This document shows, in pieces, positions 1 to 64,000 of a DNA stretch of 64,000 nucleotides; the stretch's first letter is position 1, and every line of letters starts with the position of its first letter. This DNA comes from Panacibacter ginsenosidivorans (GTDB taxonomy: Bacteria > Bacteroidota > Bacteroidia > Chitinophagales > Chitinophagaceae): positions 4,839,501 to 4,903,500 of the forward strand of contig NZ_CP042435.1 in assembly GCF_007971225.1 (NCBI RefSeq). Direction: 5' to 3'. A model generated the notes under the pieces. The model worked only from the letters and a program-made list of their open reading frames with translations. It was not told the origin of the DNA and searched no databases. A program made the position numbers and the translations under genes.

Positions 1-23
1 AATAATTTTAAGGAGGACTTGAT

Positions 24-290
24 ATGTATTCGTATGCTTTATTAGAGCCGGAATGTTATTACCTGGTGCAGGAAAAAGAGAACGATATTCTTACGCTTTT
101 ACAGGTAAAAGTAGAAACCGATAGTAGTATGTATGTTTTAAAATTCAAAGAAAAAGAAACAAGCGAATGGAAAAGGAAAACAGACAGCATTCATGACATA
201 CTTGAACTGCTCAGTGACGATGCTGTAAAAAAATGGAAAGAAATTTATTACAACAATGAAGATGCTTATTATGAAGAGGATGATGAGTAA
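24..290 (+). CDS. Small acidic conserved-type hypothetical protein
   Basis: This 88-residue protein is not recognised. The start is well set: a strong AGGAGG Shine-Dalgarno lies 7 bases before the ATG, which is uncommon in Bacteroidota. The protein has no signal peptide or membrane segment. The N-terminal half alternates hydrophobic and charged residues in a beta-like pattern, followed by a lysine-rich middle, and it ends in a very acidic tail rich in Tyr, Glu and Asp (residues 73-88). It is probably a cytosolic single-domain protein. It lies just upstream of tRNA-Val, and the tRNA has its own promoter. Confidence 0.7.
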   Translation: MYSYALLEPECYYLVQEKENDILTLLQVKVETDSSMYVLKFKEKETSEWKRKTDSIHDILELLSDDAVKKWKEIYYNNEDAYYEEDDE

Positions 291-322
291 TGTAAAATAG
301 TAAGGAAATTATTTTAAAAAAA

Positions 323-353
323 TTTGGCAGAAAAGCACGCAACCTTATCTTTG
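323..353 (+). promoter_or_regulatory. Promoter of tRNA-Val (Bacteroidota type)
   Basis: A TTTG box at 323-326 is followed after 19 bases by TATCTTTG at 346-353, matching the primary sigma factor consensus TTTG-N19-TAnnTTTG of Bacteroidota. The expected transcription start is near 360, ten bases before the mature tRNA. Confidence 0.7.
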
Positions 354-369
354 CACTCCCAAGAAAAAA

Positions 370-444
370 GGGAGTTTAGCTCAGCTGGTTTAGAGCATCT
401 GCCTTACAAGCAGAGGGTCGGCGGTTCGATCCCGTCAACTCCCA
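370..444 (+). tRNA. tRNA-Val (anticodon TAC)
   Basis: The 75-base sequence folds as a cloverleaf. The acceptor arm GGGAGTT pairs with AACTCCC, the D arm contains GCTCAGCTGGTTTAGAGC, and the T arm contains GGCGGTTCGATCCCGTC. The anticodon stem TCTGC/GCAGA closes the loop CTTACAA, which gives anticodon TAC (valine). The discriminator base is A at 444 and no CCA tail is encoded. A promoter lies just upstream and a terminator just downstream, so this is a single-tRNA transcription unit. Confidence 0.95.
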
Positions 445-448
445 CAAA

Positions 449-476
449 AAGCTTCGCATAATTGCGAGGCTTTTTT
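449..476 (+). terminator. Rho-independent terminator of tRNA-Val
   Basis: AAGCTTCGC (449-457) pairs with GCGAGGCTT (464-472) with one G-T wobble around a 6-base loop and runs into a T tract. Confidence 0.85.
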
Positions 477-517
477 ATTTTCTTTGATACAAGCTTATGC
501 CTTTTCATAGCATCATC

Positions 518-535
518 GTTGCGTCGCAAGCACTT
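518..535 (-). repeat. Dispersed dyad repeat copy 1 (GCGACGC type)
   Basis: It reads GTTGCGTCGCAAGCACTT on the plus strand, the reverse of the family core AAGNNNTGCGACGCAAC. It lies in the 445-619 gap between tRNA-Val and the monooxygenase gene. Confidence 0.8.
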
Positions 536-619
536 TTATCTGCATAACATTTGGCATCAGAGGAAATTAATATATTTTGAACCTGTACAACCTATGTTGA
601 AAATAGATAATTTTAAACT

Positions 620-1564
620 ATGCCATTTACAAACCGCATCACAAAACTATTCGAAATAGATTATCCAATAATACAGGCCGGCATGATATGGGCCAGCGGT
701 TGGCGTTTGGCAAGTGCGGTAAGTAATGCAGGAGGGCTTGGACTGATAGGAAGTGGAAGTATGTACCCGGAGGTATTAAGAGAACACATTCAAAAATGTA
801 AGGTCGCAACCAACAAAGCATTTGGTGTAAATGTGCCGCTACTATATCCTGATATTAATAAACATATGCAGATCATTATTGATGAAGCTGTGAAAATTGT
901 TTTTACTTCCGCCGGTAATCCTAAAGCATGGACCACGATACTGAAAGATAAAGGCATAAAAGTGGTGCATGTAGTAAGCAGCAGCACATTCGCAAAAAAA
1001 GCCGAAGATGCAGGTTGTGATGCTGTGGTAGCTGAAGGATTTGAGGCAGGTGGCCACAATGGAAGAGAAGAAACCACCACATTTGTATTAGTACCTGCAG
1101 TAAAAGCAACGGTTCAAATACCGGTTATTGCTGCAGGCGGTATAGCAACAGGCAAACAAATGCTTGCTGCAATGATACTTGGTGCAGAGGCTGCGCAAAT
1201 AGGTACTCGTTTCGTATGCAGCAATGAGGCATCTTCTCATAGTAATTTTAAAAAAGCTGTGCTCGAATCAAAAGAAGGTGATACAATGCTAAGCTTGAAA
1301 AAAGTGGTGCCTGTAAGGTTACTTAAAAACCATTTTTTTCAAATAATAAATGAAGCAGAAAAACTTGGCGCTTCAGAAGAAGAAATGAAGCAATTGCTGG
1401 GTAGGGGCAGGGCAAAAAGAGGAATGTTCGAGGGTGATATGGATGAAGGCGAACTTGAAATAGGGCAGGTGAGTGCACTGGTAAAAAACATATTGCCAGC
1501 CTCTGAAATAATGAAACAATTATGGCAGGAATTTACCCAAGCTTTATCGAATCCATTAGGGTAA
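620..1564 (+). CDS. Nitronate monooxygenase (2-nitropropane dioxygenase-like)
   Basis: This predicted FMN-dependent flavoprotein oxidises alkyl nitronates to the carbonyl compound and nitrite in the cytosol. At 314 residues it has the usual family length. The TIM-barrel signatures are in order: the N-terminal PIIQAGM segment (16-22), the glycine-rich NAGGLGLIGSGS loop (36-47), the EAGGHNG motif with the likely catalytic His146 (142-148), and the flavin phosphate-binding AAGGIATG and GAEAAQIGTRF strands (171-198). Related TIM-barrel enzymes such as FabK share this fold; the His-containing motif favours the monooxygenase call. A hairpin terminator directly follows, so the gene is probably monocistronic. 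Confidence 0.85.
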   Translation: MPFTNRITKLFEIDYPIIQAGMIWASGWRLASAVSNAGGLGLIGSGSMYPEVLREHIQKCKVATNKAFGVNVPLLYPDINKHMQIIIDEAVKIVFTSAGNPKAWTTILKDKGIKVVHVVSSSTFAKKAEDAGCDAVVAEGFEAGGHNGREETTTFVLVPAVKATVQIPVIAAGGIATGKQMLAAMILGAEAAQIGTRFVCSNEASSHSNFKKAVLESKEGDTMLSLKKVVPVRLLKNHFFQIINEAEKLGASEEEMKQLLGRGRAKRGMFEGDMDEGELEIGQVSALVKNILPASEIMKQLWQEFTQALSNPLG

Positions 1565-1565
1565 G

Positions 1566-1592
1566 TTCATTGTGTTAAAAGCACACAATGAA
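1566..1592 (+). terminator. Terminator after the nitronate monooxygenase gene
   Basis: TTCATTGTGT (1566-1575) and ACACAATGAA (1583-1592) form a perfect 10-bp stem with a 7-base loop, followed by TTTTATAT. The stem covers the ATG at 1588, which argues against that codon as the start of the next gene. Confidence 0.65.
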
Positions 1593-1644
1593 TTTTATAT
1601 GGAAATTCCAAAATACATTTTATCTTGTAGAACAAATTGCTTAT

Positions 1645-2418
1645 ATGGTTGAGTTTAAGTCGGCCAACGATTTCAGGCTTAGGGGTGGGAAATATTTTAT
1701 GCCATGTATATCTATCGACTGTGTAATTTTTGGTTTCCACGACAGCCAGTTAAAAGTGCTTTTACTAACAATCGCCAATTTTGGTGGTTATGGTTTACCC
1801 GCCGGTTTCATTTATAAAGAAGAACACATAGATACATCTGCCAAACGAATACTTTGTGAGCGAACAGGTCTCCAGGACATTTTTCTGCAACAATTTTACA
1901 TTTTTGGTGACCCTCATCGGTGTGATGAAAACATAACAAAAACGGTTTTCGAAAAGGAACAGATCAAGGCTCCGCAGAATAATTGGTTATTACAAAGATT
2001 TCTTACCATTGGCTATTATGCATTGGTCGATTTTGAAAAAGTAAATGCAACACCTGATTATTTTTCTGAATCCTGCGAATGGCATGATATAAATCATCTT
2101 CCGCCATTGGCAATGGATCATAACGAGATTATACAAAAGGCTTTGTTTACATTGAGAACGCATCTGCGTTACGAGCCAGTTGGTTATAACCTTCTTCCTC
2201 CCAAATTTACTATGCCTGAATTGCAGAGCCTTTATGAAACTATACTCGATCAAAAACTTGATAGGCGAAACTTTCAGCGTAAAATGCTTTCTTACGGCAT
2301 TTTGAAAAGGCTAAAGGAGCAAAGGAAAGGTGTGGCTCACAAAGCACCTTATTTATATTCATTCGACCTACGCAAATATCACAAGGCATTGGATGAAGGC
2401 TTTCAGAGTGCCTGGTAA
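1645..2418 (+). CDS. Nudix-domain transcriptional regulator (NrtR/AraR-like)
   Basis: This 257-residue protein has an N-terminal Nudix fold and a C-terminal winged helix, as in the NrtR and AraR regulators that bind sugar- or ADP-ribose-type ligands. The Nudix box starts at GFIYKEE (1804-1824) but the catalytic REUxEE core reads RILCER, so two of its acidic residues are lost. That suggests a ligand sensor rather than a hydrolase. The C-terminal part contains the family segment LLPPKFTMPELQSLYETI and then DRRNFQRKML, typical of the winged-helix half. An ATG at 1588 lies inside the preceding terminator hairpin, so 1645 is preferred; ATG 1699 is also possible. No pentose or NAD genes lie nearby to reveal the target. 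Confidence 0.75.
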   Translation: MVEFKSANDFRLRGGKYFMPCISIDCVIFGFHDSQLKVLLLTIANFGGYGLPAGFIYKEEHIDTSAKRILCERTGLQDIFLQQFYIFGDPHRCDENITKTVFEKEQIKAPQNNWLLQRFLTIGYYALVDFEKVNATPDYFSESCEWHDINHLPPLAMDHNEIIQKALFTLRTHLRYEPVGYNLLPPKFTMPELQSLYETILDQKLDRRNFQRKMLSYGILKRLKEQRKGVAHKAPYLYSFDLRKYHKALDEGFQSAW

Positions 2419-2472
2419 GATTTGATAACTGACTTTGCAAAATTTCAGACTCCCGCTTAATTTACATTCATA

Positions 2473-2492
2473 GTACAAGAGTGCGACGCAAC
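2473..2492 (+). repeat. Dispersed dyad repeat copy 2 (GCGACGC type)
   Basis: It is a perfect consensus copy GTACAAGAGTGCGACGCAAC. Together with copy 3 it forms a converging inverted pair 148 bp across in the gene-free gap 2419-2745. The DNA between the pair holds no gene. Confidence 0.85.
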
Positions 2493-2601
2493 AGTTGATG
2501 ATAATAGTTTTATCGCCCGGTAAACACCTCTTTTTTATTGCTAGGATAAATTGGCAATAGGAATATTTGTTACCCCGCATTTGTACAGGTGGCATCGTTT
2601 C

Positions 2602-2620
2602 TTGCGTCGCACTCTTGTAC
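2602..2620 (-). repeat. Dispersed dyad repeat copy 3 (GCGACGC type)
   Basis: TTGCGTCGCACTCTTGTAC is the inverted partner of copy 2. The two 19-20 base arms are complementary and could pair as a large stem. Confidence 0.85.
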
Positions 2621-2694
2621 TGATTATTAATAATTGCGCCCCGGCAATATTCAAAGTCGTACATCATTAACTACTCCATAAAAAAATGTTAAGT

Positions 2695-2723
2695 ATGTAT
2701 AACTGTATTTAAAATGTATAACT
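2695..2723 (+). promoter_or_regulatory. Direct repeat upstream of the 2746 gene
   Basis: ATGTATAACT occurs twice (2695-2704 and 2714-2723) with a 19-base period, 23 bases before the start codon. It could be an operator with two half-sites on nearly the same face of the helix; there is no direct evidence for a binding protein. Confidence 0.25.
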
Positions 2724-2745
2724 TTACTTATCCAAAAACTGCATT

Positions 2746-3147
2746 ATGAAAAACATACTTATTTGTTTTCTTTTGCTTGGCTTCAGTCAATTCTCTTTTG
2801 CAACGGGAACAAAAGAATGTACTAATTGTATATTTGCAGGTACTGTTGTTGACGCAGCGACTAAAAGACCTGTTTCTGATGTAATGGTAATTGCACATGG
2901 ACAAGAAACCGGTGATGAGCAAAAATTTACTACTGACCAACACGGACAATATAAGATTGCCAGCTTACCTTCTGGTACTTATACCATTCGTTTTGAGAAA
3001 AATAATTACAGACCCGTCGAAAAAAGAAATCTTGCTGTAAAAAAGGCATCTTCCGGAACAAAGCTTAATATTGAAATGGTGTTAAGCGATGAAGAAGAAG
3101 GCGAGGAAGATCATCATGACTGGCTACCTAAATATGATATAATTTAA
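2746..3147 (+). CDS. Secreted carboxypeptidase-regulatory-like domain protein
   Basis: This is a 133-residue exported protein. Residues 1-19 form a signal peptide (MKNILICFLLLGFSQFSFA). Residues 27-110 match a CarboxypepD_reg-like beta sandwich, with the typical order GTVVDAATKRPVSDVMVIA, then a TTDQHGQYKIASLP turn and GTYTIRFEKNNY. The tail is acidic (DEEEGEEDHHD). The isolated domain lacks the TonB plug that often follows it in Bacteroidota, so it is probably a small periplasmic or surface protein of unknown role. Confidence 0.75.
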   Translation: MKNILICFLLLGFSQFSFATGTKECTNCIFAGTVVDAATKRPVSDVMVIAHGQETGDEQKFTTDQHGQYKIASLPSGTYTIRFEKNNYRPVEKRNLAVKKASSGTKLNIEMVLSDEEEGEEDHHDWLPKYDII

Positions 3148-3435
3148 TGTTGTATGACAATAATTAGTTTCATTATATTATACTGTAAAAAGCAATAGGT
3201 ATAGTTCTAATTGATTTGAATTTTGTATTTAGCACATTCTTATCGGAAAACAATTCATTCTAATGTAAGACTCTCTTATCCTATTGCAATTTTTTTAATT
3301 ACCCGTCGTTCTTGTATTGTTTCCTTTACATAGTGGTTATTCCAAATGAATACTTTTTTATACAGTTTTCATACTATAATTATTATAATTAATTGTTTTA
3401 TAATACCAAAACAGTGTTTTAAGTGTAATAATCTT

Positions 3436-3466
3436 TTTGGACTAACCAAATTCAACTTTACATTTG
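3436..3466 (+). promoter_or_regulatory. Promoter of the exopolysaccharide locus
   Basis: A TTTTTGG box at 3434-3440 and TACATTTG at 3459-3466 are separated by about 19 bases, which fits the Bacteroidota promoter consensus. The predicted start near 3473 leaves a 20-base leader before ATG 3494 and excludes the upstream ATG at 3464. The rest of the 3148-3493 gap is AT-rich with no other recognisable feature. Confidence 0.6.
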
Positions 3467-3493
3467 CACACAATTAAATTAACCAGTAACTCA

Positions 3494-4315
3494 ATGAAAA
3501 AATTGAAATTGTACACCAACTCTCTGCTTTTTTCGGGTTTAGTTGTTTTTCTCTCTTCACTCTTAATAACATCCTGCAAAACTGAAAGAATTGCGATTCT
3601 TAAAGATATACCCGATACGACATCTGTAAGATATCTTCCATTGGCTAGCTACTCTTCCCCTATTGTACGTGTAGATGATATACTTAATATAGTAATACAG
3701 ACGCTTGACCCACAGGCAAATACCATTTTGAATCAAGGTAATTTACCAGCAACTTCAGGCGCAGTTTCGGGTAATAATTCATCTTCTCAAGCTGTTGTTT
3801 CAGGCTATTTGGTAAGTAAAGACGGAACTATACATATGCCTTATATTGGTGCTGTTTTAGTAAAAGGATTAACAACAGAGCAAATAAGAGATACTATTGC
3901 TGAGAAGGTTGCTTTTTATTTTAAAGATCCGGTGGTAAATGTACGTTTCGCCAATTTTAAAGTTTCAGTATTAGGTGAAGTGAAGAATCCTTCTACTTTC
4001 CTGATCCCGAATGAAAAACCTACTGTAATAGATGCATTGGGCTTGGCGGGAGACATAACAATTTATGGGCGCAGGGATAATGTAATGCTTATAAGAGATA
4101 ACGAGGGGCAGAAAGAAATTACCAGATTAAATCTTGATAGCTCCAGGAGTATAAGTTCTCATTATTTCTACCTTAGACCAAATGACGTACTATATATAGA
4201 AGCGTCTGCTTCAAAAGTGCAAAGTACTGATGCATACAGGAACAGGAACTATGCGATCATTGCTGCAGCTTTAGGTTTCTTAACCGTATTATCTGCTAGG
4301 TTATTATTCAAATAA
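3494..4315 (+). CDS. Polysaccharide export lipoprotein (Wza/OPX family)
   Basis: This is the predicted outer-membrane export channel protein for a Wzx/Wzy-type polysaccharide. The 273-residue form starts with a lipoprotein signal whose lipobox LLITSC places the lipidated cysteine at residue 28. A Poly_export domain follows (about 50-150), then an SLBB-type segment VLGEVKNPSTFLIP...TVIDALGLAGDITIYGRRDNV. The last 24 residues form a hydrophobic helix ending in basic residues, like the membrane-crossing C-terminal helix of Wza. The kinase and co-polymerase gene follows 73 bases downstream, as is usual for this pair. ATG 3464 overlaps the promoter box and was rejected as the start. Confidence 0.88.
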   Translation: MKKLKLYTNSLLFSGLVVFLSSLLITSCKTERIAILKDIPDTTSVRYLPLASYSSPIVRVDDILNIVIQTLDPQANTILNQGNLPATSGAVSGNNSSSQAVVSGYLVSKDGTIHMPYIGAVLVKGLTTEQIRDTIAEKVAFYFKDPVVNVRFANFKVSVLGEVKNPSTFLIPNEKPTVIDALGLAGDITIYGRRDNVMLIRDNEGQKEITRLNLDSSRSISSHYFYLRPNDVLYIEASASKVQSTDAYRNRNYAIIAAALGFLTVLSARLLFK

Positions 4316-4388
4316 ATTACTTATACGGAGTTTCTTTATTTGAAATATAAAATAATATTTCTGCTTAAATAATTTTAAATTCAATTAT

Positions 4389-6836
4389 ATGCAAAGCAAC
4401 AATAAACCTAATGATAATACCAACGCAGGTATTGTGGGCTTTAATAATGGTGAAGAAGGTTTTGATTTCAAATATCTAGTGGCTAAAGTAGCCGGTAACT
4501 GGAAATGGTTTGTGTTATCGCTGGTACTTTGTGTTGGATTAGGTGTGCTCTATATTTTATATGGCATTCCCACTTTTACCATTAGTGCAAGAGTATTGGT
4601 TAATGGTGCCAACTCCAGCAAGATAAACAGTGGTGTTACAGAAACCAATATGTTGAGTGATCTTGCTTTGTTTTCACAACAAAATGATGTAAACAACGAG
4701 ATACAGGAACTGTATTCAAGAACACTGGTTGAGAAAGCAATAAGAGACCTTCAGTTAAACGTTTCTTATTGGGCATTGGCTGGCGTTCGTTTTGCAGAAG
4801 TATACAAGAAATCACCTTTTTTTATTGATCTTATTGAATTGAAAGGGGGACTTGAAGACCCGCTTGGATGGGATGTTCGTATAGCAGGAGACAGAGTTAA
4901 ATTTATGGATGATTATACTCCCGATAATTTTGAGGCGAAATGGGGGGATACAATCAGAAAAAAATATTGCACATTTGTTATTAAGAAAAACCCCGAATCT
5001 CCTGAAGTAAAAGATTCTACTTTTCCATTAGGTCTCAAGATCAACACCTATCCAGCCACTAATTATACATACATGGAAAATCTCCTTGTATTTATGACGG
5101 CAGCTAATACAACATTGATGGACGTGACATTTGACGTATCGGTACCTCAGAAAGGAGAAGATTTTGTAAACTACCTAATCAAACTGTATGTTGATACAAA
5201 AGTAAAAGCTAATAACTCTATTGCGGATAGTACCATTCGCTTTATCGATGACAGGATAACTGGTGTTGCAAAAGAATTGAGTAATGTAGAAAGTCAAGCT
5301 ACAAGCATATTGACATCTGGGGGGATTACCGATATCAATGAATCTAATAAACAACTTACCGGGGAAAAAAGTGAGGCAAGCACCGCACTGGAAAATTATA
5401 AAGCTAAAACGGATGCCGTAGACCTGATTGAAAAATACCTGAATGATCCGGCGAGGATAAATTCACCTTTACCAACTGCAAGCAATATTGATGATCCTAC
5501 TTATATTACGCAGGTGCAAAAGTATAATACTTTGCAACAGCAAAGAGAGACCCAGTTGCAATTCAACACCGAAAAAAACCCTGCTATTATAAACATCGAT
5601 AATCAAATTGCAATTACACGCGGTATTCTAAAAAATGTGCTGGCCACTTACAGGGAATCTCTATCTTTTACAGCTGCAAGTTTGGAAAAAAGAAATGTTG
5701 ATGTAATCGGCCGTGTATCTAAAGCACCTGTACAACAAAGGCAATATCTGGAGGCTTCACGCAGGCAGGATGTATTGCAGCAACTCTATGTTTACTTGCT
5801 TACTGTAAGGGAGCAGACTGCCGTTACCAAATCAAATAACATTGCCCCTGTGCGTGTAATTGATGAAGCAAAAGCAGCTGTTTACCCATGGTGGCCAAAT
5901 AAAATAATCGTTATTATAGCAGCTATATTTCTTGGTATTGTAATTCCTTCCTGTGCCATACTTATAAATGAGCTTAACAGTAACAAGGTTATTACACCAG
6001 CAGATATATCAGCTTCCACAACCGTTCCTATTATTGCAGAAATAAGTGCAAGCAAATCTGGCAAAGCAATTATTGTATCAAAGGAATCTCGTACTGCAGT
6101 TGCTGAACAATTCCGAACGCTGCGCACAAGCTTGCTGTCTAAACTATCTTATTCATCAAATGGCAGTAGTAATCTCGGAAAGGTAATTATGCTTACCTCA
6201 ACTGTTAGTGGTGAGGGCAAATCTTTTGTTACACTTAACCTGGCAACAGCACTTTCTCTTGCTGGTAAGAAAGTATTGGTTGTAGACCTTGAGCTACGCA
6301 AATCTCAGCTCAGCCGCGATCTTGGCATTGACGACAAAGAAGGTGGTATTGCAGATTATCTTGAAAAGAAAGCTTCATTACATGATGTGATTGTCCCGTC
6401 AGGAGTTAATGAAAATCTTTGGGCTTTGTTATCAGGTACATTAGAAGCAAATCCTTCAGAAGCATTGCTGAATGAAAGAATGAAAACAATGTTCGAAGAT
6501 ATGCGCAGTAAATTCGATTATATAGTGGTAGATACACCACCAGCTGCAATAGTTACTGATGCACAGGTTATTGGTGTATACGCAGATATTACCCTGTATG
6601 TAGTAAGACAAAAATATACTTTCAAAAAGCATATAGATGTAATTGAAGATCTTAAGGCAAATAATAAGCTTAAAAACATGTATGTAATACTGAATGATGT
6701 TAAACCGGTACCGGGCTACAACCAGGGTTATGGTCTTGGTTACAGGTTTGATGAAGATCACGGTTATTATACTGAAGAAGAAAAAACGGAAAAGAAATCC
6801 ATTTTGCAAAAGATTTTCCCTGATGCAGATGCGTGA
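4389..6836 (+). CDS. Polysaccharide co-polymerase and tyrosine autokinase (Wzc/GumC family)
   Basis: This 815-residue inner-membrane protein should control chain length and export of the surface polysaccharide. The N-terminal Wzz domain begins with a membrane helix at about 38-62, followed by a large periplasmic coiled-coil-rich region. The second membrane helix is at about 499-525. The BY-kinase domain has Walker A SGEGKSF near 605, Walker A' VVDLELRKS near 630 and Walker B YIVVDTPPA near 710. The C-terminal tail carries a Tyr cluster (about 777-799) that is the expected autophosphorylation site. The wza-like gene lies directly upstream and a sulfotransferase directly downstream on the same strand. 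Confidence 0.92.
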   Translation: MQSNNKPNDNTNAGIVGFNNGEEGFDFKYLVAKVAGNWKWFVLSLVLCVGLGVLYILYGIPTFTISARVLVNGANSSKINSGVTETNMLSDLALFSQQNDVNNEIQELYSRTLVEKAIRDLQLNVSYWALAGVRFAEVYKKSPFFIDLIELKGGLEDPLGWDVRIAGDRVKFMDDYTPDNFEAKWGDTIRKKYCTFVIKKNPESPEVKDSTFPLGLKINTYPATNYTYMENLLVFMTAANTTLMDVTFDVSVPQKGEDFVNYLIKLYVDTKVKANNSIADSTIRFIDDRITGVAKELSNVESQATSILTSGGITDINESNKQLTGEKSEASTALENYKAKTDAVDLIEKYLNDPARINSPLPTASNIDDPTYITQVQKYNTLQQQRETQLQFNTEKNPAIINIDNQIAITRGILKNVLATYRESLSFTAASLEKRNVDVIGRVSKAPVQQRQYLEASRRQDVLQQLYVYLLTVREQTAVTKSNNIAPVRVIDEAKAAVYPWWPNKIIVIIAAIFLGIVIPSCAILINELNSNKVITPADISASTTVPIIAEISASKSGKAIIVSKESRTAVAEQFRTLRTSLLSKLSYSSNGSSNLGKVIMLTSTVSGEGKSFVTLNLATALSLAGKKVLVVDLELRKSQLSRDLGIDDKEGGIADYLEKKASLHDVIVPSGVNENLWALLSGTLEANPSEALLNERMKTMFEDMRSKFDYIVVDTPPAAIVTDAQVIGVYADITLYVVRQKYTFKKHIDVIEDLKANNKLKNMYVILNDVKPVPGYNQGYGLGYRFDEDHGYYTEEEKTEKKSILQKIFPDADA

Positions 6837-6905
6837 TATTTTTTAGTCAGAAGTAATAGTTGAGGTTCCTGTACTAGTAACTAAAACTTAATCAAAATTC
6901 CATTT

Positions 6906-7802
6906 ATGAAAAACATATCCAGGCCTGTAATTATTATTGGGTCCGGCAGATCGGGTACAACTATTATTTCTGAAATTCTCTTCAGGCATGAGGATCTTGC
7001 ATGGCCTTCTAATTACCAGGAAAAGTTTCCTTCCCGGCCTGGAGTGAATTTACTGCGTAATTTATTTGATAATAAACTATGGCGTTTACAAGGTCAAAAA
7101 CCACAGTTAAATAAAGTATCAAAATTTAATAAAGTTCTTTTCAAACCTGCAGAAGCTTATAAGTTTTGGGAATACCTTACTGGTCCGGCAATTGATTTTT
7201 CGCGTGGCTTTTTAATAAATGAAAGGCCAACTGAAAAAGATGTAAAGCGCATACATAAAGCTTTTGGTAGAATGTTGCATTACCAGTTTAAGAAAAGACT
7301 GGCTTTTAAGATTACAGGACCTGCAAGGATCGGTTATTTGAAAGCTGTTTTTCCGGATGCTATTTTCATCAACATTGTAAGAGAACCTATGGCTACCATT
7401 AATTCATGGCTTAATGTTGATTTCTGGCAGGATAAAGGCAAACATCAATTATGGTGGACAGGCGCTTACACGCCACAGGAAATGGAGTGGGCAGAAAAGA
7501 ATACAGACAAACCGGAATTACTTGCAGCCATGCAATACCGTAAACTGATGGAAATTACAGAAAAGGAAATAGCAATGAATAAAGCCAATTGCCTCACTAT
7601 TCATTATGAAGATTTCGTTGCTGATCCTTCGGCCGTTATCAATAATATTCTTGCATTTGCAGAACTGGATAAATCAACACTTGTAGATACTTACCTGCAG
7701 GGTATAAAGATATATAACCAAAACAAGAACGAAGCACCAGGAAAGCAGGTTCCGTATGCTTCCGAAATGCAACGCATATTACAGGGCCGTTATGCGTTTT
7801 AG
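6906..7802 (+). CDS. Sulfotransferase, family A (first paralogue)
   Basis: This cytosolic PAPS-dependent sulfotransferase probably sulfates a sugar of the exopolysaccharide repeat unit. The 5'-phosphosulfate loop is GSGRSGTT (residues 12-19). The 3'-phosphate site is the INIVREP segment near residue 159, followed by ATINSWL. At 298 residues it is a single-domain enzyme with no signal or membrane helix. It shares its whole architecture, including HEDLAW, DFSRGFLINE, WWTGAY and HYEDFV blocks, with the genes at 12769 and 13989, so the three are paralogues. The acceptor cannot be told from sequence. Confidence 0.85.
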   Translation: MKNISRPVIIIGSGRSGTTIISEILFRHEDLAWPSNYQEKFPSRPGVNLLRNLFDNKLWRLQGQKPQLNKVSKFNKVLFKPAEAYKFWEYLTGPAIDFSRGFLINERPTEKDVKRIHKAFGRMLHYQFKKRLAFKITGPARIGYLKAVFPDAIFINIVREPMATINSWLNVDFWQDKGKHQLWWTGAYTPQEMEWAEKNTDKPELLAAMQYRKLMEITEKEIAMNKANCLTIHYEDFVADPSAVINNILAFAELDKSTLVDTYLQGIKIYNQNKNEAPGKQVPYASEMQRILQGRYAF

Positions 7803-7841
7803 AAAGGTATGGATCAGGCAATAGTGCTTATAGCATCGCCG

Positions 7842-7857
7842 GTTGTGTCACTCACTT
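7842..7857 (-). repeat. Dispersed dyad repeat copy 4 (GTGACAC type)
   Basis: GTTGTGTCACTCACTT is the left member of a diverging pair with copy 5, and this pair joins one copy of each subfamily. The gap 7803-8075 holds only this pair. Confidence 0.8.
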
Positions 7858-7915
7858 CAGGGTTCTGAACTTTGAGAAATTATTGCGATTGTACATGCTT
7901 ATAAAAGATACGGAA

Positions 7916-7935
7916 GTACAAGAGTGCGACGCAAC
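7916..7935 (+). repeat. Dispersed dyad repeat copy 5 (GCGACGC type)
   Basis: GTACAAGAGTGCGACGCAAC is a perfect consensus copy, followed by the family's 3' flank (GGAAGCTCAATAGCAA and an AT-rich end). Confidence 0.85.
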
Positions 7936-8075
7936 GGAAGCTCAATAGCAAACCGGAAGATGGTAACATAAATTTATATCAACTGGATAATTGCCCGTAA
8001 AGGGCAACTTTATTTTTTGTAAAAGTGGCATGTTGAAGATAAAAAGTATTTTCAGAATGGATCAACGATAACCTC

Positions 8076-9644
8076 ATGGCTTTAAGCAAACAAAAGCTGG
8101 TAAAAACCGGAATATGGCAGGTGCTAAACACTGTTGTTGTTTTGGTGTCTCAGATAGGCGCAAACGCAATAATGGCACGCTATGTAACCGATGTGGAATT
8201 TGGTCTTATGGCCATTACCAATGCGTTTGTAAATTTTGCCTGTTTTTTTTCAGAGGCAGGAATGGGAGATGCACTATTGCAAAGAAAAGTTGTAGAGCCA
8301 CAGCATAAAAATGCGGCATTATATTTTAGTGTGCTAGTATCGGTTGTACTATATGTGATATTTTATTTTTGTGCACCACTTATTGCTGACTTCTATGGTA
8401 AACCTGAACTGATAAATATTTTACGCGTACTTGGCTTTAGTTTTATATTACTTTCTATCGGCTCTTCTTCCCTAAACCTGATGCAGAAGAACTTCAACTT
8501 TAAACAGGTTTTCTTTAGTGATAGTCTAAGTCTGTTTGCTTCAAATATATTAGGGGTTGTTTTGGCCATGAAAGGTTATGGCGCATGGTCTGTTGTATGG
8601 TCTATTCTGTTTTATAATGCAGCACGCATGGTGATGGTGTGGATCATTGAACCTATTCCTTTAAAACTTGGTGCAACATTAAAACACTGGAAAGATCTTG
8701 CTGGTTATGGTGCAGGCTTAACCCTGATAAGAATAAATAATTATGTTAGCGGCTTTGGAATAATGCTTGAGATTGGTAAGCTTGTTAGCATCGCATTACT
8801 CGGTGCTTTTGAGCGTTCGTATCGTTACACTAATTTGCCGGTTAGATACATTGGAGATATGCTGCAGAAGATCATGATGCCTTTCATGTCTAAAATGCAG
8901 GATGAAGATGAAAAGTTGTATGTTTTCTTTTATCGTGCACAGTCTTTCTCTAATTCATTGTTAGTACCAATAAGTCTTTTTGGTTTGGTATTCTGCAAAC
9001 CCATAGTATTTATACTGCTGGGTCATAAATGGGAGAATGCTATTATACCCATGCAGATACTTTTTCTTTCGCTTCCATTCCGTATTACAACAAAAGTGGC
9101 CGATGCATTAATGCGTTCCAAACAATTGGTATACCGAAATGCAGGAAGAAAATTTCAGTATGTAGTTATATTATGTGTAGGCATCTATGTAGGATGGCTT
9201 TTTGATAAAAATAGTCTTGTCGGTATTTCCACTGCTGTAACGTTGGCATCTGTATTCAACTATGTCGCCATGCTGCTTACTATAAGAAGAAGAGTTTTTA
9301 CGCAGGGCTGGCAGAAACTTATTATCAGTCCCTTTAAAAATGGACTATTGCTCTCTGTATGTATCATCGCACCTGCATATGGGTTATATTTCCTGCTGAA
9401 TATGTTTGTGCAGGAACAAGTGGTCTCATTCATTATAGTCACCAGTATCGTAGGTGTTATCCTTTTATTTCTTTTCCTAAAAAGACCAAAATGGCTGGGA
9501 GAAGATTTTGCAGATATGCAGAAAGAGATCCTTAAAATGACAAAAGGAAAAGGTGGTGGCAAGAAAAGAAAAATGATGGAAGAAGAATTAAAGATGCAAC
9601 ACGATAACGATATTCCAACAGTAACTGAACCAATAAACGAATAA
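8076..9644 (+). CDS. Polysaccharide flippase (Wzx-like, MOP superfamily)
   Basis: This 522-residue polytopic membrane protein has about 12-14 hydrophobic segments and is predicted to flip lipid-linked repeat units across the inner membrane. The N-terminal amphipathic start VKTGIWQVLNTVVVLVSQIG and the early motif ARYVTDVEFGLMAI are typical of oligosaccharide flippases. The C-terminus is an unusual basic tail rich in Lys, Gly and Met (residues 485-505) that must be cytosolic. The next gene starts 8 bases after the stop, so it is cotranscribed with the two Stf0-like sulfotransferases. Confidence 0.88.
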   Translation: MALSKQKLVKTGIWQVLNTVVVLVSQIGANAIMARYVTDVEFGLMAITNAFVNFACFFSEAGMGDALLQRKVVEPQHKNAALYFSVLVSVVLYVIFYFCAPLIADFYGKPELINILRVLGFSFILLSIGSSSLNLMQKNFNFKQVFFSDSLSLFASNILGVVLAMKGYGAWSVVWSILFYNAARMVMVWIIEPIPLKLGATLKHWKDLAGYGAGLTLIRINNYVSGFGIMLEIGKLVSIALLGAFERSYRYTNLPVRYIGDMLQKIMMPFMSKMQDEDEKLYVFFYRAQSFSNSLLVPISLFGLVFCKPIVFILLGHKWENAIIPMQILFLSLPFRITTKVADALMRSKQLVYRNAGRKFQYVVILCVGIYVGWLFDKNSLVGISTAVTLASVFNYVAMLLTIRRRVFTQGWQKLIISPFKNGLLLSVCIIAPAYGLYFLLNMFVQEQVVSFIIVTSIVGVILLFLFLKRPKWLGEDFADMQKEILKMTKGKGGGKKRKMMEEELKMQHDNDIPTVTEPINE

Positions 9645-9652
9645 ATACCTGT

Positions 9653-10393
9653 ATGACGAAGTTTATTGTTTTTACTACACCAAGAACCGGATCAACTTTA
9701 CTGGTAAAATCTTTAGACAGGCATCCTGAAATCTTTTGTGCAGGGGAAATATTTTTATTGAACGGCACACAGTTTCATGGTGAATGCAGTTTCCCTTTCT
9801 GGAAATTACCCTTGCCCAAAAAAGCCATCTACATCATGAACTTTCCAAATATGTGGATGAATCTTTCGTCATTCCTCAAAAATTTTTTTACACCTGCCAA
9901 TGGAGAGAAAGCAAAAGGTTTTAAGATGATGCATTTTCAAACATTCTATGTTCCCGGAATGATTGAATACATAAAAAAGAACGACATAAAAGTAATACTC
10001 CTGCTACGTGAAAATCTTTTGAAGAACACCTTGTCAGATCTTCGTGCAAGAGATACAGGTGTTTATCATAACAGTGGCAATGTTGCCGAAAAATTACCGA
10101 AGTTCAATGTTGATATCCCTCAGCTCGAAAAAAAGATGGAGGAGATTGCAGGTATTCAGAAAGAGCTTGAGAATGTTACATCATCAATGAATACACTAAA
10201 GATCACTTATGAAGATTTTGAGAACTGGGATGCAACAATAAGCAAGGTGCTTAACTTCATTAATGTTGAGAATATTCAGTTACCACCGGTATCAAAAAAA
10301 TTAAATCCTGATAAGCTGGAAGATATGATCGAGAATTACGATGAAATGGCAGCATGGCTTAAACAAAAAAATTATGCGCATTTCCTGGATTGA
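9653..10393 (+). CDS. Stf0-like sulfotransferase (family B, first copy)
   Basis: This 246-residue predicted PAPS-dependent sulfotransferase differs in type from the genes at 6906, 12769 and 13989. The N-terminal FTTPRTGST (7-15) is the 5'-phosphosulfate loop in the form seen in Stf0-type enzymes, followed by LDRHPEIFCAGEIF. VILLLREN near 117 is the 3'-phosphate strand with its Arg. ITYEDF near 184 is a late conserved block. It lies 8 bases after the flippase gene and 17 bases before a paralogue of near-equal length. Confidence 0.78.
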   Translation: MTKFIVFTTPRTGSTLLVKSLDRHPEIFCAGEIFLLNGTQFHGECSFPFWKLPLPKKAIYIMNFPNMWMNLSSFLKNFFTPANGEKAKGFKMMHFQTFYVPGMIEYIKKNDIKVILLLRENLLKNTLSDLRARDTGVYHNSGNVAEKLPKFNVDIPQLEKKMEEIAGIQKELENVTSSMNTLKITYEDFENWDATISKVLNFINVENIQLPPVSKKLNPDKLEDMIENYDEMAAWLKQKNYAHFLD

Positions 10394-10410
10394 TAATGTG
10401 ATTTAAAACG

Positions 10411-11169
10411 ATGACAAAATTTATCATTTTTACCACACAACGCAGCGGCTCAACTGTTTTAACAAAAACACTTGATGAACACCCACAGGTATTTGCGGCA
10501 GGTGAACTGTTTCATACAAATGAAAAGATACATCATCCCGAATGGCATTTCACGTTCATTAATTATCTTGGTAAGGGTAAAGCCCGTGGTGTGCTAATGA
10601 AAATGAATAAAGCGCTAAATAAACTTAGCATCAAAAAAAGGATCACAAAACATCTCAATGCTTTTTTTAACGCAAAAGACAAAAATGAAAAAGCCCGGGG
10701 ATTTAAGTTAATGCTTTCGCAGGTTAAGACAACACCTTATATATGGGAGCAGGTAAAAAAACAAGATGCAAAAATTATCGTGCTCCTGCGAAAGAATATT
10801 CTTGAAACAGCGTTATCAAAATATCGTGGCAGAACAACGAAGCTTTACCATTCAGATGATAATGTTGGGAAACAAAAGATAAAGATTCCAATAGCGGAAT
10901 TTACTTCATGGCTCGCTATGCTGGATGGGTTTAATAAACGGTTATTGGAATTGACAGAAGGTCTTGACAGGATAGTTATTTATTACGAAGATTTTGGCAA
11001 CTGGCAACAAATACTCGATCAGACTTTTACTTTTCTAGAAGTTGATAAAATACAACTTGCGCCGGTTTTGCAGAAAGTTGGAGCAAATGATTGGCGTGAA
11101 GATGTAGAGAATTATAAAGAAGTGGAACAGGCGGTACAGCAAACAAATTATGCGGCTTGGTTGAATTAG
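10411..11169 (+). CDS. Stf0-like sulfotransferase (family B, second copy)
   Basis: This 252-residue protein is a paralogue of the preceding gene. It shares the start MTKFI(I/V)FTT, the loop FTTQRSGST (7-15), the LDEHPQVFAAGELF block, the IIVLLRKN 3'-phosphate strand and IYYEDFGNW. The two genes lie in tandem, which suggests a local duplication. The middle third has diverged and gained a basic segment (about 50-95), which may reflect a different sulfation position. Confidence 0.78.
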   Translation: MTKFIIFTTQRSGSTVLTKTLDEHPQVFAAGELFHTNEKIHHPEWHFTFINYLGKGKARGVLMKMNKALNKLSIKKRITKHLNAFFNAKDKNEKARGFKLMLSQVKTTPYIWEQVKKQDAKIIVLLRKNILETALSKYRGRTTKLYHSDDNVGKQKIKIPIAEFTSWLAMLDGFNKRLLELTEGLDRIVIYYEDFGNWQQILDQTFTFLEVDKIQLAPVLQKVGANDWREDVENYKEVEQAVQQTNYAAWLN

Positions 11170-11218
11170 GTAATGTTTATTTTTGTGTGCCGGTCAGAAG
11201 TAAAAATATTTGACTTTC

Positions 11219-11238
11219 GTTGCGTCGCACACTTGTAC
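11219..11238 (-). repeat. Dispersed dyad repeat copy 6 (GCGACGC type)
   Basis: GTTGCGTCGCACACTTGTAC lies between the second Stf0-like gene and the polymerase gene, within a run of co-directional genes. Confidence 0.85.
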
Positions 11239-11295
11239 TGAATAATATTTTTCAGCAAATAGTATGGCTGAAATAAATATGGTAAAATTTTTATT

Positions 11296-12753
11296 ATGGC
11301 AATGAATTTAAAGTTAAAAGATGCGTGGTATTGGATTGCCAATTTTGCGATCCTTGGTACATGTTCCTTGTCTATGTACCTGGATGATCCATTGCCTTTA
11401 TTGGCTGTCGCAGTCCCTTTGATTATGTTGGACCGCGCCTATGTAGTACCGGTATTGCTTTTTATCGCCTGTATAGAAGGCTCTTTTGCTTCTGAAGATT
11501 CCTCATCAAAAGCAGAGACTTACGCCATTGCGTTTATCATGCCATTCTTTCTATATGATTATATCAAACATAATAAAACAAAAATACCTTACGCACTTTC
11601 GTTGTTATATATAGTATTTGGTTTTTTCATCATCTGGGGTATGATCATCTGGTCAACACATCCTGAAATAAAGAAATATATTACATCACTATTGTTTACC
11701 AGAGTGGGCGTTTTCATTTACATTAAAATGTTTATGAAGGTGGTCAAGCTGGTCTTCTTCTTTTTATATCTTAAGGTGCTTATTAATAATGATAAAGATC
11801 TTCTTTACCGCGCCTTAAACCTTATGAAAGATATGGCGCCCTATCTTATAGGATGTGTGCTTTTAGATATGCTGCTGTTTGGCGTTGAAACGGAGAAGTT
11901 TGATACACTGCATTTCGGAGAAGCACACCATGGTGATTTTTCTGCAAATATGAATGCGCTCGGTGCGTTCCTTTATATCGGTATATTCGAATCCAAAACA
12001 AGTATGTTCAAGCGGTTTGTGCATGTATGTGGTTTGGGGATGTTGCTATTTGTGATCATGAATCTTGCCTCCCGTAATGGGTTGCTAAGCTTCATTATAC
12101 TTGGTGGGCTTGGTGGCATGCTTGCCTTATGGAATATGCGATGGGGGGCAAAAGTTATTATAGTAACAATAACCATTGCTTTAGCAGGAATTTGTGCCTA
12201 CTTGTTTAAAGATTCTCCAACAGTTGAGCGGTTTATTTACCAGACGGAAGAAGAGGACGGTGGAGACCGTTGGCTATATTGGAGAGGTGGTCTTATGGCC
12301 CTACAAAAAGATCCGGTGTTTGGGTTAGGTGGAGATGAAACTTCTGCGTTATTTGCTGTTGGTACTTATTCTCCGGAGGTAGAAGACCATGTAATGCATA
12401 ATACGTTTCTTGAGTTTGCAGTAGAATATGGCATAGTTGGTGAAATTTTCTTCCTCATTTTTGTGGGCACTATTTTATACCATTCTTACAAGAACTATAT
12501 GTTTGCAGCCAAATACAATGAGATCATTCTTGGTGTTCCGAGTATATCTTACTTCATATCAATTTTTGCAGGTTTATTTGTAAGCCGGGTCTGGGAGTCA
12601 ACCCTCTGGTATAACATGACCATCGTTTTTGCTATCTATATCATTTTCCGAAAACCAGTTGAAGACGCATTGAAAAAAAGAAGGAGATATATATTGCATG
12701 GGCTTGGGGATCCTATGCTTGATCCTTCACTGGCACTGCATCCCGCTAAATAA
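11296..12753 (+). CDS. O-antigen polymerase/ligase-like membrane protein (Wzy candidate)
   Basis: This 485-residue protein with about 10-12 membrane helices is predicted to polymerise repeat units on the periplasmic side. The long loop before the last helices carries FGLGGDETSALF and then HNTFLEFAVEYGIVGEIFF (near residues 374-392), which matches the Wzy_C pattern of a glycine-rich turn, an HN pair and ExGxxG. A Wzx candidate and Wza/Wzc genes nearby make a polymerase more likely than a ligase. The C-terminus is a short cytosolic basic tail. The next sulfotransferase gene starts 15 bases downstream. Confidence 0.82.
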   Translation: MAMNLKLKDAWYWIANFAILGTCSLSMYLDDPLPLLAVAVPLIMLDRAYVVPVLLFIACIEGSFASEDSSSKAETYAIAFIMPFFLYDYIKHNKTKIPYALSLLYIVFGFFIIWGMIIWSTHPEIKKYITSLLFTRVGVFIYIKMFMKVVKLVFFFLYLKVLINNDKDLLYRALNLMKDMAPYLIGCVLLDMLLFGVETEKFDTLHFGEAHHGDFSANMNALGAFLYIGIFESKTSMFKRFVHVCGLGMLLFVIMNLASRNGLLSFIILGGLGGMLALWNMRWGAKVIIVTITIALAGICAYLFKDSPTVERFIYQTEEEDGGDRWLYWRGGLMALQKDPVFGLGGDETSALFAVGTYSPEVEDHVMHNTFLEFAVEYGIVGEIFFLIFVGTILYHSYKNYMFAAKYNEIILGVPSISYFISIFAGLFVSRVWESTLWYNMTIVFAIYIIFRKPVEDALKKRRRYILHGLGDPMLDPSLALHPAK

Positions 12754-12768
12754 AACACAACCCTGCTT

Positions 12769-13686
12769 ATGAGTAATTTCCTATCGAAAAACGAATATTT
12801 ACTTCAAAAACCAATTATAATCTTTGGTACCGGCCGTTCCGGTACCACTGTTATTTCTGATATTATTCTTCATCATGAAGAACTTGCCTGGCATAATAAC
12901 TGGCAGGAGCTTCTTCCAAAATCAGCAACCATAAATTATTTGCGTCGTTTATTTGATAATGGCTTATGGCATATAACAGGCATGAACACACAGAACAATA
13001 AATCATTGATCAACCAGGTTTTATTCAGACCAATTGAACGTTATGATTTTTGGGAAGTTGTTACCGGACCACGTATAGATTTTTCAAGAGGTTTTTTGCT
13101 GAATGAAAGAGCTACTGACGAAGAGAAACAACAAATGCGCTTGCACTTTGCTAAAATGGTAAAGTATCAAAACCGAAAAAGACTTGCATTTAAACTTACC
13201 GGTCCTGCACGCATGGAATATTTGCTCAGCGTTTTTCCCGATGCACAGTTTGTACAAATAACAAGAGAGCCTGTTGCTACGATCCGTTCCTGGCTTGAGA
13301 TTCACTGGAGCAGTCAGATGACAGAGCAATTGTGGTGGAATGGAGCTTATACGGAAGAAGAAAAAGAAAAATCAAAAGAATACGCAAAAGATCCCGCATT
13401 GTTTGTCGCGTTTCAGTATAAAAAATTGATGGAAACGACAGCTTACGAGATCAATAAACTGAAGCCAGATGTTTATACAACGCGTTATGAAGATTTTGTA
13501 AAAGATGCAAAAGGATTTATTGCAAACATGATGCATCATCTGGGATTGCCTCATTCAAAACAGGTTGATAAATTCATGGAAAAAATTTCTGTACAGAACA
13601 GGAATAATCGTGCGGCAAAATCTGCAAAGACCGAAATAAGTGAAGAAACAAAAAAGAAGATTCTTGAAATAGTAGGAAATATATAA
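12769..13686 (+). CDS. Sulfotransferase, family A (second paralogue)
   Basis: This 305-residue enzyme is a paralogue of the genes at 6906 and 13989. The 5'-phosphosulfate loop is GTGRSGTT (20-27) and the 3'-phosphate segment is QITREPVATIRSWL near 163. The shared blocks RIDFSRGFLLNE, FKLTGPAR and TRYEDFVKDAKGF are all present. The gene is probably cotranscribed with the polymerase upstream and the small membrane protein 3 bases downstream. Confidence 0.85.
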   Translation: MSNFLSKNEYLLQKPIIIFGTGRSGTTVISDIILHHEELAWHNNWQELLPKSATINYLRRLFDNGLWHITGMNTQNNKSLINQVLFRPIERYDFWEVVTGPRIDFSRGFLLNERATDEEKQQMRLHFAKMVKYQNRKRLAFKLTGPARMEYLLSVFPDAQFVQITREPVATIRSWLEIHWSSQMTEQLWWNGAYTEEEKEKSKEYAKDPALFVAFQYKKLMETTAYEINKLKPDVYTTRYEDFVKDAKGFIANMMHHLGLPHSKQVDKFMEKISVQNRNNRAAKSAKTEISEETKKKILEIVGNI

Positions 13687-13689
13687 GCA

Positions 13690-13890
13690 ATGAATTGGCG
13701 CACTGTTGTTGGTATTATTCTGATTCTTTCTTCAATAGAAGAAATGTTGAGAGTATTTTTTGATTACCGAGCAGGTAAGTCAGAAGCTAGTCCATATGAT
13801 GTTATGCTTGGATTTATTATTGTTGCATTTATTGGTTTTCTATTAATGCGAAAGGGAATGCAGAAAAGTGTAAATAAACTAAAAAAATAA
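13690..13890 (+). CDS. Small two-helix membrane protein of unknown function
   Basis: This 66-residue protein has two predicted membrane segments (about 5-25 and 38-55) joined by an acidic-basic loop with RAGKSEASPYD, and a basic C-terminus. It begins 3 bases after the sulfotransferase stop, which implies translational coupling. No family is recognised; it may be an accessory membrane protein of the polysaccharide machinery. Confidence 0.6.
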   Translation: MNWRTVVGIILILSSIEEMLRVFFDYRAGKSEASPYDVMLGFIIVAFIGFLLMRKGMQKSVNKLKK

Positions 13891-13917
13891 AAGTAAGTGT
13901 TGCCATAGAACAGAACG

Positions 13918-13936
13918 CACAAGAGTGCGACGCAAC
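13918..13936 (+). repeat. Dispersed dyad repeat copy 7 (GCGACGC type)
   Basis: CACAAGAGTGCGACGCAAC carries the extended 5' flank ATAGAACAGAACG seen in several copies. With copy 8 it brackets one sulfotransferase gene in inverted orientation. Confidence 0.85.
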
Positions 13937-13988
13937 GAAAGGTTAATTAATAAATAAAAGTCCGGTAAATAAAAAATTTTCACTGCTT

Positions 13989-14933
13989 ATGAATGATAAG
14001 CCAATAAAATATGAAGAGCTGTTAGAAAAACCGATACTGATTTTTGGTAGCGGGCGTAGCGGCACAACTATTTTATCTGAGATCATTTTTCAGCACGAAG
14101 ACCTCGCATGGCACAGTAATTACCAGGAAATTTTAACGAAGTCAACATGGATAAATTATTTCAGAAGATTCTGGAGTAATAATATGTACAGTCTTGTGAA
14201 GTATTGGAAATTTGTTGGTGTTAGCAAAAATACAAGACAAAAATTTGGATCATTTTTAAAGCTTGCTATATTTAATCCCATCGAGCGATACGCTTTCTGG
14301 GAAAGCATTACAGGGCATCGCATAGATTTTTCAAGAGGATTTTTATTGAATGAAAAAGCAACACCGGAAGAGATTCATCACATACGTTCTTTTCTTGCAA
14401 AGCAGGTAAAATACCAGGGCAAAAAAAGATTGATCATGAAGTTTACTGGTCCTGCACGTTTGGAATATCTTACCAGTATTTTCCCTGATCTGATTGTGGT
14501 GAGTATTGCACGCGAACCAATCGCCACGGTGCGTTCATGGCTTGAAGTTGGTTTCTGGCAACGCATGGGTATTGATAAACTTTGGTGGATCGGTGCATAC
14601 TCAAAGGAAGAAGAAGCAGAAGCTGAAAAACTAAAAGGTAATGCGCCGCTGATCACAGCGTTTCAATATCGCAAACTGATGGAGACAACACAATACGAAA
14701 TTGAAAAGCTTGGATTGAATGTGTTGCAAACACGCTATGAAGATTTTGTAAAAGATCCGAAAGCGTTTATCAAAAACGTGATGGACTTTATGCAACTGAC
14801 GCAATCAAAACATGTAGATAATTACATGAATGAAATGGTCGTAAGTAATCGCAATGCAAGAACATCAAATAAAACAACATTCAGCGATGAAACGAAGCAA
14901 CGCATTATGGAGATCGTTGGCGAGTATGCGTAG
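13989..14933 (+). CDS. Sulfotransferase, family A (third paralogue)
   Basis: This 314-residue enzyme has the phosphosulfate loop GSGRSGTT (20-27) and the 3'-phosphate segment SIAREPIATVRSWL near 171. It is closest in layout to the gene at 12769, with the same N-terminal pre-sequence ending in KPI(L/I)IFG and the same C-terminal ending KQRIMEIVGEY. The gene stands alone between two inverted dispersed repeats, so it may have its own promoter. Confidence 0.85.
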   Translation: MNDKPIKYEELLEKPILIFGSGRSGTTILSEIIFQHEDLAWHSNYQEILTKSTWINYFRRFWSNNMYSLVKYWKFVGVSKNTRQKFGSFLKLAIFNPIERYAFWESITGHRIDFSRGFLLNEKATPEEIHHIRSFLAKQVKYQGKKRLIMKFTGPARLEYLTSIFPDLIVVSIAREPIATVRSWLEVGFWQRMGIDKLWWIGAYSKEEEAEAEKLKGNAPLITAFQYRKLMETTQYEIEKLGLNVLQTRYEDFVKDPKAFIKNVMDFMQLTQSKHVDNYMNEMVVSNRNARTSNKTTFSDETKQRIMEIVGEYA

Positions 14934-14974
14934 AAGAAATTATGAACCAAACTGATTGCTGCTATTGTGCTTCC

Positions 14975-14994
14975 GTTGCGTCGCACTCTTGTAC
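14975..14994 (-). repeat. Dispersed dyad repeat copy 8 (GCGACGC type)
   Basis: GTTGCGTCGCACTCTTGTAC is a perfect inverted consensus copy, preceded by the family's flank GCTGCTATTGTGCTTCC. Confidence 0.85.
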
Positions 14995-15041
14995 TGCAAC
15001 AAATAATTCAACAATAAAAATCACACATCAGACATTCATCT

Positions 15042-16151
15042 ATGGCAGATAAAATAAAAGTAGCTCATGTAATTCGTGTGTTTAGTTATGGAGGCGCTGA
15101 AGTTTTACTGCGTGAGTTTTTTGCGCAACCTGAATTTAAAGAACAGGTTCACTCTGATCTATTTGTGTTGGATCATAAAAAACTTGGATTGAAAGATGAT
15201 GTTACACCCAACATCAATAAATTCTATTTCTATAAAATAACCACCTGGAAATTTTTAGTTGAATATATCAGATTCCTTCAAGATATAAAAAAAGGCAATT
15301 ATGATATAGTGCACATGCATCTTCCTGTTGCAGGCTGGATGGGCGTTGTAGCCAAAATTTTTACCGGAAAAAAAACAAAATACATTTACAGCGAACATAA
15401 TCTTGTAAACTTCTATAGCAAATACAATTACTATTTAAGTGGGTGGACGTATGGCTTTTTTGATAGTGTTATTTATGTATCGCATGAAGTAGGAGAGGTG
15501 ATACGCAAAGTACAAAAAGGTTGGTTCTTTAAAACCAATCATCCTGTTACGATATTGAATGGTATTGATACAAACAAATTTCATTGCACACACAGACATG
15601 AACTAAAGCCTGCAGAAACATTGACGATTGGTTTGGTGGCAAGGTTTCGTCCGCAGAAGCGTGTTGACCGCTGGGCAGAAGTAGCAGCAGAAATCCATAA
15701 GAAGAATCCCAATATAAAATTCTTAATGGTTGGCGATGGACCGAGTGATGATTTGTTAAGACAGCGCATCAAAGAATTAAATATTGAAGGCGTTATTGAA
15801 TTGCCAGGAATGCTTACCGACACTTATGCAGCTTATAAACGTATAGATATATTTTTACTTACCAGTGATTTTGAAGGTTTACCATTGGCATTACTTGAAG
15901 CAATGAGTTGTGGTTGCGTGCCTGTTATAAGTAATGTTGGTGGTATAAAGCAATTAGACTTTGGTGGTATTGGGCATAAGTTCGATGAATTTGTTACTGC
16001 TGATATTGCTGATAAGATCGTTGCGTACACACAACAACCCGAAAAGTATTTTGATGAAAGCGATCGTTCAAGAGAGTTTGTTATAAAATATTATTCACTT
16101 ACAAAACAGGTGAATGAAATTATTGATTTGTATAGGGAGTTGATGAAATGA
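15042..16151 (+). CDS. Glycosyltransferase family 4 (GT-B fold)
   Basis: This 369-residue cytosolic retaining glycosyltransferase is the only one in the locus. The N-terminal domain starts with VIRVFSYGGAEVLLREF, the acceptor-domain pattern of GT4 enzymes. The C-terminal donor domain shows NGIDTNKF, LVARFRPQKRVD, MVGDGPSDDLL and the E-x7-E element EGLPLALLE followed by AMSCGCVPVISNVGG. It should add a sugar to the lipid-linked repeat unit; the donor cannot be deduced. A real repeat unit would need more glycosyltransferases and a priming enzyme, which must lie elsewhere. Confidence 0.88.
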   Translation: MADKIKVAHVIRVFSYGGAEVLLREFFAQPEFKEQVHSDLFVLDHKKLGLKDDVTPNINKFYFYKITTWKFLVEYIRFLQDIKKGNYDIVHMHLPVAGWMGVVAKIFTGKKTKYIYSEHNLVNFYSKYNYYLSGWTYGFFDSVIYVSHEVGEVIRKVQKGWFFKTNHPVTILNGIDTNKFHCTHRHELKPAETLTIGLVARFRPQKRVDRWAEVAAEIHKKNPNIKFLMVGDGPSDDLLRQRIKELNIEGVIELPGMLTDTYAAYKRIDIFLLTSDFEGLPLALLEAMSCGCVPVISNVGGIKQLDFGGIGHKFDEFVTADIADKIVAYTQQPEKYFDESDRSREFVIKYYSLTKQVNEIIDLYRELMK

Positions 16152-16158
16152 TAATCAT

Positions 16159-16815
16159 ATGTCAACAAAACACTTACTACTATTATTGTTTATGCCTTTT
16201 ATTTTTACTAGTTCTTTTGGACAAGAGAATTCTATTCCCAAGCAATACAGGCCTGTTAAAGAGATTTATGGTGATTTAAATAAAGATAGTGTTGATGAAA
16301 AAATTGTGGTTTATAATGTTAACGACACCGAAGATGAAGTAGAAGGCGTGGATAGGGAAATTATCATTTTCAAAAAGGAAAATAGAAATTGGGTAATATG
16401 GCATCGATCAAAAACTGCAATTGGCAATAGCAAAGATGGTGGGATGATGGGTGATCCATTTGAAGGTATAGAAATTAAAAACGGAATACTATTAGTATAT
16501 GAGTCTGGTGGAAGTAGTTGGAAATGGTCGTTTATTGATAAATACAGATTTCAAAACAATAATTTTGAATTGATAGGCTATGTTTCCAGCGCCGGTAAAG
16601 TATGTGAATACTGGCAGGATGTTGATTACAACATTTCTACAGGGGAAATTATTATAAAAAAAGAATACGAAGACTGTGATAAGGCACAAGAAATTTATAA
16701 AAGAGAGAATGAAGAGTTTGTTTATAAATTAAAAAATAAAATTACCCTTGAAAATAGAGACAAGGAAGAGATAAAAATAATTTCACCCAAATATAAACAT
16801 GAGATTTATTTGTAG
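16159..16815 (+). CDS. Exported hypothetical protein
   Basis: This 218-residue protein has a signal peptide (about 1-21, ending SSFGQ). It has an early DLNKDSVDEKIVVYN segment like the calcium-loop start of FG-GAP or repeat-type beta folds, then alternating strands with many aromatic residues (WVIWHRSK, SGGSSWKWSFIDKYRF). One cysteine pair (CEYWQD and YEDCDK) could form a disulfide. It begins 7 bases after the glycosyltransferase stop, so it is probably cotranscribed, but no function is recognised. Confidence 0.65.
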   Translation: MSTKHLLLLLFMPFIFTSSFGQENSIPKQYRPVKEIYGDLNKDSVDEKIVVYNVNDTEDEVEGVDREIIIFKKENRNWVIWHRSKTAIGNSKDGGMMGDPFEGIEIKNGILLVYESGGSSWKWSFIDKYRFQNNNFELIGYVSSAGKVCEYWQDVDYNISTGEIIIKKEYEDCDKAQEIYKRENEEFVYKLKNKITLENRDKEEIKIISPKYKHEIYL

Positions 16816-16836
16816 ATGATTATCATTCCAACCCAT

Positions 16837-16855
16837 GAAGTGATTGCGACGCAAC
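16837..16855 (+). repeat. Dispersed dyad repeat copy 9 (GCGACGC type, long spacer)
   Basis: GAAGTGATTGCGACGCAAC has two extra bases before the dyad. It is the exact inverse form of copy 10 (AAGTGATTGCGACGCAAC), and the two bracket the genes at 17004 and 18311. Confidence 0.8.
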
Positions 16856-17003
16856 AGGCGATGCTATGAAAAACTAAAGCTGGTATCCTAAAAATTATCT
16901 TTGTGCCTCCGCGTCTTTGTGTGCAACAAAACATTTTCAATTCCTTTTTGTTTTATTGTAATAATGCAATGCTTATTTCTACTAACTTGGTAAAAATTTT
17001 TGT

Positions 17004-18248
17004 ATGCGTACAAGCGGGTGGTGGGTTGTAATATTAGTTATGTTGCTGATAGATCTTTATGTATTTATGGCGATGAGGACTGTGACGCAAAGCAGCGGTG
17101 ATAAAACGAGAATAACAATCTATAGTATTTACTGGATCATTTCGGCAGCAGGTGTTATTACCATTTTATTATTTCCTTATGTGCAGGCACTTCAAACAAG
17201 TATTGTTTTTCGCAATTATATTTTTGCCATACTAGTTGGATTATTTTTTGCTAAAATATTGGCGAGTACATTTTTTTTAATTGATGACCTGCGCCGCGGG
17301 GCATTGTGGCTGATGGCAAAACTCTTTCCCAATACCGGCGCAGACTTTGTGCAGCAAAAACCATCTATCAGCCGCTCTGCATTTTTAACGTGGACGGGTA
17401 TTGCAATTGGCGGTGGCTTATTTAGCTCATTGCTTTACGGGTTTTCGAACAAATACAACTATGGTGTGCGTAAAGTAAAGCTTGCGTTTGGTAATCTGCC
17501 GGCGGCTTTCAAAGGTTTGCGCATTGTTCAGGTAAGTGATATACACAGCGGAAGCTTTACAGATAAAGCTGCAGTGGAACGCGGTGTGCAAATGGTGATC
17601 GATCAAAAGCCGGATCTTATATTATTTACGGGTGACCTGGTAAATGACCGTGCAGATGAAATGCATGAATATATGGATGTGTTCAATAAATTTTCTGCAC
17701 CGCTGGGTGTGTACAGCACATTGGGTAATCATGATTATGGTGATTATGTTTCCTGGCCTTCTGATAATGCAAAAAAAGCAAACCTCGAAAGGCTGAAAGA
17801 AATTCATGCAGAACTTGGCTGGCGTCTATTGATGAATGAACATGTTGCAATAGAAAAGGATGGTGATGCGATTGCATTGCTTGGAATTGAGAACTGGAGC
17901 GCTTTTGGGCGGTTTCCTAAATATGGTAAGATGGATGAAGCCTATCCTGGAAGTGAAAAATATCCATTCAAAATTTTGATGAGTCATGATCCTTCTCATT
18001 GGGATGCAGAAGTGCGAACAAAATATCCTGATATAGATATCATGTTAAGCGGCCATACACATGGTATGCAATTCGGTGTAGAAAATCCTTACTTCAAATG
18101 GAGCCCTGTGCAATGGTTTTATAAAGAATGGGCTGGTTTATATAAAGAAGGCAAGCAAATGTTGTACGTAAATCGTGGTTATGGGTTTATTGGTTACCCC
18201 GGCCGTGTAGGTATTATGCCGGAGATAACAGTGATTGAATTAGCATAA
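17004..18248 (+). CDS. Membrane-anchored metallophosphoesterase
   Basis: This 414-residue protein has four N-terminal membrane segments (within about 5-150) and a calcineurin-like phosphoesterase domain (about 165-410). The metal motifs are complete: VSDIHSGS, FTGDLVND, LGNHDYGDY, SHDPSHWD and SGHTHGMQFG. The layout resembles YkuE/YaeI-type membrane phosphoesterases, some of which act on lipid substrates such as UDP-diacylglucosamine; the substrate here is unknown. It stands alone on the plus strand after the polysaccharide locus. Confidence 0.85.
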   Translation: MRTSGWWVVILVMLLIDLYVFMAMRTVTQSSGDKTRITIYSIYWIISAAGVITILLFPYVQALQTSIVFRNYIFAILVGLFFAKILASTFFLIDDLRRGALWLMAKLFPNTGADFVQQKPSISRSAFLTWTGIAIGGGLFSSLLYGFSNKYNYGVRKVKLAFGNLPAAFKGLRIVQVSDIHSGSFTDKAAVERGVQMVIDQKPDLILFTGDLVNDRADEMHEYMDVFNKFSAPLGVYSTLGNHDYGDYVSWPSDNAKKANLERLKEIHAELGWRLLMNEHVAIEKDGDAIALLGIENWSAFGRFPKYGKMDEAYPGSEKYPFKILMSHDPSHWDAEVRTKYPDIDIMLSGHTHGMQFGVENPYFKWSPVQWFYKEWAGLYKEGKQMLYVNRGYGFIGYPGRVGIMPEITVIELA

Positions 18249-18310
18249 TGGTGAATGGATAATGGTAAATAGTCTTTTGTAACGTAATAACCTGCAGCAA
18301 ACGATAAACG

Positions 18311-19312
18311 TTAAACTACTTTATCCGCTTCATAGCTTATTCCGGCTTTTGCTCTTATCGCATCCAGTGTTTCGATTAATAACATTGTATCAGCAAAAGA
18401 CATAACCGGGCTTTCTGTAAGACCACTACGCAGGCAATCACATACATGCCTTATTTGATATTGATAACCCCAGCCCGCTTCTTTTTCAACCGGAATAACT
18501 TCTTTGCTGTCGATCCATCCGGGATAATATTCAATAGTTGTATCCGGCGCATAAAAACGATGGGCCAGTCTTATTCTTCCATTGCTGCCATGTATATCTG
18601 CTTCTGTTGCTATGTTAGATGCAAAGCTTGAAAACAATTGTGCCAATGCACCATTCCAATATCGGAATGTAACGGCGCATTGCTCATCGATACCTGTTGA
18701 TGCAGGCGTCATTATTGCTTCAATTTCAGTTGGTTTGCCAAGAATACCCAACGCCATAAACACATTGTAAATGCCAATATCAAGCATAGTACCGCCTGCC
18801 AGTGCAGGATCAAAAATTCTTGGAGCTATGGGCTCAGTCGGTTTAAAACCAAATTTTACCAACACACTTTTTACTTCTCCAATCTGTCCAGATGCTACAA
18901 GCTCTTTTACTTTTATAAAGTGTGGAAGAAATTTTGTCCATAATGCTTCCATCAAAAAAATATTTTTCTCTTTTGCCAATGCTATCATTGCGGATGCTTC
19001 TCTTGCATTAATGGCAAAAGGTTTTTCACACAATACTGCTTTACCATTTTGCAGACAAAGCATCGTGTGCTCGTAATGAAAATTATGAGTGGTAGCAACA
19101 TAAATTGTGTCAACTTCCGGATTACTTACCAAATCCTCATAGCTTCCATGCAGGTATTTTGCCGGGTAATCTCTGGCAAATACCTGGGCCGTATCAATAT
19201 TTCTTGAACCAATAGCAATGAGCTCCGCATCTTTCACCAGACGCAGGTCAGACGCAAACTTTTTTGCGATCTTGCCGGCACCAAGAATTCCCCAACGAAT
19301 ATTTTGTGACAT
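18311..19312 (-). CDS. Gfo/Idh/MocA family NAD(P)-dependent oxidoreductase
   Basis: This 333-residue enzyme oxidises or reduces a sugar or related polyol. The N-terminal Rossmann domain opens with WGILGAGKIAKKFASDL, and YVATTHNFHYEHTMLCLQNGKAVLCEKPFAINAREA contains the catalytic EKP motif. The C-terminal alpha/beta domain starts near FGFKPTEPIAPRIFDPALAGGTMLDIGIY. ATG 19312 is preferred to the TTG two codons upstream. It converges on the metallophosphatase gene and is bracketed by an inverted pair of dispersed repeats. Confidence 0.88.
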   Translation of the reverse strand: MSQNIRWGILGAGKIAKKFASDLRLVKDAELIAIGSRNIDTAQVFARDYPAKYLHGSYEDLVSNPEVDTIYVATTHNFHYEHTMLCLQNGKAVLCEKPFAINAREASAMIALAKEKNIFLMEALWTKFLPHFIKVKELVASGQIGEVKSVLVKFGFKPTEPIAPRIFDPALAGGTMLDIGIYNVFMALGILGKPTEIEAIMTPASTGIDEQCAVTFRYWNGALAQLFSSFASNIATEADIHGSNGRIRLAHRFYAPDTTIEYYPGWIDSKEVIPVEKEAGWGYQYQIRHVCDCLRSGLTESPVMSFADTMLLIETLDAIRAKAGISYEADKVV

Positions 19313-19372
19313 ATACAAACAATTTAAAGAAAAATATTTTTAATACCAGCTTCAGTAAGAATGGCATCGCCT

Positions 19373-19390
19373 GTTGCGTCGCAATCACTT
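19373..19390 (-). repeat. Dispersed dyad repeat copy 10 (GCGACGC type, long spacer)
   Basis: GTTGCGTCGCAATCACTT is preceded by GGCATCGCCT, a flank shared with copies 4 and 24. Confidence 0.8.
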
Positions 19391-19540
19391 TATCGTTCAC
19401 ATCATTACTCAACATTTGATACGGCAAGATCGTTCAATAAATTAGAAATTGCTTGTTATGAAAGTACTGGAGAATGAAATGAAAACAATAAAATTTTTAC
19501 TGCTAAATCTTTTTTTTATTTTGTAAGCGTATTTATTTGC

Positions 19541-20206
19541 ATGAAACATGTTTTCATTACCGGCGGCACAGGTTATATAGGCAAAAGACTTATCCCGCTT
19601 TTGCAGCAGAAAGATTATATGGTTACTGCATTAGTCCGTAATGGCTCTGAAAATAAATTACCTCCTGGGTGTAATATTATTATAGCAAACCCTTTTGAAG
19701 CAGCTTCATTTATGAAAGATATTCCTGCTGATGCAACTTTTGTACAATTGCTCGGCGTGCCGCATCCCGGACCAAAGAAGAAAGAACAATTCAAAACAAT
19801 TGATCTTGCTTCTGCAAAAGCTTCTGCTATTGCAGCATTGCATGCAGGTGTAAAACATTTTGTATATGTAAGTGTTGCACAAACGCCAACAGGTATTATG
19901 AAAGATTACCAGCAATGCCGCGCAGAAGGAGAAACAACAATAAGAGCAACAACTATCCCTTCAACATTTATAAGACCATGGTATGTAATTGGTCCCGGGC
20001 ATTATTGGCCTTTGTTATTTCAACCATTGTTTAAGATACTCGAATGGATTCCTTCCACATCTGCAAAAGCCAAAGCATTGCGTATTGTTTATTTAAATCA
20101 AATGTTGAATGCATTGTTGTATGCTGTTGAACATGCGCCTGCAAATGGAGTTGATATAATTGAGATAAGTGATATAAGAAAGATGAATAAAAAATTAATT
20201 GATTGA
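19541..20206 (+). CDS. Atypical short-chain dehydrogenase (NAD(P)-binding, NmrA/YbjT-like)
   Basis: This 221-residue single Rossmann-domain protein has TGGTGYIGKRL at 7-17 as the dinucleotide loop. AGVKHFVYVSVAQTP is the core strand of extended or atypical SDRs, and PSTFIRPWYVIGPGHYW is the substrate-side block. The canonical YxxxK is not evident, which fits the atypical class. Its last 12 bases overlap the convergent gene at 20195. Confidence 0.78.
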   Translation: MKHVFITGGTGYIGKRLIPLLQQKDYMVTALVRNGSENKLPPGCNIIIANPFEAASFMKDIPADATFVQLLGVPHPGPKKKEQFKTIDLASAKASAIAALHAGVKHFVYVSVAQTPTGIMKDYQQCRAEGETTIRATTIPSTFIRPWYVIGPGHYWPLLFQPLFKILEWIPSTSAKAKALRIVYLNQMLNALLYAVEHAPANGVDIIEISDIRKMNKKLID

Positions 20207-20671
20207 TATATTTTTTTTCTCAGCTCGTTTCTCATGATTTAGTGTTTGATTTAATACAATAATTATCTCATCAAAATCATCTCTTGTAGTTAAGTTGTCA
20301 TGATAAAATCTTAATGTAGTACCTGAAGCGAGTTTTATTTTTAAATTGTAATAGTGAGGATCAAAACCTTTACTTATTTTTTCAATGTCGTTCCATTTTA
20401 GATTAATATCTTTTACGTTTGACAAAGCGAATTTTTTTGTCCATACAATACTTATCTGATCTTTACTTATTGTCCATTCTGTTCTTCCTGTTACAAATTT
20501 TTGCCAAAGAAAATACATAAGAAAGCCGATTATAGCTGTAAGCGAATAGGAAGCCAAGGGACTTAATCCATCTGGAACAAAAATCCATATAGAAATCATT
20601 AGAAGTGCAATTGAAGATAAAAGTAAAATAGCCGCATTTGTCTGAGATACTAATTTAATTTTATAAGTCAT
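20195..20671 (-). CDS. Membrane-anchored PH-like domain protein of unknown function
   Basis: This 158-residue protein has two N-terminal membrane helices (about 13-33 and 40-58) and a cytosolic beta-rich domain (about 65-140). The domain pattern WTISKDQISIVWTKKFALSNVKDINLKWNDIEKI resembles bacterial PH-like (YdbT/YcxB-type) domains. The tail is charged. It overlaps the convergent SDR gene by 12 bases. No specific function can be given. Confidence 0.6.
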   Translation of the reverse strand: MTYKIKLVSQTNAAILLLSSIALLMISIWIFVPDGLSPLASYSLTAIIGFLMYFLWQKFVTGRTEWTISKDQISIVWTKKFALSNVKDINLKWNDIEKISKGFDPHYYNLKIKLASGTTLRFYHDNLTTRDDFDEIIIVLNQTLNHEKRAEKKNISIN

Positions 20672-20725
20672 GCTATATTAGTTTATTAAAAAGCACGTTG
20701 AAAAAGCTAAATATTATTCCGAACG

Positions 20726-20744
20726 CACAAGTGAGTGACACAAC
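20726..20744 (+). repeat. Dispersed dyad repeat copy 11 (GTGACAC type)
   Basis: CACAAGTGAGTGACACAAC, with GAACG before it and AGGCGATGCCACAAAG after it, lies between two minus-strand genes. Confidence 0.85.
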
Positions 20745-20782
20745 AGGCGATGCCACAAAGTTCAACTGCTTGTTACATAAAA

Positions 20783-22411
20783 TTATTTTTTTGAAAAAAT
20801 CATATCTGCAAGACGCTTATCTCTTCCATACACATCATCCCTGAAATTTATTTTTCCATCTTTGCTTACCCACGTAGTAAAATACGCAATAAAAACAGGA
20901 ACTGTTTCTTTAAGGGTTACATATTGCTCCTTACCGCTATTCATTGCTGCAACAATTTTTTCTGTAGTCCATGATGAATCGTGCCTTAACAAATACTCAG
21001 CAAATTTTTGTGGCTGTGAAATTCGGATGCAGCCATGACTAAATGCACGATTGGTTTCGCCAAATAAAGATTTGGAAGGTGTATCATGTAAATAAATATC
21101 ATAGCTGTTGGGAAATAAAAATTTTACAAGCCCAAGTGAATTATTGGGCCCTGGTTTTTGACGGACGGCACCACCATTCCATTCCATATTATGACTGGCA
21201 AGGTAATTTGAATTTTTTCTTATGCCCGGGAGCACTTCATTTTTTAAAATGCCCGAAGGTACATTCCAGTAAGGGCTAAACACGATGTATTTTATAGTGC
21301 CGTTGAAAATAACAGTTTTATGCGCAGGCTGACCAACAACGACGTTCATGCTAAAAGCAACTGTGTCGTTTTCGTAAACATATAATTTGTAAGCGGGGAT
21401 ATTTACAACCACATAATTTGAAACAAGATTAACAGGAACCCAGCGGCAGCGCTCCATGTTTACAATGATCTGTTGTATTAACTTACTGATTGGAATATTC
21501 ATCTTTTTAAGAATAGCGGACCCAATAACACCATCTTCTTTTTCTCCATAACGATGTTGAAAATTTTTAACGGCAATTGTAAGTGTAGTATCAAAGATTG
21601 CACTGTTATTATCATTTGAAAGATCGCCTGTTACAAACAGAAATTTTCTGATAGTTGCAATTGTTGCAGATGAATCTCCTTGCTTGTATGTTTTCTTATC
21701 TGCTTTAATTGTTGGGAAGCCACCCTTGCTCTCTATGTCTTTATATTTTTTTAGTTGTGCTCTTAACAGCGCATACTGCCTGTAAACAGGTGCTGTATCA
21801 AGAATGTTTTTTCCTGTTAATAATGAATCAAGCAATTGGTTATAGGAAACAGTTTTTCGTGGCAGGAACCAATCGAGCGATTTCATTCTCTTTGCATCAA
21901 GGCCACTCCATACAGTTCTTGCATAAATAAAATATTGAGCGGTAAGCATGAGCTCTGTAAATTCATTTGCAGTATTTGTACTGTCCAGCGCATCATTCTT
22001 CATTAAGTCTGTGAAAGCATCCTTATAAGGAATACTATCCGGCAGCCCTTCTTCACTTATATTTTCCATTCGGTTATATAGGTTGGCAGCCTGTTCTATC
22101 AAACCATTATTATCGTACCACGCAAAAGCAAAATTTCTTTTGGCGTAAAATGTATCAATATCTTTTTTGTATGATCTTAATTTAGGATAACGTGAAAGAA
22201 ACGCATCAATAATTTTTTTATCAAATTTCAATGAACGTTGATCACTAAAATTACCCCGGATGGTAATATCATTTTTGGTAGGTTGTGGAATAGTATCAGG
22301 CCTCTCAGCTTTATGTTCTTCTGTTTTTCCATCACTGCATGCAGTAAAATGAAAAGAAATAACAGACAGGAAAAACACTATTATAACGTAGGTTGTTATT
22401 TTCATTCTCAT
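20783..22411 (-). CDS. L,D-transpeptidase lipoprotein (YcbB-like, YkuD domain)
   Basis: This 542-residue enzyme should make 3-3 cross-links in peptidoglycan or attach proteins to it. The N-terminus is a lipoprotein-type signal ending FHFTACSDG. A scaffold region spans about 60-240, and a peptidoglycan-binding repeat includes GVIGSAILKKMN. The YkuD catalytic domain covers about 325-500, with NMERCRWVPVNL leading in and the active-site HGCIRIS near 460. The whole order matches the YcbB/LdtD layout. A second ATG lies two codons in and either could be used. Confidence 0.9.
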   Translation of the reverse strand: MRMKITTYVIIVFFLSVISFHFTACSDGKTEEHKAERPDTIPQPTKNDITIRGNFSDQRSLKFDKKIIDAFLSRYPKLRSYKKDIDTFYAKRNFAFAWYDNNGLIEQAANLYNRMENISEEGLPDSIPYKDAFTDLMKNDALDSTNTANEFTELMLTAQYFIYARTVWSGLDAKRMKSLDWFLPRKTVSYNQLLDSLLTGKNILDTAPVYRQYALLRAQLKKYKDIESKGGFPTIKADKKTYKQGDSSATIATIRKFLFVTGDLSNDNNSAIFDTTLTIAVKNFQHRYGEKEDGVIGSAILKKMNIPISKLIQQIIVNMERCRWVPVNLVSNYVVVNIPAYKLYVYENDTVAFSMNVVVGQPAHKTVIFNGTIKYIVFSPYWNVPSGILKNEVLPGIRKNSNYLASHNMEWNGGAVRQKPGPNNSLGLVKFLFPNSYDIYLHDTPSKSLFGETNRAFSHGCIRISQPQKFAEYLLRHDSSWTTEKIVAAMNSGKEQYVTLKETVPVFIAYFTTWVSKDGKINFRDDVYGRDKRLADMIFSKK

Positions 22412-22446
22412 GTGCCGAAGTTATTAATTACGGGTGTCAAATAAAA

Positions 22447-22468
22447 AAGGTCTTCCGGCGAAGACCTT
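22447..22468 (-). terminator. Terminator of the 64-residue gene
   Basis: AAGGTCTTC and GAAGACCTT form a perfect 9-bp stem with loop CGGC. On the minus strand it runs into TTTTAT. Confidence 0.8.
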
Positions 22469-22531
22469 AATGAGGTTACTGATATGAAATTGACTTGCGA
22501 ATATCAGTATGGTATGGTTACTGAATTGCTG

Positions 22532-22726
22532 TTAATAAGATTGTGGGTCCCTTCTTCTGGAAACTTTTTGTGCAGTTTTCATATTTCGCTGGATATTCCA
22601 GAGATCGGCTGCGCTTAATTGCTTGAAATTTGTGTTTACCGCAATTGTTTCTTTAACTTCTGTAACCAATTTGCTTAAATCGTCTGATTCCATAGTAATA
22701 ATGGAATGGCTCACATTACTGTTCAT
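22532..22726 (-). CDS. Small hypothetical protein with basic C-terminus
   Basis: This 64-residue cytosolic protein has a central FKQLSAADLWNIQRNMKTAQ helix and a basic end VSRRRDPQSY. It is followed by its own strong terminator, which supports it as a real expressed gene. I have the impression that short proteins ending this way are common in Chitinophagaceae, but no function is known to me. The gap 22727-23353 upstream is AT-rich and holds its promoter region and repeat copy 12. Confidence 0.65.
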   Translation of the reverse strand: MNSNVSHSIITMESDDLSKLVTEVKETIAVNTNFKQLSAADLWNIQRNMKTAQKVSRRRDPQSY

Positions 22727-23161
22727 TGTTTCTAATTTTTAATCTAAAAAATTCTTCCTGGCAAGCGCTGTGGTTAGCAGTAGATCGTTAGGGCTGTTGG
22801 CTTAATGACTATAATCAGTTAAAGATGATCAACTTCTGATTTGCGCTGCGAAGATATGCTGCAAATTATTATTAAACAAATATTGTGGTCAACGGTTTGT
22901 TAATGTAACAGTGCTTATACATTTTTTGTATGAGCGGAAATTTAAATGATAACGGCCTAATGATGCTATTGCATTTGAATAATTTTTTTAAAAAAATTTA
23001 TGCTGTTAAAGTAGAATGAAAAATAAACGCAATTTTATCACCGTAAACGGAGACATTATTTTTTAATTAAACCAAAGATTCAAAAGCTATCAATGCATTA
23101 CTTTAATTTATCGGATAATTGTTTTAACATTTATTACTATTAAGACAAGAATTTAGAAAGC

Positions 23162-23179
23162 GCAAGAGTGCGACGCAAC
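23162..23179 (+). repeat. Dispersed dyad repeat copy 12 (GCGACGC type)
   Basis: GCAAGAGTGCGACGCAAC lies in the gene-free stretch 22727-23353 and with copy 13 brackets two small genes. Confidence 0.8.
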
Positions 23180-23353
23180 CAAAGTCTTATACATGTACTA
23201 CCGTTTGCATTAACAGAAAATATCATAATAAACAGCATATCTTTTAGATTTTAATAACATTTAATACGCTTTTGCACAATAAACATGCTATTTCTGTTGT
23301 TTTATTCTAACTTTATATTCCCGATAAAATCAAAAATCGAAAAACCTGGTTTT

Positions 23354-23485
23354 ATGAAAAAATCACTACTACAAATAACTGTATTCTGTATATTGGTTGC
23401 CATGTTTGCATCCTGCGCCAGCGCATACGATACACGTAAGTCGAGGACTTGCCCGTCACATGATCCTATGTATTTCAGAAGATAA
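23354..23485 (+). CDS. Tiny lipoprotein
   Basis: This 43-residue protein starts MKKSLLQITVFCILVAMFAS and has its lipobox at FASC, so the mature part is only about 23 residues with one further cysteine in SRTCPSHDP and a basic end. The longer frame from 23285 adds a second hydrophobic stretch and is less likely. It sits just before the YtxJ-like gene and may share its transcript. Confidence 0.55.
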   Translation: MKKSLLQITVFCILVAMFASCASAYDTRKSRTCPSHDPMYFRR

Positions 23486-23507
23486 TTTTTCTGTTGTATT
23501 TTTGCAC

Positions 23508-23849
23508 ATGCTTAACTGGATTTCCCTCACTGAGATAGATGAATTAATACGCATCAAAGAAAAATCGTTTCAAAAACCACAGGTCTTATTTAAACATAGT
23601 ACCCGCTGTGGTACAAGCAGCCTGGTGCTTAACAGGTTGGAAAGAGCTAAAGAGATTCCTGAGGCTGATTTCTATTTTGTGGATCTCATCCGCTATCGCA
23701 ATGTTTCAAATAAAATAGCCGACCTATTTAATGTTTACCACGAATCGCCACAGGTACTCCTTATTAAAAATGGAAAGTGTTATTACGAAGAAAGCCACCT
23801 TGGTATTGATATGCATGAATTAAATGATCAGATCGCTTTACTAAACTAA
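23508..23849 (+). CDS. Thioredoxin-fold protein of the YtxJ family (monothiol bacilliredoxin-like)
   Basis: This 113-residue cytosolic protein has the YtxJ signature: a lone active-site cysteine in FKHSTRCGTSS (near residues 28-38), followed by YFVDLIRYRNVSNKIADLF and HESPQVLLIKNGKCYYEESHLGI. YtxJ proteins are tied to bacillithiol redox chemistry in Firmicutes and Bacteroidota. A TATTTTTG box ends only 3 bases before the ATG, so a near-leaderless transcript is possible. Confidence 0.8.
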   Translation: MLNWISLTEIDELIRIKEKSFQKPQVLFKHSTRCGTSSLVLNRLERAKEIPEADFYFVDLIRYRNVSNKIADLFNVYHESPQVLLIKNGKCYYEESHLGIDMHELNDQIALLN

Positions 23850-23901
23850 TACTTAACTTATAATTTTTTTGTGTCCCGGCATTTTTGCTTTGCGCGTCTT
23901 C

Positions 23902-23921
23902 GTTGCGTCGCACACTTGTAC
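23902..23921 (-). repeat. Dispersed dyad repeat copy 13 (GCGACGC type)
   Basis: GTTGCGTCGCACACTTGTAC lies between the YtxJ-like gene and the sulfur transport cluster. Confidence 0.85.
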
Positions 23922-24038
23922 ATTCTAAATTTTATTGAACAAGCTTACATGATAATGTAAAAGTTTCTGCTGTTTTATAATTAATAAGCTTTAGAAAGAA
24001 GATATTTGCATACGTAAGTAGTTATTTTAAATACAGCT

Positions 24039-24058
24039 GATGTGACAAATGTTACATC
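24039..24058 (+). promoter_or_regulatory. CRP/FNR-like palindrome before the sulfur transporters
   Basis: The 20-base site GATGTGACAAATGTTACATC is an 8 of 10 inverted match and resembles CRP-type TGTGA-N6-TCACA sites. It lies 36 bases before ATG 24095, in a position to activate or repress the TauE/YeeE gene set. Confidence 0.45.
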
Positions 24059-24094
24059 TGGTGCAAGTCTGTTAATGCAGCTTTGCATATAATT

Positions 24095-24892
24095 ATGATT
24101 ACAGCGCTAGGTTATATAGCAGCCATCCTTATTGGTATATCTCTTGGCCTCATCGGTGGGGGCGGGTCAATCTTAACAATCCCGGTTTTAGTCTATCTTT
24201 TTGGTGTACAACCATTACTTGCAACCGGGTACTCTTTGTTTATTGTTGGTTCTACAAGTTTGGTAGGCGCAGTAAAGAACTACCGTAAGGGTAATGTAAA
24301 TATAAAAACCGCACTCACTTTCAGTATTGTTTCAACTATCACCGTTTTAGTAACAAGAAAATTTTTACTGCATATAATCCCCGATAATTTGTTTACAATA
24401 ATGGGTTATGCAATTACCAAATCTCTTATGACCATGCTGCTTTTTGCAGTGGTAATGATGATAGCTGCAGTTAAAATGATAGTAGGTACGCAGCCAAAGG
24501 ATTGTCCTGAATGCGCTGAAAAATTTCAACCTGGCAAGATCATTTACAGTGGTTTAGGAATAGGATTACTTACAGGCCTGCTGGGTGCTGGTGGTGGTTT
24601 TCTTATTATACCTGCATTGATATTTTTATTTCATCTTTCCGTAAAGCAGGCCATTGGAACCTCATTGCTTATTATAGCAATTAATAACCTTCTTGGCTTT
24701 ACAGGTGATATTTTCCATACAACTATAAACTGGGGCTTGTTACTGTCCGTTACAGCGCTTGCTGTGGCAGGTATTTTCATTGGTTCCAAACTTGGCGAAA
24801 AAATACATGGTGAAAAATTGAAAAAAGGTTTTGGATGGTTTGTATTAATAATGGGTATTTACATAATTATTAAAGAAATTGCAGGTTTATAA
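24095..24892 (+). CDS. TauE/SafE family (TSUP) sulfite or organosulfur exporter
   Basis: This 265-residue membrane protein has 8 predicted helices in two homologous halves. Each half opens with the family glycine motif: LGLIGGGGSILTIPVLVYLF near the start and TGLLGAGGGFLIIPALIFLF in the middle. A cytosolic loop with DCPECAEKF holds two cysteines. TSUP proteins move sulfite, thiosulfate or sulfoacetate. Two YeeE/YedE genes downstream strengthen a role in sulfur handling. ATG 24095 is preferred to the TTG four codons upstream. Confidence 0.85.
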   Translation: MITALGYIAAILIGISLGLIGGGGSILTIPVLVYLFGVQPLLATGYSLFIVGSTSLVGAVKNYRKGNVNIKTALTFSIVSTITVLVTRKFLLHIIPDNLFTIMGYAITKSLMTMLLFAVVMMIAAVKMIVGTQPKDCPECAEKFQPGKIIYSGLGIGLLTGLLGAGGGFLIIPALIFLFHLSVKQAIGTSLLIIAINNLLGFTGDIFHTTINWGLLLSVTALAVAGIFIGSKLGEKIHGEKLKKGFGWFVLIMGIYIIIKEIAGL

Positions 24893-24974
24893 ACTGCATT
24901 ACTTATGCAACTGACGTTGATTTTGCAAGATTGCAGCATATATGTTGTATAATTAATATCAAATACCCGTTATT

Positions 24975-25544
24975 ATGAGTTTCATTGAATGGATAAGACA
25001 ACCCTGGCCATGGTACGTTTCCGGTCCGTTAATAGGTTTAACCGTGCCCATATTATTACTACTGGGCAATAAGAGTTTCGGCATATCTTCTTCTTTGCGG
25101 CATATATGCGCTGCCTGTTTTCCGGCAAATATTCCTTTCTTCAAATACAACTGGAAAAAAGAACTATGGAACTTATTTTTCGTGACCGGTATCTTGTTTG
25201 GCGCAATCATTGCCTCAAACCTTTTGGGCAATTATCAGCCCATTCAGCTAAATCCAAAACTGGTTTCTGATCTTAATAAATATGGTATTACAGATTACGC
25301 AAGGCTTATTCCAACACAACTATTTAACTGGCCTGCATTGCTTACGCTTAAAGGTTTTATCATGATGATCGGTGGAGGGTTTTTAGTGGGCTTTGGTACA
25401 CGCTATGCCGGTGGTTGTACCTCTGGTCATTCAATTATGGGCTTAAGCAATCTTGAATGGCCTTCATTGATTGCAACAATTTGTTTTATGGCGGGTGGCT
25501 TTATTATGTCTAACCTCATTCTTCCATTTATTTTACAATTGTAG
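24975..25544 (+). CDS. YeeE/YedE-type sulfur transport protein (first half)
   Basis: This 189-residue membrane protein contains the thiosulfate-transport signature GFGTRYAGGCTSGHSIMGLSN with its conserved cysteine (near residues 145-160). It is half the size of full-length YeeE, and the neighbouring gene at 25547 supplies a second half-size protein. A split YeeE pair is common in Bacteroidota. A further cysteine pair in RHICAACFP (about 42-50) may bind or relay sulfur. Confidence 0.85.
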   Translation: MSFIEWIRQPWPWYVSGPLIGLTVPILLLLGNKSFGISSSLRHICAACFPANIPFFKYNWKKELWNLFFVTGILFGAIIASNLLGNYQPIQLNPKLVSDLNKYGITDYARLIPTQLFNWPALLTLKGFIMMIGGGFLVGFGTRYAGGCTSGHSIMGLSNLEWPSLIATICFMAGGFIMSNLILPFILQL

Positions 25545-25546
25545 TT

Positions 25547-26065
25547 ATGCAAAATATTTTAGATGGTATTGAATTAAAGGAACAGAACACAGATTTTGAA
25601 GTGCGTTCACTCGATACTATATGTATTAATGAATCAAACCTGCAACATCCGTGGTGGTATAATCTTAAATATTTGTTCGCAGGTATCTTATTTGGTATAC
25701 TACTCGTAAAAGCAGAAGTGATTTCCTGGTTTCGCATACAGGAAATGTTTAGGATGCAAAGCTTTCACATGTATGGCGTGATTGGTTCTGCAGTGGTAGT
25801 GGGAGCTATCAGCATATGGCTCATCAAAAAGTTCAAGATAAAAACCATTCATGGAGAAGCCATTGAACTGCATTCTAAAAAATTTAATAAAGGGCAAATT
25901 ATTGGCGGATTGATCTTTGGTTTTGGCTGGGCACTTACAGGCGCATGCCCCGGCCCCTTGTTTGCATTGATAGGTAATGGCGCTACTGTTATTATTGCTG
26001 TTTTGTTAAGCGCTGTTGCAGGAACATGGGTGTATGGGTTAATAAGAGATAAATTACCACATTAA
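25547..26065 (+). CDS. YeeE/YedE-type sulfur transport protein (second half, DUF6691-like)
   Basis: This 172-residue protein starts 2 bases after the preceding stop, so the two are coupled. The conserved cysteine lies in FGFGWALTGACPGPLFALIGNG (about 125-146). Residues 1-40 form a soluble acidic N-terminal extension before the first helix, which is longer than usual. With the upstream gene it should form a complete thiosulfate or persulfide uptake channel. Confidence 0.85.
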   Translation: MQNILDGIELKEQNTDFEVRSLDTICINESNLQHPWWYNLKYLFAGILFGILLVKAEVISWFRIQEMFRMQSFHMYGVIGSAVVVGAISIWLIKKFKIKTIHGEAIELHSKKFNKGQIIGGLIFGFGWALTGACPGPLFALIGNGATVIIAVLLSAVAGTWVYGLIRDKLPH

Positions 26066-26156
26066 TTAAATGATCTGTTCTTCTGAAGCCTTTCAGAAAA
26101 AAAATAAATTAAAAGGCATAAAAGTGTGCTGCAATTTGCTGCATAAAGAAAAGAAA

Positions 26157-26176
26157 GTACAAGTGAGTGACACAAC
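26157..26176 (+). repeat. Dispersed dyad repeat copy 14 (GTGACAC type)
   Basis: GTACAAGTGAGTGACACAAC is followed by CGGAGTACAATAGTAGTAATGCAGACAGG, the best example of the long 3' flank. With copy 15 it brackets the CbpA/CbpM genes. Confidence 0.85.
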
Positions 26177-26237
26177 CGGAGTACAATAGTAGTAATGCAG
26201 ACAGGTAAAATATTATTTTATAGTTTACGCCAAAACA

Positions 26238-26534
26238 TTAATCATTTTCGTACATACGTAAGCGGTTATTGAGTTGAATGATCTCTTGTTGCATATCATG
26301 CATGCGTTGCAGCAAATGTGTGATGGTTTCTATTCCTTCCAGGTTAATATCCATTTCAGTATTTAAACGCACCATTTTTTCTAACTGGTTCAATTGGTTT
26401 TCCGGTATGTATATTTCCTGTTCTGTATAAATGACCTCTATAAGGCCGGCATCTTTCAGTGCATATACAAACGACTGCTCAATATGGTAATGTGTGCAAA
26501 ACTGCTGCAACGGTATCATGTCTTCTGTTTGCAT
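26238..26534 (-). CDS. cbpM: Chaperone modulator CbpM
   Basis: This 98-residue MerR-like helix-turn-helix protein is predicted to bind the J domain of CbpA and block it. The N-terminal MIPLQQFCTHYHIEQSFVYALKDAGLIEV matches the family, and the C-terminal half is a coiled coil rich in Met, Gln and Leu. It begins 8 bases after the cbpA-like stop, the standard order for this pair. Confidence 0.85.
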   Translation of the reverse strand: MQTEDMIPLQQFCTHYHIEQSFVYALKDAGLIEVIYTEQEIYIPENQLNQLEKMVRLNTEMDINLEGIETITHLLQRMHDMQQEIIQLNNRLRMYEND

Positions 26535-26542
26535 AAGACGAG

Positions 26543-27418
26543 TTATTTAAGTTTTGATAATTCGGTGAACAATTCTTTTTGCTTCTCTGTAAGATGTGTT
26601 GGCAATTTTACATCGTAGGTTATATAGAGGTCACCGCTTTCGCCTGCTTTCTTGTAAACAGGAACACCTTTACCTTTCAGCTTTATTTTGGTGCCATTCT
26701 GTGTTTCAGGATTTACTTTCAGCTTTACTTTTCCTGTTAGTGTATCGAGGATTGTTTCGCCACCCAGTAAAGCTGTGTACAGATCAATCGTAACTGTTGT
26801 GTAAAGATCATTACCGGAACGTTTAAAAACAGGATGCGGTGCAATGTTGAAAGTTATATAAAGATCACCGGCGGGGCCATTGTTTACGCCAGGTGCACCA
26901 TAACCTTTAAGACGAATTACCTGCCCGTTTTCTACGCCTGCAGGAACAGTGATGCGGATATTCTTTCCATTAATGGTAAAGGTTTGCTGGTGTGTGTTGA
27001 GTACATCGTTGAGTGAAAGTGTTAGTTCGGCATTATAATCCTGTCCGCGAAATTTTGTTTGACTCTTACGCCCTGACCCACCAAACATAGACTCAAAGAA
27101 GCTGGAGAAATCACTGTCTGTATCGCCATAGAATTGTTGCTCATAACCCTGTTGATTGGCACGTTGTGCTTTTTGCTGTTCAAAATGTTCTGCATGCTGC
27201 CAGTCTTTACCATACTGGTCGTATTTTTTTCTTTTTTCAGGATCGCTTAAAACTTCATTGGCCTCATTGATCTGCTGAAATTTTTTGTGCGCTTCTTTAT
27301 CGTTGGGATTAAGGTCAGGATGCAGTTTCCTGGCTAATTTGCGATAGGCTTTCTTGATGTCTTCTGCTGTTGCATTTTTTTCTATACCTAAAATCTTGTA
27401 ATAATCTATAAATTCCAT
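26543..27418 (-). CDS. cbpA: DnaJ-class co-chaperone CbpA
   Basis: This 291-residue protein has a J domain at 1-70 with the HPD tripeptide in [10 protein letters not shown], then a Gly/Phe/Gln-rich linker (about 75-120) and a two-lobed DnaJ C-terminal substrate domain. There is no cysteine-rich zinc finger, which separates it from DnaJ. It stimulates DnaK and may bind curved DNA. It lies directly before cbpM in one operon. Confidence 0.9.
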
Positions 27419-27536
27419 ACCACTAAGCTTTATAGTATAAAGTTAAGGCGGTTAAAGCATAAAGAAATACTGCTTTTGTGTAAGATAAATGTATAGAAAT
27501 TTTTGTGCCGCGCTGTATTGCTGCTATTATGCTGCT

Positions 27537-27556
27537 GTTGCGTCGCACATTTGTAC
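27537..27556 (-). repeat. Dispersed dyad repeat copy 15 (GCGACGC type)
   Basis: GTTGCGTCGCACATTTGTAC has one change from consensus and follows the flank GCTGCTATTATGCTGCT. Confidence 0.85.
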
Positions 27557-27596
27557 GCCAGAAAGTATTTCAGCGGCAATCAAGTCTGCAAAAGTT

Positions 27597-28430
27597 TTAT
27601 ATAAACCGTTCCCTTTGCCGCAGGGATAATAGGGGAATATGATTCAGGTGCACCAAACCTTTGGTATGATTGTGATGAAAGATATTATACCATATTCCGT
27701 GGCGCGTAGGAATAACAATAAGCATATCAATATTTTCTGCTGAAGTGAATTGATCAATGGCTGTAAAAATATTTTCAAAAGCAGGTTCATAATAGGTTGG
27801 ACTGATATCTTCAAGGCTCCGCTGCAGGAGATGCTTGCTTTTTATGGCCTCTTCATCAATCGTTTCATCATGTGATACAACATTTATTACATACAATTTT
27901 GCCCGTGTAAACTGTATTAGTTTCCTGATCATTGATACAGGTGTGTGTAAATTTTTTCGGTAATAATTACAGGCAAAGGCAATTTTATTCACGGGCTTAT
28001 ACTGGACTGAGGCAGGCACAACTAACACAGAAATCGTAAGATCAACAAAGGCATCTATAATATTTGTATCCCATGAAAGCAGATCATTATAATTACCACC
28101 TGCACCCATTATGATCAAAGAAGTTTCAGGATCTTTTTCAAACTCATGCAACACTTCTATAAAGGACCCCGTTACCATTTCTCTTGCTATGTTTATGTTG
28201 GAGTAATTTTCTTTTACCCATGCATATTCTTTCTGTAAAAGCCTTTCATCATTTGTTATTGTTTCACTCATTGCTGCAATGGCAATAGCATCGCCACTTA
28301 AAGAACCGGGGAAGCCAAAAATATTCAACAGTAAAACCTGCGTCTGCGGAATATTCAAAAATTCACACGCATATTTAAGTGCATTGCGTGATGAATCTGA
28401 AAAATTGGTAACTACAATTACTCTTGACAT
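27597..28430 (-). CDS. Universal stress protein, two UspA domains
   Basis: This 277-residue cytosolic protein has two UspA folds in tandem. The first begins SRVIVVTNFSDSSRNALKYA with the phosphate-binding glycine segment IIMGAGGNYNDLLSWDTN near 110. The second begins NKIAFACNYYRKN and ends with LIVIPTRHGIWYNIFHHNHTKGLVHL. It may bind ATP. It follows the efflux permease on the same strand with a 48-base gap and may share its transcript. Confidence 0.85.
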   Translation of the reverse strand: MSRVIVVTNFSDSSRNALKYACEFLNIPQTQVLLLNIFGFPGSLSGDAIAIAAMSETITNDERLLQKEYAWVKENYSNINIAREMVTGSFIEVLHEFEKDPETSLIIMGAGGNYNDLLSWDTNIIDAFVDLTISVLVVPASVQYKPVNKIAFACNYYRKNLHTPVSMIRKLIQFTRAKLYVINVVSHDETIDEEAIKSKHLLQRSLEDISPTYYEPAFENIFTAIDQFTSAENIDMLIVIPTRHGIWYNIFHHNHTKGLVHLNHIPLLSLRQRERFI

Positions 28431-28478
28431 GATAGCTTTTATAAATTATTATAGCACGATTGATTTATTGGTTTGTCT

Positions 28479-30059
28479 TTAATGCGCTGCATCCGCCATA
28501 CTTACTTTGGCCTTCGACCGTTTGATAAAGATCAATACAAATGGTACACATATAAGGAACATACAACCCACGTATAAAAAGATGTCCATATAAGAAAGTA
28601 CAGTGGCTTGTACACTTACAGTTCCGTCCATTAGTGTGTAAGCGCTTTTAAGGGCAACATTTGGAGCCATACCTTTTGCCTGCATACCCGCTGCAATTCC
28701 ATGTATCCTGTTTTGTACATCCGGGTCGTACATATCAAGATGATTGGCAATATTACTCCGATGGCCGATAATATCTCTTGAGAGGTAAGTGGTAATTAAT
28801 GCCACGCCAAATGAACCACCCAGTTGCCGCATCATGCCTGAAAATGCAGCACCCTGACCTATTTCCACGCCTTTCAATGTGGAGAGTGCCATGGTTGAAA
28901 TTGGTACCGATAAAAGTCCGAGACCAACACCACGTATCATTAATACCCAGAAGAAATTTTCTGCACCTGTTTGTGGTGTAATGATCTTATAGGTAAGCAG
29001 GCTATACACAAAGAAAATGATCATTCCAACCGCAATAAGATATTTATGGGGCACACCTCTTTGTATCATCTGCCCAATGATCGGCATCATAAATGCAACC
29101 ATCAGTGTACTTGGTATCATTAACATTCCTGACTGTGTTGCATCCCAGCCAAGAATAGTTTGCGTATATAACGGAATAATAAACGTGGAACCAAACAAAC
29201 CAAAACCCTGCACAAAAGAAAGTATTACACCCATGCGCAGGTTACCATCTTTCAATACACGCAATTCTACAATGGGGTATTGGTAAGTCATCTCCCGCCA
29301 TATAAAACAATAAAGCCCTAAGCCTGCCACAACTGTTAGCACTATGATGAGGTTACTACTAAACCAATCATCTTCCTGTCCTTTCTCCAATATATATTGC
29401 AAGGCACCAACTGCTGCCGTTAACAAAAATATACCCAGCCAATCCACTTCACTTGCAGGCCTTTTCTCTGCATACTTTGGGCTTCTTACATATTGCAGCG
29501 CAAGCAATGCGGCAACAATGCCTACAGGAATATTGATATAAAAAATATACGGCCACGAAAAATGATCAACAATATAACCACCAAGCGGCGGGCCAAGTGT
29601 AGGGCCAATGATAACGCCCAGCACATAAATGGCCTGTGCCATTGCTCTTTTTTCAGGAGGATAACTTTCCGTAATAATTGTTTGCGAAGTTACCAGCAAC
29701 GCACCACCACCAAGACCTTGTATAAAACGAAATATAATAAGCTCAGAGATACTTGTTGAATTTCCACACATAAAAGAGGCAACCGTAAAAATAATTACCG
29801 ATGCTGCAAAATAGTTGCGCCTGCCAAATTGTTGCGAAAGCCAGCTCGTCATCGGTACGATGATTACATTCGCAATAGAATATGCAGTAATTACCCAGCT
29901 TACCTCGCTCAAAGTAGCGCCAAGACTGCCTTTCATATTATTCAGCGCCACGTTTACAATAGTGGTGTCAATAATTTCAAGCACTGCACAAAACACTGCA
30001 GTTATTGTAATGATAACTCTTCGTGAGCCATATTCTACCAATGAATTTTGTTGTAACAT
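28479..30059 (-). CDS. DHA2-type drug efflux permease (EmrB/QacA family)
   Basis: This 526-residue MFS transporter has 14 predicted helices. It carries the DHA2 N-terminal motif LEIIDTTIVNVALNNM, the loop 2-3 motif WLSQQFGRRNYF and the antiporter motif LGVIIGPTLGPPLGGYI. It should export hydrophobic compounds by proton exchange. The adaptor HlyD and the TolC-like protein are encoded upstream on the same strand, giving a full tripartite pump. A 242-bp gap holding a dispersed-repeat pair separates it from the hlyD-like gene. Confidence 0.92.
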   Translation of the reverse strand: MLQQNSLVEYGSRRVIITITAVFCAVLEIIDTTIVNVALNNMKGSLGATLSEVSWVITAYSIANVIIVPMTSWLSQQFGRRNYFAASVIIFTVASFMCGNSTSISELIIFRFIQGLGGGALLVTSQTIITESYPPEKRAMAQAIYVLGVIIGPTLGPPLGGYIVDHFSWPYIFYINIPVGIVAALLALQYVRSPKYAEKRPASEVDWLGIFLLTAAVGALQYILEKGQEDDWFSSNLIIVLTVVAGLGLYCFIWREMTYQYPIVELRVLKDGNLRMGVILSFVQGFGLFGSTFIIPLYTQTILGWDATQSGMLMIPSTLMVAFMMPIIGQMIQRGVPHKYLIAVGMIIFFVYSLLTYKIITPQTGAENFFWVLMIRGVGLGLLSVPISTMALSTLKGVEIGQGAAFSGMMRQLGGSFGVALITTYLSRDIIGHRSNIANHLDMYDPDVQNRIHGIAAGMQAKGMAPNVALKSAYTLMDGTVSVQATVLSYMDIFLYVGCMFLICVPFVLIFIKRSKAKVSMADAAH

Positions 30060-30121
30060 ATGTATAAATTACTGCAGTATTATTTTTATGGAGCAAACTG
30101 TATTGCTACTATGAAGCTTTG

Positions 30122-30141
30122 GTTGTGTCACTCACTTGTAC
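30122..30141 (-). repeat. Dispersed dyad repeat copy 16 (GTGACAC type)
   Basis: GTTGTGTCACTCACTTGTAC is the left member of a diverging pair with copy 17, placed inside the efflux gene run. Confidence 0.85.
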
Positions 30142-30232
30142 GGTTATAACAACAGTGAACAGATAACAACGAATAGTGAAAGCTAAAACTATTTGCCTCC
30201 TTGCCTATTGCCTTGTCGCCTTTTCTTCAACA

Positions 30233-30252
30233 GTACAAGAGTGCGACGCAAC
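30233..30252 (+). repeat. Dispersed dyad repeat copy 17 (GCGACGC type)
   Basis: GTACAAGAGTGCGACGCAAC is a perfect consensus copy and the right member of the diverging pair. Confidence 0.85.
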
Positions 30253-30301
30253 GATGCTGCTATGAAATGCTGCAGCTTGTAACAAAATCTTCTTTTGTTG
30301 T

Positions 30302-31408
30302 TTAATCAAGATGCACATCAACAGTTACATTCATGCCTGCTTTTAATTGTTTTACCAACGAATCATTCTTGTTGGTAAATTCTATTTTTACAGGTAAGCG
30401 CTGCACCACTTTTACAAAGTTTCCGCTTGAATTATCAGGAGGTAACAATGCAAAACGTGAACCTGTTGCCGGTGAAAAAGAAGTAAGTGTTGCTTCAAAC
30501 TCATGACCTGACAATGCATCTACTTCAACAATAACTTTCTGGCCGATCTTAAGATCATTGAATTGTGTTTCTTTAAAATTTGCAACCACCCAAATATCAT
30601 TGTCCTGCACTATACTGAATGTTGCCTGACCTGCCTGTAAGAACTGCCCGGCCTGCGCATTTACTTTTGATGCAATACCATCTGCAGGCGCTAACACAAC
30701 GGCATATGAAAGATTAAGCTTTGCATCATCAACATCTATCTGCCTTTGTTTAATAGTTGCATTTGCCAAACCAATCTGTGTAGATGTTGCATTGCTTTGG
30801 GAGCTTACTGCATTTGTTTGTTTAGAAGCTTGTGCTCTTTGTTCCTGCAATACCAGCAATTGCTTTTCTGCTGTTTCTTTTGCAGCCTGTGCCTGCTCGA
30901 ATTGTTGCTGTGTAATAGAATGATCTTTTATAAGATTTGCATAGCGGTTATAATCCTGTGTGGTGCGCCACACATTAACTTTAGCTGCTTCTATCTGCGC
31001 ATCGGCCGTTTTAACAGATGCTTCCGCTGTTGCTATATTTGAGTGTGCTGCACTGGTAGAAGCTTTTGCAATGGAAAGATTGCTTTCTGCAGTGGCGAGT
31101 GCAGCTTCTGCCTGTGCTAATTTTATTTTGAGATCGCGGTTATCAAGTATCAGTAAGGTATCTCCTTTCCTTACTTTTTGATTGTCTTTAACCCTTACTT
31201 CAGTTACGTAGCCGGAGATTTTTGGAATAACGGGATTGACATTGGCTTCTACCTGCGCATCATCAGTCTCTTCATGATGCAATGCATGTATGTATTTTGT
31301 GATGCCAAACGATCCGCCGGCAAGCAATAAAATAATTAATACAATTAAAAATGTTTTGCTTCTTTTTTTTGGAGCAGTATCACTGCCTGTGTTTTGTGTT
31401 GTTGCCAT
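30302..31408 (-). CDS. HlyD-family membrane fusion protein (EmrA-like)
   Basis: This 368-residue periplasmic adaptor has a single membrane anchor at about 19-40 after a basic cytosolic start. The lipoyl halves are split by a long coiled-coil hairpin (about 85-215, rich in Ala and Gln), and a beta-barrel domain contains GQKVIVEVDALSGHEFEATLTSFSPATGS. The segment HHEETDDAQVEANVNPVIPKISGYV is typical of EmrA. It follows the tolC-like gene by 37 bases. Confidence 0.92.
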   Translation of the reverse strand: MATTQNTGSDTAPKKRSKTFLIVLIILLLAGGSFGITKYIHALHHEETDDAQVEANVNPVIPKISGYVTEVRVKDNQKVRKGDTLLILDNRDLKIKLAQAEAALATAESNLSIAKASTSAAHSNIATAEASVKTADAQIEAAKVNVWRTTQDYNRYANLIKDHSITQQQFEQAQAAKETAEKQLLVLQEQRAQASKQTNAVSSQSNATSTQIGLANATIKQRQIDVDDAKLNLSYAVVLAPADGIASKVNAQAGQFLQAGQATFSIVQDNDIWVVANFKETQFNDLKIGQKVIVEVDALSGHEFEATLTSFSPATGSRFALLPPDNSSGNFVKVVQRLPVKIEFTNKNDSLVKQLKAGMNVTVDVHLD

Positions 31409-31445
31409 AAAAAATATTCGCCTTTAAAAGAAAGTTTTGATTGAA

Positions 31446-32777
31446 TTATTGATAGAGTATGCCTGCTTTTTGTAACAATGTCTGATAGGACAATGCTACA
31501 TCTGCTTTAGCCAGGACGAGATTAAGTTTTGCTCTCAATTGTGCTACGTCGGCATCAAGCAGGTCTGTAAGTGTAAGCAGGCTATTATTGTATTTGTTTT
31601 TACTAATCCTGTAGTTTTCAGTTGCCTGATCAACAGCTTTACTATACACTTCAATTTTTTTGATACCCGAGAAATAATCCTGGTAGGCCTTATTGATAGA
31701 AAGATGTATCTCGTCAGTCAGCATGGCGGCGGATGCCTCCAGTTCCTGCTCTTGTGCTTTTGCCTTTTGTATTTTGGTATTTGTTTTCCATAAGGATGAT
31801 AAGCTATATTTAACGCCTACACCAACATTGATAGCATTGGTAACTGTTAAGAAGTGTGGAATATCTGCAGCAACATAACCGCCTGTTAAACCAATAGAAG
31901 GATAATAATCTCCCCGGGCAATTTTTACGCCTGCCCCTGCTGCTTTTTTCCTGTAGTCAATGGCTTTAACATCGTTCCTGTTTTGTGCAGCAAGCTGTTC
32001 GTATTCTTCAATAGATTTTACTTCGACAGGCGGGTTGATACTTGCTGAATCAAGTGTAAGGATTGTATTTTCAGGAAGGCCCAGCATCAGGTTCATATTT
32101 ACTGTTGCCAGCTGAATATTGTTTTGTGCATCAACCAATGCAAGTTCAAAATTGGATGTTTCAAGCTGTGCTTTTAAAAGATCATTTCTTGCAAGCAGGC
32201 CATTTTGCTCAAGGTTCGTAAAGTCCGTATCTCTCTGTCTTGATTGCGCCAGGTTCTCATCAACAAGTTTGGCCGCGGCAGTTGCTTTGTAAAGATTAAT
32301 ATATGCAGATACTGTATTTAAAATGATCTCCTGTTTATCATTATCCGCATCCATTCGGCTGGCCTGCTCCAGATACTTGGCAGATTCAATTCCGTATTTT
32401 ACTTTACTGCCTGCATAAATATTAAAAGACACATTGGCAATCCCATACAAAGCTTGTGTAACATTTATAGTAGAACCACCACCGGTACTATCAGCACCAC
32501 CTGAGCCTGTTTTTAAATTAATATCAGGTTTGTTTAGTCTAAGGTAAGAGCCGCTGATATTGGCTTCGGGTAATTTTCTTTCGGTGGCTTCTTTAGTAGC
32601 GGCAATTGCTTCATCAATACGAGCCTTACTTAGTTTAAGTTGTTTGCTGTTCTTAACACTTAAGTCAATAGCCTCGTTAAGCGTTAGCGATTTTGTTTCC
32701 TGTGCATGTGTATTAAATGCAGGCAGAAGAAACAGGGTGAAAACTATTATTACAATCTCAATTTTTTTGTATGTCAT
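31446..32777 (-). CDS. TolC-family outer membrane efflux protein
   Basis: This 443-residue protein has a signal peptide (about 1-25, ending NTHAQ) and two OEP repeats, each with the usual Leu- and Asn-rich heptads (LTLNEAIDLSVKNSKQLKLSKARIDEA). It should form the trimeric outer-membrane channel of the pump. An operator-like inverted repeat at 32814-32827 lies just upstream, so the regulator may act here as well as at its own promoter. Confidence 0.92.
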   Translation of the reverse strand: MTYKKIEIVIIVFTLFLLPAFNTHAQETKSLTLNEAIDLSVKNSKQLKLSKARIDEAIAATKEATERKLPEANISGSYLRLNKPDINLKTGSGGADSTGGGSTINVTQALYGIANVSFNIYAGSKVKYGIESAKYLEQASRMDADNDKQEIILNTVSAYINLYKATAAAKLVDENLAQSRQRDTDFTNLEQNGLLARNDLLKAQLETSNFELALVDAQNNIQLATVNMNLMLGLPENTILTLDSASINPPVEVKSIEEYEQLAAQNRNDVKAIDYRKKAAGAGVKIARGDYYPSIGLTGGYVAADIPHFLTVTNAINVGVGVKYSLSSLWKTNTKIQKAKAQEQELEASAAMLTDEIHLSINKAYQDYFSGIKKIEVYSKAVDQATENYRISKNKYNNSLLTLTDLLDADVAQLRAKLNLVLAKADVALSYQTLLQKAGILYQ

Positions 32778-32813
32778 AATTCAAAATTGCTTTAGCCGGT
32801 AAATAGATTATAA

Positions 32814-32827
32814 TGAATAAAAATTCA
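32814..32827 (-). promoter_or_regulatory. Second candidate TetR operator
   Basis: TGAAT-AAAA-ATTCA is an inverted repeat that shares the TGAATA/TATTCA half-site with the operator at 33425. A further TGAATAAAA half-site follows at 32834. It lies between the regulator gene and the tolC-like gene. Confidence 0.4.
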
Positions 32828-32843
32828 GTTTTATGAATAAAAC

Positions 32844-33416
32844 TTATGCTTTTATGCCATCCCAGCACATCTGAAAATTCAGGTCAAGTACTTCTTTTGT
32901 CAGTCTTTTGTTGAAATAAGTAACACGCTTTGCGATTTCATTAATAGTGCCAATCATGAAAGATGTTAGCCAGAATGAGTCAATGTTCTTTATGATATGC
33001 TGTTCTTTTCCACGGTTTAAAAGCTCAAGCAAAGGCTCAAACATTTTTTTTAGGGTTGTTTTTGTTTCTTCATCTATATAAGGAGAATGAAAACATTGTT
33101 CAATAAAAATACTTTCTTCGAACCTTGAGATCCTGTGCTGTACTATGTTTGACCATATAGTATGAAAGCCTACCTTAAAAGGCGCAGACACATCGTAATG
33201 CTGAAAGAATATAGTTGCGGAATTTTTTACACAGTGGTCAAACAGGCTTGTGATTATTGATTCTTTGTTTTTAAAATAAATATAAAGAGTTCCTGTTGCA
33301 ATCTTTGCTTCTTTTGCCACAGACTGCATGGTAATTCCCGATAGCCCGTTTTCCTTTACCAGCTTAAGTGTAGCTTTGAATATCTGATCTGTTTTATTTT
33401 CGTCCCGTAATTTCAC
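32844..33416 (-). CDS. TetR/AcrR family repressor of the efflux system
   Basis: This 190-residue protein has an N-terminal helix-turn-helix domain (about 8-55; GLSGITMQSVAKEAKIATGTLYIYF with the conserved TGTLYxYF end). The ligand-binding helical domain follows. The start is a GTG at 33416, as no suitable ATG exists. A near-perfect palindrome begins 8 bases upstream and overlaps a TATATTTG promoter box at 33421-33428, so autorepression is likely. It heads the run tetR-tolC-hlyD-emrB. Confidence 0.9.
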   Translation of the reverse strand: MKLRDENKTDQIFKATLKLVKENGLSGITMQSVAKEAKIATGTLYIYFKNKESIITSLFDHCVKNSATIFFQHYDVSAPFKVGFHTIWSNIVQHRISRFEESIFIEQCFHSPYIDEETKTTLKKMFEPLLELLNRGKEQHIIKNIDSFWLTSFMIGTINEIAKRVTYFNKRLTKEVLDLNFQMCWDGIKA

Positions 33417-33424
33417 GCAGCAAA

Positions 33425-33450
33425 TATAAATGAATATTTATTCATTTATA
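33425..33450 (-). promoter_or_regulatory. TetR operator overlapping the promoter
   Basis: TATAAATGAATA (33425-33436) and TATTCATTTATA (33439-33450) are perfect 12-bp inverted arms around TT. On the minus strand the outer arm overlaps the TATATTTG box of the regulator gene. Confidence 0.7.
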
Positions 33451-33616
33451 AAATGTTTTTTTAAATTCATTTCCTTAAAACATGCCTCAGATGGTAACTG
33501 GAAACACCAGCAGATCTTACTGTCGGGCGCTCTAAAGAATAAATTTTTATTCCGTATAATTTTCCTGTTTATTTTAATTGTATATTCAATATCTTTTTTA
33601 ATCAAACCGATTGCAT

Positions 33617-34531
33617 ATGAAAAAAAGACACATCAGCTATAACGCATTATTTGCGTTGTTATGTACCATTGGCCTGCTTTCCTGTAAAAAGCAAATGAAT
33701 ACCACTGCATCACAGAAAGCAGATGCTGCACCCGTTGCAGAAAATAATACCAGTGTAAACGCAACAGGCATCTGTGATTATATTTTTAATGAATCTGCTG
33801 TAACGGCAGCAGGCTATACCAAAGTATTTGAAGATAATTTTGATACAGACCTTAGTAAATGGAATATCTGGACTGGGGGCGCCTTTAATAATGAACTGGA
33901 ATATTACCAGGCAGCTAATATGCAACTGGTAAACAGCAACCTGGTGATCACTGCTAAGAAAGAAACAGTAACAGGCGCCACTACGCCTTTTGATGCAACA
34001 CCTAAAACCTTCAATTATACTTCCGGCAGAATAGAATGTAAAACAAATATCTCTGCTTCAACTGCCACGCCCAAAGTGCGTATTGTGGCACGAATCAAAT
34101 TGCCTGCCGGTTATGGTATGTGGCCCGCATACTGGAGTTACGGCGATCCATGGCCAACACAGGGAGAAATAGATTATCTGGAGGCAAAAGGGCAGGAGCC
34201 TTTTAAATACCAGACCAATTATTTTTACGGACGTGCCACCAATCGTAACCTCGTAAAAAACCAGGTTGGTTTTATTACTTCCAATGTAGACCTCACCACC
34301 TGTTATCATGTATATGAAATGATCTGGTCGCAGAATAGTTTAACTTCTCTGTTTGATGGCAATGTTGTGGAAACAAAAACAGGCAGCTATGTTCCCAATC
34401 TCTTTGGTAAGACAGAACGCATCACATTGAATCTTGCGGTAGGCGGCAATTTCTTTACCAATTTTAATCCCGCACTAATTGCAACGGGTAGTATGTATGT
34501 GGATTATGTGAAAGTGTTTACTTCTAATTAA
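33617..34531 (+). CDS. Glycoside hydrolase family 16 lipoprotein (beta-glucanase-like)
   Basis: This 304-residue exported enzyme should cleave beta-1,3- or beta-1,4-linked glucans or galactans. Residues 1-21 form a lipoprotein signal ending LLSCKK. The GH16 domain covers about 70-304, with the catalytic GEIDYLEAKG matching the ExDxxE pattern (two catalytic Glu). Upstream are the YTSGRIECK strand and PAGYGMWPAYWSYGDPWP, the substrate-cleft segment. ATG 33617 is used rather than the TTG two codons before it. A MITE-like element follows. Confidence 0.9.
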   Translation: MKKRHISYNALFALLCTIGLLSCKKQMNTTASQKADAAPVAENNTSVNATGICDYIFNESAVTAAGYTKVFEDNFDTDLSKWNIWTGGAFNNELEYYQAANMQLVNSNLVITAKKETVTGATTPFDATPKTFNYTSGRIECKTNISASTATPKVRIVARIKLPAGYGMWPAYWSYGDPWPTQGEIDYLEAKGQEPFKYQTNYFYGRATNRNLVKNQVGFITSNVDLTTCYHVYEMIWSQNSLTSLFDGNVVETKTGSYVPNLFGKTERITLNLAVGGNFFTNFNPALIATGSMYVDYVKVFTSN

Positions 34532-34546
34532 AACTATTTTTCCTTG

Positions 34547-34935
34547 TTCTTTTGCCTTGATGCAAAAGAACCAAAAGATCAAGGCTTCAGAAAAATGGCT
34601 AAAAAAAATTTCATTACGCTACAACGAAAGAGTCCAAAGCCAAACATTTTATTATCCATTAAGCGAAGTTGTGTTAAATACTTTTGCATAAAGCCATGCA
34701 GCTTTCGTTGCTTAACGCTCTATTCAATCTTTTTCTTAACGCCATTTTTCTGATGCCTTTTTTCAGGATTCAACTTTCGCATATAACAAGAAAATGCTTC
34801 TTACGCTCTTGCAATTCCTAATCCTTGCCTATGCAACTACAAAAGCATAAGCCACATCAAGGCACAACGAACGGATGTGTTGTAATCATCCGTTCTTGAC
34901 TTTTTGGTTACTTTTTGTGTCAAGACAAAAAGTAA
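34547..34935 (+). mobile_element. MITE-like element 1
   Basis: The element is about 389 bp and non-coding. Its left end is a hairpin TTCTTTTGC/GCAAAAGAA (34547-34570). Its right end is a hairpin TTACTTTTTG/CAAAAAGTAA (34908-34935). Just inside the right end a perfect 9-bp stem GAACGGATG/CATCCGTTC lies at 34869-34895. The interior contains CAGCTTTCGTTGCTTAACGC, shared with element 2. Together with the following spacer this fills the gap 34532-35019. Confidence 0.65.
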
Positions 34936-35019
34936 AAGAAAGAAATTTATCTCCAATGTTCTTTTGCCCTGATGCAAGCTTTTTTTTGCGTCAAGGAGAA
35001 AATTAATAACAATACGGTC

Positions 35020-36858
35020 TCACAACTCAAACTCCCATACAGTTTTGTATATACCATATTGCTCAACATAAGAAAGGAATGAATTGTAAAAAAGATCAGC
35101 GCCAATAGTAGCGCTATCGCCAATTACAAAAAGTTTCTCTTTGGCTCTTGTTATAGCAACATTCATTCTGCGATAGTCTTTTAAAAATCCAATCACGCTA
35201 TCATCATTACTACGTACCAAAGAAAGTATTACTGTTTGTTTTTCCTGTCCCTGGAAACTGTCAATAGTACTAATACGCATCGTTGCGGGCAACATTTCTT
35301 TTGCTAAAACAACCTGCCCCGAATAAGGAGAAATAAAAGCTGTTTGCATTACGTCAAGATGCTCTGTCTCGATAAGCTTTTGTGCAATACGTAGCTCGCC
35401 TTCGTTTTGCAAACTTACACCATCGCTGCCATGCGCTTCATTAAACCCGGAGCCTGCAGTATCTATAAAATAAATATGATCAGCAATGTTGCTTAAATGC
35501 GCAGCCGTTAGCAACAATCCATTGTAAAAATAATTACCTGAAAATCCTGCTATCGCTTGCCGCATTCTATATTGCGTATTTAACAAGTGAATGTTATTTA
35601 TGCCCGCAATACTTATTTCTAAAATAGATTTATTAAGCCCTGATCTTGCGGCTTCATCACTTAATACGGTTGGTGGTAATTGTAAATGATCACCTGCAAG
35701 CACATACTTTTCTGCTAATGGAAATATGCACCATGCCAATGGCTCAATACATTGCCCTGCTTCATCAATTACTAATGTTTGAAATTTAATATGATTGATC
35801 TTTGCATCATACAAACCTATCGGCGTACCGAGTATTACGTCAGCTTCTGCATATAATTTTTCTTCGTTGTATGACTGCAATTTTTTCATTTCTGTTCTCG
35901 TATTCTTTACTTCCCTAAATAAAAGGTTGCGTTGCTCTCTTTCCGCCTTGCCAAAGCTGCGTTTATATTTCAGCGCCATCTTCCTGAATTCTTCTGCTCT
36001 TATTTTTAATTGCTTTATTTCTTTCTGTTGTTTGCTGTTAGCCAATCTTCCTTCTGCTGTATATGGAAAAATGGTTTCATCAACTTTACTCGTATTACCT
36101 ACTCTTACAATCTTCACACCTTGTGCGATCAACCCTTTGGCAATATTATCCACTGCCGTATTGCTTGGTGCAGATACCAAAACTTTTTCTCCTTTCTTTA
36201 TCAGCTGTATGATGGCTTCAATAAGTGTAGTGGTTTTACCTGTGCCCGGCGGACCATGTACAATTATCATCTCTTCATTTTGCAGTATGGCAGTAACAGC
36301 TTGCTGCTGACTTTTATTTAAACGCTTGTTACGAAAATCAATAAGTTCAGTTCTTACAGTTGATATACTTCGTTCTTTCGACCTGCCATCGTGTAGTTCC
36401 TGGAACAATGCAAACAAGTGCTTATTGTTTTCAAGATTGTTCAGCACAGTTTTCATGATAGTAGTAGTACGCTGGTCAGGTGCCAGTTTTATACCTACAC
36501 CATTATCTTCTATCCAGTCAGGGAAGTCAGGCGCAAACAACCTGAACTCTCCATTCTTACCATCAAGATTTAATAATAATCCTTTTATTGGTTCTTCACC
36601 ACTAATAAAACATTCAATGGCTGCGCCATCTTTGAACTGGTTTGTTTCTGTGGGAAAGTTGAGTTTAAAACTTATCTCAGGATAATCTGCATAGCCAAAA
36701 TTCTTTCTTGTAACAGTAATTGGGTGCAGTGCCAGACCTTCTGCCTTTAATGACTTCAGTGTATGCACCTGGTCAAGACTGTATTGTTTTACCTGTTCTT
36801 TTTCTTCAAGGTCTATACACTGCAATAATTGTTTGATATATGGATGTGTAACCGCCAT
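35020..36858 (-). CDS. Superfamily 1 DNA/RNA helicase (UPF1/DNA2-like)
   Basis: This 612-residue ATPase has an N-terminal beta domain (about 60-150) and two RecA-like domains. The motifs are in order: HGPPGTGKTTTLIEA (Walker A), VSAPSNTAVDNIA (Ia), VIDEAGQCIEP (Walker B), AGDHLQLPPTV (III), NTQYRM (IV), STIDSFQGQEKQTVILSLVRS (V) and VAITRAKEKLFVIGD (VI). This is the SF1B UPF1/IGHMBP2/DNA2 pattern, so it should unwind 5'-3'. ATG 36858 is chosen because the upstream extension is translated from the end hairpin of MITE-like element 2. It sits beside the retron, but no partnership can be shown. Confidence 0.9.
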   Translation of the reverse strand: MAVTHPYIKQLLQCIDLEEKEQVKQYSLDQVHTLKSLKAEGLALHPITVTRKNFGYADYPEISFKLNFPTETNQFKDGAAIECFISGEEPIKGLLLNLDGKNGEFRLFAPDFPDWIEDNGVGIKLAPDQRTTTIMKTVLNNLENNKHLFALFQELHDGRSKERSISTVRTELIDFRNKRLNKSQQQAVTAILQNEEMIIVHGPPGTGKTTTLIEAIIQLIKKGEKVLVSAPSNTAVDNIAKGLIAQGVKIVRVGNTSKVDETIFPYTAEGRLANSKQQKEIKQLKIRAEEFRKMALKYKRSFGKAEREQRNLLFREVKNTRTEMKKLQSYNEEKLYAEADVILGTPIGLYDAKINHIKFQTLVIDEAGQCIEPLAWCIFPLAEKYVLAGDHLQLPPTVLSDEAARSGLNKSILEISIAGINNIHLLNTQYRMRQAIAGFSGNYFYNGLLLTAAHLSNIADHIYFIDTAGSGFNEAHGSDGVSLQNEGELRIAQKLIETEHLDVMQTAFISPYSGQVVLAKEMLPATMRISTIDSFQGQEKQTVILSLVRSNDDSVIGFLKDYRRMNVAITRAKEKLFVIGDSATIGADLFYNSFLSYVEQYGIYKTVWEFEL

Positions 36859-36884
36859 TCGGTGAAAATAATGCAAGTTGTTAT

Positions 36885-37322
36885 TTACTTTTTTGTCTTG
36901 ACACAAAAAAGTAACAAAAAAAGTCAAGGCTCCAGAAAAATGGCTAAAAAAGATTTCATTACACTACAACGAAAGAGTTTAAAGCCAAGCATTTTGTTAT
37001 CAATTAAGCAAAGCTGTGTTAAATACTTTTACGAAGAGCCATGCAGCTTTCGTTGCTTAACGCTTCATTCCATCTTTTTCTTAACGCCATTTTTCTGATG
37101 CCATTTCCATAATTCAATCATCGCACTTTTTTAATTCACTTTAAATTATTTAGGCACTTGCAAAAACTAATTGATGCTCATGCAACCACAAAAGCACAAG
37201 TCACAGTAGCAATGCAGTCAAATCAAGGAACAACGAACGAATGTGCTGTATATCATTCGTTCTTGAACTTTTTTTCGCAACCTCCCATTACGGTTGCCTC
37301 TTTCTTTCAAGAGAAAAAGTAA
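36885..37322 (+). mobile_element. MITE-like element 2
   Basis: The element is about 438 bp. Its left hairpin TTACTTTTTTGT/ACAAAAAAGTAA (36885-36914) and the following CAAAAAAAGTCAAGG are the reverse complement of the right ends of elements 1 and 4, so the family has true terminal inverted repeats. The subterminal stem is GAACGAATG/CATTCGTTC (37235-37262), with a compensatory change against element 1. The right end carries an extra GCAACC/GGTTGC hairpin. Confidence 0.6.
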
Positions 37323-37345
37323 AGAGAAGAAATTTATTTCTTATG

Positions 37346-37745
37346 TTCTTTTGCCTTGATGCAAAAGAACCAAAAGATCAAGGCTCCAGAGAAAAAGCTA
37401 AAATTTATTTCGTTACGCTACAGCGAAGAAGCTTACTATTATGCTGTTGAATATTTTTCAGTAAAGACTTATGAAAGGCTTTAGAATAAAACTGAAAATC
37501 TTCGCTGTTTACGCTTCACTCAACAAATTTCTTAACGCTTTTTCTCTGATGCCGTTATATAACTCAATCTTCGCATTTACCAAGACAACACATCAATGTA
37601 CTTGCAAATATGAACCATGTTCATCCAACTACAAAAGCCCAAGCAACAGTAGTACCAAGGCTCAATCAATGCGTGTGCACGGATGTGTTGTATCTTTTTT
37701 CCATGCTTGAACTTTTGTTACTTTTTTTCAAGAGGAAATAAAGAA
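37346..37745 (+). mobile_element. MITE-like element 3
   Basis: The element is about 400 bp and starts only about 24 bases after element 2 in the same orientation. Its left end TTCTTTTGC/GCAAAAGAA (37346-37369) is identical to that of element 1. The right end is degenerate (TTACTTTTTTTCAAGAGG at 37719). Both elements 2 and 3 fill the gap between the helicase and the reverse transcriptase. Confidence 0.55.
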
Positions 37746-37813
37746 AAAACTTATCTCTTTTGTTCTTTTTGACTAGGCAAATTGATCTAATAGTAAAAAG
37801 TATTGCAGAATTG

Positions 37814-38650
37814 TTAGAAATGACCAAGCACTGTTGAACTCCTGAACCGGATATTGGCATGTTGAATTTGCTTAGCATACGCTTTTACAAAATTATTTGT
37901 TTCGACTTTCTTTTTCATTTTTGGTATCAGATTCAGTAAGTGACCCTTAACTATGAGACCCGTTATTTCGCAACTACGAGTTCTATAGTGTATCTTATTG
38001 TGTGATGGAAAGAATTCGCCTTCTCTTATTGCTTCTAGAATTTTAGGTACTAAATGCTTAAAGCTGTATTGTGAAGAAAAACTTTGATCATCTAGATAAT
38101 TGGTGTAGGTGATTTCATGACTTTTACCAAATTCAAAAAGTCGTTTGGCAGTATTTAGGAAAACAAGATTTGCGATAACTGGGGAAGATGGCGCACCTTG
38201 GGGAAGTGATTTTTGAAAGGTCGTAAGTTTTGTTAGTATATGTGAAGTAGAATATGAGAATCCGTTATTATGCAACATTTGATGCACCTGATAATGAGTA
38301 ATGTTGGAAAAAAATTTCTTTAAGTCTATAGTTAGAAAAAATTTTTGAGTTAAGTGGTTTTGTGCATTGAGGATATGGTTTTTTCCAGGAATTGAACCAT
38401 ACATATAATCAGGTACAGGTATGTTCTGTAAAAGATCATTTATTCTTTGTTGAGCAATTTTTAAAGATCCTTTAGGCACGAGTAATTCCCTGTATCTTAT
38501 ATTTCCTTTGTTGTCTATTTGGTCTTCCCCGAATTTTCTTTTGGGTATAGTAACGGGCTTATAATATTTACCTATATCATCAAGTATAACATTTAACTCT
38601 GCCCGAGTTAAGTGTAAGAACGAATATAGATTTGGTAAACTTTTGATCAT
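37814..38650 (-). CDS. Retron-type reverse transcriptase
   Basis: This 278-residue enzyme should copy a structured RNA from its own leader into msDNA. The RT motifs are in order: VPKGSLKIAQQRINDLL (fingers), NAQNHLTQKFFLTIDLKKFFSNI (which contains the retron NAxxH motif and the motif A Asp), SLPQGAPSSPVIANLVF (motif B), TNYLDDQSFSS (YxDD active site) and EITGLIVKG (position of the retron VTG motif). The two retron-specific motifs favour retron over group II intron or DGR. The protein is short at the C-terminus: only about 47 residues follow ITG. The frame after the stop at 37814 reads on as LTILQYFLLLDQ, so a late frameshift is possible. A leader with strong hairpins and a small ORF lie upstream. 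Confidence 0.85.
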   Translation of the reverse strand: MIKSLPNLYSFLHLTRAELNVILDDIGKYYKPVTIPKRKFGEDQIDNKGNIRYRELLVPKGSLKIAQQRINDLLQNIPVPDYMYGSIPGKNHILNAQNHLTQKFFLTIDLKKFFSNITHYQVHQMLHNNGFSYSTSHILTKLTTFQKSLPQGAPSSPVIANLVFLNTAKRLFEFGKSHEITYTNYLDDQSFSSQYSFKHLVPKILEAIREGEFFPSHNKIHYRTRSCEITGLIVKGHLLNLIPKMKKKVETNNFVKAYAKQIQHANIRFRSSTVLGHF

Positions 38651-38653
38651 AAA

Positions 38654-38678
38654 AAAACCAGGATTAGAACATGGTTTT
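38654..38678 (-). terminator. Weak terminator-like hairpin before the RT gene
   Basis: AAAACCA and TGGTTTT can pair around an 11-base loop and run into seven T on the minus strand, 3 bases before the RT start codon. It could reduce readthrough into the RT gene relative to the leader RNA. Confidence 0.3.
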
Positions 38679-38885
38679 GATAACTTCCACGACCTTAAGA
38701 ATAAACTCAGGCTTAAGAAAACCTAGCCAATAAATTTTGCAAAAAACATTTTTTGGCTTTTTTCCTTTTCTGGAGCATCTCTCTTTTTCATAGAAATTGC
38801 CATGTTCAGTTAAAGACAATTTGCAATTGAATGTTAATTCAATTCTGATGTTTGTCGGTGTGTTGTCGACATTTCCTTTATTCAT
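38664..38885 (-). CDS. Small ORF between retron leader and RT (candidate retron accessory)
   Basis: This 73-residue basic protein has 15 Lys or Arg residues and a hydrophobic patch IYWLGFLKPEFILKVVEVI at 51-69. It ends 13 bases before the RT start and begins 2 bases after a 53-base leader hairpin. It matches no family I recognise. Its place, between a structured leader and the RT, is where several retrons encode their effector, but it could instead be part of a longer non-coding RNA. Confidence 0.4.
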   Translation of the reverse strand: MNKGNVDNTPTNIRIELTFNCKLSLTEHGNFYEKERCSRKGKKPKNVFCKIYWLGFLKPEFILKVVEVIKTMF

Positions 38886-38886
38886 A

Positions 38887-39045
38887 TTTGAAAATTTTAG
38901 TGGGAGAGACTTACTCCCCGCGCACCACCAAAACTTTCAATACTCATAATGATTTGCGTCTTTAATTTTACCCTGGCATTTCTAATTTCCCGACGCTCCG
39001 CGCAGCGGAGGGGCGTTTCGAATGTGTAACTGAATACACTTTAAT
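38887..39045 (-). ncRNA. Candidate retron msr-msd leader RNA
   Basis: On the minus strand two strong hairpins lie upstream of the RT. The first centres on CTCCGC-TGC-GCGGAG (38996-39010 region) with flanking GC pairs. The second has a 16-base stem, TTGAAAGTTTTGGTGG paired to CCACTAAAATTTTCAA (38925-38940 with 38888-38903), with two G-U pairs and an inner 5-bp stem. A long stem of this kind fits an msd. The a1/a2 repeats and the branching G were not identified, so the ends are uncertain. Confidence 0.4.
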
Positions 39046-39213
39046 TACTGAGTTGAACAAAAGAAAGCATCAGAAATCAATGAACTGAATGCAAGCTAGA
39101 ATGAATTTCATATCTTCTAAAATTGAAATACGCACAGTAGTGCATAATTGTCAGATGTGATACGAATAATAAACTTTATACTTAAATAAGGATAAAAAAA
39201 TATTATTTTTTTG

Positions 39214-39496
39214 TTCTTTTACCTTGATTTAAAGGAACTAAAAGATAAGGTTCCAGAGAAAAAGCTAAAATTATTTCGTAACGCCATTTTCCTGATGCCG
39301 TTTCCATAATTCAATCTTCGCACTTTTACTTCAGTTCAAATTATTTACACACTTGCAAACAATAATCCATGCCCATGCAACCACAAAAGCACAAGCCACA
39401 GTAGCACCACAGCTAACTCAGGGCGAATGAACGGATGGGCTGTATATCATCCGTTCTTGACTTTTTGGTTACTTTTTGTGTCAAGACAAAAAGTAA
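39214..39496 (+). mobile_element. MITE-like element 4 (internally deleted)
   Basis: The element is about 283 bp and lacks the interior part with CAGCTTTCGTTGC. The right end TTACTTTTTG/CAAAAAGTAA (39469-39496) is identical to element 1, and the subterminal stem GAACGGATG/CATCCGTTC is at 39429-39456. It lies upstream of the retron, so the retron is bracketed by elements 3 and 4. Confidence 0.6.
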
Positions 39497-39626
39497 AAGA
39501 AAGAAAAGCCCCCCATCCCCTAAAGGGGAGCAAAGAAATGCAATAGCCAATCTGATCTTCGCATCTTATAAAGCAAAATCATGCGCACTTGCAAACATTG
39601 TTCTCTGCCGCGCAAACAACCAAACG

Positions 39627-39645
39627 CACAAGTGAGTGACACAAC
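39627..39645 (+). repeat. Dispersed dyad repeat copy 18 (GTGACAC type)
   Basis: CACAAGTGAGTGACACAAC is followed by AAAGCTTAATAGTGCCACAA. With copy 19 it brackets the GMC oxidoreductase gene. Confidence 0.85.
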
Positions 39646-39726
39646 AAAGCTTAATAGTGCCACAACTGCTAAGTACATAAAAATATTTTCCCCTAATTTT
39701 AAAACTCATTTTCAAATAAAAGACAG

Positions 39727-41430
39727 ATGCCAGGCGATACACTCCATCTCAACAACAAAGCGAAAAAACAAAACACGTACGACGCCATCATTGTAGGCAG
39801 CGGCATTACCGGCGGATGGGCTGCAAAAGAACTTTGCGAAAAAGGTTTGAAAGTATTAATGCTTGAACGGGGAAGAAATGTGGAGCATATAAAAGATTAC
39901 CCGACTGCAACCAAAGCCCCGTGGGAGTTTGAGCATCATTTGCACTTAACCAAAGAAGACAAGGAACGCTGCTATGTGCAAAGCCGGCATTATTCTTACA
40001 AAGAAGACAATAAACATTTTTACATCAACGATAAAGAAAATCCATACGATGAAACAAAACGCTTCGATTGGATTCGTGGAGATATTGTAGGCGGTCGTTC
40101 GCTGTTGTGGGCAAGAGCCTGTTACCGCTGGAGCGATCTTGATTTTGAAGCCAACTTAAAAGATGGTCATGGTGTGGATTGGCCCATACGTTATAAAGAT
40201 CTTGCGCCGTGGTATGATTATGTAGAAAGTTTTATTGGTGTAAGTGGTTCTGTTGAGCACATACCGCAGTTGCCCGATGGAAAATTTCAGCCACCATTCG
40301 AAATGAATTGCGTGGAGAAATCTTTCAAACAAAAAATTGAATCTGTTTATAACGATAGAAAAGTTATCATTGGTCGCACAGCCAATCTTACGAAACCTGT
40401 GCAGGGTAGGGGACACTGCCAGGCAAGAGATCTTTGTCACAGGGGTTGCCCGTTTGGTGCATACTTCAGCACCAATGCAAGCACCATGCCTGCAGCATAT
40501 GCAACAGGTAATCTTACTGTGCGTCCGCATAGTTTGGTCAACAAAGTTTTGTATGATGAACAACAACAAAAAGCCATTGGTGTTGAAATACTCGATACCG
40601 AAACAAAACAAACAGAAGAGTTTTATGCAAACATTATTTTCTTAAATGCAGCAACGGTAGCTACTGCATTTATTTTATTGAACTCCACATCAAACCGGTT
40701 TCCAAACGGACTTGGTAATGGCAGCGACCAGGTGGGCCGCAACCTGATGGATCATCATAAAGGGCTTTCTATCTCTGCAAGTGTAGATGGTTTTGAAGAT
40801 GGTTATTATTATGGTCGCAGACCTACGGGCATTTATATTCCGCGATTTAAAAATATACACGAACCTTCTCCGGATTTTCTGCGTGGTTATCATTTTGCAG
40901 GTGGTGCCTATCGTGGTCGTCAATCGCACGATGCCACAATTGGTGCGGATCTTAAAGATGCGCTTACAGAGCCCGGTGCATGGAGTTTCAGCATTTATGC
41001 ATTTGGCGAAACATTGCCTTATGCAGATAACCGCGTTACACTCAACCACGATAAAAAAGATCCATGGGGCAGACCAACCATTACCATCGACTGCAACTTC
41101 CGCGATAATGAAAAAGCCATGCACAAAGACATTGCTGAAACAGGCAAAGAAATATTAACTGCTGCAGGCTATAAAGATGTAAAGGTTAGCGGCAGCATTT
41201 CTTTTCCCGGCAATGCCAACCACGAAATGGGTATTGCACGCATGGGCAAAGACCCCAAAACATCTGTGCTTAATGCATTCAACCAAATGCACGAAGTGTC
41301 CAATGTATTTATTACCGATGGCAGTTGCATGGCAAGCAGCAACTGTGTAAACCCATCGCTTACTTATATGGCGCTTACTGCAAGAGCTTGTGATTATGCA
41401 GTGAAGGAAATGAAGAAGGGAAATGTGTAA
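39727..41430 (+). CDS. GMC-family FAD-dependent oxidoreductase
   Basis: This 567-residue flavoenzyme oxidises an alcohol or sugar. The FAD loop IIVGSGITGGWAAKEL lies at 20-35 and a GMC block GDIVGGRSLLWARACYRW near 120. A CHRGCPFG cluster lies near 240, the NATVxxxFILL segment near 310, and the C-terminal DGSCMASSNCVNPSLTYMALTARACDYA carries the Asn of the active site. It lacks a signal peptide. The layout matches gluconate/cholesterol-type GMC enzymes of Bacteroidota that often have a small partner subunit, but none is next to it here. Confidence 0.88.
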   Translation: MPGDTLHLNNKAKKQNTYDAIIVGSGITGGWAAKELCEKGLKVLMLERGRNVEHIKDYPTATKAPWEFEHHLHLTKEDKERCYVQSRHYSYKEDNKHFYINDKENPYDETKRFDWIRGDIVGGRSLLWARACYRWSDLDFEANLKDGHGVDWPIRYKDLAPWYDYVESFIGVSGSVEHIPQLPDGKFQPPFEMNCVEKSFKQKIESVYNDRKVIIGRTANLTKPVQGRGHCQARDLCHRGCPFGAYFSTNASTMPAAYATGNLTVRPHSLVNKVLYDEQQQKAIGVEILDTETKQTEEFYANIIFLNAATVATAFILLNSTSNRFPNGLGNGSDQVGRNLMDHHKGLSISASVDGFEDGYYYGRRPTGIYIPRFKNIHEPSPDFLRGYHFAGGAYRGRQSHDATIGADLKDALTEPGAWSFSIYAFGETLPYADNRVTLNHDKKDPWGRPTITIDCNFRDNEKAMHKDIAETGKEILTAAGYKDVKVSGSISFPGNANHEMGIARMGKDPKTSVLNAFNQMHEVSNVFITDGSCMASSNCVNPSLTYMALTARACDYAVKEMKKGNV

Positions 41431-41471
41431 GAATTTTATGTACTAAGCTGTAGTGCTGCTATTAAGCTGTG

Positions 41472-41491
41472 GTTGCGTCGCACACTTGTAC
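41472..41491 (-). repeat. Dispersed dyad repeat copy 19 (GCGACGC type)
   Basis: GTTGCGTCGCACACTTGTAC lies between the GMC gene and the restriction-modification gene. Confidence 0.85.
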
Positions 41492-41602
41492 TGTAGAAAC
41501 TAAAATGGGCAAAATGATTAAGGCGGATTATTTTAAATTGATTATATCGAAACGAAAATGATTTAGAACAAAGAGTAAAAATGTTTCATATTTTTAGCAG
41601 CA

Positions 41603-41610
41603 TATTTTTG
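41603..41610 (+). promoter_or_regulatory. Candidate -7 box of the restriction-modification gene
   Basis: TATTTTTG matches the TAnnTTTG element 34 bases before the start codon. No clear TTTG box was found at the right distance, so the call is tentative. Confidence 0.35.
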
Positions 41611-41644
41611 TATCTAGCGTGTATTGACATTATAAAATAACTAA

Positions 41645-44600
41645 ATGAATTTTCTTGAGAAGTACATTCATAATTTAGTAACGATCAAGCGATCTGGGAT
41701 GGCTGTAAAAGAAACCTCTTATTATGGCTCACTTGAAAGCTTTTTGAATGAAATAGGTTCTTCTCTTAAACCTACTATTAGAGCAATAATTAACACAAAA
41801 AATACTGGCTCGGGTATTCCGGATGGAGGACTATTTACAAAAGATCAATTTTTAAAAGATCAGGATAGAATTAATGATTTCCTCGGGACACCGCCATCTA
41901 GAGGAGTGATAGAAATAAAAGGTACGTCTGATGATGTTGATGAAATTGCTAAGTCTGATCAAATTAAAAAATATCTTAAAGGATATGGGCAGGTATTAGT
42001 TACAAACTACTACCAATTTTTATTGGTAGTATTAGATGAAAATAAAGAAGTTAAATTTCTGGAAAAATATAGCCTTTCAGGAAGTGAAAAGGAATTTTGG
42101 GAGCTAGCTTCAAATCCAAAAAATATTGACTCTATTCATGGCGAAAGTTTAAAACAATTTCTTTTACGGGTAATGCTTCATACGGCTCCATTACTTGAGC
42201 CAAAAGACGTAGCTTGGTTTTTAGCATCGTATGCTCGGGACGCAAAAACTAGAATAGAACAATTGGAATTGCCTGCTTTGGATGAAGTGAAAAAGGCTCT
42301 TGAAGAAACATTAGGTGTTTCTTTTGCTGGAAAAAAAGGAAGCCATTTCTTTAAATCGACATTAATTCAAACGATATTCTATGGAGTCTTTTCTGCTTGG
42401 ATATTATTCAATAAAGATAAAACTGTGCAATCAAAAAAATTTGATTGGCGATTAGCAGGGTGGTATTTGAAGGTGCCAATGATAAAAGCTTTATTTGAGC
42501 GAGTTGCAAATCCAAGCCAATTAGGACGCCTGGGAATTATTGAAGTGCTTGACTGGGCAACTGATACTCTTAATCGAATTGAAAGATTGGAGTTTTTTGA
42601 GAGATTCAAAGAAAACGAAGCAGTCCTCTATTTCTATGAACCATTTCTTGAAGCCTTTGATCCTGAATTGAGAAAGGATTTAGGAGTTTGGTATACGCCC
42701 CATGAAGTTGTGAGTTATATGGTTGAAAAGGTGGACTTCATATTGCGTAAAGAACTTAATATAAAAAGAGGTTTGGCTAATGATAATGTGTTTGTTTTAG
42801 ATCCAGCATGTGGTACAGGTGCTTACTTAGTAGAAGTACTAAAAAGGATTCATAAAACACATGAGGAAGAGGGCGCCGATGCACTTTCAGGCGAAGACTT
42901 AAAGGAAGCCGCAAGAAACCGAATTTTTGGTTTTGAAATTCTTCCTGCACCTTTTGTCATTGCTCATTTACAACTGGGACTATTACTCCAAAATTTAGGA
43001 GCTAATTTTATAGAAGAATCAGACCGCGTTGGAATTTACCTCACTAATTCACTTACAGGATGGAATGCTCCTAAAAAGAAAGATAAACAACTGATAGCTT
43101 ACCCTGAAATGCAAGAAGAAAAGGATGCTGCTGAATTTGTAAAACAAGAAAAACCTATATTAGTGATTTTGGGAAACCCTCCGTATAATGCTTTTGCTGG
43201 AGCAAGCCCAGAAGAAGAAGGAGGGTTGGTTGATCCGTATAAGAAAGGATTAATTAGCGAATGGGGGATTAAAAAATTCAATTTAGATGAACTATATGTT
43301 CGATTTTTCAGATTGTCTGAAAGAAGAGTCGCGGAAGTTACTGGAAAGGGAATTGTGAGTTTTATTTCGAACTTTTCTTACTTAAGAGACCCATCATTTG
43401 TGGTAATGCGAAAACACCTTCTTTCCAATTTTGACAATATTTGGATCGATTGTATGAATGGAGACAGTCGTGAAACGGGCAAAACAACTCCTGATGGATT
43501 ACCAGACCCGAGTGTGTTTTCAACTTCTTTTAATAAAGCAGGAATTAGAACTGGTACAACTATCACTACATTAGTAAAAACAGAAAGGTCTGATTTGACA
43601 GAAAAATCTGCGAAAGTCAATTTTAGACAGTTTTGGGGAAAACAGAAACTAAAGGATTTGATCGCTAGCCAAAATTTAAATAACTATACAACTTTTTATA
43701 CTTCCAAAGAAAATTGGCACAATTTATATCCCAAAGAAAATACATTTGCCGACTATCAGAAATGGGTTTCAATAACTCATATTTTTCTTAAATTTTTTGT
43801 CGGTCTTGAAGAATGTAGAGGTGGCGATTTAATGAATTTTGACTTTGAGGAACTTAGATCAAAAATGGATTTATATTTTGATCTTGATAAGAATATTAAA
43901 GAACTAAAAACTGTTCTTGTTGGGCTAACAAAAAATTACTCTGGATTTGTTGCTGAAAATGCAAGAGCTAAAATACTGAAGAAGGAAAAGTTTAATTCAG
44001 ATTCAATCAAAAAATATCTTCTTAGACCTTTTGACACTGTGTGGGCTTTTTATTCAGATGTTACCCCACTTTGGAATCGACCTAGACCTGAACTAATTGA
44101 TGAAATAGAAGAAGATAATTTTTTCTTGATAACAAGATTTAAGTCACAATCAAAAAATGAAGGCATACCAGCCGCATTCACAAAATATTTATTTGATAAA
44201 CAAACCATAAGTAGAAATCCGATTGCTATACCTTATAAGGTTAAAGAGTCAATTGAAAAAAATCTTTTTCAATCAGGTAAGAATTTATTCATTCCAAATT
44301 TATCTGTAAATACATATAAATATTTAAGTTCAATAGGGTACGATGAAAAATCAGATTTTGTTGAATTATCTAAAGAGATTTTGTTTCATTGCTTTTCTAT
44401 TCTTTTTTGCCCATTATATCTCAAGGAAAATTCCACTAATTTATCAATTGATTTTCCAAAAATTCCTTTACCAAATAATAAAGAAGATTTTAAATCTTCT
44501 TCTCAATTAGGCAGTCAGATTGTCGGTCTTATGAACGCAGAAATTGAAATTGAAGGAGTAACGATTAATGTTCTTCAATTATATAAAGACATTGCAATAA

Positions 44601-45079
44601 TTTCTAAAAAAGATGGATCTATAATTTCGTTAGATAATTTAGCCATAGTAGCAAACTGGGGAAATAAAACGGTTCAAGGAGTAATGCCTGGTAAAGGCAA
44701 ATATGAAGAACGAAATTTTTCAAAAGATGAGTATGCATCTTTCAAGTCAACTGGCTATAGTGAAGAATTAATCCATAAATTACTGGGAGAAACTACCATT
44801 GATGTTTTTCTGAATGCTGATGTGTACTGGAAAAATATACCACTAAAAGTGTGGAATTATCATATCGGAGGCTATCAAGTTATAAAGAAATGGCTTTCTT
44901 ATAGAGAGGAAAGTATTATAAAAAGACCACTTAAGAAGGAAGAGGCAAGAGAGATCGTCAATATATCACGCAGGATAACAGCACTTTGTCTAATGGAAGA
45001 AAACTTAAATAATAATTATAAGAGAGTTAAGGAAAATACTTTTGACTGGTCTACCTTCTCAAGTAGTCCAAATACATAA
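41645..45079 (+). CDS. Single-chain restriction-modification enzyme (type IIG / type ISP-like)
   Basis: This 1,144-residue protein combines cleavage, methylation and probable target recognition. Near the N-terminus GIPDGG (Asp60) and VIEIKG (Glu90, Lys92) form a PD-(D/E)xK nuclease site. The adenine methylase has FxPxCGTG-type motif I as VLDPACGTGAYLVEVL near 388 and motif IV as ILGNPPYNAF near 509. A helical connector precedes the methylase with GVWYTPHEVVSYMVEKV. The C-terminal third is presumably the specificity domain. It is shorter than classical type ISP enzymes because no helicase lies between nuclease and methylase. No separate subunits flank it. Confidence 0.85.
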   Translation: MNFLEKYIHNLVTIKRSGMAVKETSYYGSLESFLNEIGSSLKPTIRAIINTKNTGSGIPDGGLFTKDQFLKDQDRINDFLGTPPSRGVIEIKGTSDDVDEIAKSDQIKKYLKGYGQVLVTNYYQFLLVVLDENKEVKFLEKYSLSGSEKEFWELASNPKNIDSIHGESLKQFLLRVMLHTAPLLEPKDVAWFLASYARDAKTRIEQLELPALDEVKKALEETLGVSFAGKKGSHFFKSTLIQTIFYGVFSAWILFNKDKTVQSKKFDWRLAGWYLKVPMIKALFERVANPSQLGRLGIIEVLDWATDTLNRIERLEFFERFKENEAVLYFYEPFLEAFDPELRKDLGVWYTPHEVVSYMVEKVDFILRKELNIKRGLANDNVFVLDPACGTGAYLVEVLKRIHKTHEEEGADALSGEDLKEAARNRIFGFEILPAPFVIAHLQLGLLLQNLGANFIEESDRVGIYLTNSLTGWNAPKKKDKQLIAYPEMQEEKDAAEFVKQEKPILVILGNPPYNAFAGASPEEEGGLVDPYKKGLISEWGIKKFNLDELYVRFFRLSERRVAEVTGKGIVSFISNFSYLRDPSFVVMRKHLLSNFDNIWIDCMNGDSRETGKTTPDGLPDPSVFSTSFNKAGIRTGTTITTLVKTERSDLTEKSAKVNFRQFWGKQKLKDLIASQNLNNYTTFYTSKENWHNLYPKENTFADYQKWVSITHIFLKFFVGLEECRGGDLMNFDFEELRSKMDLYFDLDKNIKELKTVLVGLTKNYSGFVAENARAKILKKEKFNSDSIKKYLLRPFDTVWAFYSDVTPLWNRPRPELIDEIEEDNFFLITRFKSQSKNEGIPAAFTKYLFDKQTISRNPIAIPYKVKESIEKNLFQSGKNLFIPNLSVNTYKYLSSIGYDEKSDFVELSKEILFHCFSILFCPLYLKENSTNLSIDFPKIPLPNNKEDFKSSSQLGSQIVGLMNAEIEIEGVTINVLQLYKDIAIISKKDGSIISLDNLAIVANWGNKTVQGVMPGKGKYEERNFSKDEYASFKSTGYSEELIHKLLGETTIDVFLNADVYWKNIPLKVWNYHIGGYQVIKKWLSYREESIIKRPLKKEEAREIVNISRRITALCLMEENLNNNYKRVKENTFDWSTFSSSPNT

Positions 45080-45194
45080 AATTGTTTAATGCTACCCCAA
45101 CTAGTCTAAGTATGCAAGTTATTAAATGAGTAAGTATGCAGCCAAGACTTTGCCCCAGTTGTCCTAAGAATGTCGATATAAAAACAACATGCTA

Positions 45195-45268
45195 GCGCAG
45201 GAATGAGGTGTGGGTTCGTGCTCAGCTTCCTGTGCGGGTTAGCTGAGCAAGGCTTAATATCCCTGCGC
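45195..45268 (+). other. Nested inverted repeats, possible structured element
   Basis: GCGCAGG (45195-45201) pairs with CCTGCGC (45262-45268). Inside it GCTCAGC (45220-45226) pairs with GCTGAGC (45242-45248). Both stems are perfect. The element lies within the 870-bp gene-free region 45080-45950. Confidence 0.4.
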
Positions 45269-45387
45269 TTCAAAAGCTTTGCCTCAATCTTAAGCGAGCA
45301 GCATACTTGAGCTTCAGTAATTAGTTGCATTTGAACTTCGAAGCTTCAAAAGCCCAATACACGATGCACAGTATAGAACAGAACCTC

Positions 45388-45404
45388 GAAGAGTGCGACG
45401 CAAT
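45388..45404 (+). repeat. Dispersed dyad repeat copy 20 (GCGACGC type)
   Basis: GAAGAGTGCGACGCAAT carries the extended 5' flank CAGTATAGAACAGAAC and the full 3' flank AGCCAAATAGTAGTAATGCA. Confidence 0.75.
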
Positions 45405-45530
45405 CACAGCCAAATAGTAGTAATGCAGACCGGATCATAAAAAAATAAAATTATAAAATGAAAGCATGATAACTTTCAACTCAAATAGCAGCAATGAAAT
45501 TTATTCGGCTCTTTTTATTAATCCTCTCCT

Positions 45531-45798
45531 TTCTCCGCGAGTCTCACGCACACAAGTTCTCAAGCAAGTGTCAGACAGCTTTTTGCAAAGGTTTTGTTGC
45601 ACTCGCCTTCAGTTAAATCTGCCCTGCATACGTGCTCCATTAATTACTTTCTCCTTACTCCGCGAGTCTCCAAACGATTTTGCTTCTCAGGCGAGTGTCT
45701 GAGAGCAGTGTGAGCAGGCTTTGTGGCACTCGCCGTATAGTTAACTATAACAACACGGCGAGTCCGCTTCACGCAATGCTCTACACATGAGACTCGCC
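45531..45798 (+). repeat. Tandem structured repeats with GGCGAGT stems
   Basis: Two related units (45531-45608 and 45657-45734) both start near CTCCGCGAGTCTC and end GTGGCACTCGCC or GTTGCACTCGCC. Three stems can form: GCGAGT/ACTCGC (45537, 45601), GGCGAGTG/CACTCGCC (45690, 45727) and GGCGAGTC/GACTCGCC (45757, 45791). The last base pair of the second and third stems changes together (G-C to C-G). Confidence 0.5.
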
Positions 45799-45843
45799 TT
45801 AGAAATGGGTACAACCTTCTTCATGCTGAACATAGTGTAGAAA

Positions 45844-45863
45844 GTACAAGTGAGTGACACAAC
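45844..45863 (+). repeat. Dispersed dyad repeat copy 21 (GTGACAC type)
   Basis: GTACAAGTGAGTGACACAAC is followed by GAAAGATGCCATGTGTATTG. Confidence 0.85.
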
Positions 45864-45950
45864 GAAAGATGCCATGTGTATTGCAGCCGGGTAAATAAAA
45901 AAGCTGGTGGCATTAACACATTAACTGCAAACAATTTGAAAGATCACTAA

Positions 45951-46697
45951 TTATTTTACTTTTCTTACTGTATCTGCTGTTGCTGTATTTAATTGGTACA
46001 ATGCGTTTTTCTTTTGATTGATCATTACACCAAAAAAGGGTTCAGGTGTATAGCTTTCTGCAGGGGCAGAACCAATGAACATATGGTAACCTTTTGGACC
46101 GGAAGCGAAGAACCCGGTTTCGCCATCTTCCAAAACCGAAATACCGGTTGCATCCATACCATTAGCTCCGTCAAGTGCCAGCACAACACGATTTGTTTTT
46201 TCACCAACATTTAAAATACCCAATCCTCCGCGTTCAAATCCTTCATCATCGCAAAAGATCAAACCGGATTGCTTACCAATGCGCGGACCAATATTTGCAT
46301 CAGGAACACCATCTCCCAGACAAACCTTATCATATCCCTGCTCATCAAGGATCAGTATTCCATCAGATTGATGGTTATAATCTTTATACCATTTCATGTA
46401 CTGGTCAGCATCAGGAAATTTTTTCGACCATAATGCACGTACCCTTGCTGTGTCAGTTCTTATCCTGTTTTTTGCATAAGGCAGCGGAGCGCCTATTAAG
46501 ATGCGTTCCTTACCATTTTCATCAACGATCACCAAACCTTTTGCACGTAAAACTTTATTATCATCATTGTCCTTGAAGGAAAAAATAAAGAAAGAGATAA
46601 ATAATAAGAGCACTGAAGAAAACAAAAATGTTAACTGTTGCATTTTCTTCTTTTGTTTGTTTAACTGAAGTTTTAATTCAAGGAGTTCGTTATTCAT
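45951..46697 (-). CDS. Membrane-anchored hypothetical beta-repeat protein
   Basis: This 248-residue protein has an N-terminal coiled coil (1-22), one membrane helix (about 23-43) and a large extracytoplasmic part. That part is built of repeated strands with the pattern GLVIVDENGKERILIG, GILILDEQGYDKVCLG and GISVLEDGETGFFASG, in which hydrophobic strands alternate with DExG or EDGE turns. The repeats suggest a beta-helix or beta-solenoid-like fold. No enzyme motif is visible. Confidence 0.65.
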   Translation of the reverse strand: MNNELLELKLQLNKQKKKMQQLTFLFSSVLLLFISFFIFSFKDNDDNKVLRAKGLVIVDENGKERILIGAPLPYAKNRIRTDTARVRALWSKKFPDADQYMKWYKDYNHQSDGILILDEQGYDKVCLGDGVPDANIGPRIGKQSGLIFCDDEGFERGGLGILNVGEKTNRVVLALDGANGMDATGISVLEDGETGFFASGPKGYHMFIGSAPAESYTPEPFFGVMINQKKNALYQLNTATADTVRKVK

Positions 46698-46899
46698 GCT
46701 GGTAATTTTTAAAACTGGTATTCAGCAAATAAACTTATTTGCAGCAATCAGCTGGCACCAGGGTGAGTAGTTTGCGGGTTTTGTTGTATGAAGTGCAATT
46801 TTTCAGTCTTCGAAGAGTTTCATGAAAAGATTCTGCGGGTACGAACAATAAATAAAAATCCTTTCGACGAAAGGTCTCCATTGTGGCTTTGAGTGCAGG

Positions 46900-47014
46900 T
46901 TATGGGCCGTTGCGGATAGCTTACCGTAATGTATTATAGCTGTGTTTTAACAGGCATCCAATAATCTGGTATTTATAATACGCAAGGTCTCCTGGCTATG
47001 AGCTAGGCCCTTAA
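46900..47014 (+). ncRNA. Candidate structured RNA (6S-like long hairpin)
   Basis: Three perfectly nested helices lie in the gene-free gap 46698-47223: GGGCC/GGCCC (46904-46908, 47006-47010, extended outward by TTA/TAA), ATAGC/GCTAT (46916-46920, 46995-46999) and GTATTATA/TATAATAC (46931-46938, 46974-46981). An asymmetric bubble of 10 and 13 bases separates the inner two. The apical part holds a small CTGT/ACAG hairpin. A CCTTTC/GAAAGG hairpin lies just upstream. The shape is that of 6S RNA, but the strand and identity are unproven. Confidence 0.4.
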
Positions 47015-47223
47015 GGAAACGTTGCTGAAAAAGGAAAATTCATTAAAGAATATATTTCATACTGCAGATAAAGATACCCACCAAATGGTGCAAGCAGGCA
47101 ACCAAACCCTGGCAGCAGGGCGACTTGTGCCGTAATCTGGCAAGAAAAATTTGCGACATGAAAATAAAATGAAAAACTTATTTTTATTCCCAAAAAAATA
47201 TTTCAGGAAAATAAACCATTCCT

Positions 47224-47601
47224 ATGACATCAAAAACTACCAACACCATTTACTGGATTAGCACTATTATTTTCGCAGCGTTGATGATATTCTCTTCTGT
47301 AGATGGCCTTCAGCCTACACAACAGGCTATTCAATTGATACATGATAGACTTGGTTATCCTGTGTATTTTATACAATATATCAGTTTTGCAAAATTGCTT
47401 GGTGTTATTGTTATTCTAATACCTGGTCTCAACAGGATAAAAGAGTGGGCCTATGCGGGTTTGTTTTTTGATCTTGCCGGGGCTATTTATTCAGGCATTG
47501 CATCTTCAGGTAAGTTTGACCCCCTGATGATTACTCTGCTGGCATGGATAATACCAGGCATCTTGTCTTATTATTTCTGGCATAAAAAAATAAAAGCATA
47601 A
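47224..47601 (+). CDS. DoxX-family membrane protein
   Basis: This 125-residue protein has four membrane helices (about 9-25, 47-65, 73-92 and 98-118). The loop YPVYFIQYISFAKLLGVIVIL and the central GLFFDLAGAIYSG are typical of short DoxX-like proteins. The role is unknown. It is transcribed alone. Confidence 0.8.
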   Translation: MTSKTTNTIYWISTIIFAALMIFSSVDGLQPTQQAIQLIHDRLGYPVYFIQYISFAKLLGVIVILIPGLNRIKEWAYAGLFFDLAGAIYSGIASSGKFDPLMITLLAWIIPGILSYYFWHKKIKA

Positions 47602-47619
47602 ATATTCTTCCCCTCTTAG

Positions 47620-47811
47620 ACCAGCATGTTAATATAAAAACAACATACCAGCGCAGAAATGAGGCGTGACTTGTGCTTAGCAAGCATGCGACGCAAGTAA
47701 AGCCAAATAGTAGTAATACAGACCGGCTAAAAAAATAAGATTATAAAATGAAAGGATGATAACTTTCAATTCAAATAGTGCCAATGAAATTTTCTTCTCT
47801 CTTTTTATTAA
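47620..47811 (+). repeat. Downstream copy of the duplicated leader
   Basis: This is the partner of 45170-45523. It lacks the 160-bp middle part, so its two halves meet at 47680. The copy supplies the leader, start codon and first residues of the GH39-like gene. Confidence 0.6.
47680..47696 (+). repeat. Dispersed dyad repeat copy 22 (GCGACGC type, diverged)
   Basis: GCAAGCATGCGACGCAAG has changes before the dyad and at its last base. It lies in the duplicated leader before the GH39-like gene. Confidence 0.65.
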
Positions 47812-49457
47812 TTGTAATTTCTACATTTATATACAACACAGTTGCTGCGCAGATAACAGTTGATCTGAAACAACAAGGCAAACCATTGCAACCTTTATGG
47901 GCACATTTCGGTTATGATGAGCCTAACTATACATACATGAAAGACGGCAAAAAACTGTTGAGTGAAATTGCTGCATTAAGCCCCGTTCCTGTTTATGTAA
48001 GATGCCACAATTTGTTAACCACAGGTGATGGAACCGCTGCATTAAAATGGGGCTCAACGAATGCATATACAGAAGATGAAAAGGGAAACCCTGTTTACGA
48101 TTGGCATATTGTTGACAGCATCTTTGATACTTATATTCAACGCGGCATGAAACCGCTTGCAGAGATTGGTTTTATGCCCGAAGCATTGTCAACACATCCG
48201 CAACCTTACCGTCATTACTGGAAGCCCGGTGTGAAATATGACAGTATTTATACAGGCTGGGCATATCCGCCAAACGATTATAAAAAATGGGGTGAACTGG
48301 TATATCAGTGGGTGAAACATTCTATTCTGCGTTATGGTGAAGCTGAAGTAAAATCCTGGTTGTGGGAAGTATGGAACGAACCGAATATCAGTTACTGGAA
48401 AGGCACGGAAGAAGAATATTTTATGATCTATGATTATGCTGCAGATGCAGTAAAAAGGGCATTGCCTGCTGCACGTGTTGGCGGTCCTGCAACAACAGGT
48501 CCGGGATGGGATAAAGCTGCAGCATGGTTAAAAGATTTTTTACTGCACTGTGCTGAAGGAAAAAATTATGCAACAGGAAAAAAAGGTGCGCCACTTGATT
48601 TTATCAGCTTTCATGCAAAGGGAAGCCCAAAGGTTGTAGATGGTCATGTGCAGATGAACATGTCGCCACAAGTAAATGATGTTGCAAAAGGTTTTGAAAT
48701 AGTAAACGCATCTTCTTACAAACGTCTCCCCATCTATATTACAGAATGCGATCCTGAAGGTTGTGCAGCGTGTGGTATGGCAACCAATCCTGAAAATGCA
48801 TACCGCAATGGTACTTTATATTCAAGTTATACGGCTTCTTCTTTTGCAAGAATATATGACCTTGCTGCACGATATAAAGTGAACCTGGCGGGACTTACAA
48901 ACTGGTCATTTGAATTTGAAAATCAAAAATGGTTTGATGGATTCAGAGATCTTGCAACGAATGGCATTGATAAACCTGTGCTCAATGTTTTTCGCATGTA
49001 TGGATTAATGCAAGGCAACAAAATAATTGTTGAGAACACAAATCAAATTCCATTAGACAGCATACTTAAAAACAGTGTGCATGGAAGCAGTGCAGATATT
49101 CATGCATTGGCAGGTGCTGATAAAAATACGGCAGCCATCATGGTGTGGAATTATTATGATGCAGATGTTTTGAATGAAGCATCGCCGGTTACTGTCACCA
49201 TCAAAAATATTCCTGCCAAAAAAATATTGCTGCAGCATTACCGCATAGACAAAGATCACAGCAATGCTTATGAAGCATGGAAGCAAATGGGCTCGCCACA
49301 AAATATTACAGATGAGCAATACAAGCAATTAGAGCAGGCAGGTCAGTTGCAATTACTCAATTCACCTGAATGGCTTAATACAGCAAACGGAGAAGCTGTT
49401 ATTCATTTTTCCTTACCGCGGCAAGCAGTGTCACTGCTGAGACTGACTTACCAATAA
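47784..49457 (+). CDS. Secreted glycoside hydrolase, GH39-like (beta-xylosidase type)
   Basis: This 557-residue exported enzyme has a signal peptide (MKFSSLFLLIVISTF...AAQ). The (beta/alpha)8 domain carries the GH-A clan acid/base motif VWNEPNISYW near 200 and the nucleophile strand YITECDPEG near 318. The substrate-side segments WAHFGYDEPNYTYMKDGKKLL and FISFHAKG fit GH39. A C-terminal beta-sandwich follows (about 420-557). ATG 47784 is chosen over the GTG two codons upstream because it starts a proper signal peptide. The leader and first codons are duplicated at 45.4 kb. Confidence 0.82.
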   Translation: MKFSSLFLLIVISTFIYNTVAAQITVDLKQQGKPLQPLWAHFGYDEPNYTYMKDGKKLLSEIAALSPVPVYVRCHNLLTTGDGTAALKWGSTNAYTEDEKGNPVYDWHIVDSIFDTYIQRGMKPLAEIGFMPEALSTHPQPYRHYWKPGVKYDSIYTGWAYPPNDYKKWGELVYQWVKHSILRYGEAEVKSWLWEVWNEPNISYWKGTEEEYFMIYDYAADAVKRALPAARVGGPATTGPGWDKAAAWLKDFLLHCAEGKNYATGKKGAPLDFISFHAKGSPKVVDGHVQMNMSPQVNDVAKGFEIVNASSYKRLPIYITECDPEGCAACGMATNPENAYRNGTLYSSYTASSFARIYDLAARYKVNLAGLTNWSFEFENQKWFDGFRDLATNGIDKPVLNVFRMYGLMQGNKIIVENTNQIPLDSILKNSVHGSSADIHALAGADKNTAAIMVWNYYDADVLNEASPVTVTIKNIPAKKILLQHYRIDKDHSNAYEAWKQMGSPQNITDEQYKQLEQAGQLQLLNSPEWLNTANGEAVIHFSLPRQAVSLLRLTYQ

Positions 49458-49525
49458 AAAATGAACTGTATAAGCAAGTAGCATCTAAATATAAAGGCTT
49501 TTGAAGCTCAGTATAGAACAAAACG

Positions 49526-49544
49526 CACAAGTGAGTGACACAAG
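49526..49544 (+). repeat. Dispersed dyad repeat copy 23 (GTGACAC type)
   Basis: CACAAGTGAGTGACACAAG is preceded by the extended flank CAGTATAGAACAAAACG. Confidence 0.8.
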
Positions 49545-49668
49545 AGAAGATGAATAGTATTACTACTGCTGGCGTAATAACAATAAAATTTACTGATAAT
49601 CTGCTGAAACCCCGGATTGATGGACATTCATTCTTGGCGGAGCTTCTGCAAAAGAACTTTGCAAAGAG

Positions 49669-49699
49669 AAATCCCTTTCAAAAAACCTGAAAGGGATTT
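49669..49699 (-). terminator. Terminator of the SDR gene
   Basis: AAATCCCTTTC and GAAAGGGATTT form a perfect 11-bp stem around a 9-base loop, 10 bases after the minus-strand stop codon. Confidence 0.7.
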
Positions 49700-49709
49700 A
49701 CCCGAAAAA

Positions 49710-50462
49710 TTAAAGTGAACGGATACCACCATCCAGTAACATTTCTGCACCTATCATAAACGATGAATCTTCTGATGCAAGGTATAAAGCAGCAGATGCT
49801 ATTTCTTCAGGTTTGCCAATTCTTTTCACCGGTGTAAAATTTCCCATATTGGCAGCTACAGCTTTTGCATCTTCTTTTGTATCAGTAATGGAATCAAAAA
49901 TGGGTGTGTCAACAGGGCCCGGTGTAATTACGTTTACGCGTATCTTTCTATCAAGCAGCTCTGCAGAAAAACTTCTTGCCAGCGAACGCACTGCTGCTTT
50001 TGAGGCAGCATAAGCTGCATGATTAGGAAACCCCTTTTCATTAACAGTAGAAGAAAGCAGGATTATGGAAGCACCATCATTAAGATAAGGCAACGCTTTC
50101 TGCACTGTAAAAAATGCTCCTTTAAAATTGATATCGGTTACCTTATCGAACATCGCTTCTGTAAAGACCGGCAATGGTGCCAGCACATATACCGCGGCAT
50201 TTACAACTAAAACGTCTGCCTTATCAAATTTTTCATGAATAGTTGCGTAAAGAGAATCAATATCGGCAAGATTGGCTACGTCTCCCTTTACTGCAATAGC
50301 AGCATTACCAATTTCTGTTAAGGCCTGATCGAGGTTTTGCTGATTACGACCTGTAATAATAACTTTTGCACCCTCCAATGCAAATAATTTTGCTGTTGCC
50401 AGTCCAATGCCACTGCTACCGCCGGTAACAATTGCAACTTTGTTTTTTAATTTCTGTGACAT
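49710..50462 (-). CDS. Classical short-chain dehydrogenase/reductase
   Basis: This 250-residue NAD(P)-dependent oxidoreductase has the nucleotide loop TGGSSGIGLATAK (about 13-25), the NAAV stabilising motif near 89, the active-site Ser in LLSSTVNEKG and YAASK with the catalytic Tyr and Lys near 150-154. RVNVITPGPVDTPIF is the usual C-terminal side of the cofactor pocket. ATG 50462 is preferred to the upstream GTG. A Crp/Fnr-type regulator is encoded next to it on the same strand. Confidence 0.9.
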   Translation of the reverse strand: MSQKLKNKVAIVTGGSSGIGLATAKLFALEGAKVIITGRNQQNLDQALTEIGNAAIAVKGDVANLADIDSLYATIHEKFDKADVLVVNAAVYVLAPLPVFTEAMFDKVTDINFKGAFFTVQKALPYLNDGASIILLSSTVNEKGFPNHAAYAASKAAVRSLARSFSAELLDRKIRVNVITPGPVDTPIFDSITDTKEDAKAVAANMGNFTPVKRIGKPEEIASAALYLASEDSSFMIGAEMLLDGGIRSL

Positions 50463-50545
50463 ATATTTTTTGTTTTCGAACACAAAGCTGGCATAGAAAT
50501 AAAAGTTTTACAATGAACCAGGCTAAGAAAAACAGTTGAACCAGT

Positions 50546-51136
50546 TCAACTTTTTTTCTTTGTTTTTTTATTACGGATCCTGGAAAGAAATTCTGTGGTC
50601 ATGCCAAGATAAGATGCAACGGCGTATTGCGGTAGCCGTTGTACAACTGATGGATACGTTGCAAGAAATTCATTATAGCGTTGTTCTGCGCTTAGTGTAA
50701 GTGAAGAAATAATTCGTTTCTGAAAAAACGCACCGGATCGTTCTGCCATAACACGAAAGAATGTTTCAAATTTATGATTCGATCTTTTTAGTTCCTGTTC
50801 TTTCTCATACGTGAGTTCCAAAACAAGACTGTCTTCCAGCGCTACCACGAACATGGTTGCCGGTTTTTGAAAAATATAACTGTTGTAATCAGATATCCAC
50901 CAGTCTTCCACCGCAAATTGAATGGTGTGATCGATACCAGCCTCATCTATAACGTAACCACGAAAGGCGCCATCCACTACATAATTTCTCTGCCTGACCG
51001 GAAAATTTGGTTGTATAATAAATTGTCTTTTTTTTACATGAAGTGGCCTGAATGCATTATAAAATTGCTCTTCTTCTTCCTGCGTAAGCGGTACTATTTT
51101 TTGAATATAGCCGAGAATTTTTTCGCTGCCTTTCAT
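50546..51136 (-). CDS. Crp/Fnr-family transcriptional regulator
   Basis: This 196-residue protein has a cyclic-nucleotide-binding-like beta barrel (about 20-115) and a C-terminal helix-turn-helix (about 165-190; LPQYAVASYLGMTTEFLSRIRN). The phosphate-binding cassette is degenerate, as in many Bacteroidota homologues, so the ligand is unclear. It heads a two-gene run with the SDR gene 83 bases downstream. Confidence 0.85.
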   Translation of the reverse strand: MKGSEKILGYIQKIVPLTQEEEEQFYNAFRPLHVKKRQFIIQPNFPVRQRNYVVDGAFRGYVIDEAGIDHTIQFAVEDWWISDYNSYIFQKPATMFVVALEDSLVLELTYEKEQELKRSNHKFETFFRVMAERSGAFFQKRIISSLTLSAEQRYNEFLATYPSVVQRLPQYAVASYLGMTTEFLSRIRNKKTKKKS

Positions 51137-51296
51137 TGTCTCTATTTATTTGTGAGCAACCTGATAGTAATTACTTTTTCTAAATTTAGTTTATTCAATG
51201 ATATTTCAAAACCAGGAATAAAATTACCTGCCGGGCTGAATAAAGATTTATTTAAGCCAACCTCAATGTTGCAGGTATGCAGCCAAAGCCTTTAAG

Positions 51297-52367
51297 CTAT
51301 CTCCTTCTGCCACCAAATTGCGGGCACACAACTCCTTTCAAATCTCCCTGTCTGTATTGAAATAAACTTTTGAAAGAGAGGGTTACTTCAAATCCCCCCC
51401 TCGATTGCGAAGCAACTGAAAGCTTACTTATGTTGATATCGTAGCTTGTGCCAATGGTGAATTTTCCAAGTTGCAATTGTATCACAGGAATGATCGCATC
51501 ATCCAAACGATATAATAAACCAGCAGTTATTCCTTTATCATCATCATCAAAAACACTAAGGTCATGATCCAGCATAATGCCTGCCTGGAAAGAACTTACG
51601 CCTGCATAGTTGAAATCTTTCTTATGCTGACCAAAATAATCACCATATAAAATAATTTCATTCCGGTCATCAATTCTTGATGATAAGCCAACATTAAACG
51701 CAAGCTTTTTATTCAGCATAATTTTTTTGTCTTCAAAGAAACCAACTTCAGGGTTAGTTATATGAAACAAACCAGCACCAAAATAGAAGTCTGTATTCTC
51801 ATTAAAAGAAGTGCTGTAGCAGATGCCTGTGGAAAGGTCAAAGTAGTTAACACTGGTATTATTAAATACCTGACCGCTGTAGGGAAGTATAGAAAAACTG
51901 CCATCACTGTTTGCAACAAACTGGTCGTTCAGCACGAGTTTGGAGGGATCAAATCTTTGCTGCATCAAACCACCCATGAATGCAACAGAAAGAAAAGAAT
52001 TTTCTGAAACAGGAATACTTACATTAAGTGCGGGCATGGCCTGCGTGGTACTAAATTCTGATGTCCCCGCCACATCTCTTAACAATTGAAGGCCGGTTGT
52101 AAGCGTAAGATCACGACCCATGATCTGCACCGGAAATTTTATTTCGGAGCTTAAGCCAAAAGTTCTGTATGGTATGGTAACACTTTGCCATTGGTTCCTG
52201 TAAGATGCCGTAAATCGTATATCGCCCGTAAATATACCAGCCAGTGCAGGATTGCGTAAAAGCGGCTGATCATAGAACTGTGAGAAACCAACATCCTGCG
52301 CCACTGCGGCAGTCTGCATTTGCATTGCAATGCATAGCATCAATATCATCCTGCAAAACGTTTTCAT
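51297..52367 (-). CDS. Type IX secretion PorP/SprF-family membrane protein
   Basis: This 356-residue outer-membrane protein has a signal peptide (about 1-23, ending AVAQ) followed by the family start DVGFSQFYDQPLLRNPALAGIFTGDIRFTASYRNQW. It is then rich in amphipathic beta strands to the C-terminus. PorP/SprF proteins anchor or help surface exposure of type B cargo of the type IX system. The cargo gene lies directly upstream on the same strand. Confidence 0.92.
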   Translation of the reverse strand: MKTFCRMILMLCIAMQMQTAAVAQDVGFSQFYDQPLLRNPALAGIFTGDIRFTASYRNQWQSVTIPYRTFGLSSEIKFPVQIMGRDLTLTTGLQLLRDVAGTSEFSTTQAMPALNVSIPVSENSFLSVAFMGGLMQQRFDPSKLVLNDQFVANSDGSFSILPYSGQVFNNTSVNYFDLSTGICYSTSFNENTDFYFGAGLFHITNPEVGFFEDKKIMLNKKLAFNVGLSSRIDDRNEIILYGDYFGQHKKDFNYAGVSSFQAGIMLDHDLSVFDDDDKGITAGLLYRLDDAIIPVIQLQLGKFTIGTSYDINISKLSVASQSRGGFEVTLSFKSLFQYRQGDLKGVVCPQFGGRRR

Positions 52368-52443
52368 AAAAGTTATTTATTACAACTTTGTATAAGATCA
52401 ATTCATTTTTATGATACCAGCTTTGTTTTTTATAGCATCGCCT

Positions 52444-52459
52444 GTTGTGTCACTCACTT
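52444..52459 (-). repeat. Dispersed dyad repeat copy 24 (GTGACAC type)
   Basis: GTTGTGTCACTCACTT is the left member of the third diverging pair, preceded by AGCATCGCCT. Confidence 0.8.
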
Positions 52460-52482
52460 CATCGTTCCGAACATTTCTGATC

Positions 52483-52535
52483 AAGTGAAAAGTGAAAGGT
52501 CAAAAGTCAAGCACGTGCATCTTCACTTTTCACTT
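52483..52535. repeat. Inverted repeat between copies 24 and 25
   Basis: AAGTGAAAAGTGAA (52483-52496) and TTCACTTTTCACTT (52522-52535) are perfect 14-base arms in the spacer of the diverging pair. Confidence 0.7.
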
Positions 52536-52568
52536 TTGCCTTTTCACTGCAGCTTCTCTTCCTGCAGC

Positions 52569-52586
52569 AAAAGTGTGCGACGCAAC
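52569..52586 (+). repeat. Dispersed dyad repeat copy 25 (GCGACGC type)
   Basis: AAAAGTGTGCGACGCAAC is the right member of the diverging pair. Confidence 0.8.
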
Positions 52587-52649
52587 GATGCTTAACCAAT
52601 GAACAAAAAGCCGGTGACCAAAATATTTTTACTCATCATTACATTGCTG

Positions 52650-55600
52650 TTATCTAAGCAACGTTACATTTCCTTTGTACGTGTATGGAACACCATTCTC
52701 ACAAATAACATCAACAGTATAAATATACACACCAACATCTGCGGGTCTTCCGTTTATTAATCCATTCCATCCGTAAGCAGCGCTGTTTGGCGAAAAGTTG
52801 GTACGCTCAAAAACTAATCTTCCCCAGCGGTTAAAAATCCTGAAAGATTTTACAGATGCAATACCCGAAGCTCTTACCATAAATACCGCATTGGATGCAT
52901 TGCCATTTGGTGTAAATGCATTGGGCATAAACACCTGCGAACTCTGGCAGAAAACTTTTACGCAAATAGTATCACGGCCAACACATCCGTAAACATTTGT
53001 CGCATTTAAATAATAACAACCTGCATTTTTTACAGCAGCAACAGGAGCAGAACAAATAGCATCATTGCAATTGATATTCTGCGACGGTGTCCATGCATAT
53101 GATTTCATGGGCAACACATTCGGATCATTTGCATTGGTAATAGTTGTTGCTAAATTCAGCAGGTATCCGGTTGGTACAGTAAGTGTATCCTGTGCAAATT
53201 TTACAATAGGATAGTTCCCGATCTTTATAAGTGTATCTGTTGTGGAACTGCACCCTGTTTGCGCCGACGTTACAGTTATTGAATACACACCGCCATCCTG
53301 CACCTGTACATTATTGATAGCAGCATAAGCATTGTTTACGGGAAAGCCTGTGCCCGGCCCATTCCAAACAAAACTTAATATGCTATTGCCGGGAATAGAA
53401 CTTGTTGCCTGCAAACTCAGATTATCTCCCACACATAAAGGACTTCTTGTAGTTACCTGGGGCTTGGTTGGGGATTGTTTTATAGTAACAATAAAATTGG
53501 TTGCAGGTGAAATACAATTATTCTGTATAGCATAGACAATATATGTTCCTGCATAAGATACAGGCGCAGATGGAAAGCTTATAACAGTATTTCTTGTAGT
53601 ATCTGCAAGCGGGCCAAATGCAGGTCCTACCCATACATAATCTATCGGGTATGTTTCTGAACTTGTTGGTGATGATGCGGATAAACTCAACATATTTTCA
53701 CTGCATAAAGGGCCGTTATAACCGGCAATTGGTTGTGCAGGCGGGTCAGGATCTTTCAACACAAATACATCAGGTATTTTTTGAGAAAGGCAATTATTGC
53801 TTTCGACATATATGTTTGAGTAAGTTCCTGCAACAAGCGGTATAGTTATTTTTCCGTTTGCATCACTTGTTGCAACGATTGCATAAGCTGTTTGAAATTT
53901 TGTGTAGTGAACAATAAATGAAATGTTCGGCATTGCGTTATTATTAAGATCAAGTACATTCAACACAATAGAGCCTGAAGGAATACCACATGCTGTAGGA
54001 TTCGTATAGCTTGAACTAATGATCTTCGCTGTTGCATTTACAACTGCTGTAACTTTTGATTTCCCGCTTTCGCATCCATACGAGTTCGACTGGCTTGCAT
54101 AAAATGTGAATGTTGCAGGTGTATTTGTATTAATGAGAGGTGCTGCATTCAAAGGATTTAAATTTCCATCATACCAGTTAACAGTATTTCCCGGTACGGC
54201 ATTTACCGTTAATGTTTCCGGTGGTGTATGCATGCAATATTTAAAAGTATCTGTTACCAATGCAGCAGGTATTGGATTAATTATTAGCGTAAGATCTGTA
54301 GGCGCACCATCGCAGGGATTTTGTGTAGGATTTGTTGGTACAACATGTATGATGATAGACTGACTTACTGAACTTGTATTTGTAAACAACAATGATATGC
54401 TTGCATTTGGATCAGAGGTTGTTCCTGAAGTTACACCTGTTACACCTGCAGGTAGTGCACTTGTAACAGACCATGTATAAAGAGTATTGGCAACTGTTGA
54501 TAAAGGTTTAAAGACAGCCGTTCCGCCGGAACAAATTGATTGTACCAAAGATGAAAATGTTATAACAGGACTATCATTAATTGTAACAGTTGTAGTTGTT
54601 ACAAAACCGGGACACGGTGCAGATGGTTGTATGGTATAGGTTACGGTATAAGTACCCGGTAAACTTAATGATGGATTTATTGCACCTGTTGTTGAATTAA
54701 CAGATAATCCTTGTGCTGAACTATATGTTCCACCAGTTGTTCCGGAAAATGTAACAGCTTGTGGAATTGTTACACCACGACAATAAGAAGAAGCAGGATA
54801 TTGTATAGCAGCAGTTGGTGTGCTATTGATGGTTATTTGTGTTGTGGTTACAAATTCAGCACAACCTCCTGCAGCAGCAATAGTATAAGATATAGTATAT
54901 GTTCCCGCAACTGCACCTGACGGATCAATAGTACCTGTTACAGTATTGATCGGTAATCCCGTTGATGGTGAAACAGTATAAGTACCGCCTTTGTTACCGG
55001 TAAGCATTACATCAACTTTAGGGTTAGGTGTATTGGCTGAATTAATAACATTACAGAGGTTTGTAGCAGCATATGAAATAGTTGCAAAAGGCGCTTTTGT
55101 GATAGTAACTTTTGTTGTTGTTGTAAACCCGGGGCATGGTGCAGATGCAGCTATGCTGTAAGTTACAATATAGTCTCCTGCAGTACTTGTTGAAGCTGTT
55201 ATAACACCTGTAGCAGCATCTATAGTAAGACCTGTTGTTGATGAAAAACTACCACCTTGTGTTCCGTTAAGCTGTACACTTATTGCATTGGTTGAAGTAC
55301 ATATTGGTGGATAGCTTATCGTTGCTTCAGGTGTTCCGTTCACTGTAACAGTTGCAGTTGTTACAAAATCAGTACAACCACCTGAACCTGGAATTGTATA
55401 AGAGATAGTATATGTTCCTGCCGCAGCACCCGATGGATCTATTCTTCCATTAATTGTATTAATTGGTAAGCCTGTTGCAGGCTGTATAGAATAAGTGCCT
55501 CCGGTATTGCCTGTAAGTACTACATCAATTGGCGGATTTGGTGTTGATGCAGTGTTGGTAACATTACAAAGATTGGAAACATTATAAGTTATAGTTGCAC

Positions 55601-58031
55601 TCGGCGCTTTTGTAACAGTAACATTTGTTGTTGTTGTAAATCCTGGGCAGGGAGATGAAGGAGCAATTGTATATGTAACAACATAATTTCCGGGTATGCT
55701 TGTTGAAGCTGTAATGGTGCCTGTTGCAGCATTGATCGTTAATCCTGCTGTAGATGTATAAGAGCCACCTGATGAACCGGTAAGCTGAACTTTTACATCC
55801 CCGTTTGAAGTACAGATAGAAGGATAAGTTATGGAAGCATTTGGTGTACTGTTTACTGTAACTGTAGTGGAAGTAACAAAATCGGAACAACCTCCTGTTC
55901 CTGTTATCCTATAATAAATAGTGTATGTTCCTGCAGTAGCTCCCGAAGGGTCGATGGTGCCTGTTGATGCATTAACAGGTAAACCTGGTGATGGAGAAAT
56001 AGTATAAGTTCCACCTGTAGATCCAGTAAGGTTTACATTAACGGGCGGGTTTGGTGTTTGTGCAGTATTGTTTACATTACAAAGATTCGTAACAGGATAA
56101 CTTATCGTTGCAGATGGTGCTGCTTTTGTTGTTACAGTTATTAATGCTCTTGGTCCTTCACCACAATTAGTTGACTGGCTTACATAATAATCTGAATTGC
56201 CAACAGTAGTTGTAGAAGGTGTTGGAGCTACTGTACTTCCTGTTCCTCCTGTAGCTGTTGTGTACCAACGTAATCCTGTACCACTTGCAGTTAATGGTAC
56301 AGCAGGTTGGTTCTGACAATAAATTATAGGTGATACAACAACCGGTGCTCCCGGTAATGATTCAACATTTACAGTTATCACTGCTCTTTTACTTTCGCAA
56401 TCACTTACTGTTTGACTTACATAAAAATTAAAAGTGCCTGTTGCAGCAGTTGATGGAGTAGGGGCAGTTGATGAACCTGTACCCCCGATAGCAGTAGTGT
56501 ACCACAACAATCCTGTACCTGTTGCTGTAAGTGGAGTTGCTGCCTGGCCCTTACAAAGATTCACAGGTGTGCTTACTCCGGGCTCTGCTGGTATGGCATG
56601 AACAACAACGGTAACAGGTACTCTCGGACTCTCACATTTACCTGCCAGGGTCTGGCTAACATAGTAGGTAGTAGTGCCCGGTATTGCAGTTGAAGGTGTC
56701 GGTGCTACTGAAGTACCTGTACCTCCTGTAACAGATGTGTACCATAACAATCCCGTACCTGTTGCTGTTAATTGCACAGCCGTTTCATCCTGGCAATAGC
56801 TAACTGGTGTTGCTGAAACAACCGGGCTTTGCGAGGTTTCTTTTACCACTACTGTTTTGGTTTTGATATCCCCGCCACAGGTTGCGTTGGAACTTGTTAA
56901 TGTAACAGTGTAAGTACCAGCATCTGTATAATTATGACATGGCGGTGTTGTTGCAGTAGAAGTGGAACCATCTCCAAAATCCCATGTATAATTACTTATG
57001 GTGTTACAATTATTACCACTGCTTCCATCCGTTGTTTTATTGGTAAAACAAACTGCGTCAGTAACGCATACAGGCGTATCTATAGCAAAATCAGCAATTG
57101 GTTTATCCCTTATTATGATCTGGTTTACTGTATAGGTAGTAGTATAACAGGCGTTCGTGGGTTGTAATATAGCTGTATAATCTGTTTTCGGACAAGATGA
57201 TGTTTTATAAGTATGTGTTACCTGCTGCGCTGTATCCGCATTATTTAGCGGATGTTGTAAAGTAACAGGAGAAGTACCATCTCCAAAATCCAGCTGGTAA
57301 GTTGTACCCGGAGAATTATTGGCCCAGTTACCTATCACAAAAGTAACATCTGCCGGTGCACATAAATTTACTGTTGAAGCTGTAGTGGTAATGCTTGCCA
57401 GGGGGTTGGTACCATTATAAAAATTATATGTTGCAGTTTTGCTGCAACCATTCGATGTAGTAACTGTGAATTTTATTTTAAAATAGCCCTGGTTGGTATA
57501 GGTATGCGTGGTTTGTGCATTTGCAGCCCAGTCCGTTTGTGTAAAATGTGCTGAACCATCACCCCAATCTATGTCATAGCTTGCACCTGAACCTGCCTGT
57601 GTTGTACTATTGCCTACTACTAAAGTATAGGTTGTTGTTAAACCATTGCAATAAGTAAAAGGGGCGTCTGGATTATTGATATCAGCCAAGCCGGGAACAG
57701 GTAAGGGATTAATGGTAAGTTTTTCAGTTGTAGTATCAGCCCCATTACCTGTTGTAACAATTACAGTTCCTGTTGTTGCTTTAACAGACACATAAGCTGT
57801 AATAGATGTAGCGCTGTTAACGGTAAATTTTGATGCCGTATCAGTTCCGAGCTTTACACTCTTTATGCCTGTAAAGTTCGTACCTGTTATAGTCACAGCA
57901 TCACCCTGGCAAACCGTCGTTGGAGAAAATGATATTATTGCCGGTGCTTGTGCAAACAAGACAACGTTGTTTAATAAATACTGGAAAACAATACAGCTAA
58001 TTATTTTAAAGGTTTTAAAGCAGTTAGTCAT
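52650..58031 (-). CDS. Giant type IX secreted surface protein with PKD and Ig-like repeats
   Basis: This 1,793-residue cargo protein is predicted to be displayed on the cell surface, where such proteins often act in adhesion or gliding. A signal peptide (about 1-28) is followed by an IPT/TIG-like domain (30-110). PKD domains follow with DIDWGDGSAHF, YQLDFGDGTSP and YTWDFGDGSTST. Next come about four short repeats with the pattern LTATGTGLLWYTTAxGGTGS. Then three rounds of a two-part Ig-like repeat alternate LTGxxGGTY...IDPSGAxAGTYTI with GLTIxAATGxITASTS. The last 90 residues are the type B sorting domain (MPNAFTPNG, FNRWGRLVFE, DVGVYIYTV). Confidence 0.92.
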   Translation of the reverse strand: MTNCFKTFKIISCIVFQYLLNNVVLFAQAPAIISFSPTTVCQGDAVTITGTNFTGIKSVKLGTDTASKFTVNSATSITAYVSVKATTGTVIVTTGNGADTTTEKLTINPLPVPGLADINNPDAPFTYCNGLTTTYTLVVGNSTTQAGSGASYDIDWGDGSAHFTQTDWAANAQTTHTYTNQGYFKIKFTVTTSNGCSKTATYNFYNGTNPLASITTTASTVNLCAPADVTFVIGNWANNSPGTTYQLDFGDGTSPVTLQHPLNNADTAQQVTHTYKTSSCPKTDYTAILQPTNACYTTTYTVNQIIIRDKPIADFAIDTPVCVTDAVCFTNKTTDGSSGNNCNTISNYTWDFGDGSTSTATTPPCHNYTDAGTYTVTLTSSNATCGGDIKTKTVVVKETSQSPVVSATPVSYCQDETAVQLTATGTGLLWYTSVTGGTGTSVAPTPSTAIPGTTTYYVSQTLAGKCESPRVPVTVVVHAIPAEPGVSTPVNLCKGQAATPLTATGTGLLWYTTAIGGTGSSTAPTPSTAATGTFNFYVSQTVSDCESKRAVITVNVESLPGAPVVVSPIIYCQNQPAVPLTASGTGLRWYTTATGGTGSTVAPTPSTTTVGNSDYYVSQSTNCGEGPRALITVTTKAAPSATISYPVTNLCNVNNTAQTPNPPVNVNLTGSTGGTYTISPSPGLPVNASTGTIDPSGATAGTYTIYYRITGTGGCSDFVTSTTVTVNSTPNASITYPSICTSNGDVKVQLTGSSGGSYTSTAGLTINAATGTITASTSIPGNYVVTYTIAPSSPCPGFTTTTNVTVTKAPSATITYNVSNLCNVTNTASTPNPPIDVVLTGNTGGTYSIQPATGLPINTINGRIDPSGAAAGTYTISYTIPGSGGCTDFVTTATVTVNGTPEATISYPPICTSTNAISVQLNGTQGGSFSSTTGLTIDAATGVITASTSTAGDYIVTYSIAASAPCPGFTTTTKVTITKAPFATISYAATNLCNVINSANTPNPKVDVMLTGNKGGTYTVSPSTGLPINTVTGTIDPSGAVAGTYTISYTIAAAGGCAEFVTTTQITINSTPTAAIQYPASSYCRGVTIPQAVTFSGTTGGTYSSAQGLSVNSTTGAINPSLSLPGTYTVTYTIQPSAPCPGFVTTTTVTINDSPVITFSSLVQSICSGGTAVFKPLSTVANTLYTWSVTSALPAGVTGVTSGTTSDPNASISLLFTNTSSVSQSIIIHVVPTNPTQNPCDGAPTDLTLIINPIPAALVTDTFKYCMHTPPETLTVNAVPGNTVNWYDGNLNPLNAAPLINTNTPATFTFYASQSNSYGCESGKSKVTAVVNATAKIISSSYTNPTACGIPSGSIVLNVLDLNNNAMPNISFIVHYTKFQTAYAIVATSDANGKITIPLVAGTYSNIYVESNNCLSQKIPDVFVLKDPDPPAQPIAGYNGPLCSENMLSLSASSPTSSETYPIDYVWVGPAFGPLADTTRNTVISFPSAPVSYAGTYIVYAIQNNCISPATNFIVTIKQSPTKPQVTTRSPLCVGDNLSLQATSSIPGNSILSFVWNGPGTGFPVNNAYAAINNVQVQDGGVYSITVTSAQTGCSSTTDTLIKIGNYPIVKFAQDTLTVPTGYLLNLATTITNANDPNVLPMKSYAWTPSQNINCNDAICSAPVAAVKNAGCYYLNATNVYGCVGRDTICVKVFCQSSQVFMPNAFTPNGNASNAVFMVRASGIASVKSFRIFNRWGRLVFERTNFSPNSAAYGWNGLINGRPADVGVYIYTVDVICENGVPYTYKGNVTLLR
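54740..56130 (-). repeat. Intragenic repeats of the giant surface protein
   Basis: The two-part Ig-like module recurs with a period of about 500 bp (165 residues), as seen from the CTS and CNV anchor segments near 55.3 and 55.8 kb. Such in-frame repeats can expand or contract by recombination. Confidence 0.6.
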
Positions 58032-58250
58032 GAAGTTGCAGTACGGTTTTAAGGATTTTTTTAAAGATATTATTTATCTGATGTTCACTGGCTTAAATTT
58101 CCGCGATTGTATAAATGTTTTTATAGATTAACTCTTTGCAGGGTCGGTATGTCAATTGCAAAGTAAAAATTTTTTCGCATCAGGAGATCACTTTTGTATG
58201 AAGGTATTAAATAAAGCAGTTGTATGGCAAGTTGGTACTGTGTTATTCAG

Positions 58251-58274
58251 GCTGTAAGATCAAAATCTTACAGC
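58251..58274 (+). terminator. Hairpin overlapping the stop codon of the 58268 gene
   Basis: GCTGTAAGAT and ATCTTACAGC are perfect 10-bp arms around CAAA. The T tract follows only on the plus strand, although the gene that ends here is on the minus strand, so termination in the gene's direction would rely on the stem alone. Confidence 0.45.
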
Positions 58275-59437
58275 TTTTTGTTTTTTTCTACCAGGTATTC
58301 AAGCCACAAGATCTTGTTGTAAGCAGGGCAATAGAAATAATAGGTTATATAACTCCAATGTAAAAAGATTTGTTTGAATGGTGTAGGATAGGAGAATGCC
58401 GCTCTTGCCTGAAAGAAAATGTATTGCTGCTGGTTACTTTTTTCAAATTCTGTAATGCTCTGTAAATCCAATGATGGTGCAGGTTTTCCGAGCCTTAGTA
58501 ATGCAGTTCGTAAAATTATCTGATCCATAACATTCGTGCTCTTGTCAAGTAATGCATGAATATCTTCTACCAGCTGTGGTTTGTAAATTTCAAGTTCAGG
58601 AATATGAAATGCTCCCATCAATCTTGTAAGATGGTATAATAAGATCGAAGATTTTACATAGTATGGTGAAAGATAAACAGGCGCTTTCATGTGCTCTCTA
58701 TTCTTCACCATTTGTGTGATGAGATCAAGTGTAGCGCTGTCTTGTACAGTAAAAGTTAAGTGTTTGTCATACATAAAATACAGGATATTGCATTGCACCG
58801 CAAAATCAAAATCAGGAGTCATACGTGTGCCCAGATAAGTACTATATGCTGGAATGTCTTTATACTTTCTATAAGTTGAAATAATTTTACGCCCGTTACT
58901 TTTATTAGCGACATCTATTAATCTCTTTTTTACATTGGTGTTTGCGTTGTCATCATTGTTATCTGTCATTAATATCATTACGGTATCATCGGCATCTTCT
59001 CCTTGTCCGAATACACTCTTTAAATATTTAAAGTAATAAGTGTGCGGCATAATAGGTGCATGCGTTGGCCAGAAATTATAGAATGGCTCTCCAAACTGAT
59101 CTTTGTAATATGGGTACGTTGAAGTTGCTTTTGAAATAATATTTTGAGCAACCTTTTTATTTTCGCCGATTAAGTAAGGCAGCATATTACGCAATGCAAA
59201 AGCGCCAATAGCCGTGAAGAATATATTATTGTCCGGCTGATAGTTATGTGGTGCACCACCGCATTCACGAAAAGAGGGAAACATGCCTGCATAAAATTCA
59301 CCATCTGTTGCAACCTGGGCAGCAGCAATATCTTTCACTAATGCGTTAATAAGCAATGAATCACTTTGGTGTGCATTCGCTGAAATACAAAATGAAAGTA
59401 GTGAAACTAAAGTCAGCCATGTTTTCTTAAATTGCAT
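58268..59437 (-). CDS. Exported alpha/alpha-barrel protein with a class II terpene cyclase-like DxDDT motif
   Basis: This 389-residue protein has a signal peptide (about 1-22, ending SANAHQ). The mature part appears all-helical. GEDADDTVMIL carries D148-A-D150-D151-T152, which matches the DxDDT acid motif of squalene-hopene and copalyl-type cyclases. TPDFDFAVQCNILYFMY near 208-224 recalls the repeat turns of alpha/alpha toroid proteins. The size is small for a full class II cyclase and an exported form is unexpected. It starts 20 bases after the class I isoprenoid-like gene, so the two form an operon. It could instead be a toroid glycan-binding protein. Confidence 0.5.
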   Translation of the reverse strand: MQFKKTWLTLVSLLSFCISANAHQSDSLLINALVKDIAAAQVATDGEFYAGMFPSFRECGGAPHNYQPDNNIFFTAIGAFALRNMLPYLIGENKKVAQNIISKATSTYPYYKDQFGEPFYNFWPTHAPIMPHTYYFKYLKSVFGQGEDADDTVMILMTDNNDDNANTNVKKRLIDVANKSNGRKIISTYRKYKDIPAYSTYLGTRMTPDFDFAVQCNILYFMYDKHLTFTVQDSATLDLITQMVKNREHMKAPVYLSPYYVKSSILLYHLTRLMGAFHIPELEIYKPQLVEDIHALLDKSTNVMDQIILRTALLRLGKPAPSLDLQSITEFEKSNQQQYIFFQARAAFSYPTPFKQIFLHWSYITYYFYCPAYNKILWLEYLVEKNKKL

Positions 59438-59457
59438 ATTTGCACATTTTCAAATTT

Positions 59458-60447
59458 TCACATTAATCCCGGCAGTTTCCATATATAATAAAACCATTTA
59501 AGAAAATTAGATGGCTTTTCCATATCAACAATCATATCTTTTCTTTCAAGCTGCCACCAGTTTATTTCTCCTTTTTTCTTTTCAAAAGATATGAACTGGT
59601 CAAGTGCAACCGCGCTTCTTGCGTTAATTGTGTTCATTATGATGCAAAAAATTTCTTTGTTCTTTTTTGCATAAGGAAGCGCCATTATTTTTTGATTTTG
59701 TAATTTGATTCTTTCAATAAATTTTTGTTTAAGTTCAATATAATTATCGCAAGTATTTATCAAAGTATAAATATTGTCGCGTACATCTTTGTAAAGGTCA
59801 AAGATATCATTGCCAAGCTGGTAAAGACTCCCAATAAGAAATAATACTTCCTGCATCTCTTTATCAGCCGCATCATCCAGGCATTGATGATAAATTATAA
59901 CAGAGACAGCTCCTTTTGTGTATGTGATTTGTTCAATTTCTTTTTTTGTAATTGCAGTATTCTTTTGCTTTACGGTTTCTGCCTGTATATCTAAAACAGC
60001 TTTTGAAGCTTTTATATAAGCTTCTTTATGAGGAACATTATGTAGTAAAAAGCTTTGTATCTCTTTTGCTACCTGTGCTGAAAAAGTAACTGCTTTAAAA
60101 GATTCCGGGTCAAATGTTATCTGTTCTATGCTTTTATGATCAAGTTTATCTATATCAAAAAGATCATCGCCTACAGGTGTTAAAATGCCGAATAATGTTG
60201 CTCTTTTCCTTTCAGCTTCTGTAAGCTTTTTTCCATACAATCTTTTATAACTGCTGCATAAGAATGATGTAATAAATAAGCCATAATAATCAGTTATCTT
60301 TTTCTTTTGTTCAACCGAAAACTGCCCGTCATATTTTTTTTCGAGATCATGCAGATAAGGTAAAAGGAAGTTTTTATTGTATTTTTTTTGTATGCTTATC
60401 TCCTTATAAACGCTTATAGATGCCTTAATATACCTGCTTACATTCAT
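59458..60447 (-). CDS. Class I isoprenoid synthase-like protein
   Basis: This 329-residue, all-helical cytosolic protein shows GDDLFDID at 93-100, a DDxxD first aspartate motif, and YQLGNDIFD at 209-217, which resembles the FQxxDDxxD second motif of prenyl synthases with the first Asp replaced by Asn, followed by KDVRDN. The 120-residue spacing is normal for class I enzymes. It should bind a polyprenyl diphosphate through Mg2+ and act as a prenyl transferase or terpene synthase. It is the first gene of a two-gene operon with the DxDDT protein. No known subfamily is recognised. Confidence 0.65.
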   Translation of the reverse strand: MNVSRYIKASISVYKEISIQKKYNKNFLLPYLHDLEKKYDGQFSVEQKKKITDYYGLFITSFLCSSYKRLYGKKLTEAERKRATLFGILTPVGDDLFDIDKLDHKSIEQITFDPESFKAVTFSAQVAKEIQSFLLHNVPHKEAYIKASKAVLDIQAETVKQKNTAITKKEIEQITYTKGAVSVIIYHQCLDDAADKEMQEVLFLIGSLYQLGNDIFDLYKDVRDNIYTLINTCDNYIELKQKFIERIKLQNQKIMALPYAKKNKEIFCIIMNTINARSAVALDQFISFEKKKGEINWWQLERKDMIVDMEKPSNFLKWFYYIWKLPGLM

Positions 60448-60683
60448 CTTTTCCTGTTATTGCGCTCAAACCTACAGAATTATATTTTTTAAAATCGCCT
60501 GCCTTACGTAATTTTCTACCCTAAAATACTCAATGCATTCTGTAACCCTGCGTATTGGGTATTTATTCTTCCGGTGTTAATGCAAAAATTGACAGTCATA
60601 GCAGAGTCAAAGATCACTGTATAACGGTTTTTAATTCGCCTGAAATTTATATTGTATTTTAGCTGCTGCAATATAAAGAGAAG

Positions 60684-60702
60684 CACAAGAGTGCGACGCA
60701 AC
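60684..60702 (+). repeat. Dispersed dyad repeat copy 26 (GCGACGC type)
   Basis: CACAAGAGTGCGACGCAAC is followed by CAAAGCTTAACTGCAATTCA. It lies in the 60448-60784 gap, which otherwise holds the promoters of the divergent genes, and with copy 27 brackets the sulfatase gene. Confidence 0.85.
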
Positions 60703-60784
60703 CAAAGCTTAACTGCAATTCAAAAGCCGGGTACATAAACAATATCCTTCAAAAAATTATTATAAACCTCGTAAACTGAACCTT

Positions 60785-62197
60785 ATGCGTACGTTCCAAA
60801 AACTCATTCGCAATTCTTTTTGCAGCAGCAATTATTCATTATTCTTTTTGCTTGCTGCGGTTATTTTCTTTTCAGGCTGTAACAAAGAATTTAAAGAAAA
60901 CAATACTTCTGCTGCAATAAATGCTACAGGTATTGATGATGCACGGTCATCAAAACCAAATATCGTGTTGATACTTTCAGACGATGTTGGTTATGAAATA
61001 CCAACTTACACCGGTGGTCAGTCTTACATTACACCGAACCTTGATAAGTTGTCTCATGCTGGCATGCAGTTTACTCAATGTTATTCTTCGCCCATGTGCT
61101 CACCATCAAGGGTTATGTTACTTACAGGTAAATATAATTTTCGCAATTATACGGGATGGGGCGCATTGTCGCTTGACCAGCGCACTTTTGCCAATATGTT
61201 TAAGACTGCGGGCTATAATACTTATGTAGCGGGTAAATGGCAATTAGATAATGGAGATCTTGGCGTACACACTTTTGGATTTGATGAGTATATTATTTTT
61301 AATCCTTACGAAGACAGGAATACCAGTCATGATAACAGCCCACTAACCATTGGCCGTTATAAAAGCCCTGAACTGTATGTAAACGGCGCTTACCTGAATC
61401 CTGATAGTGTGATAGGAAAATATTGCGATGATATACTTGTAGATTCCATTACGTCATATGCAGCAAAAAGTAAAGCTCAGAAAAAACCATTTTTCATTTA
61501 TTATCCTATGAGCCTTGCACATGATCCATTTAGTCCAACACCAGATGATCCGGAATATGCCACATGGGATAATTCTCCTTCTAACAGCGATACGAGTTTC
61601 TTCCCTTCAATGATCAACTACATGGATAAAAAGGTGGGGCAGCTGATAAGGCGTTTCGATAGTATGGGGCTTACAAAAAGCACGATTTTTATTTTCATCG
61701 GTGATAATGGTACGCCTCATTATATTTTTTCACAGTATAAAGGTCAAACGGTGCAAGGTGGCAAACAACAAACAACAATTTGGGGCACACATGTACCAAT
61801 GCTGGTGTATTGGAAAGGACACATAAAGCCTAATACGATCAATAATAATCTTGTAGATTTTACAGACTTTCTGAGCACCTTTGCAGACCTTGCGCAAACA
61901 CCCAAACCCACTACCTACGGGCAATTGGATGGTGTAAGTTTTTATAACTCCCTTATTGATCCTAATACAAAAATTCGTGATTGGGTATTCGATCATTATA
62001 ATAATGACCGATATACAGACAAGCCTACTTACCGTTTTGCACAGAACAGTATTTATAAACTATATGATTCATCGGGGTTGTTTTATAATATCGTTACCGA
62101 TCCTTATGAAGACACGAATATTCCTGTTAGTAAGATGACGGCGGAACAATTGCAATTAAGAAATTACTTTCAATCAATCATGGATTCTTTGCATTAA
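60785..62197 (+). CDS. Sulfatase lipoprotein (formylglycine-dependent)
   Basis: This 470-residue exported enzyme removes sulfate from a glycan or other ester. The lipobox FFSGC sets the lipidated cysteine at 32. The alkaline-phosphatase fold starts KPNIVLILSDDVGYEIP with the metal-binding Asp66 and Asp67. C105-S-P-S-R109 is the cysteine-type motif converted to formylglycine, followed by LLTGKYNFRN. Further metal residues lie in FIGDNGTPHY near 300. A maturation enzyme is not in the window. The five sulfotransferases at 6.9-14.9 kb raise the possibility of self-polymer editing, but no link is shown. Confidence 0.9.
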   Translation: MRTFQKLIRNSFCSSNYSLFFLLAAVIFFSGCNKEFKENNTSAAINATGIDDARSSKPNIVLILSDDVGYEIPTYTGGQSYITPNLDKLSHAGMQFTQCYSSPMCSPSRVMLLTGKYNFRNYTGWGALSLDQRTFANMFKTAGYNTYVAGKWQLDNGDLGVHTFGFDEYIIFNPYEDRNTSHDNSPLTIGRYKSPELYVNGAYLNPDSVIGKYCDDILVDSITSYAAKSKAQKKPFFIYYPMSLAHDPFSPTPDDPEYATWDNSPSNSDTSFFPSMINYMDKKVGQLIRRFDSMGLTKSTIFIFIGDNGTPHYIFSQYKGQTVQGGKQQTTIWGTHVPMLVYWKGHIKPNTINNNLVDFTDFLSTFADLAQTPKPTTYGQLDGVSFYNSLIDPNTKIRDWVFDHYNNDRYTDKPTYRFAQNSIYKLYDSSGLFYNIVTDPYEDTNIPVSKMTAEQLQLRNYFQSIMDSLH

Positions 62198-62259
62198 TGA
62201 AGTAGGTATTACGGGTAGATATTTATGAACCTGACTTTGGCATTTTCATAGCGGCAACT

Positions 62260-62279
62260 GTTGCGTCGCACTCTTGTAC
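62260..62279 (-). repeat. Dispersed dyad repeat copy 27 (GCGACGC type)
   Basis: GTTGCGTCGCACTCTTGTAC is a perfect inverted consensus copy that follows the sulfatase gene. Confidence 0.85.
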
Positions 62280-62306
62280 AACATAACTTTATTCGGCAAA
62301 AAATAC

Positions 62307-62334
62307 AGGCATCCTGCAGTAATGCGGGATGTCT
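62307..62334 (-). terminator. Terminator of the TPR-like gene
   Basis: AGGCATCC and GGATGTCT form an 8-bp stem with one G-T pair around a 12-base loop. On the minus strand it runs into TATTTTTTG. Confidence 0.6.
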
Positions 62335-62348
62335 TACTTAATCGTTGT

Positions 62349-64000
62349 TCATTGTTTCGCCGGTTCAGGATCATACACCAATGAGCCACCTTTACCAAAC
62401 ATACGCAGTGCAATTTCTTTACCGGCGCCATCTGCTTTTTTAAAGATCAGTCTTTCGTTATTTACAACCGGAACACCATTGGCGCTTCGCACTGTTATAA
62501 CAGCTTCATAAGAACTGCCTCTTTTATTGAATATGATCGTGGCGGAAAGTGTAGCATCTTTTCCGGAGGTATTGATATTGCAGTCTTTTATCTCATCCAC
62601 CACATCTTTTATCACGGCATCATCTGTACCAGATACAGAAAGCTTTACAGATGTTTTTATACCTGTAAAAGGCAGCAATTGCGGGTAATCTTCATATAAG
62701 GCATTAGAATAAGAACTAAACCTGTTTTTGTTACCGTTATCGTCATAGGCTTTTACAAGCCCTTCATACAAACGGGCAATAAATAATTTTTCATTGGCAG
62801 TATCTACCAGCGAAATTCTGTCTATATTTTCAAGATCTTTCAACGCATCTTTTTCATCGCCTTTTTCCCATTTAAATTTTGCGGCAAATAATTTAAAATA
62901 GCGTTGAATATTGTTGCGCTTATCTGTTTGCTGGTATGTAGTGTATTTATCAATAAAATATTTCGGGCTAAAATCTTTCATTAAATACCATGCTTCATCA
63001 AAGGAAGTGGTTGCTTCTGCACAAAAGAGATCGTATAAAAGCCTGTCACGCTCGGGATTATAAGTTAGTTGATTTACCACTATATATTCAGCGGTCATTT
63101 TTTGCGCTTTATATGTAGCAATATTGTACAGGCTTGTTGGCGAATACCACCAGCCGTTATTCAGAAATTTTTCCTGTTCTATCTTTTTATCAAAAAGCTG
63201 TATGCGTAATAAATTTATAGTAAACTCATACTGACTTTGTGTAAGCGTTGTACCGATATGCAATTCTTTAAAATTAGCTGCTTTGTTCAATGCAGCTTCT
63301 GCACTGTCTAATTGTGCATCGTACAAATAACTTCTTGCAAGCGCAATATTATACCAGCCAAAACCAGGTGTGGAGCCACTTGCAGTAATGATGTCATTGC
63401 ACATCTGAATGGCTTCTTTTGTCTTGCCTGCATATATATACAACTCCGGCAGATAGTAATAGGGTTCTCTTAAAAATCTTTCGAAGCTTTTGTCTTTATC
63501 TTCAGTAAAATACTGTTGGGCTATAGCAAAATTTCCTATTTCACTTTGCATACCGCCAAAGTTGTTCCACGAAACACGGCCACCATCTGCAAGACGCTGG
63601 TAATAATATTCACTGCTGTCATAGTTTTTATTATAGCAATGCAGCAAAGCAAGATTATGATAGATCGTAAGTTTTCTTTCTTCACTTTGTGCGGGTCCCC
63701 AGATGGCATCATTATCTGCTTTATATCTGTTAATAAAAGCAAGACCTGCATAACACCATTGAAAGGCCATCTTTTCATTTTCCTGCACAGAATTTTTTAG
63801 AAAACTATAATCTTTTGAAGTTAAGAAACGGTTGCGGTGATACATCCAGGAACGTTGATAGCTTAGCTCAAAGCCGATATCATTTTTAAGATTATAAGCT
63901 TGTATGCGGTCTATTAACTGCATCGATTTGTCAGGCATCTCAACATTGTCATAACAAAATTTCAATGCAGAGAAGATCATGTAGAGATCCTGGTAGCGAT
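62349..64000 (-). CDS. TPR-like helical repeat protein (partial, cut by window edge)
   Basis: This is at least 550 residues of a protein whose N-terminus lies beyond 64000; the frame stays open to the edge. The visible part is a string of TPR-like helix pairs (LTIYHNLALLHCYNKNYDSSEYYYQRLAD, YNIALARSYLYDAQLDSAEAALNKA, AAKFKWEKGDEKDALKDLENI). A C-terminal beta domain follows (about the last 100 residues, SVKLSVSGTDDAVIKDVVDEI through AVITVRSANGVPVVNNERLIF). Such proteins usually act as scaffolds for protein contacts. No enzyme motif is seen. Confidence 0.7.
   Translation of the reverse strand, partial: RYQDLYMIFSALKFCYDNVEMPDKSMQLIDRIQAYNLKNDIGFELSYQRSWMYHRNRFLTSKDYSFLKNSVQENEKMAFQWCYAGLAFINRYKADNDAIWGPAQSEERKLTIYHNLALLHCYNKNYDSSEYYYQRLADGGRVSWNNFGGMQSEIGNFAIAQQYFTEDKDKSFERFLREPYYYLPELYIYAGKTKEAIQMCNDIITASGSTPGFGWYNIALARSYLYDAQLDSAEAALNKAANFKELHIGTTLTQSQYEFTINLLRIQLFDKKIEQEKFLNNGWWYSPTSLYNIATYKAQKMTAEYIVVNQLTYNPERDRLLYDLFCAEATTSFDEAWYLMKDFSPKYFIDKYTTYQQTDKRNNIQRYFKLFAAKFKWEKGDEKDALKDLENIDRISLVDTANEKLFIARLYEGLVKAYDDNGNKNRFSSYSNALYEDYPQLLPFTGIKTSVKLSVSGTDDAVIKDVVDEIKDCNINTSGKDATLSATIIFNKRGSSYEAVITVRSANGVPVVNNERLIFKKADGAGKEIALRMFGKGGSLVYDPEPAKQ

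Follow-up and report, generated by a model that had tools for sequence, protein, structure and literature searches.

What pathway, if any, is encoded by two adjoining genes of Panacibacter ginsenosidivorans (Chitinophagaceae) that carry motifs of class I and class II terpene enzymes? The genes lie on the minus strand of a 64,000-nucleotide stretch of contig NZ_CP042435.1, referred to here as the window, with gene A (59458..60447, 329 amino acids, no signal peptide seen) upstream of gene B (58268..59437, 389 amino acids including a putative signal peptide). The original prediction placed them 20 bases apart on one strand and pointed to DDLFD, NDIFD and DADDT motifs; both ORFs, the 20-base gap between the stop of A and the start of B (59438..59457, minus strand) and all three motifs were recovered, the two motifs of A lying 119 residues apart (residues 94-98 versus 213-217). 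A terminator-like inverted repeat of 12 pairs followed by a T-rich tail is located at the end of B (58249..58276, plus strand); it is a consensus match only, from a search that returned 3 sites against a shuffle mean of 1.6. Neither A nor B of the window could be assigned to a usable family by Pfam or NCBIfam, the single Pfam row (DUF7041, E 0.42) being noise. The absence of carotenoid and hopanoid genes nearby, also part of the prediction, holds for the window at E<=1e-3: the CrtB-, CrtI-, IDI- and prenyl-synthase-like proteins of the genome (names given by eye except where Pfam matched) have no relatives among the window ORFs at this threshold. A carotenoid-type cluster is present elsewhere in the same genome (2.86 Mb).

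Examination of homologs of A revealed that both of its metal-binding-type motifs are strongly conserved. In an alignment of 36 rows, the window's A included, with identities to it down to 24%, D94 and D98 of the first motif (DDLFD, residues 94-98; 60154..60168, minus strand) are identical in all rows and D95 in 33, while N213, D214, D217, K220 and D221 of the second motif NDxxDxxKD (NDIFDLYKD, residues 213-221; 59785..59811, minus strand) are identical in 36/36. Most homolog rows of the A1 and A2 alignments lack the last C-terminal residue, which leaves the motifs untouched. A short motif alone could be due to chance, and it is their conservation across aligned homologs that argues against chance for the motifs of both A and B. 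Structure prediction of A (model pLDDT 95.5) gave a class I isoprenoid synthase fold (VIA-align 2 Z 16.7, 244 residues aligned, 3.5 A), and prenyl diphosphate synthases, dehydrosqualene synthase and class IB synthases were matched at similar scores, among the last 5yo8 (Z 16.4, 279 residues aligned) and 6loo. Z was still 15.1 at rank 50 of the fold search, and 895 of 1000 chains reached Z>=8; Foldseek returned nothing under E 0.001, its top row being a dehydrosqualene synthase (E 5e-3). As modelled, A has the alpha-helical class I fold and the DDxxD motif by which class I terpene synthases are recognised.

The family to which A belongs is less easily named. The NSE/DTE triad of terpene synthases has the pattern ND(I,L)xSxxxE; N213 and K220 of A fit it, and aspartate occupies the Ser and Glu positions in 36/36 rows. 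The residues of the second motif of A are spaced as they are in the NSE triad and in the corresponding class IB motif. Where trans-prenyl diphosphate synthases have a second DDxxD, A has NDxxD, its first motif being a DDxxD. Chain elongation leaves two signatures at the IPP site, GKRxRP and a DDxxD followed by RR. Neither was found in any of the 36 rows of A, whereas RR follows the first motif in 16/16 control polyprenyl synthases of relatives (these were picked by GKRxRP, which is therefore no independent control). A, lacking both signatures, looks more like an enzyme ionising a single substrate than like an IPP-using chain elongator. The prenyl synthase reading is the weaker part of the original prediction: the isoprenoid synthase fold agrees with it, and the elongation signatures are missing (0/36 for each).

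Sequence searches with A were less informative than its predicted fold. At E<=0.1, weak matches to PF00348 (polyprenyl_synt) were obtained for 10 of the 36 rows, with a best E of 4.3e-4 and the window's A not among them; the 18 rows of the broadened alignment A4 matched neither this nor any other Pfam family at E<=0.01. Weak matches were also obtained to SQS_PSY (2/36 rows, best E 0.024) and Terpene_synth_C (1/36, E 0.053), while the window's A matches no Pfam terpene synthase family and NCBIfam gave scattered noise alone over the 36 rows. Among PDB sequences, the A1 profile found no significant solved isoprenoid synthase (best 0.063) and the A4 profile ranked growth hormone first (0.028). Alignment of A1 with the 16 polyprenyl synthases by hhalign gave a probability of 0.3%, so that a relationship between A and prenyl synthases is not demonstrated at the sequence level. 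The proposed class I assignment thus draws on the predicted fold and the motifs, plus the weak polyprenyl_synt matches.

Gene B could be placed more precisely. The original prediction had read DADDT (residues 148-152; 58982..58996, minus strand) as the acid motif of class II cyclases, and three lines of evidence agree with this: D148, D150 and D151 of DxDD are identical in 30/30 rows (window's included), the predicted structure is an alpha/alpha toroid, and the motif aligns with DLDTT of a drimenol synthase. In the model of B (pLDDT 92.3) the toroid is close to those of class II cyclases, and drimenol synthases occupy the first five ranks (Z 28.7-29.7; 302 residues aligned at Z 29.7). Merosterolic acid synthase MstE (Z 23.0) and squalene-hopene cyclases (up to Z 22.7) follow, as does 6ij1, an entry with an uninformative title (Z 22.6); the best toroids titled as another enzyme are cellobiose 2-epimerases (Z 18.7). 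For neither gene did structure prediction return a fold unrelated to terpenoid enzymes. A broad profile of B (A3) searched against 177,635 PDB sequences matched drimenol synthases (E 4.3e-7 and 7.6e-6) and AstC (E 3.5e-4 and 0.0012) and no others below 0.01, the fifth match, MOCS3 (E 1.7), being noise. In the A3 alignment, Y260 of B (58658..58660, minus strand) falls on the last Tyr of RYY, the catalytic Tyr427 of the drimenol synthase AsDMS; Y260 is invariant in 30/30 rows and in 18/18 rows of a second alignment. The AsDMS mutant Y427F is inactive (PMC12365925). A narrower profile of B (A2) found nothing at E<=10 among PDB sequences, and searches of these with the single A and B proteins gave nothing decisive. 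Pfam gave scattered noise only on the 30 rows of B, and neither these nor the window's B matched SQHop_cyclase; B has a single domain rather than the two-domain beta-gamma arrangement. A HAD phosphatase domain is absent (389 amino acids, no Pfam match, best AsDMS alignment starting at residue 170). Judged from profiles and the model, B is most closely related to the cyclase domain of drimenol synthases from bacteria.

The most unusual feature of the pair is the putative export signal of B, which the original prediction had missed. By a simple hydropathy rule applied to the sequences, a hydrophobic N-terminus is present in 27/30 Chitinophagaceae rows of B, in 0/9 B proteins from outside this family and in 3/36 rows of A. 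The Chitinophagaceae B proteins thus carry a putative Sec-type signal peptide, in the window's B residues 1-22 (59372..59437, minus strand; end placed by eye). The pattern of the Q-rule for signal peptides (PMC5837995, PMC10653852) occurs in 18 of 43 rows of B signal peptides, or 15 once the misplaced window and L098 rows and the duplicate L067 (identical to L088) are dropped, several rows starting too late and further genes also entering the count twice. In B of the window the Q of this rule is absent.

The two genes are associated well beyond the window. Both are present in 47 of 244 genomes of the family against 18.6 expected (Fisher p 1.9e-19), and by genus (n=101) 25 have both genes, 15 have A alone, 2 have B alone and 59 have neither (p 2.9e-11), in tests that ignore relatedness. 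Of the 47 genomes carrying both genes, 22 have them side by side, 18 co-directionally with A first and 4 convergently, and in G025 a distant homolog of A stands beside the same B. Named carriers of the pair include Parafilimonas terrae DSM 28286 and Ilyomonas limi. No detectable B was found in 34 of the 81 family genomes with A, nor a detectable A in 9 of the 56 with B; with adjacency in just 22 of 47, this indicates that neither gene strictly needs the other. In a sample of the phylum, A occurs in only 11 of 395 genomes, B in 15 and both in 7. Three f10 genomes of this sample have a non-exported B, A not being detected, and in f13 the genes are present but apart, with B not exported and A partly degenerate (G249 has lost the first motif, and in G258 another residue stands in place of D98). 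Residues Q343 and R345 of B are present in 20/20 rows of the main paired clade and 0/18 unpaired rows (four being duplicates of genes already counted); all four convergent pairs lack them, as does the pair of G067, and they may therefore be a mere clade signature.

Among 20 selected neighbours searched against Pfam, one isoprenoid gene was found, a UbiA prenyltransferase directly upstream of the pair in G067. Gene A often lies beside a gene that reads by eye as pruA (proline catabolism), and paralogs of B lie beside an acyl-CoA dehydrogenase; we take both as inherited order rather than as functional clues. No relatives of B were found in plasmid records at E<=1e-3. Matches to PF13243 in 11 of 118 Bacteroidota genomes were considered as squalene-hopene cyclase controls and set aside, having no DxDD-type motif (frames >300 amino acids).

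Motifs and their conservation, predicted folds, homology to drimenol synthases, a signal-peptide-like N-terminus, co-occurrence and adjacency together suggest that A and B each catalyse a step in a single terpenoid pathway whose enzymes lie on either side of the inner membrane, a proposal to which we give even chances. The suggestion of a new isoprenoid pathway is largely supported, as regards folds, co-occurrence and adjacency, while the sharing of a pathway is what we infer from them, as are the enzyme activities, the order, the substrate, the product and the final location of B. In this proposal, A would belong to an undescribed class I family and be a soluble enzyme of the cytosol, binding Mg2+ through DDxxD and NDxxDxxKD. 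It would ionise a common prenyl diphosphate, whether FPP, GGPP or a longer one, and release diphosphate. The neutral product, a terpene or terpene alcohol that is linear or monocyclic, would dissolve in the membrane. On the periplasmic side, D150 of B, the middle Asp of the motif, would protonate the terminal isoprene of this product with the help of Y260, and B would fold it into rings. More tentatively, and at somewhat below even chances, the result would be an envelope terpenoid made by a new-family cytosolic enzyme and an exported cyclase, perhaps a hopanoid substitute since a squalene-hopene cyclase was not found in the window genome by PF13243, while the non-exported B would be a stand-alone relative of the type that gave rise to HAD-fused drimenol synthases.

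Other explanations deserve consideration. Polyprenyl lipids are prenyl compounds that reach the periplasmic side, and B might cyclise the end of a common one (the menaquinone tail or undecaprenyl phosphate) outside the inner membrane while A makes a separate product. The B-only genomes, 9 of 56 in the family and f10 in the phylum sample, and a second B of the window genome, next to the acyl-CoA dehydrogenase with no A adjoining, fit such a role; the strong co-occurrence, the repeated adjacency and the partner swap do not, nor do Q343 and R345 of the main paired clade if they are more than its signature, and we consider it unlikely. A might also join prenyl units, by chain elongation or head-to-head in the manner of squalene synthase, so that B would close rings in the resulting long hydrocarbon, much as squalene-hopene cyclase acts on squalene. 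Its fold neighbours and the weak polyprenyl_synt and SQS_PSY matches are in line with this, whereas the missing IPP-site signatures speak against elongation and leave the head-to-head form untouched; overall we regard it as unlikely.

The usual order of class II and class I diterpene enzymes would have B first make a cyclic diphosphate by protonation, for A then to ionise. AsDMS does take FPP with its diphosphate still attached (PMC12365925). With a signal peptide on B and none on A, however, this route would require two membrane crossings by a soluble diphosphate, and in the A3 alignment the diphosphate-binding R378 and R380 of AsDMS correspond to P/T207 and D209 of B, though next to a one-residue gap, which makes this order improbable. 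That B is a non-catalytic or non-terpene toroid, for example an exported sugar-processing enzyme, is the least credible: toroid glycosidases of Bacteroidota are commonly exported and the cellobiose 2-epimerases reach Z 18.7, but drimenol synthases fill the five best places, every one of the four profile matches below 0.01 is a terpene cyclase whose catalytic residues line up with those of B, and DxDD is invariant.

The split pathway, if correct, has consequences beyond this locus. To our knowledge, known terpene cyclases are cytosolic or cytosol-facing membrane enzymes, and the export of a ring-forming enzyme in what looks like an unstudied two-gene terpene pathway of Chitinophagaceae would be an unexpected site for such chemistry. 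It would mean that cyclisation can sit in the cell envelope, needing a neutral, membrane-soluble substrate, and the presence of the pair in 47 of 244 family genomes points to an unnoticed envelope lipid. No report of either family or of an exported terpene cyclase was found among the matches listed for titles and abstracts of the open-licence PMC literature.

Several known systems resemble the pair in part. Labdane-type diterpene pairs likewise consist of one class II and one class I enzyme encoded together, but both act in one compartment with class II first, whereas here a signal peptide separates the partners. SqhC of Bacillus is an SHC-type protein, while B is single-domain with a signal peptide, and the pair is built from other families than YtpB and SqhC. 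The logic of the Bacillus sesquarterpene pathway is the same, YtpB (class I) being followed by SqhC (class II) (PMC7839719). The fold of A is similar to the YtpB-type class IB (5yo8, 6loo), but A lacks both the BalTS motif DYLDNLxD and DY(F,L,W)IDxxED given in passages of PMC7839719. From the canonical diterpene synthases of the same bacterial family (PMC12723471), the window's A appears set apart by NDxxDxxKD in place of the NSE triad and by having no Pfam terpene synthase match. MstE is, like B, a stand-alone single beta-domain class II cyclase (PMC9128629), but with 12% identity it is further from B than AsDMS. Closest are the bacterial drimenol synthases (HAD-TCbeta; AsDMS of Aquimarina spongiae, 9m7d/9mhs), which share the cyclase beta domain of B; B differs in lacking the HAD phosphatase domain, in having DxDD rather than DxDTT, in its putative signal peptide in Chitinophagaceae and in its frequent pairing with a class I fold gene. 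A stand-alone TCbeta enzyme is proposed in the AsDMS structure paper as one parent of the HAD fusion (PMC12365925), and the B family, as stand-alone beta-domain relatives of these enzymes, makes that proposal testable.

The two-gene module of the original prediction is confirmed as an observation: gene A (329 aa, 59458-60447) and gene B (389 aa, 58268-59437) are open reading frames on the minus strand, separated by 20 bases and carrying conserved motifs. Neither had a usable family match in Pfam or NCBIfam. Upstream of the pair lies a divergent sulfatase gene at 60785 (Pfam), and directly downstream, on the same strand as B, an open reading frame (52650-58031) encodes a very large, repetitive, secreted-looking protein of 1793 aa that is PKD-like by eye. 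Elsewhere in the window, three related proteins with a G-x-GRSGTT-type start (6906-14930) belong to one sequence cluster and look sulfotransferase-like by eye; with further genes around them, this is a possible surface-polysaccharide region.

Alignment of 36 A sequences, in which the other rows are 24-74% identical to the window protein, showed that D94, D98, Q155, Q161, K178, Q210, N213, D214, D217, K220, D221, R302 and D308 are identical in every row. The AlphaFold2 model of A (pLDDT 95.5) matches the class I isoprenoid synthase fold, with MoeN5 at Z 16.7 (244 aligned, 3.5 Å) and the class IB structures 6loo and 5yo8 at Z 16.6 and 16.4 (274 and 279 aligned). Prenyl diphosphate synthases and class I terpene synthases follow within 1-2 Z units of the top, rank 50 still has Z 15.1, and a Z of about 13-14 is attainable by helical models without kinship; these near-tied fold scores leave the subfamily of A unnamed. 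No Foldseek match of the model had an E-value below 0.001, and sequence support in Pfam is thin, polyprenyl_synt being matched by 10 of the 36 rows at E≤0.1 (best 4.3e-4). In NDxxDxxKD, the second motif of A, residues are spaced as in the NSE triad and as in the class IB second motif (PMC7839719), but the letters differ from both. Each of the IPP-site signatures of chain elongation is missing from all 36 rows, suggesting that A ionises a single substrate. The class I motifs originally noted in A are borne out; A is unlikely to be a prenyl synthase.

In B, the residues D148, D150, D151 and Y260 are invariant across 30 aligned sequences, and a broader set of 18, to which positions were carried over by hand, still keeps D148, D150, D211, Y260, Y268, R272 and F341. 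The five structures closest to the B model (pLDDT 92.3) are all drimenol synthases (Z 28.7-29.7; 302 residues aligned at 3.4 Å for the top one), followed by merosterolic acid synthase (Z 23.0), squalene-hopene cyclases (≤22.7) and 6ij1, whose title is uninformative (22.6); toroids titled as other enzymes peak at 18.7. A search of 177,635 PDB sequences with the broad B profile recovered the drimenol synthases 9mhs (E 4.3e-7) and AsDMS of Aquimarina spongiae (9m7d, 7.6e-6), as well as AstC, a HAD-type cyclase (3.5e-4 and 0.0012); the sole remaining row (E 1.7) is noise, and the narrower profile A2 had no match among the PDB sequences. In the broad-profile alignment, the DxDD of B lies over DLDTT and Y260 over the last tyrosine of RYY. 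In AsDMS, RYY corresponds to residues 425-427, the catalytic residues are D331, D333 and Y427, and the variants D331A, D331N, D333N and Y427F are dead (PMC12365925). AsDMS numbering was transferred to the alignment by hand, with the same offset of 15 for RYY and for Y373/R378/R380. Of these, R378 and R380, which bind diphosphate, align with P/T207 and D209 of B next to a one-residue gap, so that loss of these arginines in B is likely, not certain. Three B relatives outside Chitinophagaceae have DxDCT for DxDDT (L128:8993-10060, L130:9042-10109 and L137:9365-10402).

A hydrophobic N-terminus was detected in 27 of the 30 Chitinophagaceae B rows by a simple hydropathy test (cut-off 2.0). One of the 27 (L074) starts late and matches internally; in this locus and in two of the three misses (L071 and L078), a hydrophobic stretch is seen on reading the frame upstream, and the third miss (L073) scored 1.97. 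By the same test none of nine B proteins outside Chitinophagaceae passed (highest 1.95), and only 3 of the 36 A rows did. On the B tree, rooted by midpoint only, 36 Chitinophagaceae rows split from eight others with a support of 100; we infer that the predicted export of B either arose on the way to the Chitinophagaceae or disappeared in other lines.

The association of the two genes extends beyond the window. B adjoins A in 14 of the 16 contigs found with A, the exceptions being L014 and L020, which ends inside A; both strands of that contig end (L020:8001-8641) read as A, which is probably an artefact of assembly. Among 244 genomes taken as Chitinophagaceae from named contigs (Parafilimonas, Ilyomonas, Segetibacter, Chitinophagaceae MAGs), A occurs in 81, B in 56 and both in 47, where chance alone predicts 18.6 (Fisher p 1.9e-19); at genus level, both occur in 25 of 101 (p 2.9e-11), each test ignoring relatedness. 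Against linkage, A stands without B in 34 of these genomes and B without A in 9. The wider phylum sample (n=395) holds A in 11 genomes (three weak), B in 15 (two weak) and both in 7, four of which belong to another lineage (f13) where the genes lie apart, B is non-exported by the hydropathy test, and A has lost DDxxD in one genome (G249) and has Glu in place of D98 in another (G258). Three genomes of a further family (f10) have a non-exported B and no detected A.

Where both genes occur in Chitinophagaceae, they are adjacent in 22 genomes, apart on the same contig in 7 and on different contigs in 18; 18 of the adjacent pairs are co-directional with A first and 4 are convergent. Rows with adjacent genes sort into three groups on the B tree, one of 17 rows, one made up of the 4 convergent rows and one consisting of L083, which may still go back to a single origin followed by losses. 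In G025, B sits inside the main paired clade (support 98), whereas A branches with the second of the two A copies of G056 in a distant clade (100), on a long branch; apparently, A was exchanged here within a retained neighbourhood. In G056, two distant A genes stand in tandem before one B (L081:8645-11879). In G067, a UbiA prenyltransferase gene precedes A, its stop codon directly abutting the A start (L083:7754-10850), in what is likely a UbiA-A-B operon.

The window genome encodes two polyprenyl synthases, which can supply substrate to the pair. One SQS_PSY gene is accompanied by genes read by eye as CrtI-like and as an isopentenyl isomerase, so the product of that cluster is probably carotenoids; no squalene-hopene cyclase (PF13243) was found in this genome. 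A second B (G000:C1:637186-638334; L079:10181-11335), 33% identical and with a signal-peptide-like N-terminus, adjoins an apparent acyl-CoA dehydrogenase gene, the same neighbour cluster recurring in five loci. Tandem B copies occur at G121:C92:3191-5562 and G237:C76:6635-9000; at both loci a single TAG interrupts the matched frame of the second copy, a possible pseudogene.

The original interpretation was largely right in kind: A and B represent two new, linked terpene-type enzyme families, of putative chemistry. The real surprise is a class II cyclase carrying a predicted export signal. Since A has diphosphate-enzyme motifs and no signal, and B has a signal and probably lacks the diphosphate-binding arginines of its closest kin, the simplest order places A first: A would make a neutral, membrane-soluble terpene, whose far end B would protonate outside the inner membrane. 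Q343 and R345 of B, present in 20 of 20 rows of the main paired clade and in none of 18 unpaired rows, may reflect a substrate of that clade's own; both are missing from the B of the convergent pairs and of the G067 pair. Drimenol synthases differ from B in possessing a HAD phosphatase domain. The proposed order follows the same logic as the Bacillus YtpB/SqhC pathway (PMC7839719), but the A-B pair is built from other protein families and would have a membrane between the two steps.
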